A stretch of DNA of 39,038 bases from a virus, in the IMG/VR virus record IMGVR_UViG_3300048839_000781, positions 1 through 39,038 of that record. One strand, written 5' to 3'. The position numbers and the translations under genes are program-made. Below are positions 1 through 39,038 of this stretch, in pieces. The notes beneath the pieces were generated by a model. That model searched no databases and had not been told where the DNA came from. It saw only the letters and a list, made by a program, of their open reading frames with translations. Every line of letters starts with the position of its first letter. Positions within the stretch are counted from its first letter, which is position 1.

Positions 1-197
1 GAGATCATGTTTTTGGATGCCTTCTCTGCTCCTTCTTGTGGAGTGGCTTCTGGGTTGTCGACGTTTACGTTGCTTCGGAGTTTGAGGAGTTGCTCGTTAT
101 CGGCAAAGCTGAAGGGGCTGAAGGTTATGTATGCTTCCTCCCATCCTTCGCCAAGGAATGCTAGTTCGATTTTCTTTTTTACTACGAATGTTGACAT
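1..197 (-). CDS. Tail assembly chaperone (lambda gpG-like), 5' part, cut by window edge
   Basis: This is the N-terminal part of a tail assembly chaperone. The ATG is at 197-195 and the protein begins MSTFVVKKKIELAFLGEGWE. The frame runs off the window at base 1 and continues in phase at 39010, because bases 1-28 repeat 39011-39038. The complete short form would be 116 residues and ends at 38857. The family assists tape measure folding and tail tube polymerisation, and does not stay in the virion. The call rests on position (between major tail protein and tape measure), on length, and on the -1 frameshift site near its end. Sequence similarity alone is not recognisable by eye. It follows the major tail gene by 4 bases. 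Confidence 0.75.
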   Translation of the reverse strand, partial: MSTFVVKKKIELAFLGEGWEEAYITFSPFSFADNEQLLKLRSNVNVDNPEATPQEGAEKASKNMI

Positions 198-201
198 ATT
201 T

Positions 202-1173
202 TTAGGTTGTCGCGAGGGCGTTTCCGACTTCGACGTTGTTGATTAAGCCGTTTGAGAGGTCGTAGTTGCCTTTGAACTGAATTGTGTTTGATACGATTTC
301 GTCGTTTGGATTGTCTGGCTCCCATTGGAAGAAGTCTACTTTGCTCAGGTCGATCTCGAGGCTTCCGTAGGCGCTTACTCCGATCAGCTTCTCGGATTCC
401 ATGGCGATTCTGAGCGCTTTGTAGGTTCCGTTTAGCATGAGGTCTTTGTAGGTTTGGTCGTTGTAGTTGAGTTTGATCTCTCCTTCTACTGCGAGTTGTT
501 GGTTTTGGATGTCTTCCGGCTCTGCGGTTCCTATCACACTGTCTCGGACCAGATTCTTGGTGAACTTGATCGTCAGTTCTTTGATTGGGAGTCTGGTTGC
601 GGCGTCAAGTCCGGAGACGTCGGTTGCGAGGTAGATTTTGGTTTTGCGTTTGGTGAACTTGTAGTCTTCGGCGTAGCTGGGGAAGGTTGCTCCGCTTGTC
701 CTGCCTACTTTGGCGATGAATTCTGCTGTCCATGTGACGGCTTCGTCCATTTTGACGCTTAGTTCCAGCTCGTTTAGCATCACTAGCTTGTGGATGAGTT
801 GCTGGTTTACGTCTTTGATGTGGAGGGATGCGCTCTTGTGTTGGTTGGTGTTGGCAAGGGCGATCGTGTGGGTGTATTTGCTGTCTGTTACTCCGCCGGT
901 GCTTGGTGCTGATCCGAGTGCCATTACCAGAAGGTAGAGGGCTGAGTTGGCGCCGAGGATTCCTCCCATGGCTCCTTGGCTGTACTTTTCGATTACGAAT
1001 TTGTCGTTGGAGTCTTCGATGCGTCCGATTGAGCTTTGGTCGCGGACGTCGTCTGTTTTGTCGAATAGGGAGAAGTCGATTTTGCCTAGCGCATAGTTGG
1101 GAAGGACGCCGGTCCCTCTGGTGGCTTCTATTCCGATTGCGGCTTCGACTTTTCGACCGATGTATTTGCTCAT
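202..1173 (-). CDS. Major tail (tube) protein
   Basis: A protein of 323 residues that should polymerise into the tail tube. It starts MSKYIGRKVEAAIGIEATRG, a typical opening for long siphophage tube proteins, and contains mixed beta-rich sequence with many Thr, Ser and Asn residues. Position is decisive: it follows the tail terminator and precedes the frameshifted chaperone and tape measure, the standard siphovirus order. A promoter-like pair (TTGACA, 18-bp spacer, TAAGAT) lies at 1180-1209, which would make transcription start at about the ATG. This promoter would allow the most abundant tail protein to be made separately from the connector genes. An alternative is a generic structural protein, but the context makes that unlikely. 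Confidence 0.8.
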   Translation of the reverse strand: MSKYIGRKVEAAIGIEATRGTGVLPNYALGKIDFSLFDKTDDVRDQSSIGRIEDSNDKFVIEKYSQGAMGGILGANSALYLLVMALGSAPSTGGVTDSKYTHTIALANTNQHKSASLHIKDVNQQLIHKLVMLNELELSVKMDEAVTWTAEFIAKVGRTSGATFPSYAEDYKFTKRKTKIYLATDVSGLDAATRLPIKELTIKFTKNLVRDSVIGTAEPEDIQNQQLAVEGEIKLNYNDQTYKDLMLNGTYKALRIAMESEKLIGVSAYGSLEIDLSKVDFFQWEPDNPNDEIVSNTIQFKGNYDLSNGLINNVEVGNALATT

Positions 1174-1179
1174 AGTTTT

Positions 1180-1209
1180 ATCTTAGTCTTGACTCTAATG
1201 GTGTGTCAA
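1180..1209 (-). promoter_or_regulatory. Candidate leaderless promoter of the major tail gene
   Basis: On the minus strand TTGACA lies at 1209-1204 and TAAGAT at 1185-1180, separated by 18 bp. Only six bases lie between the -10-like box and the ATG at 1173, so the transcript would begin at or near the start codon. The -10 box matches consensus in four of six positions. The call is inferred from sequence only. Confidence 0.4.
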
Positions 1210-1234
1210 GTGGTTTTGCGTCATATCCAGCGTA

Positions 1235-1690
1235 TCAAGTTAGCTGGGTTAAATCAACAGTTATTTTGCATCTTACTGTCAGTTCGGCTGCTAGGAGCTT
1301 CTCCTCCTCGTCCGGTACCATTTGTCCTGGTGTTGCCATTACTGCTACTAAGGTGAACGGATCGTCGAGGTTGTTTGCCATTGTCCGTGTGCTTTCGGGG
1401 TTTTCTTGCTCGTCTATTTTGTTGAGGATGTTTTCGGTTTGGTCCATGAGTTCGTCGTATGCGGTATCGGCTGTGGTTTGATCGTATTCGGTGAAGAGCC
1501 AGACTTTTAGGACGTAGATTCTCTGGTTCTCGTTGGTGGTTAGGAAGTCTGCTTCGTTTCCGCTTGGGACCACGAATGCGGCTGGGAATCCTTTAAACTT
1601 GAAGGTTGGTCGCTTGTGGACTTCTTGGATGCCGTCGAGGGATTCGATCAGCTCCTTCAGGTTGTTTCGCAGTGTTTTGAATGTGGTCAT
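1235..1690 (-). CDS. Tail terminator-like protein
   Basis: A protein of 151 residues beginning MTTFKTLRNNLKELIESLDG. Family members form the ring that caps the tail tube and joins it to the head. The N-terminal helix, the central strand-rich part (FKGFPAAFVVPSGNEADFL) and the size fit the tail terminator (lambda gpU or HK97 gp10-neighbour) class. The position just before the major tail protein and after an HK97 gp10-like gene is the expected one. The start is preceded by ACT, the common start context in this genome. Function is assigned mainly from gene order. Confidence 0.6.
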   Translation of the reverse strand: MTTFKTLRNNLKELIESLDGIQEVHKRPTFKFKGFPAAFVVPSGNEADFLTTNENQRIYVLKVWLFTEYDQTTADTAYDELMDQTENILNKIDEQENPESTRTMANNLDDPFTLVAVMATPGQMVPDEEEKLLAAELTVRCKITVDLTQLT

Positions 1691-1694
1691 AGTT

Positions 1695-2081
1695 TTATTT
1701 TGCCAGATTTGCGACCTTTTGCATAGCTTTGTTCATTTCACTTTCGTAGATTGATCCTATTCTGCCCGACACGCTTTCGGCTCCCTGCTTCATGAATGGT
1801 CGTTTTTTCATTCGCTTGGTTCCTTCGTGGACGTGGATTGCGTAGTGGACGTTGGTTTGCACTATTGCGGTTATGCCTCGGTCTCTTATTCCCAGACTGG
1901 TTGCTATTGATGCTCTCATGCGTCCGGTGTCGACCGGCGATAGCTTTTTGGCTGCTCCTTCTATCAGGAATGCGGACTTCATGCTGGCGTCTCGCAGGTG
2001 TGGTCCTATTGTGTCGGGGAACTTTGCGAAGGCTGCTCGCACTTTGTCTATGCCTTGGATTGTTATTCTTATGTCTGCCAT
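1695..2081 (-). CDS. HK97 gp10-like neck/tail completion protein
   Basis: A protein of 128 residues. The segment KLSPVDTGRMRASIATS, around residues 46-62, is the hallmark of HK97 gp10-family putative tail-component proteins. The protein opens MADIRITIQGIDKVRAAFAK, also typical of the family. It likely takes part in joining head and tail or in tail completion. The gene sits four bases ahead of the tail terminator start and begins two bases before the end of the head closure gene. No unusual features are visible. Confidence 0.75.
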   Translation of the reverse strand: MADIRITIQGIDKVRAAFAKFPDTIGPHLRDASMKSAFLIEGAAKKLSPVDTGRMRASIATSLGIRDRGITAIVQTNVHYAIHVHEGTKRMKKRPFMKQGAESVSGRIGSIYESEMNKAMQKVANLAK

Positions 2082-2082
2082 A

Positions 2083-2406
2083 TTAGAAATTGTACTTGAC
2101 CAGAATTACTTCGAGGTGTTCGGCTATCAGTCCGAGTCCTTGTCCTTTGCGCTCTACTCCGATTACCTTGTACGTTTGGTTGTTTGTTTTATTTCGGATG
2201 ACGTCGCCTTCTTGGATGTCCATGTCGGGATCGAACCATTCGCTGTAGGTTTTGCTGGCGATTCCTTCCGAGACGTGTTGCTGTCTCGTGTCGATGTTTT
2301 GATGTTGGCACAGGGCGGTCTGCGTTGTTGCCAGCGCTTTCCGGTTACCGCTTACTGTTGCCAGTCTCATGATCGCGACTGGTGTTATCTTGAATTGCTG
2401 TAGCAT
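2083..2406 (-). CDS. Head-tail adaptor / head closure protein
   Basis: A protein of 107 residues starting MLQQFKITPVAIMRLATVSG. The pattern of a short N-terminal region followed by a beta-barrel core (DMDIQEGDVIRNKTNNQTYK, then VIGVERKGQGLG) resembles small head-tail joining (stopper) proteins of the SPP1 gp16 class. It would sit under the connector and keep DNA in the head. Gene order supports this: it lies between the connector at 2412-3065 and the gp10-like gene. Confidence 0.6.
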   Translation of the reverse strand: MLQQFKITPVAIMRLATVSGNRKALATTQTALCQHQNIDTRQQHVSEGIASKTYSEWFDPDMDIQEGDVIRNKTNNQTYKVIGVERKGQGLGLIAEHLEVILVKYNF

Positions 2407-2411
2407 AGTTT

Positions 2412-3065
2412 TTAGGCATATTGGACGGTTCGGTATTTGTCCAGCGTTTTCTTAATTGTTGGGTGCTTCTCTAGTTCGTTTCCGTAGGTGATGCTGACGT
2501 CGCCTACTTCCTGACTCTTTATTCCTCCGCTTTGTCTCACGTTGTAGACGGCTGATACCAGATCGAGGACTGCCAGCTCGAGGTCTGCTGGGAGATCATA
2601 TTCGTCGTCGGTTCCGTCTTCGAACTCGCTGTCTTTGGGTAGGTAGTAGCCGGCGGTGTAGGTTACTCGGTAGTTTTGCACTCCTTCTTTGAATGTTCCT
2701 CCTAGTCCTGACCATGCGTCGTTGTGTCTCAAGAGTTCGAGGTTTCCGGCGTCTCGGTTTACGAAGAAGTTTTGGGCTTCGATGGTTTGCCAGTCGTCGG
2801 TGTTGTTTGGTGTGGTCCGGACTTGCAGAGTTACGTCTCCGATGATTGGCTTGTTTTTGAGCCAGAGGCGTTTGCTGTCTTTGCCGTTTACGACTTGGTT
2901 GGTGTAGGTGGTTCTGCCGAAGGTTCGGCGGCAGTAGGTTCGCTCGATGTACTCACTGGCTCCTTTGATGAGCATGGTTAGGACGAGGTCTTTGCTGGTT
3001 CCGCTTATCTCCAGAAAGCTTTTCGCTCGGGCGAGGGTTGTTAGTGCTTTGTCGAGTGCTGCCAT
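2412..3065 (-). CDS. Head-tail connector protein (gp6/gp15-like)
   Basis: A protein of 217 residues. The N-terminal helical part (ASEYIERTYCRRTFGRTTYT, near residues 36-55) and the later helical stretch (LPADLELAVLDLVSAVYNVR) match the layout of phage head-tail connectors that bind below the portal. Such proteins have a long insertion of strands between helices, as here. It is the first gene after the capsid terminator, so it needs its own promoter or read-through. A weak promoter-like pair lies just upstream at 3072-3100. Confidence 0.7.
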   Translation of the reverse strand: MAALDKALTTLARAKSFLEISGTSKDLVLTMLIKGASEYIERTYCRRTFGRTTYTNQVVNGKDSKRLWLKNKPIIGDVTLQVRTTPNNTDDWQTIEAQNFFVNRDAGNLELLRHNDAWSGLGGTFKEGVQNYRVTYTAGYYLPKDSEFEDGTDDEYDLPADLELAVLDLVSAVYNVRQSGGIKSQEVGDVSITYGNELEKHPTIKKTLDKYRTVQYA

Positions 3066-3071
3066 AGTTTC

Positions 3072-3100
3072 ATTGTGACTGATTTTTGATAATTTTTCCA
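3072..3100 (-). promoter_or_regulatory. Weak promoter candidate for the connector/tail operon
   Basis: On the minus strand TGGAAA (3100-3095) and CACAAT (3077-3072) are spaced by 17 bp, and six bases separate the second box from the ATG at 3065. Each box matches consensus only partly. The site is placed where a promoter is needed, directly after the capsid terminator. Confidence 0.3.
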
Positions 3101-3123
3101 GTCGTCTCTTATCATCTTACACC

Positions 3124-3150
3124 AAAAAGACCGCCGGCAACCAGCGGTCT
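3124..3150 (-). terminator. Rho-independent terminator after the capsid gene
   Basis: On the minus strand the arms AGACCGC (3150-3144) and GCGGTCT (3134-3128) pair exactly. The stem extends inward by T-G, G-C and G-C pairs to a loop of three bases (TTG). A run of five T follows (3128-3124). This is a textbook intrinsic terminator about 25 bases after the capsid stop codon, and it would end the head operon. Confidence 0.9.
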
Positions 3151-3175
3151 TCTAGCGAGGTTCCTCCATCAGTTT

Positions 3176-4363
3176 TTAGCTGATGTTGGTGTTCGTGATT
3201 TCCACGAATGCCTCAGTGAGTGCGACTTCTCCGTCGACCCGTTCAACTACACGCATACCGACTTGGTATTTCTCCCATGTGCCTCCGGCTTCGGTGGTCA
3301 TGTCCATGGATACCTGTTGGCGATCGCCGATGTAGTAGTAGCTCAAGTCTCCGAAGATGATTGAACTGGATGGCTGGTAGTCTGTTACGAGAACAGGGCG
3401 TCCCTTGAGTGTCTTCACTTCTCCTTGTAGGGATGGGTAAAGGTACTGTCCGTTGTCGTCCTTTGCGTTCTCCAGATGTTCCATTACCCTACTGTTGATC
3501 AGCCATCGGGCTGCATTTCTGTAGCCTTCAGGTAGCTTGTAGTAGGCTCTGGTCAGGTGATCCGGTGAGAGTGCATTTGCAGCACTGATCGATCGGAATG
3601 TTTCCTGGTTGATTCCTTTAGGCTGGGTTGACCCATTTCCTGTCAAGAAGACCTTTGTTTCTTCATCTGCCACGCGTGCGGTGAAGCGTCGGCGCAAGAC
3701 CTCGAAGATCGAGATTGCGCTGTCATCGAACAATTCTCTCGAACTGTAGATGATCGCGTTGAGTCTGAACGGTGTCAGTAAGAGGTTACCGAAGTCTGCG
3801 GTTGTGGTCGCGATGGCAGTGTTTTCAGTTCCCCAGTAGACTTTTACGTCGCTGGTTAACTTAGGAATCTCTAGGAGTTTCCCTGTCATTGGGATCACGG
3901 TTGCAAACTGGCGGATGCTCTGGGTTTGGAGAATGTGTTCAATAAGGGATGCTCGGAAGCCGTCGGGGACGAGATGTCCGCCGTCAGCGTCTTCGCCTTC
4001 GGCTAATGCTTTCACACGAGCCATGTCCTTGTTGTACAGCGCTCTCACGAATCCGGCGAATCGTTCCTCTTTGGACATTTTGGAAACGTCCTCGTCATCG
4101 CCTTGGGGGTCGTCAGCGTTCTTTCGATCTTTGACTTCCTTTTTCTCATCGACCATGGTTTTCACCATATCCATGAGACCGGCTGCCAATTCCTTGGCTG
4201 CGGCTTTGACTTCGTCGCCTTCGCCTTCCGGCTTAGGGTCTTCCGAGGTGTTCGCTTTGAGTTCCGCTTTTAACTCTTTTACAAGAGCTTTTTCGGTCTC
4301 GTTCTCTCCGACGTAGTCGGGGTTTTGAGCGAGCTTTACTAACAGTTTTTCTCTGATTGTCAT
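3176..4363 (-). CDS. Major capsid protein, HK97 fold
   Basis: A protein of 395 residues forming the capsid shell. Residues 1 to about 120 are charged and helical (KALVKELKAELKANTSEDPK and following), matching the scaffolding delta domain that the prohead protease removes. From about 125 the mature part begins (GGHLVPDGFRASLIEHILQT), characteristic of the HK97 major capsid family, with IPMTGKLLEIPKL and an N-arm/E-loop pattern. A very strong Shine-Dalgarno sequence (AAAGGAGG, eight bases from the ATG) fits high expression. The gene lies after the prohead protease with a 96-base structured leader between them, and is followed by a strong terminator. Confidence 0.93.
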   Translation of the reverse strand: MTIREKLLVKLAQNPDYVGENETEKALVKELKAELKANTSEDPKPEGEGDEVKAAAKELAAGLMDMVKTMVDEKKEVKDRKNADDPQGDDEDVSKMSKEERFAGFVRALYNKDMARVKALAEGEDADGGHLVPDGFRASLIEHILQTQSIRQFATVIPMTGKLLEIPKLTSDVKVYWGTENTAIATTTADFGNLLLTPFRLNAIIYSSRELFDDSAISIFEVLRRRFTARVADEETKVFLTGNGSTQPKGINQETFRSISAANALSPDHLTRAYYKLPEGYRNAARWLINSRVMEHLENAKDDNGQYLYPSLQGEVKTLKGRPVLVTDYQPSSSIIFGDLSYYYIGDRQQVSMDMTTEAGGTWEKYQVGMRVVERVDGEVALTEAFVEITNTNIS

Positions 4364-4388
4364 ATTTTTTTCCTCCTTTCTTTACCCA

Positions 4389-4438
4389 CCAAATAGAGGC
4401 TGGCGCATCAGCTTGCGTCGGGTGACGTGCTTATTTGG
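4389..4438 (-). promoter_or_regulatory. Possible structured leader (three-way junction) before the capsid gene
   Basis: On the transcribed strand CCAAATA (4438-4432) pairs exactly with TATTTGG (4395-4389). Inside are two small hairpins: one at 4430-4415 with stem CGTC/GACG and loop ACCC, and one at 4412-4399 with stem GCTG/CAGC. Only a few unpaired bases join them, giving a compact three-way junction of 50 nt. It ends about 10 bases before the ribosome binding site of the capsid gene. The inner stems are just four base pairs, so chance cannot be excluded. Confidence 0.35.
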
Positions 4439-4459
4439 CTTGAGTCAAGCGTGGGGCGA

Positions 4460-5350
4460 TTACTTACGGAGGCTTCGGTTGTATTCAGCCAAAGCTCCTT
4501 GGAGCATCTTTGTGGTCTCGCGCATGACGCGAGCCAGCTTCTGATTCCCACCACCTTGCTGTGGTGTTTTAGGGTCGTTGCCGGACCCTCCTCCGTCTTC
4601 ACTTACCGCTTTTTGGGCGGTGCTAACGACGTCGGTTATTGTCTTAGTGAGTTGGGGCGCAATCTTTTCGATTACGCGGTCGGCGATCTTTTCGGTTTGA
4701 TCGTCGGTTGCTTCCGGTGTCTCTGTTGGAGCCGGTGTTGGATCTGGTGTTTCGGTTGGTTCTGGATCGGTGGTTGTTGGTTCCTCTACTGGTTCCTCGT
4801 GATCGTCGTCCTCTGCCTCTTTGACCATTTTATCCCACGTTTTGGTTTTGAAGCTTCTCATTGCCAGTTGCGCTCCGGCGTTCGGGTTGGCTGGGACTGG
4901 TACTGCTGAGAGTTCCAGAAGCTCGTTGTCTTTGAGGATGGCTCGTAGTTTTGGCTGGCTTTCGTCGTCGACTCTCTCCACGCGGTGGGGGATGAATCCC
5001 ACTGAAAACATTGTCAGGAATCCTTCGAGGTATTTGCGGTAGATGTCGGCTGCGAAGGGATCGGCTAGGTCGTATTTGAGGTCGAACTTGAGTTGCTTGT
5101 TTTCGACCCATGTTCTGATCGATTTGCCGATTGGTGGTCTGTCTTCTCCGAAGGTTAGGTTGTGCGCCCAGAGGAGGACTGGGTTTTTCTGGTAGTGTTC
5201 GAGCTGCCATGATTGGCTGTCGATGATCTCTCCGTAGCGGTCGACTGTTTCGTCGCTTCCGATGACGCCTCTGAGGACTCCTTCCTCTTTGTCTTTTTTG
5301 GATAAGGCTTTAACGTCGGCGAATGCTCGGATGTATTTTAGTTTTGCCAT
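4460..5350 (-). CDS. Prohead (capsid maturation) protease, HK97 family S78
   Basis: A protein of 296 residues that should cleave the capsid scaffold domain. The family motifs are visible: LRGVIGSDETVDRYGEII near residue 26, the catalytic His in LLWAHN (His63), and the catalytic Ser in FSVGF (Ser116). They are followed by ELSAVPVPANPNA. The protease domain ends near residue 165. The remaining 130 residues are acidic and Pro/Thr-rich (EPTETPDPTPAPTETPE) and then helical, possibly a scaffold or targeting tail. It sits between portal and capsid genes. A promoter-like pair overlaps the portal stop codon just upstream. Confidence 0.9.
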   Translation of the reverse strand: MAKLKYIRAFADVKALSKKDKEEGVLRGVIGSDETVDRYGEIIDSQSWQLEHYQKNPVLLWAHNLTFGEDRPPIGKSIRTWVENKQLKFDLKYDLADPFAADIYRKYLEGFLTMFSVGFIPHRVERVDDESQPKLRAILKDNELLELSAVPVPANPNAGAQLAMRSFKTKTWDKMVKEAEDDDHEEPVEEPTTTDPEPTETPDPTPAPTETPEATDDQTEKIADRVIEKIAPQLTKTITDVVSTAQKAVSEDGGGSGNDPKTPQQGGGNQKLARVMRETTKMLQGALAEYNRSLRK

Positions 5351-5358
5351 AGTTCTAC

Positions 5359-5386
5359 TTTATCAGTTATTTTTTCAGAATGTCAA
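5359..5386 (-). promoter_or_regulatory. Candidate leaderless promoter for protease and capsid
   Basis: TTGACA (5386-5381, which includes the portal stop codon) and GATAAA (5364-5359) are spaced by 16 bp. Eight bases follow before the ATG at 5350, so the mRNA would start at or beside the ATG. The -35 box is perfect; the -10 box matches in four of six positions. Confidence 0.4.
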
Positions 5387-7767
5387 TTGCTTTTCAGGGA
5401 CCCTTCTAGTTCTTTTAGTGTAGCATGTGTCAGTTTCGTCAACAAGGCTTTTTTGTCAAGGGACTTCTCCTCCTCCGTTATGATTGGGATTAGCGTGCAT
5501 CGGCAGTTCGGGTGCAGGGGTGGGAATCCTACGTTGCCGAGGCTTATGTTGAGGTATACGTCTTTGCCTTTGGCGTTCTTGCCGGTTACCACGTCTCCTT
5601 CTTTGAAGAAGTCTTTGTTGAGTTCGATTTGCTTGCCGTCCTGTGGTTTACACCATGGGCAGGTTCGCTCGTCGTGGGCGGTTAGCCATTCCTTCTTTTC
5701 GACGACCTTGCTTTGTTTGTAGGCTTGGAGGGTTGAGAAGTTTGTCGCTCGCAGGACTTCGCTTCGGGCTATTCGCTCTGCTCGGTATCCGGTTGCGTCT
5801 TCGTACACTTTGCCTACGCGCTCTTTGATCTGGTTTATTGATTCCTGTTCTCGGATCGCGTCGCTGAGGGTGTCGCGCAGTTGCTCGGCTGTCTCCTCGT
5901 TTATGCTTATTAGGAATTTCACTCCTTCTTTTTTGAGGTACTTTTGGATTTCCGGTGTTTGCATGTAGAAGATCCCTTGGTCGACGATGCTCTGGATCTG
6001 CTGGATGCCTTCTGCTTCGATCACGGTCCGGACGAAGTCCATCAGGACTTGGGCGAAGACGTCGGTGTCTTTTATTACCTGGGCTTCTATCTCGCTGATG
6101 GTTGATTTGATGCGTTCCGGCTTGTCACTTCCTTTGGTTGCCATGGCTTTGGTCAGTCCTTGGTCCACGAGGTCGTTTACCTTTTGCTTTTGGGTTTCGA
6201 ATAACTCGGTTAGGAGGTGTTTGTACTTTGCCTCGCGTGGATCTGTTCGGCTGATTACCGCTTTGCTGTGGTTGATTCGGGCTTCGTCGGTGACGATTTC
6301 TCCTTCCTCAATGTCTCGGTTGTCCACATGAGTGGATAACTTGTGGATAACTTTACCCTCTTTGCTGATCATTCGGTGCAGGAGCGTTTCGCAGGTTTTG
6401 ACCAGTCCGTCGCTTATCTCTGCCATTCGTGCTTTGAAGTAGGGGTATGGTGCGGTTCGGACGTTGAATCGTTTCATGTTGCGCTTCTTTTGCTCCTCTT
6501 TGTCTTCCGGTGTTTGCTGGGCGCCGATGTCTTGGAGGCTGAACGGCACGAGGAGTTTGTCTCCGCCTTCGATTGGTTGGAGGTCTTCCATTTCGCGGAC
6601 TTCGTTTCTGGTTAGCCAGCCGTGTTGGAGTCCGGAGTTGTAGTATTGGATCGCTTGTGCTTGGTCGTTTGGTACTGGGTCTTTGAAGTCGAAGAATAGG
6701 GTGTCGTCTCCGTATCGGGGTAGGAGGAACTCGTTTAGGAAGGCGGTTATCCTCTGCATCTTGTGGCGGATGACGTTCTCCAGCAGGATTGCTCTGGCTT
6801 CTTTGGCGGCTGCGCGGTTGACGTCGTCGAATGTCAGCAGGGGTTTTGGCACGCGGAAGATTGCCAGTACCTCGTCTCGGGTCAGGCGTCGTCCTTCGAT
6901 GAAGTCCATTTCCTTTTGGTTGAGTCCGATGTCTTGCCACTTGAGTCCGGCTTCGAGAATTGCTATCTTCCATGCTTTTTTGCTTCCTCGGTGGGTTGCT
7001 TCCCAGTCGTCGCGGATTCGCTCGTATTGGTCTTCCTCTAGGTTCTGATCGGTTTGCAGTCCGCCGGCTGGGAGGGCGGAGTTGTAGAAGAAGTTTCGGC
7101 TGTAGTCTTGCTGGAAGTTGTTTTCGTCTATCTGCTTTGCTCCGGCTTTGACTGGACCGTATCCTCGGAAGCTGTTTCGTGGGTTGAAGTCTTTGAAGTG
7201 AATTATCTGCTCGAATGGGATCTTTTCTTTTTTGTCGCCTGGTGGTCCGTATTCGTAGTTTGATATCAGCTTGCCTTTGGTGTCTTTGATGCTTACCCAG
7301 TCTGGGCGCAGTACCCAGATTTCCTTTGGTCGGTTCACGGGTCCGCCGAGCCACCAGAATGATTCTCCGACGAGATCGAGGTGTGCTTCGGTTGCTTCCC
7401 AGAGGAGGTAGCTGGTGTAGAGTGGGTTTACCTTGTATAGCAGGTCGAGGACTGGGTGGCTGTCTACTTCCTCGAACTCGCTTTGGGCTTTGCGTCTCAT
7501 CAGCTTTAGTTCGATGTCTGCCGTCTCTTGTGCTAGTACGCTTACCGCGCTGTATACCCAGCCGGTGTATGCTTTCAGGTAGTCTTCCGATTTCATGTCC
7601 GGTGGGATTGCTTGTCCGATGACCATGCTTGATCGCTGATCCGGTCTTCCTTGGCTTGATACTCCTGCTGCCTTTACTGCTTCGACGATGTCTTCTTGGG
7701 TCACGAGTCCTAGTGCGCTGCCTAGTCGCCTTATTAGTGGGTTTGTCTTTTTGGCTTGGTTGCTCAT
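5383..7767 (-). CDS. Portal protein fused to a MuF-type minor head protein
   Basis: A protein of 794 residues. About the first 430 match the HK97-type portal family: YLKAYTGWVYSAVSVLAQET near residue 64, later GLKWQDIGLNQKEMDFIEGR and FRVPKPLL. The second half matches the phage MuF / SPP1 gp7 head morphogenesis family: ARSEVLRATNFSTLQAYKQS, then ERTCPWCKPQDGKQI and the terminal HPNCRCTLIPI near residue 752, with paired Cys residues of the family. Portals of this family are usually about 400-500 residues and MuF-type proteins are usually separate, so this is a fusion. The ATG overlaps the terminase stop codon (ATGA), which suggests translational coupling. Confidence 0.88.
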   Translation of the reverse strand: MSNQAKKTNPLIRRLGSALGLVTQEDIVEAVKAAGVSSQGRPDQRSSMVIGQAIPPDMKSEDYLKAYTGWVYSAVSVLAQETADIELKLMRRKAQSEFEEVDSHPVLDLLYKVNPLYTSYLLWEATEAHLDLVGESFWWLGGPVNRPKEIWVLRPDWVSIKDTKGKLISNYEYGPPGDKKEKIPFEQIIHFKDFNPRNSFRGYGPVKAGAKQIDENNFQQDYSRNFFYNSALPAGGLQTDQNLEEDQYERIRDDWEATHRGSKKAWKIAILEAGLKWQDIGLNQKEMDFIEGRRLTRDEVLAIFRVPKPLLTFDDVNRAAAKEARAILLENVIRHKMQRITAFLNEFLLPRYGDDTLFFDFKDPVPNDQAQAIQYYNSGLQHGWLTRNEVREMEDLQPIEGGDKLLVPFSLQDIGAQQTPEDKEEQKKRNMKRFNVRTAPYPYFKARMAEISDGLVKTCETLLHRMISKEGKVIHKLSTHVDNRDIEEGEIVTDEARINHSKAVISRTDPREAKYKHLLTELFETQKQKVNDLVDQGLTKAMATKGSDKPERIKSTISEIEAQVIKDTDVFAQVLMDFVRTVIEAEGIQQIQSIVDQGIFYMQTPEIQKYLKKEGVKFLISINEETAEQLRDTLSDAIREQESINQIKERVGKVYEDATGYRAERIARSEVLRATNFSTLQAYKQSKVVEKKEWLTAHDERTCPWCKPQDGKQIELNKDFFKEGDVVTGKNAKGKDVYLNISLGNVGFPPLHPNCRCTLIPIITEEEKSLDKKALLTKLTHATLKELEGSLKSN

Positions 7768-9269
7768 ATTGCTCTTATTTTTGGTTTGGCTATTCGCTGT
7801 TTGAGGGCGAATGCGTGTTCTGCTAATGCCCAGCTGTCTGGGTAGTCATCGTGATAGGACTGTCCCGACTCGTCTTCTGGATGGTGACAGCTTAGGAATT
7901 GACCTTTGTATTCCTTCTGCAAGTCCAGAAGTTGTTGGCGCATCTTCTTTAATTCTAGCGTATCAGTTTGCGGAATGGCAGTCAATCTGTTTGTGACCGT
8001 TTGCATGAGGTTTGTGTATATCATGTCTTTTCCTGGTAGGCTGAACTTTACCTCGAAGAGTCCGCTTCGCTCGTCCTTGTATTTGGTGTGCGTCTTGAAG
8101 AAGTCGGGCATGAAACTGCCTTGTCCGGTGGAGTCTATTCCTATCCCTACTACCTTGAAGTAGTCGAACATTCCTTTGCCGGTCTTCTTGCCTTCCACTG
8201 TGTCGTATCCGGACATGATGGTGAATTGCTCGCTGTAGTTGGTTCCGTGTAGTTCCAGCAGGGCGACCAGTTCCTTCCATTGGGTCTTCTCATTCCAGCG
8301 CACTATTGTCACGACGGTTGAGTCTGGGTGTTTGGCGGTGTCTACTCCGGCGTAGCATTCGCTCTCGCGGTCTTCGTCTAGTAGTTGCGGTGTCCAGTAT
8401 TGTTTTTTGTTTTCTCCGTCCAGATAGAGGTATGGTTTGGTCATGTCCTCCCAGTCCTGGGCGCTCATGAATTGTCCGGCTTCCAGCTTCCACTTTAGTT
8501 GGTACTGGGTTTGCAGGGCTACGTCCTCGGGTCCGACGTCTGCTAGTTTTTTGTTGTAGTGCCTCTCGTACAGGAGATGTCTTGGGTTGCCGTCCTGTTC
8601 GAACTTCTGCCGGCGGATCTCGATCACTCGCTCTGCTGGGTAGCTGGGATGTTTGGGTTTGGCGTCTATCAGGTTTTTGAAGTAGTTTTTTTGATACCAT
8701 GCCACGCCGACGCTTATCTGTGGTGCGTTGGTTGAGGCTCCCATTGGCTCGGCTTTGTTTTTCTTTTGGGCGTCGATGATCTTGTGCGCTTCCTCGTAGA
8801 TTATGAGGTCTGCTGATTTGGACTCCGGATTGCTGGTTGGGGTCAGTGGGAAGATGTAGCAGAAGGAGCCGTTGGTTATCTGGAGGGTTGTTTGGTTTGA
8901 TTCCTGGGCGTCGACGATGTTTCCCCAGCCTTTGTGCTTCAGCTTGCCGAGGTATGCTTTCAGGCGGTCGAAGTCGGTTTTGGCTTGCTCTTTTTGCGGA
9001 CTGAATATGATTATGCGTATCGGTGCTTCATATCCCCAGAAGCGTTTGGTCAGGCTTTTGGCGAAGGTCATCAGAAATGCGACCGTACACACGATTGCCT
9101 CTGTCTTCCCTGCTTGCCGTGAGATTTCGATCGGGATCTCCTCTCCGGTCTGCTCCAGCAGGGTTTCGATGATGGCGTCGCTTATTTCGGTCTGGTATTC
9201 GTAGAACTCAATTCCTAGCTCGTTTTCTACGAAGTAGTCGCGCTGGTCTAGTACATCTTGGATTGTCAT
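7764..9269 (-). CDS. terL: Terminase large subunit (packaging ATPase and nuclease)
   Basis: A protein of 501 residues that packages DNA into the head. The ATPase domain carries a Walker A-like SRQAGKT at residues 50-56 and a Walker B with catalytic Glu in ADLIIYEE (153-160). The RNase H-like nuclease domain shows acidic residues in YAGVDTAK (Asp310), GIGIDSTGQG (Asp379) and HDDYPDSW (473-480). Length is normal for the family. The ATG overlaps the TGA of the small subunit, so the two are probably translationally coupled. The headful or cos type of packaging cannot be told from the sequence by eye. Confidence 0.93.
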   Translation of the reverse strand: MTIQDVLDQRDYFVENELGIEFYEYQTEISDAIIETLLEQTGEEIPIEISRQAGKTEAIVCTVAFLMTFAKSLTKRFWGYEAPIRIIIFSPQKEQAKTDFDRLKAYLGKLKHKGWGNIVDAQESNQTTLQITNGSFCYIFPLTPTSNPESKSADLIIYEEAHKIIDAQKKNKAEPMGASTNAPQISVGVAWYQKNYFKNLIDAKPKHPSYPAERVIEIRRQKFEQDGNPRHLLYERHYNKKLADVGPEDVALQTQYQLKWKLEAGQFMSAQDWEDMTKPYLYLDGENKKQYWTPQLLDEDRESECYAGVDTAKHPDSTVVTIVRWNEKTQWKELVALLELHGTNYSEQFTIMSGYDTVEGKKTGKGMFDYFKVVGIGIDSTGQGSFMPDFFKTHTKYKDERSGLFEVKFSLPGKDMIYTNLMQTVTNRLTAIPQTDTLELKKMRQQLLDLQKEYKGQFLSCHHPEDESGQSYHDDYPDSWALAEHAFALKQRIAKPKIRAI

Positions 9270-9727
9270 TCATCTTTATTATCGTTGTTTTGCTTCCGGT
9301 TTTCGAACCATTCGGTGATTCGCTCCGCGTGGTCCTCCGGATCGCTTACTTCGATTTTCTCCGGCGCCTTGAGTCCTGCTCTGTCCAGTAGGTCTCGGGC
9401 TGCTCGGGCTGCTTCTTTGGGATTGGTCCGGATGAGGGTTAGCATGGTCTCCTGCACAGTTAGGGCTTCAGCGATTCTTTTTTTGATCCTTGCTCTGCCT
9501 TCCTTCTCGATGTCGGCTATTCGTCCGGCTTCCCAGTATTCGTAGTGTTCGTACCACTTGCCTTCTCTGGCGAAGCATTTTTTGATCCACGACTCGCTGT
9601 AGCCGGTCTTCTGGCTTATGTTCTGGTAGGTCTCTCCGTCGAACTTCAGCTCGAATGCCATTTGCTTTTTGCCGTTGAGTTTCGGGAAGACGATTTCCGG
9701 TTGTTTGTCAGGTGTTTTTTGCTCCAT
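9266..9727 (-). CDS. terS: Terminase small subunit
   Basis: A protein of 153 residues that should recognise phage DNA for packaging. A helix-turn-helix is visible in ISQKTGYSESWIKKCFAREG, and a helical oligomerisation region follows, ending in charged residues. I chose the ATG at 9727 (MEQKTPDKQ) because it has AAAAGGA five to six bases upstream and the common ACT start context. An in-frame ATG at 9766 would add 13 residues and overlap the end of the frameshifted replication gene. The gene lies directly before the large subunit, with an ATGA overlap. Confidence 0.8.
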   Translation of the reverse strand: MEQKTPDKQPEIVFPKLNGKKQMAFELKFDGETYQNISQKTGYSESWIKKCFAREGKWYEHYEYWEAGRIADIEKEGRARIKKRIAEALTVQETMLTLIRTNPKEAARAARDLLDRAGLKAPEKIEVSDPEDHAERITEWFENRKQNNDNKDE

Positions 9728-9749
9728 AGTTCCTTTTAGTTCGGATTGG

Positions 9750-9760
9750 TGTCCTATTCC
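9750..9760 (-). promoter_or_regulatory. Partial copy of the operator-like element
   Basis: The plus-strand text tgtcctattcc is an exact 11-base match to the core of the element at 27468-27484. It lies just ahead of the small terminase start at 9727. Its role is inferred from similarity only. Confidence 0.3.
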
Positions 9761-9767
9761 CATCATA

Positions 9768-10564
9768 TCATTTTTGCTTCCGGTAGTGTCCTACGAGCCA
9801 GTAGAAGTATTTTTCTGGGTCCTTCTTGGCTCCGGCGTCGGCTATGTTGCTGTATGCTCGCTGGCAGAGGCTTGGGTATAGTTTGAAGATCCGGAACCAC
9901 TTGCCGGTGGGTTTTCCACTTATCCCCAGAGTTTTCCACATTCTTGCTGCTTCGTCTTGCCATTGGTGGGTTACGTTCCCTTTAGTGGGCTTGGGGATCT
10001 GGTACGTGCTTAGGAGGTTTCCGATCGAGGTGGTTGGTCCTCCTCGTTTTGAGTCTTTTTTTTTACGACAGCTCTGCTGTTATTTAATAACTTAGCTTTA
10101 CTTAACTTAACTTCCTCCTCGGATTGTGACGTGACGTTACGTGACGTTACGGATTGGGACGGGGCGTTGTTTTCCAGCATGGTTTTTAGTATCTCCTCGG
10201 CTTGATCCCAGTTCTCTCTTGGGCTTCCTTTGTAATCAAATTCTATTATGGTTTGGGGATTGATGTCTTTGCGTCTCGTTTGGTTTTTGTAGTGGTCGGT
10301 GATTAGATAGTACGATTTGTTACGCCACGTTACGTCGCGTACCAGTCCGTTACGTATCATTTGCGTGACCCATTCGTCGACTTGGGCTTCGGTCACTTCG
10401 AGCATTGGAACTACTTTTGCTTTGATCGTCTTGGGGCTTCCTTGAATGAATCCTAGATTGTCCGCGTGGGGTAGCATCCATGTGTAGAGGAGCTGCCCTC
10501 CTATGGGTAGTTCGGCTACCTTCTCGCTTATGGATATTTTGCTATCGAGCAGTGCTTTACTCAT
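9768..10564 (-). CDS. Replication initiator/DnaD-like protein, long form through -1 frameshift
   Basis: The frame from ATG 10564 gives 170 codons up to an A AAA AAG site (10061-10055). A -1 shift there opens 95 further codons and ends at the TGA at 9770-9768, giving 265 residues. The added part looks like real protein: it holds WQDEAARMWKTLGISGKPTG, KWFRIFKLYPSLCQRAYSN and DPEKYFYWLVGHY, rich in Trp, Tyr and Phe and without stop codons. It could form a C-terminal domain. It fills what would otherwise be an empty stretch of nearly 300 bases in a tightly packed genome. The alternative is a homopolymer sequencing error in the A9 run that splits one ordinary gene. Confidence 0.7.
10010..10564 (-). 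CDS. Replication initiator/DnaD-like protein, short (0-frame) form
   Basis: A protein of 184 residues, beginning MSKALLDSKISISEKVAELP. The N-terminal 90 residues look like a winged-helix region found in phage replication initiators (GQLLYTWMLPHADNLGF, then VDEWVTQMIRNGLVRDVTW and YYLITDHYKNQTRRKDI). The middle is polar and probably a linker. Read without frameshift, it ends 14 residues after the slippery run. Host polymerase and helicase recruitment is the likely role because the phage has no obvious helicase or primase. The gene follows the ParB-methyltransferase and has a palindrome and TATAAA box upstream. Confidence 0.65.
   Translation of the reverse strand: MSKALLDSKISISEKVAELPIGGQLLYTWMLPHADNLGFIQGSPKTIKAKVVPMLEVTEAQVDEWVTQMIRNGLVRDVTWRNKSYYLITDHYKNQTRRKDINPQTIIEFDYKGSPRENWDQAEEILKTMLENNAPSQSVTSRNVTSQSEEEVKLSKAKLLNNSRAVVKKKTQNEEDQPPRSETS
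10027..10061 (-). other. Programmed -1 frameshift signal (A AAA AAG plus hairpin)
   Basis: The heptamer A AAA AAG is in the correct phase of the 0 frame (10061-10055), as in dnaX. Nine bases later comes a hairpin at 10045-10027: arms GAGG/CCTC, an A-A mismatch, GG/CC, and the loop ACCAA. Heptamer, spacing and stem together are the standard arrangement for -1 frameshifting. Confidence 0.65.
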
Positions 10565-10571
10565 TATGTAT

Positions 10572-10604
10572 TTTATATCAGTTTTAGTGGGATATTGCTA
10601 TCCC
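10572..10604 (-). promoter_or_regulatory. Palindromic operator and -10-like box before the replication gene
   Basis: GGGATAGCAATATCCC (10604-10589) is a perfect inverted repeat with a four-base centre. A TATAAA box (10577-10572) lies seven bases before the ATG at 10564. The -35 position 17 bp upstream (TAGCAA, 10600-10595) is weak and lies inside the palindrome. A regulator bound there could control this gene, as activator or repressor. Confidence 0.45.
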
Positions 10605-10608
10605 TTTT

Positions 10609-12009
10609 TTACACTGTGGAGAGCTTGCGTGCTGTTTCGCCTGTTAGGGTTTCCCATCGCTTTATTATCACATCGACGTATCTTGGGTCGAGTTCCATCA
10701 TGTTGCAGGACCGGCTTGTTTGCTCGGCTGCTATCAGTGTTGATCCGGACCCTCCGAAGGGATCTAGAATGGTGTCTCCTCGCTCGCTGGATGCCCGTAG
10801 CGCCTTGCTTACAAGTTTTACCGGCTTCATGGTCGGGTGCTGGTCATTCTTTTGCGGTTTGTTGACTTCCCAGATGTCCACGGTGTCTCGCTTCCTTTGC
10901 ACTTCGCCTTCGATCTGTCCTTTGATTTTTAGGGTGAAGAGTCCGAGGTTTAGTATTGTGTAGCCGTCTTCGAACTTTGGCTTTACTGATTCGAGATTTG
11001 TCCAGACGTTTGGTTCGTCGCGGTATCCGGCGTGGTACTTGTCTCCTTTGGCGTTCCAGCCGTAGAGGATTGGTTCGTACATATTTTGCCAGTCGGCTCC
11101 GCTTATGTTGAAGGTGTTTTTGACCCAGATTATGTAGCTTTGGTAGTGTCCGCCGGCGTCCACGAATGCTGGGTGTAGGTTGTACAGCTCTGCCGGACTC
11201 ATGCAGACGTAGAATGCTCCGGTCGTTACCTTCATCATTTCGCTTAGGCTGTCTGTTAGGAATTGCCGGAATGCTTGGGCGGTCATTTTGTCGTTGAGGA
11301 TGCCGTCTCGCTTTTGTCCTGGCTGTCCTTGGTAGTCGATGTTGTAGGGTGGGTCGGTGAATACCATTCGGGCGGTCTTGCCGTCCATGAGTGCTTCGTA
11401 GTGTTTGGGGTTTGTTGCGTCTCCGCAGATTAGCCGGTGGCGTCCTAGCTGGTATAGCTCTCCTAGCTTGCTGGTTGCGACGGTTGGCAGGTCCGGTACT
11501 TCGTCTTCGGGTGGTGGTTCGGCGAACTTGTCCAGTAGAGACGATAGCTTGCTTAGGGGGGCTAGGTTTACTTTGAATAGGTCGAGGTCGACGTTTTGCA
11601 GGAGCTTTAGTTTCTCTGCCAAGGCTTGCTGGTCGTACTCTGCGATGTGGTCGTTGTCTGCCAGCGCGTATTCCATGCGTTGGTCTTCGTCCTTTGGGTA
11701 GACTATCTCGACGCTGGTGTACTCAAATCCCATGGCTTCGTACTTTGCTCGCCGGTGGTTTCCTCCTAGGATCTGACCGTTTTCTTCTGCTATCAGTCCT
11801 TTGAATTGTCCGAGCTTCCTTATCATTTTTTCGAGGCGTGCCATGTCCTCGGGGGTGCTGGTCTTCGGGTTATCTTCCCAGTTGAAGAGCATTTTTATCG
11901 GCACGACGCGTTTGTAGTCTCCGTCTATGATGAGATTTTGCTGATAGATTTTTAATCTCTCAGCTTCGTCTGGAAACTCTTTTTTGAAGTTGTATTCTGT
12001 TAGTTTCAT
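10609..12009 (-). CDS. ParB-domain DNA methyltransferase (DPPY, adenine/cytosine-N type)
   Basis: A protein of 466 residues that should methylate DNA from S-adenosylmethionine. Residues 35-160 form a ParB/Srx-like N-terminal domain (GGNHRRAKYEAMG near 82-94). The methylase domain has the catalytic motif TDPPYN (residues 218-223) and, near the C terminus, the SAM-binding motif DPFGGSGST (416-424). DPPY before the FGGSG motif is the beta-class order, which acts on N6-adenine or N4-cytosine. Proteins of this combination occur in many phages and plasmids as orphan methylases. It may protect phage DNA from host restriction. No partner restriction gene is visible. Confidence 0.88.
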   Translation of the reverse strand: MKLTEYNFKKEFPDEAERLKIYQQNLIIDGDYKRVVPIKMLFNWEDNPKTSTPEDMARLEKMIRKLGQFKGLIAEENGQILGGNHRRAKYEAMGFEYTSVEIVYPKDEDQRMEYALADNDHIAEYDQQALAEKLKLLQNVDLDLFKVNLAPLSKLSSLLDKFAEPPPEDEVPDLPTVATSKLGELYQLGRHRLICGDATNPKHYEALMDGKTARMVFTDPPYNIDYQGQPGQKRDGILNDKMTAQAFRQFLTDSLSEMMKVTTGAFYVCMSPAELYNLHPAFVDAGGHYQSYIIWVKNTFNISGADWQNMYEPILYGWNAKGDKYHAGYRDEPNVWTNLESVKPKFEDGYTILNLGLFTLKIKGQIEGEVQRKRDTVDIWEVNKPQKNDQHPTMKPVKLVSKALRASSERGDTILDPFGGSGSTLIAAEQTSRSCNMMELDPRYVDVIIKRWETLTGETARKLSTV

Positions 12010-12125
12010 AAGTTTTACCGCATATTTCCTGTTCTATCCCCTCCCCTCCCCTCTCGACCGCTTACTCCTCTCTCACGCCTGAGAAACCTCAAAACGTGGT
12101 GCGGAGGAGTGGAGTGGGGGAGTGG
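12010..12125 (-). other. Gap with G-rich tract, small inverted repeat and operator-like core
   Basis: This gap of 116 bases precedes the methyltransferase. On the transcribed strand it holds three GGGG runs separated by single A, just before GGGATAGAACAGG. The latter corresponds to the 11-base core of the operator-like element (12030-12040, ten of eleven matches). A five-base inverted repeat (TCTCA/TGAGA) lies at about 12072-12085. I see no T-run after it, so it is not a terminator, and no clear -35/-10 pair. Confidence 0.35.
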
Positions 12126-12263
12126 TCATTCCTTTTTACCGCAGTCGTCGCAGTACCACTTGCCGTTGATGTGTCCTTCCATCTCTCCGCCGCAGTCTCC
12201 GCATTTGCCTTGCAGAAACCAGACTAGTCTCGTGATCCATTTCGGGATCGGGATCTCTACCAT
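12126..12263 (-). CDS. Zinc ribbon microprotein, 45 residues
   Basis: A short gene whose product, starting MVEIPIPKWITRLVWFLQGK, ends in two CxxC pairs: CGDC at residues 21-24 and CDDC at 38-41. This is a compact zinc ribbon. The ATG overlaps the last seven bases of the dehydrogenase gene, so the two are likely co-translated. The N-terminal half is hydrophobic and aromatic and may contact a membrane or partner protein. The function is unknown. The conserved Cys spacing and the overlap argue that it is a real gene. Confidence 0.7.
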   Translation of the reverse strand: MVEIPIPKWITRLVWFLQGKCGDCGGEMEGHINGKWYCDDCGKKE

Positions 12264-13219
12264 GCCTTGTCCTCCGGTAGGAGGGGAATGGTGTTTTTAA
12301 CGTCTTTTCTCATTCGGGCGTTCATTTCGAGGAGGAACTCTACCAGCTCCAGCGGTTGTCCGGCTTCTCGCGCGTATACCGCTATGGCGTTTAGGTCTTT
12401 GGGGAGACACTTGCCACTGAAGCCTGGGTTGTCTTCGTATGCCAGCGTGTGGCTTCTGCCTATCCGTGGGTCGTCCAGCCATGCTTCTCTTAGGGTTAGG
12501 TAGTCGACTCCGGTTGCTCGGCATAGTCTTGCCCAGTCGTTGACGAACATTACTTTGGTTGCGAGGAAGCAGTTTTCCATGTACTTGCAGTATTCGGCGG
12601 TCAGGCTGTCCATCTGTCTTATCCGGCAGTTGGCGTGGAGGACTTTGGACCAGCATTCGGCTGCTTTGCGTACCGCTTCCGGCTTGCCTCCTAGGATGAT
12701 GAAGGGATCGCGCTGGGGTTCCACGAGTGGGTGTCCTAGCGTCTCTCCGACGTATTCCGGTTGCATCACTACTTTGGTGTTGTACTTTTCTGCGAGGCGG
12801 TCGGTGGTTCCTGGTGTTACGGTGCTTCTGATGATGAACAGATCGACGTGTTCGTGCCATCGCTCGATTGCCTGTTCTACCATGCTGGTGTCGCAGGAGC
12901 CGTCTTTATTCATTGGGCTTGGTGTGCTTATGAATGCGACGTCCCATCTGGTGTCTGCTTCGGCGCCGTTGTAGCCTTTGATCAAACTTTTTGAACCGTC
13001 CTTGTCGTAGGGTTCGAATCTTTGGTAGCGGTTTTCCTCCGGCAGTCTGTCGGCATGGGAGAATCGCAGGAGCAGTCCTGAGTTTGGGGTCCAGATGTCT
13101 GCTTGGGTGAAATACTTATGGACGAATTGACCGACCCAGCCATAGCCGATCAGCAAGGTTTTCGGTTCCTTGTTTATTACGTCGCTGTGAGACTCCGGTT
13201 TGCCGAGCTTACTCTGCAT
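12257..13219 (-). CDS. UDP-glucose/GDP-mannose dehydrogenase family protein, short form
   Basis: A protein of 320 residues. The NAD-binding motif GYGWVG is at residues 25-30, STPSPMN at 98-104 and STVTPGTT at 132-139. The central domain has KYMENCFLATKVMFVN (about 212-227) and the catalytic Cys271 in SGKCLPKD. These are the active-site elements of enzymes that oxidise a sugar nucleotide to a uronic acid. Typical members have about 430 residues with a third, nucleotide-sugar-binding domain; here the protein stops soon after the central domain. The enzyme may use an atypical substrate or need a partner. It is the last large gene of the glycan cassette, with a good Shine-Dalgarno (GGGAGGG). Confidence 0.85.
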   Translation of the reverse strand: MQSKLGKPESHSDVINKEPKTLLIGYGWVGQFVHKYFTQADIWTPNSGLLLRFSHADRLPEENRYQRFEPYDKDGSKSLIKGYNGAEADTRWDVAFISTPSPMNKDGSCDTSMVEQAIERWHEHVDLFIIRSTVTPGTTDRLAEKYNTKVVMQPEYVGETLGHPLVEPQRDPFIILGGKPEAVRKAAECWSKVLHANCRIRQMDSLTAEYCKYMENCFLATKVMFVNDWARLCRATGVDYLTLREAWLDDPRIGRSHTLAYEDNPGFSGKCLPKDLNAIAVYAREAGQPLELVEFLLEMNARMRKDVKNTIPLLPEDKAW

Positions 13220-13484
13220 ATTCTGCCCTCCCTAGAGAGACCAGCTCCTCAGCCTTTTGGCTGTCTGTCGTCCACTTGTCGCCTTTTTTTGCGACGTCAC
13301 GGTAGTCGGTCTTCATTTTTACCGTTCGTGTTTGGTATTGACCTTCTTTTTTCTCCGCGTCTCTTTGGTCGTTATCCTTGGACGTGGTTTCTTTTTGCTG
13401 GGCTTGCTTCCATGCTGGCTGGCTTCCTCCTTTAGGGGTTGCTTGCATGATTTTTTCCCTTCGTTGTTGTGATTGGCTTTTCAT
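13209..13484 (-). CDS. Hypothetical hydrophilic protein, 91 residues
   Basis: I do not recognise this protein. It is very rich in Gln, Lys, Asp and Glu (for example QQRREKIMQATPKGGSQPAW), with no hydrophobic core in the first 60 residues. The end, TDSQKAEELVSLGRAEYAE, could form one helix and resembles the tails of small phage proteins with a conserved Ala-Glu terminus. It has a near-perfect Shine-Dalgarno (AAAGGAGGTGA), one of the best in the window, so it may be made in quantity. It overlaps the next gene by 11 bases and the previous one by 4. Confidence 0.7.
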   Translation of the reverse strand: MKSQSQQRREKIMQATPKGGSQPAWKQAQQKETTSKDNDQRDAEKKEGQYQTRTVKMKTDYRDVAKKGDKWTTDSQKAEELVSLGRAEYAE

Positions 13485-14329
13485 AGTGTCTCACCTCCTT
13501 TTGTTTTTATAATGTTTTGTATTAGCTCGAGGTATTGCGGTCCGCTTTGTTTGACGTGGTGCTTCTCGATTACTTCATTGTAGCGCATTTCGACTTCCTT
13601 TGTCCTCTCCTCGGGGTCCATGAATCGCTCGAGTTCCTCGGGACTGGTTGCTACCGGCATTTTTAGCGCCCAGCTTGTCAGGGTCTTGTTTGGCGATTTG
13701 AACTTGTGGCGCCGGTCCTTGGTGAAGTCGGGGAGGAGGACGATGTCGTGTTTGATCAGCTCCTCGTTTAGGGTTTCGTATTTGAAGTCAATGTTTATGT
13801 CGGCGTTCCGGTAAGGTCGCTCGCTTATCACGGCTAGGCTTAGGAGCATGTCTTTTAGTGGGATGAGGGTTTGCTCCAGCACGACTTGGTTGCTTGAGTA
13901 GCCGAACCAAACGACGCTTCTGGCTTTGCCGATGTGTTCTTCCTTTACCGGCGTGTGTTCTTCCGGATCGATGCGGTCGGGGATTATGACGACCGGCTTG
14001 TCTGTCAGTTGCACGAGGAAGTCTCGCAGGGCTTTGGTTGGGACCGTGAAGGCGTCTACCAGCTCGGTTAGTTCGGTTATCGGTCTGCCGTCCATCCAGT
14101 CGGGGTCGCAGATGTCGAATATCTTTACTCCTTTGAATTGCTCCATGTGTTTTTTGTAGTAGGCTTTTTGGTAGATTACCGCGTCGTATCGCACGCCGTC
14201 GTAGAACTCCTCTATCTCTGGGCAGTATTTGCGGACCCAGCGTCCCCTGATCCGGCTTGATCCTACTTGGTTTTCTTTGCGGTTGTCGTATTTTTCCATG
14301 TCGAGCATGGCGATTTTTAGGTTTTTCAT
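13481..14329 (-). CDS. Putative glycosyltransferase-like protein
   Basis: A protein of 282 residues starting MKNLKIAMLDMEKYDNRKEN. The layout suggests a GT-B-like Rossmann protein: an early YDAVIYQKAYYKKHMEQFKG, a middle KPVVIIPDRIDPEEHTPVKE, then KARSVVWFGYSSNQVVLEQT, which resembles the start of the second domain of family 4 transferases. Later DIVLLPDFTKDRRHKFKSPN and LTSWALKMPVATSPEELERF fit the nucleotide-sugar-binding region. Catalytic residues cannot be assigned with certainty. I chose the ATG at 14329, which overlaps the preceding TGA; a longer open frame further upstream is a shadow of the neighbouring gene. Confidence 0.6.
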   Translation of the reverse strand: MKNLKIAMLDMEKYDNRKENQVGSSRIRGRWVRKYCPEIEEFYDGVRYDAVIYQKAYYKKHMEQFKGVKIFDICDPDWMDGRPITELTELVDAFTVPTKALRDFLVQLTDKPVVIIPDRIDPEEHTPVKEEHIGKARSVVWFGYSSNQVVLEQTLIPLKDMLLSLAVISERPYRNADINIDFKYETLNEELIKHDIVLLPDFTKDRRHKFKSPNKTLTSWALKMPVATSPEELERFMDPEERTKEVEMRYNEVIEKHHVKQSGPQYLELIQNIIKTKGGETL

Positions 14330-15276
14330 AGTATTGTGCTTAGGTAGTTTTGCCAGTCTGATGCCCACCTTGTAATGTTGAGCTTCTCGATCGCTGTTTG
14401 CTTTCCGCGCTGTCCTATCTCTCTGGCTTCTTTGACGCGGTTGGTTATCAGGTCTTCTATCAGGTCGGCTGCTGTTTTTGGGTTGTCCGGTACGATGAAG
14501 CCGTTTACTCCGTTTTCGATGTATTCCTCGATGTCGTGGTGTCTGGTCGTTACCACGCAGCATCCGGATAGCATGGCTTCTGTCCGGCTTCGTGGCATTG
14601 GTGATTGCCAGCCGAGGTGGACAAATACGAGGCTTCTGCCGAGGTATTCTTTGTAGTCTTCTACTGTGTGGAATTTGGTTGTTGCCATGATCCAGATTAG
14701 CTCGATGCCTCTTTCCTTTAGGATGTCCATTGTCGCGTGGAGGAGTTCTCGGCGGTAGGCTTTGTTCATTCCTCCGGCACTCATACAGGCGACGGCTCGT
14801 GGTTCTTTGGGGAGGTCTTGCCAGTCGCTTGGTTCCAGTCCGTGGATGATCGGCGTTCCCCATCCCCATTGGGCTGCTGCTTGTTTGGAGTTGGTTACCA
14901 TTGGGATGTCGCCTACCATGTCTTTTATTTTTTCGATCACTTGGTCGTTTTCGTATTGGTCGTGGTAGGGGGTCATGTGGTTTATCACGACGCGCTTCAT
15001 GCCCTCTGTTAGTTTTTTGAACTCTTGGAAGAGGAGTCCTTTGCTTATTCTCGGGTCGATGCATTGCTGGTCGATGTGGAGGATTGCGAGGTCGTAGTCT
15101 TCTGGCTTGAAGTCTATTACCATGTTCATGTTGTCCGGCTGGTTCCGGCTGGTTCCTCCCCATTCTCGGTACATATTCTGCATCAGGTCGTACTGCTTGA
15201 ATAGCTTTGCCAGCTCGTATTGGTGAGCTGTATGCCATGGGACGCCGATTACTTTTAGTTGTTTTGTGTCTGTCAT
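14326..15276 (-). CDS. Glycosyltransferase, GT-B fold (family 4-like)
   Basis: A protein of 316 residues. The C-terminal half holds the family 4 signature: SLVFVHLGWQSPMPRSRTEA, followed by MLSGCCVVTTRHHDIEEYIE and NGVNGFIVPD. The Glu of RTEAMLSGC corresponds to the conserved nucleotide-sugar-contacting Glu. The N-terminal part (DYDLAILHIDQQCIDPRISK) is the acceptor domain, with a relatively short linker. It would transfer a sugar from an activated nucleotide to an acceptor that is not known. The ATG overlaps the TGA of a 36-residue membrane peptide gene, and the end overlaps the next glycosyltransferase gene by four bases. Confidence 0.82.
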   Translation of the reverse strand: MTDTKQLKVIGVPWHTAHQYELAKLFKQYDLMQNMYREWGGTSRNQPDNMNMVIDFKPEDYDLAILHIDQQCIDPRISKGLLFQEFKKLTEGMKRVVINHMTPYHDQYENDQVIEKIKDMVGDIPMVTNSKQAAAQWGWGTPIIHGLEPSDWQDLPKEPRAVACMSAGGMNKAYRRELLHATMDILKERGIELIWIMATTKFHTVEDYKEYLGRSLVFVHLGWQSPMPRSRTEAMLSGCCVVTTRHHDIEEYIENGVNGFIVPDNPKTAADLIEDLITNRVKEAREIGQRGKQTAIEKLNITRWASDWQNYLSTIL

Positions 15277-15383
15277 ATTTTTTTCAGTATTACTAGTGCT
15301 AGGACCACTGACCAGAATACGACTCCTGCCATGATTCCGGCTATTAGCCAGATGATTTGTTCTTGTCGGCTCATTTTCTTCAT
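15273..15383 (-). CDS. Single-span membrane peptide, 36 residues
   Basis: This small product starts MKKMSRQEQ and then has one long hydrophobic stretch (IIWLIAGIMAGVVFWSVVLA, about residues 10-29) followed by ILKKI. The positive start and hydrophobic middle fit a single transmembrane helix. It overlaps the exonuclease end and the next glycosyltransferase start, both by four bases, which supports translation. It may anchor a partner to the membrane. The function is unknown. Confidence 0.65.
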   Translation of the reverse strand: MKKMSRQEQIIWLIAGIMAGVVFWSVVLALVILKKI

Positions 15384-15955
15384 AGGTTTTGCATCATTTT
15401 TTGGATAACGGCTCGGGTTGCTCTGATGTCTGAGAGTGCATCGTGGGCGTCTATTTCGATGCCGTAGTGCTGGCAGATGGTTGAGAGTTTCATGTTGTCG
15501 CAGGGGAGTTGTCCGGCTGCGGTGAGGAAGTTTCCGAAGACTCGGCTGTCCAGCGCACGCCAGTTTTGGTAGCTGGTTATTCCCCATTTGCGGTCTTCGT
15601 CGTTGCCGTGGTCTTTGAATAGCTTGTTTAGGAACTCTAGGTCAAATTGCACGTTGTGTCCGGCTGGGTAGAACTTGTCGGGCATTTTAGTGTACTTTGG
15701 GATGTAGGCTCCCAGAAGGTCTTTTATTTGGGCGAGCATTTCCTCCGGTTGCTGGTATGTTTTCAGTTCCTCGATCGTTATGCCGGTGGTTTGAATTGCC
15801 TGGGGATCTATCACGTCCCAGTTCTTGGGTTGGCATCTCAAGTTGATTTCCTCTTTTACTTCTCCGTCGACTTCGATGATTGCGGCGAATTGGGTTATCT
15901 CGTGTTTCTGGTAGTCGGTTCCGGTGGTTTCGGTGTCGAAGTAGAGGATTTTCAT
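15380..15955 (-). CDS. DEDDh 3'-5' exonuclease (DnaQ-like)
   Basis: A protein of 191 residues. All catalytic residues of the family are visible: Asp7 and Glu9 in YFDTETTG, Asp105 in GHNVQFDLEFL, and His171 and Asp176 in DAHDALSDIRA. Such enzymes degrade DNA or RNA from the 3' end in a metal-dependent way, as proofreading or repair nucleases. No polymerase is encoded here, so it may serve recombination or end-trimming with the Sak4-like ATPase and the VRR-NUC nuclease. It lies among glycosyltransferase genes but is translationally linked to its neighbours by short overlaps. Confidence 0.92.
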   Translation of the reverse strand: MKILYFDTETTGTDYQKHEITQFAAIIEVDGEVKEEINLRCQPKNWDVIDPQAIQTTGITIEELKTYQQPEEMLAQIKDLLGAYIPKYTKMPDKFYPAGHNVQFDLEFLNKLFKDHGNDEDRKWGITSYQNWRALDSRVFGNFLTAAGQLPCDNMKLSTICQHYGIEIDAHDALSDIRATRAVIQKMMQNL

Positions 15956-16284
15956 TTTGTTTGGTCTTTCTTTTCTGATGTTGATAATTTTTGGAGTTCC
16001 TTTTCTAGGTTGGTTGCCAGTCCTGCGACCAGCTTTAGGATCTCGGTTGCGCTGAATTGGATGCTGAATGGGATCAGGAGGACTTTGTTGTTGTCCTTAC
16101 AGAAGTAGAACATCGGCGCTATTTTGACGAGGTTCCGGCTGTCTATCTCCTTCTCAGTGCGCGTTACTTCTTGTGCTTTGTGAGCCTTGCCTTTGCTGTC
16201 TTTTATCTCGAACTCCGGTCCGACAGCTTGCTCGCTTACTAGCTCTCGTTTTATTCCTGGTAGTATTCCGTTTGGTTTTTTCAT
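15952..16284 (-). CDS. Hypothetical protein, 110 residues
   Basis: I do not recognise this protein. It starts MKKPNGILPGIKRELVSEQA, and has a strand-rich centre (LVKIAPMFYFCKDNNKVLLI), a hydrophobic helix-like part (EILKLVAGLATNLEKELQKL) and a charged tail ending in STSEKKDQTK. The upstream AAAGGAAACT gives a fair ribosome binding site. It overlaps the exonuclease start by four bases. It is the first gene after the gap containing a promoter-like pair and a structured element, so it may head a transcription unit. Confidence 0.65.
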   Translation of the reverse strand: MKKPNGILPGIKRELVSEQAVGPEFEIKDSKGKAHKAQEVTRTEKEIDSRNLVKIAPMFYFCKDNNKVLLIPFSIQFSATEILKLVAGLATNLEKELQKLSTSEKKDQTK

Positions 16285-16301
16285 AGTTTCCTTTGTTGTT
16301 T

Positions 16302-16380
16302 AGAGCGCCAGCGCCACGGCTTGGCTGTTGGATATGATTCCGACACCAGAGCCATCGCGCTGGGCTGGTTGATTCGCTCT
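16302..16380 (-). ncRNA. Candidate structured RNA ahead of the 110-residue gene
   Basis: In this gap of 158 bases (16285-16442) the arms AGAGCG (16302-16307) and CGCTCT (16375-16380) pair, and the adjacent CCAGCG (16308-16313) pairs with CGCTGG (16358-16363). That gives 12 paired bases that are contiguous on one side. Inside, GGCT/AGCC (16318-16321, 16350-16353) and TGTTGG/CCGACA (16326-16331, 16340-16345) extend the stem, the last with one wobble on the plus strand and one mismatch on the minus strand. The orientation is therefore uncertain; the minus strand is favoured by the promoter upstream. It is not a tRNA by my check. Confidence 0.4.
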
Positions 16381-16432
16381 GTCAATCGCCTTCGCAGGTT
16401 GTGACTGATAAGTTCGAATCGCGGTTTGGTTG

Positions 16433-16483
16433 TGTCTTATTCCTATCCATATAATTTATAGCATTGCGTCTTGGAAATTGCAA
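16433..16483 (-). promoter_or_regulatory. Promoter-like pair with operator-like element
   Basis: TTGCAA (16483-16478) and TATAAA (16460-16455) are spaced by 17 bp at the end of the glycosyltransferase fusion gene. The element tgtcttattcctatcca (16433-16449, plus strand) follows at about the transcription start and matches the copies at 26399 and 27468 in 14 of 17 positions. The -35 box is imperfect. Confidence 0.45.
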
Positions 16484-18017
16484 TATCCTTGTACCGACGC
16501 CACTTGGCGCTGGACTTTCGTTTTGTTATCGCTTGGGCTTTTGGGACGAACTGGAGGATCATTTTGTTTTGCTCCCATCGGGTCCGGACTTCTTGGGTCA
16601 TTCCGCCGTACTGGGTTATCTGTTCGTTGAATGCTCCTACTCTTAGGAGGTCTTTTCGGTTTACGAATGAGAAGTTTTCGACGAATGATTTTTGGCTTTG
16701 GTCCTTCATTCCCCAGAGCCAGATGCCTTCCTTCCGGCGTTCGTAGAATGCGTCTAGGGCTTCCTTCTCCGGTAGCATTCGCTCGTCGACGAACCAGAGC
16801 CATTGTCCTTCGGCTTCCATGACGCCTTTGTTTCGGGCGCGTGCCAGACCGTAGGTTTTTTGTCCTTTGAGGTCTCGGGTTGCTGTTTGGAAGAACTTTA
16901 TGGTGTGGCTGGTTTCGCCTCTGATCTGCTTTATCACTTCCTCGTTTAGTTCCGGTTGCTCTCCGTCGTCCACGACGATGATTTCGAGGGGTCCGTAGGT
17001 CTGGCTCATCACATGGCTTAGGGTTTCGATCAGCTTGTCCGGCGTTGAGACGGTGGGGACGATTGCTGTTACCAGTTCTTTGCCTGTTAGGAGCTGGTGG
17101 TATAGCTGGCTGTACTTTCGCGCGTAGATTTCGTAGTTGCGGTATCTCAGACTGTGAACGGACTCTTGGCGTATCTCGTCTCTTAGTTGCTTGTTTTGAG
17201 TAAGTTCTGTTAGCTGTTTTTTGAGGTCTTCCAGATCGTCTGGGTCGCCTCGTCTCACTTGCATGTTGCGTCCGTTGAAGGTGTCGGGGACGTGTCCGAT
17301 CCTTCGGGTTAGGACTGGGGTTCCGCAGCTCATTGCTTCGAGGATGGGCAGGGTTCCGGACTCGTATCCGTCCACGCTGTTGCAGACGTGGATCATGCTC
17401 TGGTGGTAGAGGTCTCTCAAGTCCTCGTCGCTTATCCGGTGGAAGAAGTCGACGGCTTCGGTTGCCATTACTTGCTCGTAGTAGGTTCTGTCGCTTATGT
17501 CTCCGACGAGTGCCATCTTTATTCCGAGATCCTTGCATGCTTGGGCTACCGGCAGGACGCCTTTTTTGGCTTCTATTCGGTTTGAGACCATGATCACGCC
17601 GTAGTGGAATGATGCCGGTTCTGCTGGCTGGTATTCCCAAAATTCTGTATCCACTGGGTGTTCAATTTTTACGCTTTGAGTATTTATTGTCCTCAGCTGT
17701 TCGGTGTTTAGGACGACGTTGATTTTGTAGTTTGTCCACGGTGTTCGGGTCAGGTCGTAGGGGTTGTGGTGGGTTAGGAGGCATGGTTTTTTTATCTCGT
17801 ACATTGAGTAGAGGACTTCGGCTGTCTTCCAGTATTGAAAGTCTACGACGTCACACCATGCGAGGGCTTCCTCGAAGGCTTGTAGTTGCTCGGGGCTTGG
17901 TCTCTTTGGGTGTACTGCCACGAGTTTGAAGGCGTGCCATGGGGTGTGCTTTATTTTATATTCGCACATCCGGTGAATTGCCGTTCCTTCCTTTTCTGAG
18001 ACGAGGAGGACTCTCAT
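16443..18017 (-). CDS. Two-domain glycosyltransferase: GT-B (family 4) plus GT-A (family 2)
   Basis: A protein of 524 residues starting MRVLLVSEKEGTAIHRMCEY. Residues 1 to about 330 are a family 4-like GT-B unit: VIMVSNRIEAKKGVLPVAQA, then ESGTLPILEAMSCGTPVLTR with the conserved Glu. From about 335 a family 2 GT-A unit follows: VTAIVPTVSTPDKLIETLSH, EIIVVDDGEQPEL and LARARNKGVMEAEGQWLWFV. The usual DxD motif seems to be replaced by VDER, so metal binding may differ. Two transferase units in one chain suggest that two sugars are added in sequence. The ATG at 18017 has a good Shine-Dalgarno (AGGGAGG). A longer upstream open frame is not needed. Confidence 0.85.
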   Translation of the reverse strand: MRVLLVSEKEGTAIHRMCEYKIKHTPWHAFKLVAVHPKRPSPEQLQAFEEALAWCDVVDFQYWKTAEVLYSMYEIKKPCLLTHHNPYDLTRTPWTNYKINVVLNTEQLRTINTQSVKIEHPVDTEFWEYQPAEPASFHYGVIMVSNRIEAKKGVLPVAQACKDLGIKMALVGDISDRTYYEQVMATEAVDFFHRISDEDLRDLYHQSMIHVCNSVDGYESGTLPILEAMSCGTPVLTRRIGHVPDTFNGRNMQVRRGDPDDLEDLKKQLTELTQNKQLRDEIRQESVHSLRYRNYEIYARKYSQLYHQLLTGKELVTAIVPTVSTPDKLIETLSHVMSQTYGPLEIIVVDDGEQPELNEEVIKQIRGETSHTIKFFQTATRDLKGQKTYGLARARNKGVMEAEGQWLWFVDERMLPEKEALDAFYERRKEGIWLWGMKDQSQKSFVENFSFVNRKDLLRVGAFNEQITQYGGMTQEVRTRWEQNKMILQFVPKAQAITKRKSSAKWRRYKDIAISKTQCYKLYG

Positions 18018-18250
18018 TTTTTGCCTCCCTTCTTGGTCTCCGCAGATTTGCGGGGACCATCTTTTTTGTAGTTGACGTCTTCTATCTTTTCGCGTTCTGC
18101 TTCGAAGACTTCCTCGAGGTCTTTTACCACTTCCAGCATTCCCTCTTTGATTTTTTTCGGGTCGATGTCTTCTGTCCATTCGATGGCGGTTGCCATGCCT
18201 TCGAGCTTTCCTATTGCTCCGGCTAGTTGGGACCAGTCTTTGAGTATCAT
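18014..18250 (-). CDS. Hypothetical helical protein, 78 residues
   Basis: I do not recognise this protein. It starts MILKDWSQLAGAIGKLEGMA and is mostly helical with many acidic and basic residues (EGMLEVVKDLEEVFEAEREK). The tail is Lys-rich (KSAETKKGGKK) and might bind nucleic acid. The ATG overlaps the nuclease stop (ATGA) and carries AAGGAGA upstream. Its end overlaps the glycosyltransferase start by four bases. A coiled-coil partner protein is possible. Confidence 0.65.
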   Translation of the reverse strand: MILKDWSQLAGAIGKLEGMATAIEWTEDIDPKKIKEGMLEVVKDLEEVFEAEREKIEDVNYKKDGPRKSAETKKGGKK

Positions 18251-18720
18251 TGGCGGTCTCCTTCCTTGAGTGCCACGGTGGGTGCTTTGCTTGATTTGGT
18301 CGTTGCGGTCGGCTTTTTTCGGGGTTGCCTTAGCGTGTAGTTGGTAAATCGCGAGAAGGTTCCGGCGTCCGCCTTTTCTTTGGCTTCTGTTATTTGGCTG
18401 AATACCTCTTGTACTTGGGAGAGATCGTCGACGACCATTGCTATTCCGCCGGCTTTTGCGAAGTCGTGCAGGAATTGCAGTTGGCTCTCCGTTGGCTTTC
18501 CTCCTGGGCGCTTTACTTCTATTGCCAGTGGTTTGCCGTTCCAGACTCCTATGATGTCGCTTATTCCGGCTACTGATGCGGCGCGGAAGACGTGTCTGGT
18601 TCCTTTGTATTCTGATACACGCATGCCGGCGTTTTGTCGCCAGACGAATGTGCTTGGCTGGTAGCCGAGCCATTGGATGATTGCGTCTTGGATGTCCTTT
18701 TCTAGTTGTTTGGTTGCCAT
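18247..18720 (-). CDS. VRR-NUC domain nuclease
   Basis: A protein of 157 residues. The catalytic pattern of VRR-NUC (a PD-(D/E)xK fold) is visible in order: Gln29 with Asn30 in VWRQNAG, Asp55 in GISDIIGVWNG, and Glu68 with Lys70 in LAIEVKRPGG. Stand-alone VRR-NUC proteins are common in phages and cut branched or structured DNA; some resolve recombination intermediates. Residues after 125 (FSRFTNYTLRQPRKKPTATT) are basic and probably flexible. The gene overlaps the preceding glycosyltransferase by 19 bases, so it is embedded in the glycan cassette by position but should act in DNA processing. Confidence 0.88.
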   Translation of the reverse strand: MATKQLEKDIQDAIIQWLGYQPSTFVWRQNAGMRVSEYKGTRHVFRAASVAGISDIIGVWNGKPLAIEVKRPGGKPTESQLQFLHDFAKAGGIAMVVDDLSQVQEVFSQITEAKEKADAGTFSRFTNYTLRQPRKKPTATTKSSKAPTVALKEGDRQ

Positions 18721-19601
18721 AGTTGGTGTCCGATATGCTCGGGTTTCAGTCGTTTGGTAATTGCTTCGTGCATCACTTCCGGCTGTTCGCTTATCGGGAT
18801 GATGCGGTTTGCCTTTTCTCGTACTGCCATGATTTGTCCGAGGACTTGCGCTCTCACGCTTTCCTCGTCTTCCGGTTTTGTCTGCTTGTATACTTCGGTG
18901 AATCCCCTGAATCGGTTCCAGCCTTTGTTTGCTTTGACTCGCTCGCTTACTACCATGTCTAGTGTCTTGAATGTCCAGAGGTAGTTGTACAGGTCTGCTC
19001 CGGTTCCGCCGATCAATCCTTCAAGTGCGCTTCCTTCTATTATCGCCTCTCCTTGGGGGATGTCTTCGTAGTAGGCGTCTTCATGCCAGATTGGGTGGCA
19101 CAGGTCGGTTTTGAAGCTGGGGTCGAAGCCGTATTTGATCTTTGGGTATTTTGCCTTGTGGATGATGTAGTACATTTGGCTTTTGCTGAACCAGTTGGTC
19201 ACGGCTCCGCTTTGGAGCTTCTGGCATTTGATGACTGCTTTGCCTTTGCCTTGCTCGCGTTCCACTTCTTGTCTGAGGCGTTTTGCCTGGTCTTGGTGGA
19301 AGATGTGATCGCTCTCTCCGGCTGCGACCCAGTCGGCGTCGGTGTTTTCTAGTCCGTAGTTCCATGCTTTGCAGAACTCTGCCCATGACCAGTTTTCCTG
19401 ATCCCATTCTCGGGTGATGATCCGGATCTTGCCTTGCTCGTACTGGGGGAGTGCTTGTATCGCTTCGACGGTTCCGTCGGTTGAGTCGCCGTCCACTACC
19501 ACGACTTCGTCTGCCCAGTAGAGGTGGCTGAGGATTGCTTCGATGAAGGTGTCTCCTCGCTTGACCGCGTTTGTTACTGGTAGGAATGCTGCTATTTTCA
19601 T
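18702..19601 (-). CDS. Glycosyltransferase family 2 (GT-A fold)
   Basis: A protein of 299 residues. The N-terminal MKIAAFLPVTN and ADEVVVVDGDSTDGTVEAIQ (residues 30-49) are the nucleotide-binding start of family 2 transferases. The metal-binding position shows as WVAAGESDHIF, with ESD in place of the usual DxD. HEDAYYEDIP and the following region fit the acceptor side, and the C-terminal third is helical. It should transfer a sugar to a polysaccharide, lipid, protein or nucleic acid acceptor; the sequence does not say which. The ATG overlaps the TGA of a methyltransferase gene. An alternative longer frame upstream is a shadow. Confidence 0.85.
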   Translation of the reverse strand: MKIAAFLPVTNAVKRGDTFIEAILSHLYWADEVVVVDGDSTDGTVEAIQALPQYEQGKIRIITREWDQENWSWAEFCKAWNYGLENTDADWVAAGESDHIFHQDQAKRLRQEVEREQGKGKAVIKCQKLQSGAVTNWFSKSQMYYIIHKAKYPKIKYGFDPSFKTDLCHPIWHEDAYYEDIPQGEAIIEGSALEGLIGGTGADLYNYLWTFKTLDMVVSERVKANKGWNRFRGFTEVYKQTKPEDEESVRAQVLGQIMAVREKANRIIPISEQPEVMHEAITKRLKPEHIGHQLWQPNN

Positions 19602-20164
19602 AGTAGGGTTGCTGGCTGTTCTTTTATAATGGTGTACTTTAGCCATTTTTTGTTTATGTGGCTTCGCTCCACTTTGATTTCCTTTACTTGTTGTCCGTCG
19701 GTTAGTTGCTCTTGGGTTACTGCCCACTTGCCGCCGTACTCGTCGTTTATCTGTTCTCCGGCTTGGCGGTATTCGGGGTCTTCCTCGACGATGAAGAGGG
19801 CGTGGTTTGCTCGCTGGTACATCTGGTCGATGACTCCTTGGAGCTTGTCTGGTGGGATCACGAGCAGGGTGATGTTTGCCATTACCACGTCGAACTTCCG
19901 GCGGTTTAGTCCCTGTGGTCCCCATGGTTGGGTTAGGTCGTATCCGTTTTTGAAGTCGATGCTGGTGTACTTCTGCCGGTATGGGGTTGCTAGGAACTTT
20001 GCGAATGATCCGTCGTATCCTCCGACGTCCAGTGTTGTTTTGAGTCCTGCTGCGCTTAGGATCTGAGTCAGGGCTTTTGCTGCTTCGGCTTTTTGGGCGC
20101 CGTATGCTGGATGTCGTTGTTTCTCCAGCCAGAAGTGAGGTTTGTCCTTCCAGTAGTTGCTCAT
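19598..20164 (-). CDS. Class I SAM-dependent methyltransferase
   Basis: A protein of 188 residues starting MSNYWKDKPHFWLEKQRHPA. The SAM-binding motif I is TTLDVGGYDGSFAKFL (near residue 43), an acidic residue after strand two is in YTSIDFKNGYDL, and KFDVVMANITLLVIP gives motif IV. This is the class I fold. Substrate cannot be deduced; in sugar cassettes such enzymes often methylate sugar hydroxyls. The gene overlaps the aminotransferase stop and the next transferase start by four bases each. A Shine-Dalgarno (GGAGGG) lies nine bases upstream. Confidence 0.85.
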   Translation of the reverse strand: MSNYWKDKPHFWLEKQRHPAYGAQKAEAAKALTQILSAAGLKTTLDVGGYDGSFAKFLATPYRQKYTSIDFKNGYDLTQPWGPQGLNRRKFDVVMANITLLVIPPDKLQGVIDQMYQRANHALFIVEEDPEYRQAGEQINDEYGGKWAVTQEQLTDGQQVKEIKVERSHINKKWLKYTIIKEQPATLL

Positions 20165-21171
20165 GCTCTGATCCCTCCCTCCACTAGGCGTTTTGTCGCC
20201 TCGATGACCGTTTGGACTTCCTCCTCGGTCATGGTGTCGTAGAGGGGAAGGCTTACCGTGTGTTCGTAGGCGTGTTCGATTGCTTCTCTGCCGTGGACGG
20301 TCATGTCTCTGAATGGGGTCATTTGGTGCAGTGGTTTGAAGTGGACTCCGCACTCGATTCCTTCTGCCATCATGTTTTGGATGAAGGCGTCTCGGTTGTC
20401 GAGGTAGATTCTGTAGAGGTAGTCTCCGTCGTTGTTGATCCCGAAGGCGTCATTGTAGGCGGTTACAATCGCTTGTCTTTTTGCGTTGGTTTCGTCCAGT
20501 CTTCTTAGTTGCTCGAGTACGATGGCTGCTTGGAGGTTGGTGTAGTGTCTTTTGTATCCGATCATTTCGACGTCGTAGTCCCATGAGTTCCGGTAGCCGG
20601 TTCCTTGGTTCCTGCCGTAGGTGGCGGCTGACCTTGCCCATTTTGCGAAGTTCTCGTCGTCGGTTGCTATTGCTCCGCCGTCTGCTGATCCTATGGTTTT
20701 AGTCGGGTAGAAGCTGAAGCAGAGTTTCATGGCGTCCGGCGCTCCGGCGTCCTTCATTTTGCGGTACTGGTTGCGTCGCAGTTCGTGGGCTGAGTCGAAG
20801 ACGTTGCTTCCTGTCATTTGGTAGTAGTGTCCGACCCAGTCTGTCCGGTCGTCCAGTTCTACCTGGCATCCGGCTTCCAGCGCGGCGTTTAGTGCCAGTG
20901 GTACTGTCATGCTGGGGATCTTTAGGTGGATGGTGTCTTTTTGGAGCATCTCGTATTTGAGACTGAGGAAGAGGGCGCTTGTGCAGGAGTCGACGAGGAC
21001 GACATGCCTTGCTCCCACGTATTCTGCCAGCTCCTTCTCGGTTTCGAATACCAGATTGCCCAGACCGATGTAGCCGGTCTCTATCAGTGGCTTGATTGCC
21101 TCGAGTGCGTTTCCTAGGTTTATTTTTTTGAAGGGGATTTTGTTTTTCTGTGAGGATTCTGCTAGTTTCAT
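20161..21171 (-). CDS. DegT/DnrJ/EryC1 family PLP-dependent sugar aminotransferase
   Basis: A protein of 336 residues that converts a keto sugar nucleotide into an amino sugar. The PLP-binding Lys158 lies in FYPTKTIGSADGGA, preceded by the cofactor-contacting DSAHE (126-130). The N terminus (YIGLGNLVFETEKELAEYVG) and SCTSALFLSL (62-71) match the family. Length is near the usual 370, with a slightly short middle. It is the first gene after a candidate promoter at 21178-21206 and overlaps the next methyltransferase by four bases. Together with the dehydrogenase it implies that the phage alters sugar nucleotides rather than only transferring them. Confidence 0.92.
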   Translation of the reverse strand: MKLAESSQKNKIPFKKINLGNALEAIKPLIETGYIGLGNLVFETEKELAEYVGARHVVLVDSCTSALFLSLKYEMLQKDTIHLKIPSMTVPLALNAALEAGCQVELDDRTDWVGHYYQMTGSNVFDSAHELRRNQYRKMKDAGAPDAMKLCFSFYPTKTIGSADGGAIATDDENFAKWARSAATYGRNQGTGYRNSWDYDVEMIGYKRHYTNLQAAIVLEQLRRLDETNAKRQAIVTAYNDAFGINNDGDYLYRIYLDNRDAFIQNMMAEGIECGVHFKPLHQMTPFRDMTVHGREAIEHAYEHTVSLPLYDTMTEEEVQTVIEATKRLVEGGIRA

Positions 21172-21177
21172 GGATTT

Positions 21178-21206
21178 AGTGTAGCAAATGCGGATCAGTT
21201 TGTCAC
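21178..21206 (-). promoter_or_regulatory. Candidate leaderless promoter for the aminotransferase unit
   Basis: GTGACA (21206-21201) and TACACT (21183-21178) are 17 bp apart, and six bases separate the latter from the ATG at 21171. GATAGGATAG sits just upstream and resembles part of the operator-like element. Both boxes are imperfect. Confidence 0.35.
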
Positions 21207-21210
21207 TATC

Positions 21211-21813
21211 CTATCTCTGCTTCCTTGCTTCCACGAAGTAGCCGATCGGGTAGGTGTAGGGTCCTTTGGCTTGTCTGATCTTGCTGTACCTGAGTCCTTC
21301 CGTGGCGAAGAATGCTTGCAGGTGGGGGAGTCCGACGGTGGCTTTCCTCTCCTCGATCCGGACGATTTCAAGTCCGGCTTTGGGGAGTACCTTCTCGTAC
21401 CATTCGTCGGTGTAGCGCAGGTAGTCCCAGACGTCGTGGTGGGGGTTTACGAATGGGGTGCTTATGATGACCGTTCCTCCTTGCTTGGTTGCGTAGCTGA
21501 GGTTCTGGATGGCTTGGACTGGGTTCCAGCAGTGTTCGAGGACTTCCAAACAGAAGACGATGTCGTATTGCTTCGGGACCCACTTGGGTTTGTTGAATCC
21601 GGCTAGGAAGACGGTTTGCTCCCAGTCTTCGTTTAGGTCGGCGATGTAGTCTGGGTTCCATTGGTCGTCGACGTCCATGGTGTGGTACTCTGCTGGTTCT
21701 CCGGTGGTGAGCGCTCGTGCCAGTTTGTCTTGACATCCGACGTCCAGTACCGTTTTGCCGGCGATGTTGATCTGTCTGACGAGGGAGTTTAGCTGTTCAC
21801 GGCTTTTGCTCAT
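21211..21813 (-). CDS. Class I SAM-dependent methyltransferase
   Basis: A protein of 200 residues. Motif I is KTVLDVGCQDKLARAL (residues 19-34), followed by an acidic loop in YHTMDVDDQWNPDYIADLNE and by YDIVFCLEVLEHCWNP, typical of Methyltransf_11-type enzymes. GGTVIISTPFVNPHHD is the usual late motif. It most likely methylates a sugar or other small acceptor made in the cassette. It overlaps the preceding glycosyltransferase by four bases. No metal-binding or target recognition domain is visible, so DNA methylation is unlikely. Confidence 0.87.
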   Translation of the reverse strand: MSKSREQLNSLVRQINIAGKTVLDVGCQDKLARALTTGEPAEYHTMDVDDQWNPDYIADLNEDWEQTVFLAGFNKPKWVPKQYDIVFCLEVLEHCWNPVQAIQNLSYATKQGGTVIISTPFVNPHHDVWDYLRYTDEWYEKVLPKAGLEIVRIEERKATVGLPHLQAFFATEGLRYSKIRQAKGPYTYPIGYFVEARKQR

Positions 21814-22772
21814 AGTCCGAGTGTTCTGTCGATGGTTGCTTTGTAATGCTCCGCCATTATCGGGAGGCTGTGTTTGAGGGCGTTGGCTCTGGCTCTTTGG
21901 CTCAGTTCCTCTCTCTCGGTTAGGAGTTGCTCGATCTGCTCGGTGAAGGTTCGGTCGTATTCGATCATGAATCCGGCGTCTTCGACCATCTCGGTTACTC
22001 CTCCGTAGGCGTTGTACATGACCGGCAGTCCGCATGCGAGGGCTTCCAGTACGACGTTTGGTGCTGGGTCTGCGAAGCTTGGGTAGAAGAGGAAGTCGGC
22101 TGATCGCATCATTGCTGCTTTGGCGGTGTCGTCGTTTATGATTCCGAGTCGCTGGTGGGTCTCTCCGTTGAAGAATCCCATGTTGTAGGTCATCCATTCG
22201 GTTGGGTATCTGCCCAGCAGGAGGAGGTTGGCTTCTTTGTTGCGGCTGAAGTATTCTCGGTACATTGCCAGCACTTCCTCATATCGCTTGTTGTTGTCTT
22301 TGCGGTATGCGACGTGGAGGATCTTTGGGTTTCCTCTGAATGCTACTTTGGGTCCGTCCGGTGCGAAGATGTCGGTGTCTACTCCGTTTCGGATCGTGCT
22401 GTGAGGACAGCTGACGCCGTTCCTTTTTAGCAGGACTCCGACGGTGTCTCTGATGAAGTCGCTTTGGTAGATGATGTGGTCGGCTTTGGTGCTGTATTCG
22501 ACGAGGCGCCTGGTTCCGCGTCCGCTATTTCGTGAGTCCTCCGGCACGCCGTCCATTCTCAGGAGGAACTTGGCGCCGTTCTTTTTGCTTCGCTCGATGG
22601 TCTCTCCGTTTACGGTTGATGGGCTGAATGCGAAGAGGAGTTCGTGTGGTTCATGTTCTGGGACCAGTTCTACTTCGGGGTAGGCGTCTTGGATGGCTTT
22701 GACGAAGTTGCGGTAGAAGGTGTATCCGCCGCCGATGTTCTGGTCGCTTATGTAGGGGATGTGTATTTTCAT
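21810..22772 (-). CDS. Glycosyltransferase family 4 (GT-B fold)
   Basis: A protein of 320 residues beginning MKIHIPYISDQNIGGGYTFY. The glycine-rich acceptor-side loop, the mid segment CPHSTIRNGVDTDIFAPDGP and the C-terminal FYPSFADPAPNVVLEALACG with the conserved Glu are classic for family 4. LPVMYNAYGGVTEMVEDAGF follows as usual. It should use a nucleotide-sugar donor. It is the first large gene of the glycan cassette, immediately after two small membrane or unknown genes that share its transcript. The start overlaps the stop of the membrane protein gene (ATGA). Confidence 0.9.
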   Translation of the reverse strand: MKIHIPYISDQNIGGGYTFYRNFVKAIQDAYPEVELVPEHEPHELLFAFSPSTVNGETIERSKKNGAKFLLRMDGVPEDSRNSGRGTRRLVEYSTKADHIIYQSDFIRDTVGVLLKRNGVSCPHSTIRNGVDTDIFAPDGPKVAFRGNPKILHVAYRKDNNKRYEEVLAMYREYFSRNKEANLLLLGRYPTEWMTYNMGFFNGETHQRLGIINDDTAKAAMMRSADFLFYPSFADPAPNVVLEALACGLPVMYNAYGGVTEMVEDAGFMIEYDRTFTEQIEQLLTEREELSQRARANALKHSLPIMAEHYKATIDRTLGL

Positions 22773-23026
22773 GCTTTTTTGTTTAGGCTGTCTATTTTTG
22801 GCTTTATAATTTCGACGTTTTGGGTGTGGATCTCGGTTGAGTGGTATTCCTGTCGTACCGGCTTGATGATGAATCCTATCAGGACCATTGCTATCACTGC
22901 CCAGTCTGCGACGTGTTCTGCGATGCTTTGGGCTTCTCGGTTCCAGCCGAAGTAGAAGTTTTGGGCGAGGTAGAGGGTTACTCCTGCCACTACGAGGATT
23001 ATGGATGCTGCTTCGCGCTTGCTCAT
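22769..23026 (-). CDS. Small membrane protein, two spans
   Basis: A protein of 85 residues starting MSKREAASIILVVAGVTLYL. Hydrophobic spans are visible near residues 7-23 and 42-54 (WAVIAMVLIGFII), followed by a charged tail ending in KIDSLNKKA. It overlaps its neighbours by four bases on each side, so it is translated as part of this run. The function is unknown. It might place cassette enzymes at the membrane, or be an early protein that modifies the host envelope. Confidence 0.65.
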   Translation of the reverse strand: MSKREAASIILVVAGVTLYLAQNFYFGWNREAQSIAEHVADWAVIAMVLIGFIIKPVRQEYHSTEIHTQNVEIIKPKIDSLNKKA

Positions 23027-23277
23027 TTTCGTTTCTCCTTTGCTTTCAATTCGTATTCGACGATTTTGCGGATCTGGCGTCCGGTGTACATTCGCCAGCC
23101 GTTGGTTGGGTCGCGTACCACGTCAAGGTAGACCGGCACTCGTTGCTTCTCGCGTCTCATGATGCTCTTGTAGCTTGAGGCGATTGGCAGGTTTGAGTTG
23201 GCTCGGGTCTCTTGCAGGACTTCGAGGAGGGTACTTTTGAAGTATGTTTGTTTGTCGTTGAGTGTGTCTAAAAGCAT
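23023..23277 (-). CDS. Hypothetical protein, 84 residues
   Basis: I do not recognise this protein. It starts MLLDTLNDKQTYFKSTLLEV and contains SSYKSIMRREKQRVPVYLDV and GRQIRKIVEYELKAKEKRK at the end. The basic helical end could bind nucleic acid. It overlaps the upstream gene by ten bases and the membrane protein gene by four, and the start has the common ACT context. Confidence 0.65.
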   Translation of the reverse strand: MLLDTLNDKQTYFKSTLLEVLQETRANSNLPIASSYKSIMRREKQRVPVYLDVVRDPTNGWRMYTGRQIRKIVEYELKAKEKRK

Positions 23278-23438
23278 AGTTTTGTTTTTCCTTCTGGCGT
23301 TACTAATACGTCTCTTTTGGCTGTCCGGCTTCTGACCGGATAGCTGGTGTAGAACGTCTGTCCGTTGAACTTTTTCATGTACCGCTTGAATCGCTGGTAG
23401 GTCTTGTTTGTTAGTTCGACGTAACCTCGGTCTGTCAT
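23268..23438 (-). CDS. Small basic protein, 56 residues
   Basis: This gene is below the usual length cut. Its product starts MTDRGYVELTNKTYQRFKRY, carries further aromatic and basic residues (FNGQTFYTSYPVRSRTAKRD) and ends KTKLCF. It is the first gene after a strong promoter (TTGACA, 17 bp, GATAAT) whose start site would lie only about six bases before the ATG. It overlaps the next gene by ten bases. A DNA-binding or host-takeover role is possible but unproven. Confidence 0.65.
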   Translation of the reverse strand: MTDRGYVELTNKTYQRFKRYMKKFNGQTFYTSYPVRSRTAKRDVLVTPEGKTKLCF

Positions 23439-23449
23439 AGGTTTATATC

Positions 23450-23478
23450 ATTATCGCAAAGGGACGGCTTAGTGTCAA
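23450..23478 (-). promoter_or_regulatory. Strong sigma70-like promoter
   Basis: TTGACA (23478-23473, perfect), 17-bp spacer, GATAAT (23455-23450, five of six). It lies in the 92-base gap between 23439 and 23530, the only gap in this part. It would drive the 56-residue gene and the glycan cassette that follows. Confidence 0.75.
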
Positions 23479-23530
23479 GTTGCGTAGGCTCGTTTTATCT
23501 GGTATCGTTTCCTAACGTCCCTCGGGTAGT

Positions 23531-24004
23531 TCACAAGACTTTGCTGGGGGATTTTTTTTGCTCTGCTTCCTCCCAGTCGCGGTAGGTTATGAAGTAGCTT
23601 TGGAATGCTGTCCTGAGCTTCGCTTGGTTGGTTGGATCTCCGCATTCGTAGAGGACCCTGAGTTGCTTGACGAATGATCCGCCGAAGGTGGTCATCCTTT
23701 GGAGGGTTTCCCATTCCTGCTCATAGCTGTAGAAGGTTTCGTTGTACTCGAATGCCGGTACTCTTTGCTGGGTTGGGATCTCGTATTTGTCGACGATCGA
23801 GTTGCGGATGTATTTCCAGTTTCGCCAGTTGTCGGTTTTGAGGTCTTCCGGCTGCTTGATCTCCAGTTCGTCTAGGTGCAGGAGGATTTCGTGGGCTGTC
23901 TCGACGGTTATCCGTTGCATCAGGTCGTTTAGTCTTACCTTCGTCCGGTACTGCGGTGCGAGGGTGAAGAAGTCTTCGGCGGTTATGTTTTGTTGTTTTC
24001 TCAT
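23531..24004 (-). CDS. Hypothetical protein, 157 residues
   Basis: I do not recognise this protein. It starts MRKQQNITAEDFFTLAPQYR and is mostly helical and charged, with many aromatic residues in the C-terminal half (FEYNETFYSYEQEWETLQRM). There is no obvious catalytic motif, signal or membrane span. The gene overlaps the preceding zinc protein gene by four bases and ends before the promoter of the glycan cassette. A cytoplasmic early protein is the best description. Confidence 0.7.
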   Translation of the reverse strand: MRKQQNITAEDFFTLAPQYRTKVRLNDLMQRITVETAHEILLHLDELEIKQPEDLKTDNWRNWKYIRNSIVDKYEIPTQQRVPAFEYNETFYSYEQEWETLQRMTTFGGSFVKQLRVLYECGDPTNQAKLRTAFQSYFITYRDWEEAEQKKSPSKVL

Positions 24005-24498
24005 ACTAGCTCCATCTGACCGTCTTTGGTCTTTTCTACTTCGTGATATCTAATGTCCTCGATTGTGTCGAGGTATGGGGTGCTTCCCATGACTTCGGTC
24101 ATTGTCGTGTGGTATTCGCTTCGCTCGATGATCCGGTCATTGAAGATCCAGACGGTTTCGGGGATCTGGATTTCGCCTTTGATGAATTGGGCGGCTCTCC
24201 TGGTTACCAGCCAGACTCCTTGCTTTCGCTTTTTGTCGTCGCCGGTCCCTTCGTAGTATTTGGCTACCAGTCCGTGGAAGCGGAGTCTTGTGATGTTGTT
24301 TATCTCGGTGTGGCTTAGTTCGTAGTCGGTTCCCTTGGTGTCTTTGGTTAGGTGGATGGAGTTGGTTCCTTTGACTCGGACGGCTCGGATCATCTTCCGG
24401 AGGGCGTTTACCATCAGTGGGCTTATCCGGATTTCGTAGCCTCCCATGGGGCGTCCGCATCCTTGGCATGTTGCTGTTATTTTGGGTTTTTTGGTCAT
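24001..24498 (-). CDS. Hypothetical protein with a CxxC motif, possible regulator
   Basis: A protein of 165 residues. The start has a single CxxC knuckle (ATCQGCGRPMGG) and then a helical region (MVNALRKMIRAVRVKG). The middle, SHTEINNITRLRFHGLVAKY, looks like a winged-helix recognition element with a following strand (KRKQGVWLVTRRAAQFIKGE). It could bind DNA or RNA and act as an early regulator. I chose the ATG at 24498 because it overlaps the upstream TGA; an in-frame ATG at 24513 would add five residues. No second Cys pair is visible, so zinc binding would need dimerisation or other ligands. Confidence 0.6.
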   Translation of the reverse strand: MTKKPKITATCQGCGRPMGGYEIRISPLMVNALRKMIRAVRVKGTNSIHLTKDTKGTDYELSHTEINNITRLRFHGLVAKYYEGTGDDKKRKQGVWLVTRRAAQFIKGEIQIPETVWIFNDRIIERSEYHTTMTEVMGSTPYLDTIEDIRYHEVEKTKDGQMELV

Positions 24499-24782
24499 AT
24501 GCGTATCAGCCATTTGAGCTTGACTGGGAGCTTATCTTGTAATGTTTTTACGAATGCTTCCCCTTGTTGCTGTCCTTGCTCGCGCGTCCTGGTTGGGTCG
24601 TGGAGTGGGATCAGTGCCAGCGTTATGAGTCCTCCTGCCATCATCGCCAGTCCTACTACTATCATGGGGATGCCTATCAGGAATATCGCGAGGAAGATGC
24701 CGATGTTGGTCATGACTCCTCCGGCGAGGAGCATTGTGAGTCCGCTTTTTAGCATCTCTCCTTTAGTTGGTTGGGGCTTCAC
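24495..24782 (-). CDS. Small membrane protein, GTG start
   Basis: A protein of 95 residues starting MKPQPTKGEMLKSGLTMLLA. Two or three hydrophobic spans cover residues about 13-57 (VMTNIGIFLAIFLIGIPMIV, VGLAMMAGGLITLALI), and the end is charged. The start is a GTG at 24782, chosen because AAGGAGG lies five bases upstream; an ATG at 24755 has the ribosome site too close. It overlaps the preceding gene by 20 bases. The function is unknown. Confidence 0.6.
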   Translation of the reverse strand: MKPQPTKGEMLKSGLTMLLAGGVMTNIGIFLAIFLIGIPMIVVGLAMMAGGLITLALIPLHDPTRTREQGQQQGEAFVKTLQDKLPVKLKWLIRI

Positions 24783-25068
24783 TTTTGCCTCCTTCCTCGT
24801 CGTATCTCGCGCAGACTTCCGCTTCGTCTGTCTCGAATTTTGCTACTACTTTAATGTCCTTTATTTGGTGGAGGGGTATCCAGTAGCATTCGGTGGTCTC
24901 TTTTACTCGGACTACTTTGTTTCCGGCTCCCTTTTCAAGAGTCTGGGTAGCTGGTATTTTGATGAAGAGTGTCCCTTGTTGCATGATCTCGTATTCCTTG
25001 ACATTCTTATGCTCGACCGTCTTTTTGTCGAGGAGGGTTATTGTTAGGTGGTAGTGTGTTGTTTTCAT
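24763..25068 (-). CDS. Hypothetical protein, 101 residues
   Basis: I do not recognise this protein. It starts MKTTHYHLTITLLDKKTVEH, is strand-rich in its first 75 residues (GTLFIKIPATQTLEKGAGNK), and includes ECYWIPLHQIKDIKVVAKFE. The final 20 residues are acidic and flexible. The fold might be a small beta barrel, as in some single-strand binding or host-interaction proteins. That is a guess from pattern only. The gene follows the Sak4-like ATPase by four bases. Confidence 0.65.
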   Translation of the reverse strand: MKTTHYHLTITLLDKKTVEHKNVKEYEIMQQGTLFIKIPATQTLEKGAGNKVVRVKETTECYWIPLHQIKDIKVVAKFETDEAEVCARYDEEGGKSEAPTN

Positions 25069-25072
25069 GGTT

Positions 25073-26356
25073 TTATTTCTCTAATTGTTGTTTTTGTATT
25101 CCGGCGTCTACTTCGTCGAGGTCTATTTCCTCGCTTTCCGGTTTGCTGGTGACATTGGTGTCACTCGCAGTTTCCGGCTGGTCGTTGGGTTGCTCCTCTC
25201 CGCCTAGGGCTTCGGTGGCTTCTTTTGCCAGCTTCTCGTCCTCGGCTTTTTGTTTGGCGTCTGCCTCTGCCTTCGCTTTTGCTTCCGCTTCGGCTTTTGC
25301 CTTCTCCTGCTTCTCTGCTTCGTAGTCGAAGTCTGGTCGTTGCTCGAGTCTGGTTATGGCTTCCTTGAATTGGAAGGTTGTTAGCTCGCTGAGGTTTATT
25401 ACCTTGTAGTAGTTGGTCAGGATGGTTGGGTCGACGTTTTTTTTGACTAGGAGGTCGTTTAGTGTGGTCAGGTAGTCGATTCCGCCGGCTGCCCATTCTG
25501 CCAGCGTTCGTCCGGTTTCCTCGGTTATCATGAAGGCTGCGTCGTTTTTGAAGATGCCGGTTCTGTCCTTGCTTATTGATGCCATGTTGTTGATGTTCAG
25601 GTCGAAGCTGGTGGTCATCTCGTATTCGAAGCCTTCTCTGGTTTCCGGTTTCATTCCGACCTTCTGGACCTTGCCCTTGCCTCCTTCGGTTGAGAGGGAG
25701 TAGTCGGTTTTGCTCCGGACCGTTGTTATCATGTGAGCTTTGCTTTGCAGGATTGTCTGGACGAATCTGTTGTGCATCGGAGTTACCTTTGCCCAGTCTT
25801 GGAATCTGCCTCCGAGCTTCTCTTGGGTTTCGAGTATTCCGCCTTGTCCGGACCATTCGTGTGTTATTGAGTCTATGATGATTACCTCCATTCCGGCTTC
25901 TTGGGCTGCTTCCATTGCTTCGATGTAGCGGTCTGGGTGGAAGGGTTTTTCGAGGGTTAGGACGTTGTAGGGTCCCATCTCGCTGTAGAGGTCGGCTGAT
26001 CCGTTCTCGGTGTCTATGATTGCGACCTTATCCCAGGATGACGCTAGTCCCTTCGCGAGTAGCAGGGCAGAGTATGTCTTGCCTGATCCGGAGGGACCAG
26101 CGAGTCCTAGGCGTAGTTTGGCTTGTGACCGTTCGGCTTTGCGGATTGTGAATTTGCCGATTTGTCTGCCGGTTGTTACCGGCGGTGTGGTTGGGGAGAG
26201 TTGTTTATTGGCTTCTTTAGCAATTTGCTCTGCCGGTTTTGGCGCCGGTGCTTTTGGCTCCGGTTGTTTGGCGGCTTCTGATTCTGCCTTTATTTTATTT
26301 GCCGTTTCGCGTGCCTTTTCGAGTCCGGCGTTGGTGGTTTGTTTTGTTGTTGCCAT
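25073..26356 (-). CDS. Sak4/RecA-like ATPase for single-strand annealing recombination
   Basis: A protein of 427 residues. The Walker A motif GPSGSGKT is at 87-94 and Walker B with VIIIDS at 158-163, followed by ITHEWSG. TTVRSKTDYSL resembles the sensor region of RecA-like phage ATPases of the Sak4 type, which pair DNA strands with help of a single-strand binding protein. Residues 1-75 are a flexible Lys/Ala/Pro-rich extension, and residues after about 345 are an Ala/Glu/Lys coiled coil. The gene has its own promoter at 26395-26424 and AAAAGGAG upstream. It is probably the centre of early DNA metabolism. Confidence 0.85.
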   Translation of the reverse strand: MATTKQTTNAGLEKARETANKIKAESEAAKQPEPKAPAPKPAEQIAKEANKQLSPTTPPVTTGRQIGKFTIRKAERSQAKLRLGLAGPSGSGKTYSALLLAKGLASSWDKVAIIDTENGSADLYSEMGPYNVLTLEKPFHPDRYIEAMEAAQEAGMEVIIIDSITHEWSGQGGILETQEKLGGRFQDWAKVTPMHNRFVQTILQSKAHMITTVRSKTDYSLSTEGGKGKVQKVGMKPETREGFEYEMTTSFDLNINNMASISKDRTGIFKNDAAFMITEETGRTLAEWAAGGIDYLTTLNDLLVKKNVDPTILTNYYKVINLSELTTFQFKEAITRLEQRPDFDYEAEKQEKAKAEAEAKAKAEADAKQKAEDEKLAKEATEALGGEEQPNDQPETASDTNVTSKPESEEIDLDEVDAGIQKQQLEK

Positions 26357-26394
26357 GGTTCTCCTTTTAATTTTTAATCTGGTTCTGTATTTTC

Positions 26395-26424
26395 ATTATG
26401 TCCTATCCCTATCCCTTTTGTCAA
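26395..26424 (-). promoter_or_regulatory. Sigma70-like promoter with operator-like spacer
   Basis: TTGACA (26424-26419, perfect), 18-bp spacer, CATAAT (26400-26395, five of six). The spacer holds GGGATAGGGATAGGACA (26415-26399), which matches the element at 27484-27468 in 15 of 17 positions. It should drive the Sak4-like ATPase with a leader of about 32 bases. Confidence 0.8.
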
Positions 26425-26430
26425 GTGTTT

Positions 26431-26613
26431 TTACTCCGGCTGGTATTGCTCTTTTAGCGTGCCGTAGTTCTGCATGATCTCGAGGATGGTTTCCTTTTCG
26501 AGTCCGCTTAGCTCGGCTACCATTCTGGTGTCGAACATGTTGGTTACTCCGGATCGCCTTACTTGCTCGTAGGCGTCGAATTGCTCTTTGGTTATTGGTG
26601 TTTGGTTATTCAT
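26431..26613 (-). CDS. Small conserved-looking phage protein, 60 residues
   Basis: A protein of 60 residues starting MNNQTPITKEQFDAYEQVRR. The pattern SGVTNMFDTRMVAELSGLEK, then ETILEIMQNYGTLKEQY resembles a small helical protein of unknown function found in other siphophages, as far as I recall. It overlaps the preceding Cys-containing gene by eight bases and ends before the promoter of the ATPase gene. Confidence 0.65.
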   Translation of the reverse strand: MNNQTPITKEQFDAYEQVRRSGVTNMFDTRMVAELSGLEKETILEIMQNYGTLKEQYQPE

Positions 26614-26779
26614 TGCATGCTCCTAATACTGCTAATTCTCTTTTGCATTTTTTACATCGGTGGATGTGCCAGTACCATGTCTCCTTGCTCTGCATCCCTG
26701 TTGGGTATTCGTCGGTGCAGTCGTCGTCGTGGTTGCAGATGCCGAAGTGTTTTTCGAGCCAGTTTTTTATTTTATTCAT
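26606..26779 (-). CDS. Small Cys/His-rich protein, 57 residues
   Basis: A short gene whose product starts MNKIKNWLEKHFGICNHDDD. It has Cys at 15, 21, 42 and 45 and His residues at 17, 38 and 40, a pattern that could bind one zinc ion (CxNHDDDC and RCKKC). It overlaps the genes on both sides by eight bases. The ATG at 26779 lacks a strong ribosome site but could be coupled. A nucleic acid-binding finger is likely; the function is unknown. Confidence 0.65.
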   Translation of the reverse strand: MNKIKNWLEKHFGICNHDDDCTDEYPTGMQSKETWYWHIHRCKKCKRELAVLGACNE

Positions 26780-27272
26780 GGTATTCTCCTCTTTTGTTTA
26801 GCCGGTCTGCGATTTCGGTCAGTTCTCCTTTGAGCCGGTTCATGTCGGCTAGGAGTCCCCAGCTTACTTCGTCCTGGTTGTTTATGATCCGGTTGTCTTG
26901 TCGGTCGACCGCGTGTCGGATGTCTTCTGTTAGTTCCATGATTTCCTCGTAGGCGGTTTGGTATTTGACTTGGAGGTCGACGCCTTTTTGGTATCGGCTT
27001 ATGGCTGCTTCGATGTATCCGGCGATCAGGTTGTTGCCTCCGATATGCCAGTCGGTGTTGTTTTCCGGTGTGATGTCGCTTTTGTAGTCGTAGATGCTTC
27101 CGACTCCTTCTGGGGTTCTTAGTATCCATTCTGCTTTGACTTTGCCATCTCCGCTTGGTCCGTCCGGCGTTCCGAATAGCTCGCAGAGGTCTGCGTATTC
27201 GATTCTTACCTTGCGGTTGAATCCTGCTTTGAGGAATTCTCTGGTTGTTCTGGTTATGCTTTTGATTTTCAT
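26772..27272 (-). CDS. Hypothetical protein, 166 residues
   Basis: I do not recognise this protein as a named family. The first part (MKIKSITRTTREFLKAGFNR, then RIEYADLCELFGTPDGPSGD) and the following KAEWILRTPEGVGSIYDYKS form a mixed fold found in some phage early proteins. From about residue 105 it is a long charged helix (ITRYQKGVDL-like region through MNRLKGELTEIADRLNKRGE), likely a coiled coil. It is the first gene after the structured RNA and promoter at 27300-27492, so it is an early product. AAAGGAAAAT precedes the ATG. Confidence 0.65.
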   Translation of the reverse strand: MKIKSITRTTREFLKAGFNRKVRIEYADLCELFGTPDGPSGDGKVKAEWILRTPEGVGSIYDYKSDITPENNTDWHIGGNNLIAGYIEAAISRYQKGVDLQVKYQTAYEEIMELTEDIRHAVDRQDNRIINNQDEVSWGLLADMNRLKGELTEIADRLNKRGEYHE

Positions 27273-27299
27273 ATTTTCCTTTCGTTTTTTTGTTATTTT

Positions 27300-27424
27300 C
27301 CTTAGTAGACCGGCTTGCCCTATCGATTTTTAGTTTCATCCCCGTTATGCCTTCGCGACTTAACCGTTGGCTGCTTTAAGGACGTTTTATCTATTCTCTC
27401 TGTTGCTAAGCCGGTCTGTTAAGG
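27300..27424 (-). ncRNA. Candidate structured leader RNA with 15-bp closing stem
   Basis: On the transcribed strand CCTTA (27424-27420) pairs with TAAGG (27304-27300), then comes a symmetric 2x2 internal loop (AC/AC). AGACCGGCTT (27417-27408) then pairs exactly with AAGCCGGTCT (27316-27307). The enclosed 91 bases contain at least one further stem (GUUA-A-GUC closed by GGC-A-UAAC, with a GCGAA loop) nested in CGTCC/GGATG. It begins about 30 bases after the predicted start of the strong promoter and ends 28 bases before the first early gene. It could be an antiterminator, riboswitch-like leader or separate small RNA. It matches no family I know by eye. Confidence 0.65.
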
Positions 27425-27463
27425 TTCTGACAGTTCGCTTGTTTGCTCTCTGTCTATGATTGT

Positions 27464-27492
27464 ATTATGTCCTATTCCTGTCCCAAAGTCAA
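27464..27492 (-). promoter_or_regulatory. Main early promoter, sigma70-like, with operator-like spacer
   Basis: TTGACT (27492-27487, five of six), 17-bp spacer, CATAAT (27469-27464, five of six). The spacer and -10 edge carry GGGACAGGAATAGGACA (27484-27468), a near copy of the element in the promoter at 26395. It lies just after a terminator and before the structured RNA, where the main early promoter should be. Confidence 0.8.
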
Positions 27493-27508
27493 GGGGCAAG
27501 ACGATACC

Positions 27509-27535
27509 AAAATAGCCTCGTGCGTGAGGCTTTTT
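27509..27535. terminator. Bidirectional terminator between lysis and early genes
   Basis: The inverted repeat AGCCTC (27514-27519) and GAGGCT (27526-27531) has a six-base loop. On the plus strand TTTTT follows (27531-27535), and on the minus strand ATTTT follows (27513-27509). It ends transcription from the tail and lysis operon about 30 bases after the holin gene. Confidence 0.85.
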
Positions 27536-27561
27536 ACTCGGTCAGGTTGTTGCTTGGAGGG

Positions 27562-27861
27562 TTACTTTTTGCCGTCTTCGTAGCCGGTGTCTAGGGCTTT
27601 GAGGGTTGTCTCTCGGGCTTTTGATTTTTCCCAGTAGAGGTGGTAGGTGGCTTGGGCTGCGAGTACGATCGTTACGATGTTGGCTCCGAGGTTGTCCCAG
27701 TCTTTTGCCAGTACGAGGTCGATGTGTAGGACGACTCCGGCAATGATACACGCTCCCCATGCGACGAGGAATCTTACTCGGGCGTCTTCTACTTTCCGGT
27801 TGACGAGGTCAATTAGAAATGGCATTGCGAAGGCGATTAGGTTTTGTGGATCGGTTATCAT
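27562..27861 (-). CDS. Holin-like membrane protein
   Basis: A protein of 99 residues starting MITDPQNLIAFAMPFLIDLV. Hydrophobic spans are visible near residues 7-20, 30-48 (FLVAWGACIIAGVVLHIDL) and 58-72 (ANIVTIVLAAQATYHLYW), and the C-terminus is charged. Size and position directly after the amidase are as expected for a holin that permeabilises the membrane for the endolysin. The ATG overlaps the amidase stop (ATGA), which links the two. No second start or antiholin is apparent. Confidence 0.75.
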   Translation of the reverse strand: MITDPQNLIAFAMPFLIDLVNRKVEDARVRFLVAWGACIIAGVVLHIDLVLAKDWDNLGANIVTIVLAAQATYHLYWEKSKARETTLKALDTGYEDGKK

Positions 27862-28718
27862 AGTTCCTTTTTATTGTGCAGGAAGGGGTTGTTTCCTGTC
27901 AAGTTTTTAATGATTTGGGCTACCAGCGTGCCGGTCCTCTGTCTCTCGTAGTCGCGTTTTACTGCCACTTTTAGCTCGGTCTCGAGTGTTTCGCTTCGCT
28001 TCTCGCAGACTTGCAGTGGAGTGGGTTCCGGTTCCGGTGGTGTTGGCGCTGGCGTCGGCTCCGGATCTGGAGTGGGTTCCGGTTGTGGCTCCGGTGTTGG
28101 TTCGGGAGTTGGGGTCGGATCGGGTGTTGGAGCCGGTGGCTCGGGCGTGGGTTCTGGCGTTGGTGCTGGGGTGTAGGGGATGCGTCCTCTTATTCTGTTA
28201 AACAGTGAGCTTGCCGTTTCCTTCCAGTCGTTGCCTGGGCATGCGGTTGCTTGGAGTTCCTTGTGTCCTACTACTGATTCTGTCCAGCCTTTGAGGTTTC
28301 CCCAGACGGCTTTTTGGTCGAGGAAGAATTGGCAGAGGTCGTGTGCTGAGATGATTTGGTCGTCTGATGGGAGGTGTTTGGTGAAGTCTCCTACCAGCGT
28401 GATTCCTATTACCTTCTCGTTTAGGTTTGCGACGTTTGCTCTGGCGGTTCCGACGTCTCCGCAGTAGTGGACCATTCCGTCTTTGGTTATGACGAAGTGG
28501 TATCCGATTCCTGCCCAGCCTCTTGCTTTATGCAGGAGTGCGATGTCGTCAGGTGTTGCGTCGTGCTTGGTTACGGTGTGATGGATTACGAGGTATCTTA
28601 CTTCGTTGGGTTGGCGGTTCCATGACCAGTTGAAGCTGTCTCCCCAGATTCCCTTCCGATAGTCTCGGAACTTTCCTCGGTTTGCCAGTGCTGGTATGTG
28701 AAGTGGTGTGTCTGCCAT
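27858..28718 (-). CDS. N-acetylmuramoyl-L-alanine amidase endolysin
   Basis: A protein of 286 residues that should cut the peptide stem from peptidoglycan at lysis. The Amidase_2 zinc ligands are visible: His46 or His47 in YLVIHHTV, His152 in VVGHKEL, and Cys160 in ATACPGND. GIGYHFVITKDG (residues 70-81) is a family motif. From about residue 182 to 233 a long Pro/Thr/Glu linker (PTPEPTPEPPAPTPDPTPTP) leads to a charged helical C-terminal part (ERSETLETELKVAVKRDYER) that may bind the wall. There is no signal peptide, so export needs the holin. Confidence 0.92.
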   Translation of the reverse strand: MADTPLHIPALANRGKFRDYRKGIWGDSFNWSWNRQPNEVRYLVIHHTVTKHDATPDDIALLHKARGWAGIGYHFVITKDGMVHYCGDVGTARANVANLNEKVIGITLVGDFTKHLPSDDQIISAHDLCQFFLDQKAVWGNLKGWTESVVGHKELQATACPGNDWKETASSLFNRIRGRIPYTPAPTPEPTPEPPAPTPDPTPTPEPTPEPQPEPTPDPEPTPAPTPPEPEPTPLQVCEKRSETLETELKVAVKRDYERQRTGTLVAQIIKNLTGNNPFLHNKKEL

Positions 28719-28719
28719 G

Positions 28720-28875
28720 TTATTTTATGCCGTGATCCGGCTTGTAATACTCGCCTTTTTCAGCAGGTTGAGCCATGGTTTTGGTCACTTCAGGATCTTC
28801 GCCGTAGACTTCTTTGAGGCGTTTTTGCTCTTTGGGGGTTAGCTTATTCCAGTTCTTGAGGTCTTTTAGTTTCAT
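28720..28875 (-). CDS. Hypothetical protein, 51 residues
   Basis: A short gene whose product starts MKLKDLKNWNKLTPKEQKRL and ends GEYYKPDHGIK. It overlaps the upstream gene by 32 bases, uses the common ACT start context, and its stop lies one base before the amidase start. It is charged and probably helical. I do not recognise it, but the spacing fits a real gene. Confidence 0.55.
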   Translation of the reverse strand: MKLKDLKNWNKLTPKEQKRLKEVYGEDPEVTKTMAQPAEKGEYYKPDHGIK

Positions 28876-29068
28876 AGTTGGGATGGCTATATTCCATGGT
28901 AGTAGTTTCGTTGGGGTTTGTCAAGATTGCTTGTCCTAGGATCTGGTAGAGGACGGTGTCGTCTAGTGGTTCGTCTGTTGGGAGTCTGGCTTGGCGTCTC
29001 AGGTCTCGCCAGTATTCGCCTCGGGCTTTGTGGCTTCCTTTGTTGGAGTAGTGATCTCGCTCGCTCAT
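28844..29068 (-). CDS. Hypothetical protein, 74 residues
   Basis: I do not recognise this protein. It starts MSERDHYSNKGSHKARGEYW and then has RDLRRQARLPTDEPLDDTVL and LYQILGQAILTNPNETTTME. Charged residues dominate. The ATG overlaps the TGA of the coiled-coil gene. A TTGACA-like string at 28922-28927 falls within its codons and is probably not a promoter. Confidence 0.6.
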   Translation of the reverse strand: MSERDHYSNKGSHKARGEYWRDLRRQARLPTDEPLDDTVLYQILGQAILTNPNETTTMEYSHPNYETKRPQELE

Positions 29069-29586
29069 TCGTTTGCCTTTTTAACTTGCTTTTCTAGTTT
29101 TGTCATGCTGATGTTTCCCTTTGCCAGTTCTCCGCCTATTATCGCCATGAAGGATTTTATTTCGCCGAGGATCTCGGTTGTGTCCTGCATGTATTTTGTT
29201 GCGACGGAGGTGGTCTTTGCGCTTTCCTTTGCGGCGTTTACCATGAACTCCATGAATTTGGTCTGTTCGGGGCTTCTGCCTTGGAGGATTGCCACGTATT
29301 CTTTGTTTCGGGCTTCTGATGCTTCGTAGAGTCCGGTTAGCTTGCCTATTTTTTCTGTTAGCTGGTTTATCTGGGTTTGGTGGCTGGTTAGGATCTCGTT
29401 TTTCTCTTTGTTTAGCCGGTCTGCTACAGCCTTTTCTGCGTCGATGCTTTCTTGTAGGGTTTTTATCAGGTCGTCTTTGGCTTTCCCTGCTCCTGACTTA
29501 AATTGGGACCAGCCGAAGCCGAGTCCTGCCATCAATACGCCGATGCCGGCGAAGCCTCCGAATAGGTTGAGTGCGTCTGTTTGCAT
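29065..29586 (-). CDS. Membrane-anchored coiled-coil protein
   Basis: A protein of 173 residues. One membrane span lies at the N terminus (LFGGFAGIGVLMAGLGFGWS, about residues 8-27). A long coiled coil follows from about 40 to 100 (LQESIDAEKAVADRLNKEKN, then QTQINQLTEKIGKLTGLYEA), and the remainder is helical. The position just before lysis genes suggests a lysis accessory or spanin-like role, or a tail-associated protein; no lipoprotein Cys is visible. A promoter-like pair (TTGAAC, 16 bp, GATAAG) sits at 29595-29622, eight bases before the ATG. Confidence 0.55.
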   Translation of the reverse strand: MQTDALNLFGGFAGIGVLMAGLGFGWSQFKSGAGKAKDDLIKTLQESIDAEKAVADRLNKEKNEILTSHQTQINQLTEKIGKLTGLYEASEARNKEYVAILQGRSPEQTKFMEFMVNAAKESAKTTSVATKYMQDTTEILGEIKSFMAIIGGELAKGNISMTKLEKQVKKANE

Positions 29587-29594
29587 GTCTTTAT

Positions 29595-29622
29595 CTTATC
29601 AGTATTTTTCACTTTGGTTCAA
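29595..29622 (-). promoter_or_regulatory. Candidate leaderless promoter before lysis genes
   Basis: TTGAAC (29622-29617) and GATAAG (29600-29595) are spaced by 16 bp, and eight bases separate the box from the ATG at 29586. It could start a late lysis transcript. Both boxes are imperfect. Confidence 0.35.
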
Positions 29623-29632
29623 CCTCTGGGGC

Positions 29633-30994
29633 TTAGTAAATCTGCATGAAGGTTTGGCAGAACTCCTGTCCTCCGACCTCGGTTTGGTACACTTGGTTGC
29701 TTCCGGATACGGTTCCTGTTATGTCGCATGCGTCTACTCTTACGACGCCTGGGGACCCTTGTCCGCCTCCGCCTCCCCAGCCTCCTCCTGACGTGAAGTT
29801 TCCGGCTCCGCCTGTTACTTGGAGTTTGTTGGTTCCGATGTTGGCTTGCTCTGAGATTACCCAAATGGTTCCGCCGGCTCCTCCTCCGCCTTTACCTCCT
29901 CTGGCTCCTCCTGCTTGTCCTGCTTCGCCGTTGGCTTTTAGAAATCCGTCCGCCACGTTGAAGGTTCTGGCTAGGACGATTACTAGACCTCCGCCGTTTC
30001 CTCCTCTGCCGCCGAATTGAAATGTTCCTGAGTCGTTGTGTCTCCAATACTCTCCGCCGGCTCCGCCTCCGCCTCCCATGAAGAGGACGTCTAGTTCGTT
30101 GTCGTATGCTACGTTGGCTCCGCCTCCTCCGCCTCCGCCTCCTCGGTTATCGTTTCCTCGACCTCCGTTTCCTGACGTTACGTTAGTTCCGGATGAATTG
30201 CTTCCGTCTGCCGTTTCTTTTCCTCCATGACCTCCTCCGACGTTTGTGGATGATCCGCCTGGGTTTGATCCTTCGTTTGAGTCGACACCTCCGCCGGCTC
30301 CACCTCCTCCAAAGACGTGACCACCTCCACCTCCTCCTCCAGCTGATTCGTCTCCTTGCTTTCCGTCGACACCTCCACCTCCTCCGCCTCCTGAGTATCC
30401 GCCAGTTGCTCCTGCTTTTCCGATTTCCTGGGAGTCTCCGCCTCCTCCACCTTTTCCACCTCCAGATGGGGATACTGATCCGGCTTCTGTGTATGCTCCT
30501 TGTCCTGAGTAGCCGACGATGCCTTCTCCTCCGTGTCCTCCCCAGCCTCCGTGGTTCGAGCTGGCTGCTCCGCCTCTGAATCCGAGTGATGAGGCGTCTA
30601 CTATGCCACTTGCTCCTAGTTGTAGATGTCCGTCGACGGCTATTATCGCTACTCCTCCAGTTGATCCATTCCATTGCTGGGCTAGAATTTGGGCGTTTAG
30701 TGTTCCTCCATTATATTGGGGGATGCGTATTGCTTGAGAATTGCTCGCGAAGTCGTTTGTTATTGGGAATCCTGTATCGAATTCTCCTGTTCCTGGGGCT
30801 TCTACGTATACCAGTTCGCGCTCTCCGGTAAATTTGTTGTATAACAGGACCATGTCTCCGGCTGTCACGGTGAGGGCGGTTGTTACGAGTTGGGATGCTG
30901 CTTCGGCGGTTGCTGTGGCGTAGGTGTTGCGGATACCGTTGGTTGTTGGCAGTGTTCCGTCTCTAGCGTCTCCGAATGTTACGTTGTTTAGCAT
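29633..30994 (-). CDS. Glycine-rich tail protein (possible adhesin)
   Basis: A protein of 453 residues. Residues about 110 to 400 are extremely rich in Gly with repeated tracts of up to six or more glycines and Ser, Asn, Thr between them (for example GGGGGGGVDG). Such tracts can pack as polyglycine II helices in the adhesins of some tailed phages. The N terminus (MLNNVTFGDARDGTLP) could fix it to the tail and the C terminus ends in TEVGGQEFCQTFMQIY. I chose the ATG at 30994; a TTG start at 31012 is possible. It is most likely a host-recognition or tail fibre protein; this is inferred from composition and place. Confidence 0.65.
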   Translation of the reverse strand: MLNNVTFGDARDGTLPTTNGIRNTYATATAEAASQLVTTALTVTAGDMVLLYNKFTGERELVYVEAPGTGEFDTGFPITNDFASNSQAIRIPQYNGGTLNAQILAQQWNGSTGGVAIIAVDGHLQLGASGIVDASSLGFRGGAASSNHGGWGGHGGEGIVGYSGQGAYTEAGSVSPSGGGKGGGGGDSQEIGKAGATGGYSGGGGGGGVDGKQGDESAGGGGGGGHVFGGGGAGGGVDSNEGSNPGGSSTNVGGGHGGKETADGSNSSGTNVTSGNGGRGNDNRGGGGGGGGANVAYDNELDVLFMGGGGGAGGEYWRHNDSGTFQFGGRGGNGGGLVIVLARTFNVADGFLKANGEAGQAGGARGGKGGGGAGGTIWVISEQANIGTNKLQVTGGAGNFTSGGGWGGGGGQGSPGVVRVDACDITGTVSGSNQVYQTEVGGQEFCQTFMQIY

Positions 30995-31001
30995 AGTTTT
31001 T

Positions 31002-31583
31002 TTATCGCCCAATTATCACAAACAGTAAGTTTCTAACTGCCGTATCGGTGCTATCTACGTCTAGGGAAAAGTTGTCGTACTTCGCTACTGCTGTTGTATC
31101 GAATGATGTTTGAGTTCCTCGAATTTGTCCTGCTTGTAGCTTCAGGCGGTTAGCCTGGGTTGTGTTCCATATCGACGTTCCGCCTTTGTTAATGTCAAAC
31201 GTTACGTCGTTTCCTGCTTGGACGCCGTCTGCTGCTACCTGGACGAGGATCTCTTGTATGGTGAATGCTCTGGTTGCTGGTGGGAATTGAACCTTGTTGG
31301 CTCCGGCTGCGATGTTCCCTCTTATTTGGGTTGCGAGGTTTATGTCCAGTCCTGCAAACCCTCCGGCTCCTCGCACGAATTGGAGGACGTTGTTTGAGTC
31401 TTCGTAGATTTGGGCATCTAGCGCACTGGAGGCATTGCGGAATTGTAGTTTTCCGCTTGAGTTTAGCAGGTAGACTCCGCTTTCGTGGGCGTCTTCTGCT
31501 CTGTCATTGGAGACCATGTTGTCGAGTTTTGCCTCGGTTATGATGTCTCCGCCGGTCCATGTTACTTCTGCGTAATTTGCCAT
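31002..31583 (-). CDS. Tail-associated protein, probable fibre or baseplate part
   Basis: A protein of 193 residues starting MANYAEVTWTGGDIITEAKL. The opening, with TWTGGDIITEAKLDNMVSND, is common in phage tail proteins that precede fibre repeats. The centre (ANKVQFPPATRAFTIQEILV, QAGNDVTFDINKGGTS) is strand-rich, like a carbohydrate-binding or structural jelly roll. Position between the Cys-rich protein and the glycine-rich protein supports a tail role. The gene ends 7 bases before the glycine-rich gene. Confidence 0.6.
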   Translation of the reverse strand: MANYAEVTWTGGDIITEAKLDNMVSNDRAEDAHESGVYLLNSSGKLQFRNASSALDAQIYEDSNNVLQFVRGAGGFAGLDINLATQIRGNIAAGANKVQFPPATRAFTIQEILVQVAADGVQAGNDVTFDINKGGTSIWNTTQANRLKLQAGQIRGTQTSFDTTAVAKYDNFSLDVDSTDTAVRNLLFVIIGR

Positions 31584-31589
31584 AGTTTT

Positions 31590-32225
31590 TTACCTTTTAC
31601 TTCCCTTCGACTCTATCGCGATGAATCTGCTTTCCTTCGTCGCGAAGTCTCGGTGTTTCTGACTGTATTCGATCATTAACTTTTTTTGAATGGGTGGCAT
31701 GTTTCGGTTTGTCCGGAAGTCTCTGGTGTCTTCTCCGCATGCACACTCGATTCCTATTTTGCCGTCTATTGGACTTACGTTTATCGCCATCGCTCCGCGC
31801 CAGCTGGTCTTGTTGTACCAGCAGAGGTAGTGGAGGTCACACCAGTTGTCTAGTTGCTCGTTGTCTGCCCAGACGTAGGCTACTTGGTCTTGGCAGTTGG
31901 TGCATGTTATATCGTAGCGTTTTCTGTTGCCTTTGTCTTTTACGAAATCGATTGGACCTTTGGCGATGAACTCCTCTCGCTCGATCGCGCTCATCATTGC
32001 CATTTCGCGTAGGATGGTGGCTTTTTGCATCCGGATCTGTTTTTCTATCTCCGGTGGGTTTATTGCCATGTGTCCGGTTACTTCTCGTTTGGTTCTTGGT
32101 CCGAGGGAGTTTACTGCCTCTTTGCTTGGTGGGATTTTTCGGACGCGCTTTGTTTCGCCGATGGTTTTTACCTCTCGGGTTTTCTCCTTTTCGTGCTGGC
32201 TTAGTATTGGTTGCATTTGCGTCAT
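31590..32225 (-). CDS. Cys-rich protein of unknown function in the tail operon
   Basis: A protein of 211 residues. The first 60 are basic with many Lys and Glu residues (KTIGETKRVRKIPPSKEAVN). A helical part follows (IRMQKATILREMAMMSAIER). The second half has a set of Cys residues, DITCTNCQDQVAYVW, then NWCDLHYLCWYN and GIECACGEDTRD, which could bind one or two zinc ions. Such a protein is unusual among tail genes. It could be a regulator, assembly factor or structural part. It may start at the second ATG (MQPILSQHE). I do not recognise it. Confidence 0.6.
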   Translation of the reverse strand: MTQMQPILSQHEKEKTREVKTIGETKRVRKIPPSKEAVNSLGPRTKREVTGHMAINPPEIEKQIRMQKATILREMAMMSAIEREEFIAKGPIDFVKDKGNRKRYDITCTNCQDQVAYVWADNEQLDNWCDLHYLCWYNKTSWRGAMAINVSPIDGKIGIECACGEDTRDFRTNRNMPPIQKKLMIEYSQKHRDFATKESRFIAIESKGSKR

Positions 32226-32242
32226 ATCTTTATATTAGCATT

Positions 32243-34345
32243 TTATGCTGTCTCTGCGTCAGTCTTTTCTCGCAGGGTTAGTGCTTGAATGAAACTTCCT
32301 GGGAGCATGCTTCCTTGTATTCTCATTACCCTGTATTGCTTTCGCTCGATGGTTAGGTCTATCAGGCGGAAGTGGTCGAAGTAGGTGTCCTGGTATCCTG
32401 CCTCGGGGAAGATGCGCACGCGTGAGTTGTTGTCGGTTGCGGCTGCCGTGAACTCGAATTTTGCCGTGATCGTCTCGTTTTGAGGGATCGTTTTGTATTG
32501 GCTCGTGCTTTCGTTGGCGTTGTTTGAGTCTTGCACTTTGACGTTTATTTGCTGGGCTTTGGTGCTTCTTACCTGGAAGGATAACTTGTATTCGTGTCCG
32601 CTTATCAGAGGCACGTTGCCTCCTCTGAACTCTGCTTCCGGTGGTGTTTGGTAGTTGAAGTTGTCGAAGTAGGCGTAGTCGACGCGGTCGATGTATGCCC
32701 AGTGTCCGAGCTGGAGTCCTACCTCGATTTCCTCCATGCTTATCGGGTTTGCTTCTGATGCCAGTGTTGTCCATTCGCTTAGATCGGCTGAGTATTCCCA
32801 GTAGGTGTTTCCAGCTGCTTCTCTTATTCGTATGAATCGCATGGCGGCTGGGTCGAATTGTACTCCGGCTCCTATTGCGGTGTTTACTCCTGATACGATT
32901 TTTCTTGGCTGGATTCTGTTTCCTGATATTGTTAGATATACTTTGTTGTCGTCGTCGTCTTCCTGTGAGACGTAGAATATCTGCTCCAGCGACTCGATGC
33001 TTTGGTCCGGTACCTGCTCCACTTTCACGCTGGCTGAGGTGTCTGTTAGGTGGTAGGGGACTTTGCTGAATAGGGTTAGGTAGCTTGCATCGTTGTAGGC
33101 GTAGAGGCGGAGCTTGCCGTCCACTTCTTGGATGATGTCTGAGTCGGTGTTTACCCATTTGTCGGTGTCTATGCTGTCGTCGTTGAAGTTGTCTTGGAGG
33201 TAGCTGATGTCTGGTCTTAGGTTTACGTCGTCGAAGAATGCGGCTGACTCGCTTGCCTCTGTGTCCCAGTTTCCGCTTTGCAGTGCCATCTCGACGTTTG
33301 TTACTTCGAACTCGAGGGTGTCTGAGGCGAAGTTTGTCCATGAGTCTCCGTCGGCTGAGTAGTCGGCGTATATTACTCCTTCGAACTCGACGAGCCGGAA
33401 GAATTTCATTGTCGCTGCGTTGTAGGTGACGCTTCCTTGGCTGGTTCCTGATCCGTTTATTCTGAGCCAGAGAGCTACGGTGGTTCCGCTTATGTCGATG
33501 TAGTATTTCACTTCGCCTTGTTGTTGGATGTATAGGATGACTTCCCTTGATGCCAGCGAGAGGTTTCCAGCGTCGGGGATGTGGACGGAGACGTAGCTGT
33601 TTACCAGATTGAAGCGTTGTTTTGTTATCAGATCGTAATAGGCTGATCCGGTTTGGGTTGTTATTCTCAGCTTGCCGTCTACTTGCTGGATCTGGGCTTC
33701 GGTTCCGGTCTTCCTCCATTTGTCTGTGTCCAGATCGGCTCCGTTGAAGTTTTCTTTTAGGCTTTCGGCTGATGCTTCTGCTAGGTTGAGGTTGTCTAGG
33801 ATCATCGATGTGGTTGATCCTTCTGCTTGCCACGTTCCTATTAGGAGGGTGACTATACAGCTTGTTACCGCGAATCCTAGGGTGTAGGTGGCAAATCCGG
33901 TCCATGTTATTCCGTCTGTTGAGTAGTCCCAGTAGGCGATTCCTGCGTCTTCTCTTATTCTTAGCCATTTGTGGACGTCGGGGTCGTAGGTGGTGCTTAT
34001 CAGCTCGGTGTTTGACCCGCCGTTTTTGCGGTAGGCTTTTAGGTTTCCTCCTCCTACGAACCAGAAGAGACCGTTGCTTCCGGCTGTGGTGTCTACTCCG
34101 CAGGGGTAGCATTCGAAGCTTGTTATGCTTTGGTTTCCGGCTGATACCAGTCGGGTCATTATCATGCTTCCGACGAGGGTTCCTGAGAGGAATCCTGTTG
34201 TGTCCATGCCGTAGTAGTTGGCGTTGGTGGTTGAGTCGAATCGCACGCGGTTTGCGTCCACGTAGATTTGGTTGCCTCCCCACTTATTCCACTTGGTGGC
34301 TTCGTCTATTGTGCTGAAGTCGTCGTGTATGTCTAGTATTGTCAT
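32243..34345 (-). CDS. Large tail protein with three tandem lectin-like repeats
   Basis: A protein of 700 residues. Three repeats of about 190 residues share an opening FN(x)xDxDTDKW, a following VDGKLRI-type strand, and an end like FFDDVNL (residues about 5-190, 197-383 and 386-575). The pattern fits concanavalin/LamG-like (DUF1349-type) beta sandwiches. A last domain (about 585-700, GHEYKLSFQVRSTKAQQINV) resembles a carbohydrate-binding module and ends near FDHFRLIDLTIERK. It is most likely a receptor-binding or side fibre protein that touches sugars on the host. The first repeat is the most divergent. Confidence 0.75.
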   Translation of the reverse strand: MTILDIHDDFSTIDEATKWNKWGGNQIYVDANRVRFDSTTNANYYGMDTTGFLSGTLVGSMIMTRLVSAGNQSITSFECYPCGVDTTAGSNGLFWFVGGGNLKAYRKNGGSNTELISTTYDPDVHKWLRIREDAGIAYWDYSTDGITWTGFATYTLGFAVTSCIVTLLIGTWQAEGSTTSMILDNLNLAEASAESLKENFNGADLDTDKWRKTGTEAQIQQVDGKLRITTQTGSAYYDLITKQRFNLVNSYVSVHIPDAGNLSLASREVILYIQQQGEVKYYIDISGTTVALWLRINGSGTSQGSVTYNAATMKFFRLVEFEGVIYADYSADGDSWTNFASDTLEFEVTNVEMALQSGNWDTEASESAAFFDDVNLRPDISYLQDNFNDDSIDTDKWVNTDSDIIQEVDGKLRLYAYNDASYLTLFSKVPYHLTDTSASVKVEQVPDQSIESLEQIFYVSQEDDDDNKVYLTISGNRIQPRKIVSGVNTAIGAGVQFDPAAMRFIRIREAAGNTYWEYSADLSEWTTLASEANPISMEEIEVGLQLGHWAYIDRVDYAYFDNFNYQTPPEAEFRGGNVPLISGHEYKLSFQVRSTKAQQINVKVQDSNNANESTSQYKTIPQNETITAKFEFTAAATDNNSRVRIFPEAGYQDTYFDHFRLIDLTIERKQYRVMRIQGSMLPGSFIQALTLREKTDAETA

Positions 34346-34349
34346 AGAT

Positions 34350-35951
34350 TTATGCTGTCTCTCTCATTAACATTTTTGCTGCCCAGTATCCGTTTGATAT
34401 TGGGATGTCTCGCGCTCGCTCCAGTGTTGTGCTTCCGGTCGTTGTTACCACGCTCCAGTCGTCGAGGTTTATTTCGAAGCTGTAGTTTTCTATCAGGTTT
34501 TCGGCGAGTGGGTTTATAACGTTTACCAGATCCTTGAGTTGGAGGTGTGGTATTCCTGGGATGCGAATCTTGCGTCGGGTCATCGGGTTTTTGTACCTGT
34601 TTACCAGATTCTCTGCCAGAAGACTTGCCATGTCTCCTGTTTGAATGAGGTTGTTGCTTACTGGGTATTCTTGGGCTTCGAATTTGTTGATTGAGTCGGC
34701 GTCTTCCTCCACGGCTTGGATGGCTTGGATGACTCTGGCTGCTTTGCCTCTTAGTTTTAGGGCGATGTTGTTTGCGACGTCCAGCGTCAGGTATACGGTG
34801 TCTGAAGCGTGGTCGTTTGATATCACTATTTTGGCGGTCTCCACGAAGTTTGTTACTTCCACGCTCAGGTTGGCTGTTCTATCTGATCCTGATCCATCGG
34901 GGTTTGTGTTGCCGGCGTAGTCGGTTCCTGATGCTGGGGTGGTTATCTCTTTTACCGGCAGGACGTTGCTTCCTGTTTCATCGTAGAAGGCTGCCCAGAT
35001 TGTGATGCTTCCCAGTGGCGGTACTGCTTCCACGGTTCCGTGGGACCAGATGTCGCTTGTGCTGGCGTCTACTTTTCTTGGTTTTGCTGTTACGATCGCG
35101 CGGTTGATGATTTTGGTTGAGTCGTCGTCTTCGTCGCTTATGATGTCGTCGCTGTCTATTGTCCGGACCGGCGTTTGGTGTGGGTAGTTGGCTATGTGGT
35201 CTCGGTTCTCGAAGCGGAGAATGCCGTTTTCGTCCTGGTAGAAGGTTGCTTCCTCTGCCTCGCAGATTTCCTTGATTCTCTGTCCGGCTGACTTGTTTTT
35301 GTCAAACCACGCGAAGGGGATTGTGTTTAGGCTTTGGTCGAGGCTGTATTGCACGCTTCCGAAGCCGAGGGATACCAGAATGTCTTCGATGATTTCGTCT
35401 CCTCGCTGATCCTCGTACACGGCAGCTGCGATTGTGGCGTTGTTTATGAAGGTGATGTAGTCGTAGATTTCCACGGTGACGGTTCTGTCTGTTCTGCCTT
35501 GCTTTGGGCGGTGGGCTGTTAGTCCCACAAGCACTTGGACCATTCGGTCGACTCCTCCGATGTCAAATCCTACGCTCATTTTGAAGGGGCGCCTTGCTTC
35601 TATTGCGGTTCCTATTGTGGCGTTGTGTTCTGGGGTGAATCTCTTGGTTATGTTGTCCAGTAGGATGTTGGCTATCGCGTAGCTGATTCCTCCTCGTGGT
35701 TCATCTATTCTCCGGTCGTAGTCGAGTCTCATGGCGAAGTCTGATTCGTCCATGTATTCGAAGAAGTCGGCGTTTGTGATGATGACGCTTTGTCCTTGGA
35801 CGAGGTCGGTTCCGTTTACGAGGCTTGATCCTACTATTGCGTAGGCTACTCCTTCGTCGGCGAATTTTAGCCATGAGGCTCGGACTTTGATTACCGGACT
35901 TCTGACGTCGGCTGTTAGGATGGCTTCTACTGGTGTGCTTATACTTTGCAT
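34350..35951 (-). CDS. Tail tip/baseplate protein
   Basis: A protein of 533 residues starting MQSISTPVEAILTADVRSPV. The first 150 residues form a strand-rich unit (VIKVRASWLKFADEG). The centre has GFGSVQYSLDQSLNTIPFAW and RIKEICEAEEATFYQDENGI, typical of phage tail tip proteins of the gp27-like or Tal-like class that form the base of the tail and may have an N-terminal hub. No peptidase or lysozyme motif is visible. It lies between the distal tail protein and the large repeat protein, which agrees with this. Confidence 0.7.
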   Translation of the reverse strand: MQSISTPVEAILTADVRSPVIKVRASWLKFADEGVAYAIVGSSLVNGTDLVQGQSVIITNADFFEYMDESDFAMRLDYDRRIDEPRGGISYAIANILLDNITKRFTPEHNATIGTAIEARRPFKMSVGFDIGGVDRMVQVLVGLTAHRPKQGRTDRTVTVEIYDYITFINNATIAAAVYEDQRGDEIIEDILVSLGFGSVQYSLDQSLNTIPFAWFDKNKSAGQRIKEICEAEEATFYQDENGILRFENRDHIANYPHQTPVRTIDSDDIISDEDDDSTKIINRAIVTAKPRKVDASTSDIWSHGTVEAVPPLGSITIWAAFYDETGSNVLPVKEITTPASGTDYAGNTNPDGSGSDRTANLSVEVTNFVETAKIVISNDHASDTVYLTLDVANNIALKLRGKAARVIQAIQAVEEDADSINKFEAQEYPVSNNLIQTGDMASLLAENLVNRYKNPMTRRKIRIPGIPHLQLKDLVNVINPLAENLIENYSFEINLDDWSVVTTTGSTTLERARDIPISNGYWAAKMLMRETA

Positions 35952-35955
35952 GGTT

Positions 35956-36309
35956 TTAGAATTGTGAATCGACGTCGGTTAGGACGATTGTTATGTCTTC
36001 TCTGAACTCGCTTCCTTTCGTGTTGTAGTCGCGTCCGGTTATGTCCAGATGGACTTCCCTTTGGGCGATGCTTAGTTCTCCGTCTTCGGCTGAGAAGGGG
36101 AGGCTGTCTCGGACGGTGTATTCTGCCAGAATTGCTGCCACGGTTGATTGGGGGAGTCTGGTGTAGCCGATGAGGAATTGCTCTTTTCTACTTGAGACGT
36201 CCTTCTTGCTCGTGCCGTTGATCATGTCATGATAGACGCTTTTTTGAAGGAAGCGTCTCGAGAATGTTTTCGGGTTTGGTAGTGTTGTTGATCCTAGTGT
36301 CCAGCTCAT
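35956..36309 (-). CDS. Distal tail or small tail protein
   Basis: A protein of 117 residues starting MSWTLGSTTLPNPKTFSRRF. It has a strand-rich end (EVHLDITGRDYNTKGSEFRE) and no membrane span. The position after the tape measure and before the tail tip protein is that of a distal tail protein, but the size is short for the family, so it may be only its N-terminal type. The Shine-Dalgarno GGAGG precedes the ATG. The gene starts 3 bases after the tape measure stop. Confidence 0.55.
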   Translation of the reverse strand: MSWTLGSTTLPNPKTFSRRFLQKSVYHDMINGTSKKDVSSRKEQFLIGYTRLPQSTVAAILAEYTVRDSLPFSAEDGELSIAQREVHLDITGRDYNTKGSEFREDITIVLTDVDSQF

Positions 36310-36312
36310 ATT

Positions 36313-38604
36313 TTATCCTCCTAGCATTTCCGCGACGCTCATGTTTTGACTTCGTGCCAAGGCGACGAGGTCTTTGTAGAGGGCTTCGGCTATGCTTCTC
36401 CTCTCGGTCGGGCTGTTAACTATTAACTCGCTGTTTATGATGAATTGGATGGTGGTTCCGCCTCCTCCTCTGCCGGTCTCGTGTGCTGGGACTATTTTTC
36501 CGGCTGCTTGTGGCACGAACATTTCGGGTCCGGCTTCTCCTACCATCACTGGGCTTAGTGGGTTGACTGGTCCTCCGAATTGTCTGCGTCCGGCGTCGAA
36601 TCCTGCGCTTGCTGCTTCCTTTGCTTTGCCGATCGCTTTTCCTGCCCAGTCGACGATGTCTTTGAAGAATCCGATCACTTTGTCGAACCATTCTTTTACT
36701 CCGTCGTAGAGTTGTTTGGCGATTCCTATCGCTTTGTCTTTGGCGTCGGTGAACCATTGGCTTATGACTCCTGGGAGGGCTGATAGCCATGCGCTTATCT
36801 TTCCTGGGAGGCTTGAGAACCAGTCGAGGACGGTTGTCACGAGGTCGGTGGTTGTCTTGATTGCGTTGTCTTTGCTCTCGTTGAATCGCTGGATGATCGA
36901 GTCTTTTAGCTGGGTTAGGAAGGCGCTTATTCTGGTCGGCAGTTGCTGGAACCAGTTGATGGCGCTTGTTATGAATGCTGGGATGTCTTCGGTTACGAAT
37001 TTTACCAGCCGTCCGGCGAAGAAGCCGATCGCGTATGGGAGTGTCTCGGTGAAGAAGACGTATATCCCTGCTTTTAGTGATTCGATGAATGCGTTGAATG
37101 TCTCCGGTAGCGCGACGATGAAGTCTCTGAGTCCTATCAGGAATGTCTTCACGGTTTCTATTGCCATGCCGATCATCTCTCCTGCCACTTGGACTTTGCC
37201 TTGGATGTCGAACCAGTTGTTTTGCCATGCTAGTGCCAGCAGTCCTACGATGGCTGCTATTGCTGCGATCACGGCGATTATCGGCAGGAGTGGGACCATG
37301 ACGGCGGCGATGCTTGCCACGACTGGTCCTGCCATCACTGTCGCTACTACTCCCCAGACGGCGGCGAGTCCTCCTATGATCGTGCTGATGCTTGATATCA
37401 GGATTCCTAGCGGTACGAGGACGGCTCCGAGCAGTCCTATGGCTGCCACGAATCCTACTATGCCTACGATCAGCTTGGGGTGTTCGTCTGCGAATTTGGC
37501 GAATCCGGAGATTGCCGGTGCGAGGGCTTTCATCATGTTGTTTAGTGCCGGTAGGATCACGCTTCCTACTGTTATTCCGATGTCGGTTAGGTTGTTTCGG
37601 AAGATTTGCATTTGGCTCTCGGTCGTTGCGTATCGCTTCTCTGCTTCCTGTACCATGGCTCGGTTTTCGTCCCATGCTTTGGTTCCGGTGTCGAGTGCGC
37701 TGTTTAGGACGTCTCCTGCGTTTGCCAGCGAGAGGAAGGCACGCATCAGGCGGACGTCTGTCATGCCGATTTCGTCGAATACGGTTACTGCCTCGTCTCC
37801 TCGGGCTGCTATTCCTTCTACGAATTGTTGGAATGCTCCGGCTGCGTCTTCTTTGAATGCTTTTTGGAAGTCTTTGGCGCTTACTCCTGCTACCTTGGCA
37901 AAGGTTCCGAGCGCCTCTCCTCCGTTTACTACGGCGGTGTTCATTTCAAGCAGGACCTTCTGGACGGCGGTTCCTCCGGCTTCTGCCTCGATGCCCACTG
38001 AGGACATGGCGGCGCCTATTGAGAATACTTCGGCGGTTGTGAGTCCAGCTATTTTACCGGCTCCGGCTATTCTGGTTGCGAAGGCTGTTATCTCTCCTTC
38101 GGTCGTTGCCATGTTGTTTCCGAGGTCTACCACTACCGATCCCATCCGGTCGACGTTTGAGATTGGCTCCTGCATGACGTTGGCTATTCGGGCGAATGCG
38201 GTGGCGGCTTCCTCGCTGGTCATGTTGGTGGTTACACCTATTTTTGAGATTGTCTCGACGAAGTTTGTCAGGTTGTCTACTCCGCGCACTCCCAGTTGTC
38301 CTGCCAGTTCTCCGATCTTACTTAGCTCGGTGGCTGAGACTGGGGCGGTTTTTGCTATGCCTCGGATGTTGGTTTCCAGTTGTTTGAACTCGGCTTCTGA
38401 TGCGTCGACGGTTTTTCTTATTCCTGCGAAGGCTGATTCGAAGTCGATGGCGGTTTTGGTTGCTAGGGCGAGGGCTGCTGCCGGTGCTGCTCCTATTGCC
38501 ACCATTGCCGATCCGACGCCGGTCACTTTGTTGCCGACGCCTTGGAGGGTTTTGCTTGCGTTGTCTATTGCGTCAATGATGACTCTTACTGGAATGTCTG
38601 CCAT
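36313..38604 (-). CDS. Tail tape measure protein, TP901 type
   Basis: A protein of 763 residues that sets tail length and likely passes into the host during DNA entry. Residues 45-280 match the TP901 family tape measure core (FAGIRKTVDASEAEFKQLET, TKTAPVSATELSKIGELAGQ-like region, TNMTSEEAATAFARIANVMQ). Several hydrophobic spans lie at about 385-460. The C-terminal third has amphipathic repeats with regular Trp and Phe (INWFQQLPTRISAFLTQLKD, DWFSSLPGKISAWLSALPGV). Length predicts a tail of roughly 110 nm by the usual rule of about 1.5 A per residue. Confidence 0.9.
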   Translation of the reverse strand: MADIPVRVIIDAIDNASKTLQGVGNKVTGVGSAMVAIGAAPAAALALATKTAIDFESAFAGIRKTVDASEAEFKQLETNIRGIAKTAPVSATELSKIGELAGQLGVRGVDNLTNFVETISKIGVTTNMTSEEAATAFARIANVMQEPISNVDRMGSVVVDLGNNMATTEGEITAFATRIAGAGKIAGLTTAEVFSIGAAMSSVGIEAEAGGTAVQKVLLEMNTAVVNGGEALGTFAKVAGVSAKDFQKAFKEDAAGAFQQFVEGIAARGDEAVTVFDEIGMTDVRLMRAFLSLANAGDVLNSALDTGTKAWDENRAMVQEAEKRYATTESQMQIFRNNLTDIGITVGSVILPALNNMMKALAPAISGFAKFADEHPKLIVGIVGFVAAIGLLGAVLVPLGILISSISTIIGGLAAVWGVVATVMAGPVVASIAAVMVPLLPIIAVIAAIAAIVGLLALAWQNNWFDIQGKVQVAGEMIGMAIETVKTFLIGLRDFIVALPETFNAFIESLKAGIYVFFTETLPYAIGFFAGRLVKFVTEDIPAFITSAINWFQQLPTRISAFLTQLKDSIIQRFNESKDNAIKTTTDLVTTVLDWFSSLPGKISAWLSALPGVISQWFTDAKDKAIGIAKQLYDGVKEWFDKVIGFFKDIVDWAGKAIGKAKEAASAGFDAGRRQFGGPVNPLSPVMVGEAGPEMFVPQAAGKIVPAHETGRGGGGTTIQFIINSELIVNSPTERRSIAEALYKDLVALARSQNMSVAEMLGG

Positions 38605-38608
38605 GCTT

Positions 38609-39038
38609 TTATCTTACACCATTTTTGGCTTTCGCTTCTAGAACCTTGTTGTCGTAGTCGCTTTTTTTGCCTTGCAGTCGCATGATGGTGAGGTTGATTT
38701 CGACGTCTTCGAGGGGTTCCTCCATCATTTGGGCTTTGCTGAGGTGGAAGTGTTTGCGGTAGACGTACTCCTCCAGTCTGGTCATTGCCCAGAGCTGGTC
38801 GTCTTCGTCAAGCGTGGGGTCGGGCGTTCCGTCGAATACTGCCCATTCGAGGGCAGTTAGCCTTTTGGGACTAACGTTTTTTTTCCCTGTAGCACGTTAA
38901 GTGCTTCGTTGATGATTTCCATTGGGAGGTCTTGGAGGTTCTCTTTGGTGATGTCTGTTAGTCCGGTTCCGTCGTAGCCTTTACCTTCCACGAACTTCTC
39001 TTTTAGGAGGGAGATCATGTTTTTGGATGGCTTCTCTG
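38609..39038 (-). CDS. Tail assembly chaperone, long (GT) form via -1 frameshift, 3' part
   Basis: The chaperone frame enters here from the window start (in phase across the join). A -1 shift at the slippery run opens a second frame of 89 sense codons ending at the TAA at 38611-38609, five bases before the tape measure start. The extension contains LEWAVFDGTPDPTLDEDDQL, LEEYVYRKHFHLSKAQMMEE and DVEINLTIMRLQGKKSDYDN. The complete long product would be 199 residues. This G/GT arrangement is conserved in long-tailed phages and in lambda is made by a -1 shift at GGGAAAG. The extension has no suitable start of its own. Confidence 0.85.
38838..38887 (-). other. Programmed -1 frameshift signal with two hairpins
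   Basis: CAG GGA AAA AAA ACG lies in the 0 frame (38889-38875), so G GGA AAA and A AAA AAA are both in slippery phase. Counting from the first heptamer, five bases lead to the hairpin GTTAG/CTAAC (38875-38856). A second hairpin ACTGCCC/GGGCAGT of seven base pairs (38857-38838) follows at once. Confidence 0.85.
38857..39038 (-). CDS. Tail assembly chaperone, short (G) form, 3' part
   Basis: This is the rest of the 0-frame product that begins at 197. It continues LLKEKFVEGKGYDGTGLTDI, passes EIINEALNVLQG and, without frameshift, ends GKKTLVPKG at the TAA at 38859-38857. Total length is 116 residues. The join is supported by the 28-base end repeat and by exact phase. One codon differs between the two copies: GCA (Ala) near base 20 against CCA (Pro) near 39030. 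Confidence 0.8.
   Translation of the reverse strand, partial: EKPSKNMISLLKEKFVEGKGYDGTGLTDITKENLQDLPMEIINEALNVLQGKKTLVPKG
39011..39038. repeat. End repeat: copy of bases 1-28 with one mismatch
   Basis: Bases 39011-39038 equal bases 1-28 except at base 20 (c) against 39030 (g). The genes read through the join in phase, so this marks a circular assembly or a terminally redundant molecule. It is not an integration site by itself. Confidence 0.85.

Follow-up and report, generated by a model that had tools for sequence, protein, structure and literature searches.

The predicted replication initiator gene of an uncultured phage with a 39,038-base genome is written in two reading frames. Its coding frame changes by −1 within a run of nine adenines (A9), and the two frames together describe a winged-helix N-terminal domain, a linker and an unannotated helical C-terminal domain. 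It is this frame switch that carries the finding, the signal at the site being weak by itself; as to how the full-length protein is made, we lean towards slippage on the A9 run, by either the ribosome or RNA polymerase.

Genome and Gene Neighborhood

The window, by which we mean the whole stretch of DNA that was analyzed, is the IMG/VR virus record IMGVR_UViG_3300048839_000781 over its entire length of 39,038 bases. Its ends share a 28-nt overlap (positions 1–28 and 39011–39038) with one mismatch; the record is therefore probably a complete, circularly permuted genome that carries a variant where its ends meet. The phage genome is A-rich at 51% GC, its main genes all lie on the minus strand, and the initiator gene is found between a DNA methyltransferase gene and the terminase and portal genes (Table 1). 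Because the nearest relatives occur in Patescibacteria genomes, a member of the Patescibacteria is the most likely host. Searches of the window for tRNAs and Rfam RNAs found none.

Two further features of the genome were recorded. A block of glycan genes (12257–13219 and 14326–22772, minus strand) comprises a UDP-glucose dehydrogenase gene together with sugar-nucleotide and glycosyltransferase-like genes, and by eye its other genes appear aminotransferase-like and methyltransferase-like; a sugar-nucleotide/glycosyltransferase block of this kind is uncommon in a 39-kb phage and perhaps serves surface modification. The motif AAACT-ATG or TAAAACT-ATG recurs at many gene starts of the window, its A-rich part immediately ahead of the start codon, often without a Shine-Dalgarno sequence, and is perhaps a host-specific initiation signal.

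Table 1. Features of the initiator locus and of the second frame-changing gene, with positions in the window.
Feature	Position	Strand	Remarks
DNA methyltransferase with ParB-like N-terminal part	12009–10609	−	adjoins the initiator gene
Initiator gene, both frames	10564–9768	−	
0-frame ORF, 184 aa	10564–10010	−	winged-helix N-domain (residues ~10–132) and disordered linker
A9 run, followed by G, inside the linker	10064–10056	−	longest homopolymer in the record
Slippery heptamer A_AAA_AAG, phased to the 0-frame	10061–10055	−	
−1 frame extension, 95 codons and stop	10055–9768	−	GAC (10055) to TGA (9770–9768)
Hairpin CGAGG.GG / CC.CCTCG	10046–10026	−	8 nt past the heptamer
First ATG in the extension frame	9941–9939	−	would yield just 57 aa, cutting into the domain
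Likely small terminase subunit	start 9727	−	follows the initiator gene
Large terminase	9269–7764	−	
Portal	7767–5383	−	
A8 run in tail assembly chaperone (GGGA8C, 38887–38876)	38884–38877	−	second −1 frame change

Change of Reading Frame at the A9 Run

The preliminary description of this locus had pointed to a correctly phased A_AAA_AAG heptamer, a hairpin after it, 95 stop-free codons beyond a −1 shift, and two products of 184 and 265 aa, all of which we recovered (the heptamer within the A9 run; Table 1). The coding character of the extension was examined with a codon score built from the codon frequencies of 34 other genes of the window and calibrated on 282-nt pieces of known window genes, for which the 5th percentile of in-frame pieces was 0.18 and out-of-frame pieces never exceeded −0.05. 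Read in the −1 frame, the extension reaches +0.28 bits per codon, whereas its five alternative frames lie between −0.65 and −0.96; this score and the homologues described below agree with the earlier view that it reads as real protein. The 38 codons ahead of the first ATG (9942–10055) also score as coding (+0.135 versus −0.8 or worse in the other frames), and the coding region thus begins at the A run rather than at ATG 9941. Upstream, the −1 frame is limited by a stop at 10082, and from this stop down to 9941 it contains no ATG, GTG or TTG codon. As the preliminary description had it, the extension is accessible solely by changing frame by −1 on the A run.

When the entire record was segmented by coding frame, a switch again fell at the A run, and just two real coding segments lacked any start codon: the initiator extension and the latter half of the gene for the tail assembly chaperone. 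A third start-less segment (28165–28022) was rejected as a composition artefact of PT/EP repeats within one ORF. Generally poor assembly of the record was likewise rejected, as the window holds no other unexplained frame break.

N-Terminal Part and Linker

The 0-frame part matches PHROG 1408, “replication initiation protein” (E = 1.4e-10), and is 47% identical over 73 aa to a Paenibacillus phage DnaD-domain protein. In an AlphaFold2 model of the N-terminal part (23 relatives), a confident winged helix extends to residue 132 and residues 137–168 of the Lys/Ser-rich linker are disordered, with the A run at the linker end; a fold search with this model returned winged-helix regulators as the nearest structures. 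The PHROG match and the winged-helix model thus bear out the earlier identification of a replication gene, and on sequence grounds the gene is predicted to encode a phage replication initiator with a winged-helix N-domain. When the fused protein was scanned, the PHROG 1408 match reached residue 182, barely entering the extension. The DnaD-domain and PHROG 1408 initiators have an N-domain homologous to that of the window protein and share its length and layout (N-terminal winged helix, linker, C-terminal helical part), but they show no frame break, and the C-domain encoded in the window belongs to a different, unannotated family.

C-Terminal Domain

The extension gave no significant match to Pfam, NCBIfam, PHROG or PDB sequences. 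Its AlphaFold2 model is all helical with a pLDDT of 82.5 (>90 across most of the core), and a fold search of this model against the PDB and viral models at E values up to 0.001 found no match. Homologues of the extension were nevertheless identified at eight loci (L205, L033, L197, L200, L203, L204, L201, and L202), and in both viral contigs and genomes of Patescibacteria the domain ends other initiators, always in one uninterrupted frame: proteins of about 245 aa with another helix-turn-helix N-terminal part (L197, L203, L204, L236, L242, and L243) and a 356-aa initiator with an HTH_36 N-terminal part (L200). For L203 and L200, the PHROG search gave families of replication initiation proteins. 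The extension is a genuine helical C-terminal domain of the initiator, not an add-on.

A profile of nine sequences found matches in 83 of 380 Patescibacteria genomes (about one-fifth), mostly as stand-alone genes of about 90–120 aa with their own start. Copies that stand alone with their own start are exemplified by a phage gene (L202, 90 aa) and a Patescibacteria gene (L201, 98 aa). The possibility, raised in the preliminary description, that relatives start the second part separately is therefore correct for the domain as such, as L201, L202 and the host genes demonstrate, but not for the gene considered here. A firm by-product of the analysis, as judged from sequence, is a widespread, unannotated domain that phage initiators have in common with genes of Patescibacteria hosts. 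If lambda O and the DnaD-type initiators are a guide, the C-domain probably contacts the helicase, its loader or the primosome.

Within the stand-alone family (L209–L235, L201), at least four genes, and by eye about eight, directly follow a peptidyl-tRNA hydrolase gene (pth), as in L223. In three further cases of about 300 aa (L215, L220, and L227), the domain is fused N-terminally to a HAD-like hydrolase domain, the Pfam match being shown for L220 only.

Relatives of the Whole Gene

No close viral relatives emerged when the complete initiator, its extension or the terminase was searched as a single protein, and relatives were reached only via alignments and via the portal; relatives of the methyltransferase yielded no initiator match. 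An alignment-driven scan gave 80 viral loci with the N-domain; with duplicates and genes cut at an end set aside, 72 complete genes remained. All 72 are encoded in one frame, with lengths of 218–506 aa (median 278); 184 aa is shorter than every one of them, 265 aa is typical, and the window gene fits the length class of initiators with a C-terminal domain (about 220–400 aa) only if its frames are joined. Both parts are united in a single 281-codon frame in L205 (IMGVR_UViG_3300020152_000254), which has the same N-terminal part and C-domain, so that the search for relatives encoding the two parts as one, suggested at the outset, was successful. In the related viral record L033, a single frame covers the middle part together with the C-domain, which sits at the matching place after the linker and shows 28% identity with a Smith-Waterman score of 61, equaled by 1 in 20,000 shuffles (5e-5).

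Since relatives carry this kind of C-terminal part uninterrupted, the normal protein is the one reached by a −1 shift, and the 184-aa product of unshifted reading is a truncated one; the earlier notion that the shift adds an extra domain is not upheld. Two loci end differently: L180, in a Patescibacteria genome, encodes the N-domain alone (151 aa) beside terminase genes and a related methyltransferase gene, and in L181 the end is shorter and of another kind. Separately, the N-terminal part of the L033 initiator is broken near position 3150 by one missing base at CCCATGA, without a slippery motif, probably through sequence error or mutation.

Strength of the Slippage Signals

What rises above chance at the initiator site is the coding signal and the homology. 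In-phase A_AAA_AAG heptamers are present in the genome at chance level (3 seen, 4.0 expected), and with 1.3 A9 runs expected from base composition, one such run is unremarkable; A7 and A8 runs elsewhere in genes leave the reading frame intact. The hairpin, which lies within the 5–9 nt spacing considered for a stimulatory structure, folds at −9 to −11.1 kcal/mol (z = −0.8 to −1.7), and 10% of genome positions are at least as stable. By eye, the 40 nt upstream of the heptamer hold no Shine-Dalgarno-like purine-rich stretch, and no close relative sharing this A9 junction was found among the relatives. A conserved slippery heptamer was considered on account of A_AAA_AAC in the same linker of L205 and L033 and was rejected, as the linkers of the 80 relatives contain 3 such heptamers versus 6.4 expected; that of L205 is followed by no stable structure.

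The second frame change of the genome occurs in the tail assembly chaperone, a gene that spans the record ends (197–1 joined to 39038–38609, minus strand). The −1 change sits here at the classic phage position, and two strong hairpins lie downstream of the A8 site (−16.9 kcal/mol), a stability matched by just 0.6% of genome positions. The G/GT frameshift of tail assembly chaperones is a widespread programmed shift of tailed phages. The two genes of this genome are alike in that the fusion is reached solely by a −1 change; the tail site, however, combines strong downstream structure with a widespread programmed shift, and the initiator site has neither. The A8 shift supports a host that is permissive to slippage.

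How the Full-Length Protein May Be Made

In the reading that we lean towards, a single gene would encode a two-domain initiator, with a frame break inside the linker at the A9 run. The ribosome may slip by −1 at A_AAA_AAG, or RNA polymerase may add one A to part of the transcripts, either of which would give the 265-aa protein; unslipped expression would give 184 aa with the DNA-binding domain and without the C-terminal domain. The two routes would fit equally well. Bacterial transcription is known to slip on stretches of nine A (PMC5009743), and in Citrobacter rodentium slippage on an A11 run restores the split tssM gene, both forms of whose product are needed (PMC4256274). The A9 run has the length of about nine or more A/T at which a break is regarded as a candidate for transcriptional slippage of the tssM/mxiE type. 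In favor of slippage, the coding frame switches at the A run with no start codon close behind, relatives such as L205 join both parts in one frame, and the only other frame-broken gene in the 39-kb record is the tail chaperone, with its −1 change at A8; against it, the heptamer, the A9 run and the hairpin are ordinary, and the break is unique to this record among comparable relatives and falls at its longest homopolymer.

Alternatively, the gene may be uninterrupted in the population, the record having lost one base of the A run through sequencing, assembly or a minority variant, in which case the protein would be an ordinary 265-aa initiator. We regard this as a real possibility, though not a probable one. 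Homopolymers are the likeliest places for indels, the complete viral relatives are single-frame without exception, no stimulator stands out near the A9 run, and the one-base break in L033, which has no slippery motif, indicates that such records carry indels. Yet about 36 kb of coding sequence shows no other frame break, the other A7 and A8 runs in genes stay in frame, and short-read consensus errors at A9 are uncommon, a point that holds for short-read platforms. That the locus makes two proteins, one being the 184-aa N-domain product that stops at 10010 and the other a separately started C-domain (57 aa from ATG 9941, or from a non-canonical start), would accord with the stand-alone copies in L202 and L201 and with the N-domain-only gene of L180. 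It is nonetheless very improbable, as no ATG, GTG or TTG codon is available ahead of 9941, the 38 codons upstream of that position score as coding, a start there deprives the predicted domain of helix 1 and a portion of helix 2, and initiator-type relatives join both parts in one frame.

The readings overlap, a dnaX-like programmed switch being a special case of slippage, and their probabilities do not sum to one. Such a switch, in which the shift is under selection and the 184-aa/265-aa product ratio regulates replication, could draw on the dnaX-type heptamer with a hairpin at workable spacing, on the −1 shift that the same phage already performs at A8, on the natural N-domain-only relative L180, and on the need of tssM for two forms from one A run (PMC4256274). 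It appears doubtful all the same: heptamers are not enriched in the linkers of relatives and the site is not conserved, the hairpin is much weaker than the structure at the tail site of the same phage, and our literature search gave no published phage replication initiator with a programmed shift. That a programmed shift tunes two forms, as the preliminary description proposed, may be so but gains no support from a unique site, heptamers that are not enriched and an ordinary hairpin. A more specific scheme, in which the C-domain, a relative of the stand-alone Patescibacteria host protein, is joined on solely by A9 slippage, the short DNA-binding form and the full form are made in a set ratio, and the short form acts as a brake on replication, strikes us as unlikely.

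Comparison With Known Systems

Among known cases of slippage, tssM1 of Citrobacter rodentium resembles the initiator gene in having an early stop after an A run while relatives carry the C-terminal domain in one frame, and in yielding long and short forms through in-frame restoration, as proposed here; in tssM1, however, the run is A11, and experiments showed both that slippage occurs in the RNA and that the two forms are needed, whereas the gene considered here is a candidate with A9 that encodes a predicted phage replication initiator (PMC4256274). The dnaX gene (tau/gamma) offers the same A_AAA_AAG followed by a hairpin, again in a replication gene with a long and a short product. In E. coli dnaX, the default is to read the full frame, and shifting yields the short form, whereas in the phage gene the shift would give the long form; dnaX also has an upstream Shine-Dalgarno stimulator and conservation, both of which the phage site lacks. 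Poly-A frameshifts in Blochmannia and Buchnera, including those in dnaX and dnaG, are likewise homopolymer indels in otherwise intact genes and are thought to be rescued by polymerase slippage, but there the breaks are many and the genomes those of AT-rich endosymbionts, as opposed to a single break in a phage of 51% GC (PMC3017870).

Significance

If the A9 state is real, slippage would operate at the core of phage replication and not in tail genes, and two forms of the initiator would exist, a prediction that is directly testable. Regardless of slippage, several types of phage initiator have as their C-terminal module an unnamed helical domain, to which a stand-alone protein of Patescibacteria is related. 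The domain thereby offers a starting point for asking how the replication machinery may be loaded in these little-studied bacteria and in their phages.

Follow-up and report, generated by a model that had tools for sequence, protein, structure and literature searches.

A candidate structured 5′ leader with no family match at the head of the early genes of a 39-kb phage

RNase III processing stems occur in the early mRNA of phage T7 and in rRNA, and the put RNA of phage HK022 suppresses downstream termination through the β′ zinc-binding domain. To our knowledge very few RNA-only antiterminators are known. EAR (the epsC RNA, RF01735) and conAn, from long Gram-positive operons, also head long one-directional units. 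The general layout of HK022 putL is that of two stem-loops directly after an early promoter, and put can act against Rho-dependent termination and pausing as well (PMC9378689); terminators inside the operon are regarded as a good pointer to processive antitermination (PMC8955417). Stem-loops in the 5′ region that stabilise mRNA are established for ompA, papA and aprE (Emory 1992 and Bouvet and Belasco 1992, as cited in PMC3997798). Here we describe a predicted leader of about 160 nt that resembles each of these systems in layout and that is best filed, from its modelled structure, as an orphan structured 5′ UTR.

The window, that is, the whole stretch of DNA analysed, is a phage contig of 39,038 nt (IMGVR_UViG_3300048839_000781) whose likely genes all lie on the minus strand. 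The first and last 28 bases (window 1-28 and 39011-39038) are identical but for one mismatch, and a gene cut by the contig ends is restored when these are joined, which makes a complete, circularly permuted genome probable. A gap of 289 nt, with the lysis genes on one side and the first gene of the replication and recombination side (gp1) on the other, houses the inverted repeat studied here. The reading frame of gp1 can be taken as real because homologues are found in about 30 viral contigs; the protein gave no Pfam, PHROG or NCBIfam match. Past gp1 the order is two small genes, an AAA ATPase, sugar-modifying enzymes, a methyltransferase, and then terminase and head genes. The features needed below are the following:

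28718-27858, minus strand: amidase (lysis gene), upstream of promoter P1
27861-27562, minus strand: small membrane-type protein on the lysis side, the last gene before P1
27514..27531, minus strand: weak intrinsic terminator at the end of the lysis genes, just upstream of P1, AGCCTCACGCACGAGGCT followed by ATTTTGG
27464..27492, minus strand: promoter P1, sigma-70-type, TTGACT-17-CATAAT, from a consensus scan
27429..27454, minus strand: predicted 5′-terminal hairpin, GACAG...CUGUC with an inner GC pair, from folding against shuffles
27408..27424, minus strand: 5′ arm of the closing stem, CCTTAACAGACCGGCTT, from an inverted-repeat search (15/17 complementary)
27317..27407, minus strand: 91-nt interior, weakly structured
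27300..27316, minus strand: 3′ arm of the closing stem, AAGCCGGTCTACTAAGG, from the same type of search, pairing predicted
27273..27299, minus strand: A-rich unpaired linker with the Shine-Dalgarno sequence AAAGGA (27282-27277), read from the sequence
26772..27272, minus strand: gp1, 166 aa, function unassigned, first gene downstream of the leader, supported by homologues
26395..26424, minus strand: sister promoter P2, TTGACA-18-CATAAT, ahead of the AAA-ATPase gene
26356-25073, minus strand: AAA ATPase related to Sak4-type recombination proteins, downstream of the two small genes
3126..3152, minus strand: strong intrinsic terminator directly after the major capsid gene, hairpin of -18.9 kcal/mol and then a T run

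The initial annotation had placed a promoter about 30 bases upstream of the element, and the consensus match at P1, with a predicted transcription start at 27457, some 33 nt before the stem-closed element, agrees with this. P1 and P2 have their -35/-10 region in common, including the stretch ATAGGACATAAT, which strengthens the P1 call. If the element is transcribed at all, P1 would be its source. The short 5′ UTR that follows P2 is unstructured and carries no leader of this kind. On the minus strand P1 (27492-27464) and P2 (26424-26395) also hold a common purine-rich spacer and extended -10, GGGA(T/C)AGG(G/A)ATAGGACATAAT, which may be an operator or a phage-specific promoter motif.

As the genes run on the minus strand, the RNA of the element reads from 27424 to 27300. 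Its inverted repeat consists of two 17-nt arms (27424-27408 and 27316-27300), complementary at 15 positions and separated by 91 nt, and contains, just as originally described, exact 10-bp arms (AGACCGGCTT/AAGCCGGTCT) and a CCTTA/TAAGG extension that lies across a 2x2 mismatch. Predicted pairing probability is over 0.9 along both arms, the 2x2 loop excepted, and an inner helix is possible within the interior (27384-27378 with 27343-27337). A second hairpin, absent from the initial annotation, is predicted at 27454-27429, beginning within a few bases of the predicted 5′ end, so that a terminal or near-terminal helix would be followed by an accessible ribosome-binding site (RBS). The predicted accessibility of the gp1 RBS is equal with and without the element, so that simple RBS switching is not indicated. 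Translation of the element is unlikely, judging from its stop codons in all three minus-strand frames; a 187-aa open reading frame that starts inside it, at 27339, is out of frame with the conserved gp1 and was rejected. This anatomy supports well the description of a structured, untranslated RNA running from an early promoter to the first early gene.

We compared the repeat and its fold with dinucleotide-shuffled sequence. None of 3000 shuffles of the 289-nt gap contained an inverted repeat of at least 15/17, and 0.9% contained exact 10-bp arms. A comparable repeat is present in 8% of shuffles of the whole 39-kb contig, where chance alone should also yield about two pairs of exact 10-bp arms no more than 150 nt apart. 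The claim that such pairing is not expected by chance stands for the gap; over the full contig the repeat is only mildly surprising. When the 125-nt element is folded on the minus strand its energy is -37.2 kcal/mol, where shuffles average -23.4 ± 3.1 (z -4.46, 0/200), a score to be read knowing that the boundaries were picked after the stem had been seen. The 34-nt fold of the 5′ hairpin gave -8.8 against -1.9 ± 1.3 (z -5.16, 0/200). All of the excess over shuffles is confined to the closing stem and this hairpin; the internal stems of the 91-nt interior, to which the annotation had also pointed, do not exceed shuffled sequence (z 0.03). Ranked by GC-adjusted fold energy the leader comes about 51st among 3891 minus-strand windows of 130 nt, and the better-folding stretches at 16.3 kb and 3.1 kb, for example, are intergenic.

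Covariance searches against Rfam gave no match at the gathering threshold over the window, and none at E<=10 within the element when 27240-27540 was searched (the sole match at that level near the leader, outside the element, was one meaningless snoRNA), in line with the view that the RNA belongs to no known family; no riboswitch, ribozyme or other Rfam RNA was matched. Apart from sub-threshold scraps, a single-sequence covariance model of the leader matched nothing but itself, whether in the fetched loci, in the complete records of 16 related phages or in the neighbourhood of 30 gp1 homologues. The leader DNA gave E=5 fragments at most against phages and plasmids. Relatives sought through the capsid, portal and AAA proteins were fragments or distant phages, the closest capsid relative (69% identity) being a 4-kb fragment that lacks the early region, and the terminase protein brought none. 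In most of its relatives gp1 lies close behind or overlaps another gene and does not head a transcript, so the leader does not regularly accompany this gene. The element is thus, by sequence comparison, an orphan in the available data, with no homologous element to align for a covariation analysis. Since the searched collections may omit the records nearest to the window, the missing relatives are weak evidence. Several further candidates were rejected. The exact-arm pattern had six matches in viral contigs, all in apparently protein-coding sequence that bears no relation to the leader, and the four matches of a 16-mer from the interior were each in an unrelated context. No attC-like or MITE-like ends were seen, as judged by eye from the lack of matching boxes and of a target duplication; the SRP-like word AGCAGCC, with 20 copies on the strand, was put down to chance, and the hammerhead ribozyme core is absent from the window. 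In one contig with a gp1 homologue (IMGVR_UViG_3300033153_007262) up to three hammerhead-ribozyme-like sequences (2772-2848, 2829-2907 and 3235-3341) flank that gene close to gene starts, with complete CUGAUGAG...CGAAAC cores; the best Rfam match, to type II, scores 30.3 bits (E 0.0008) and stays under the gathering threshold.

We tentatively favour a reading in which the leader is a structured 5′ UTR of the main early transcript, probably the earliest message of the phage, acting as a passive barrier that protects or processes the message. RNA started at about 27457 would at once form the 5′-terminal hairpin and then the domain closed by the 17-nt-arm stem, and at its end the unpaired A-rich linker would present the gp1 ribosome-binding site. 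The two helices would hide the 5′ end from 5′-end-dependent ribonucleases and would stop upstream RNA from pairing with the start region, and the long stem may double as a cutting site for a double-strand ribonuclease, for example RNase III. From the sequence, the gene order, the promoter match and the non-random stem and hairpin, all observed, we infer transcription and folding in the cell, the protective or processing role and any cleavage. The position of the element on the coding strand between a promoter and an RBS argues for this reading, as do the lack of a plausible translated frame, the predicted RBS accessibility that does not depend on the element, the 24 kb downstream in which no intrinsic terminator was found, and the lack of a family match. 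Because the closing stem and the 5′ hairpin exceed shuffles and the interior does not, a barrier fits better than a ligand pocket. Like the stabilising stem-loops of ompA, papA and aprE, the leader is predicted to carry a 5′-terminal hairpin, further structure and a largely unpaired RBS region; it differs from them in being larger, through its enclosed 91-nt interior, and in that its stabilising effect is a prediction. Like the RNase III stems of T7 early mRNA and rRNA, its closing stem is long and imperfect, has an internal loop and sits in an early leader, but it is shorter than theirs and its cleavage putative. Some points stand against the barrier. P2 has no such leader, so this phage's early messages can in general do without one; a domain of 125 nt exceeds what a simple end-protecting hairpin requires; and with no homologue there is no sign of selection on the pairing.

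The put-like and EAR-like antitermination that had been suggested would have the nascent leader, alone or with a protein, bind RNA polymerase and carry it through the long one-directional genome, in the manner of put, EAR or conAn. The resemblance to HK022 is one of layout: as in putL and putR, an untranslated RNA with two consecutive stem-loops (27454-27429 and 27424-27300) is predicted directly after an early promoter, here at the head of a one-directional genome, and the predicted transcript begins with AUAGAC, its start lying 6 nt beyond the -10 box, as in putL. When leader and putL are aligned locally and co-linearly, the score is borderline, being reached by 28 of 500 shuffles. However, put is 73 nt long against about 160 nt, and the leader lacks its conserved sequence. 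A put covariance model built from eight phages, with HK022 putR held out of training, gave putR 37.8 bits and the leader 0.4 bits (E 1.2 in 311 nt, filters off), so the leader is not put, and EAR was unmatched in the Rfam search; by these sequence tests membership of both families is excluded. conAn needs a small protein too, of which no sign is seen here. There is no boxA or ops match, and a NusG-like factor (PF02357) is absent from the proteins encoded by the phage contig, the control genomes being positive. On the minus strand the only intrinsic terminators found are 27531-27514, upstream of P1, and 3152-3126, the first downstream of it at a distance of about 24 kb. Antitermination would therefore have little to do, which sets the leader apart from put-type systems and from the EAR and conAn units, and separate promoter-like sites, P2 (26424) and another at 23478, sit inside the presumed operon. 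As put can also counter Rho-dependent termination and pausing, the antiterminator class keeps a small share of the probability and is quite unlikely to be the explanation. It is very improbable that the leader represents a new RNA class, unrelated to put but convergent with it, that by itself modifies the host RNA polymerase (by antipausing or by protection from Rho) where a single genome-length unit begins. Such elements being few, even a low chance of another is of interest.

Pure coincidence, with the repeat arising by chance in an unremarkable 5′ UTR, is a serious rival because conservation could not be demonstrated. We consider it doubtful all the same: the frequency of comparable repeats in whole-contig shuffles and the better folds elsewhere are as it would predict, whereas the gap shuffles yielded no such repeat, this one is the sole case in the contig and lies in the main promoter gap, and a second unusual hairpin precedes it. 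A processed small RNA, in which cleavage of the closing stem by a double-strand ribonuclease would release some 91-125 nt to act in trans on host or phage RNA, is somewhat less likely still. A long closing stem around a spacer resembles rRNA processing stalks and phage RNase III sites, and the strong part of the element is indeed the stem and not its interior; yet 15 Watson-Crick pairs broken by a 2x2 loop are short for double cleavage, no target is known and no homologue was found. We judge improbable a cis-regulatory switch responding to a ligand, a protein or temperature, in which the 5′ arm would pair with an internal segment before capture by the 3′ arm. Folding of prefixes does show such an alternative (CUUAAC/GUUAAG and GGCU/AGCC) before the 3′ arm is made, but this intermediate does not stand out from shuffled sequence (z -0.67, 42/200), so that a bistable switch was rejected, and predicted RBS accessibility is unaffected, the leader has no terminator and its interior is not specially structured. 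Least likely, together with the new polymerase-modifying class, is an element of the DNA, with the inverted arms as protein-binding or origin sites. Pairing is seen on both strands (z -2.8 on the plus and -4.5 on the minus strand) and the element adjoins a promoter, but the fold excess is larger on the transcribed strand, the contig holds no further full-length copies of the arms, and no GC-skew switch was found there. Taken as a whole, the initial observation is confirmed, if somewhat overstated, and its specific functional suggestions are unsupported.

If the fold of the proposed protective leader is real in cells, it would give a concrete case of structure at the head of an early mRNA, in a phage lineage whose relatives have hardly been studied; for an orphan element with no evidence of conservation the general lesson is modest. 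Elsewhere on the minus strand, an intergenic hairpin at window 16285-16400 is stronger than the leader (-44.4 kcal/mol, z -4.26) and has no Rfam match. At 12010-12125, between a 45-aa zinc-ribbon-like open reading frame and the ParB/methyltransferase gene, lies an imperfect inverted repeat, C-rich and then G-rich, whose fold is not significant against shuffles (z -1.3). The gene run at 10609-22772, adjoining the ParB-domain DNA methyltransferase, has products similar to glycosyltransferases, an aminotransferase and a UDP-glucose dehydrogenase, an unusual cargo for a 39-kb phage. Codon bias on the minus strand is very strong toward A- and C-ending codons (GAC 654 against GAT 104, TTC 386 against TTT 28) and may be helpful for identifying the host.
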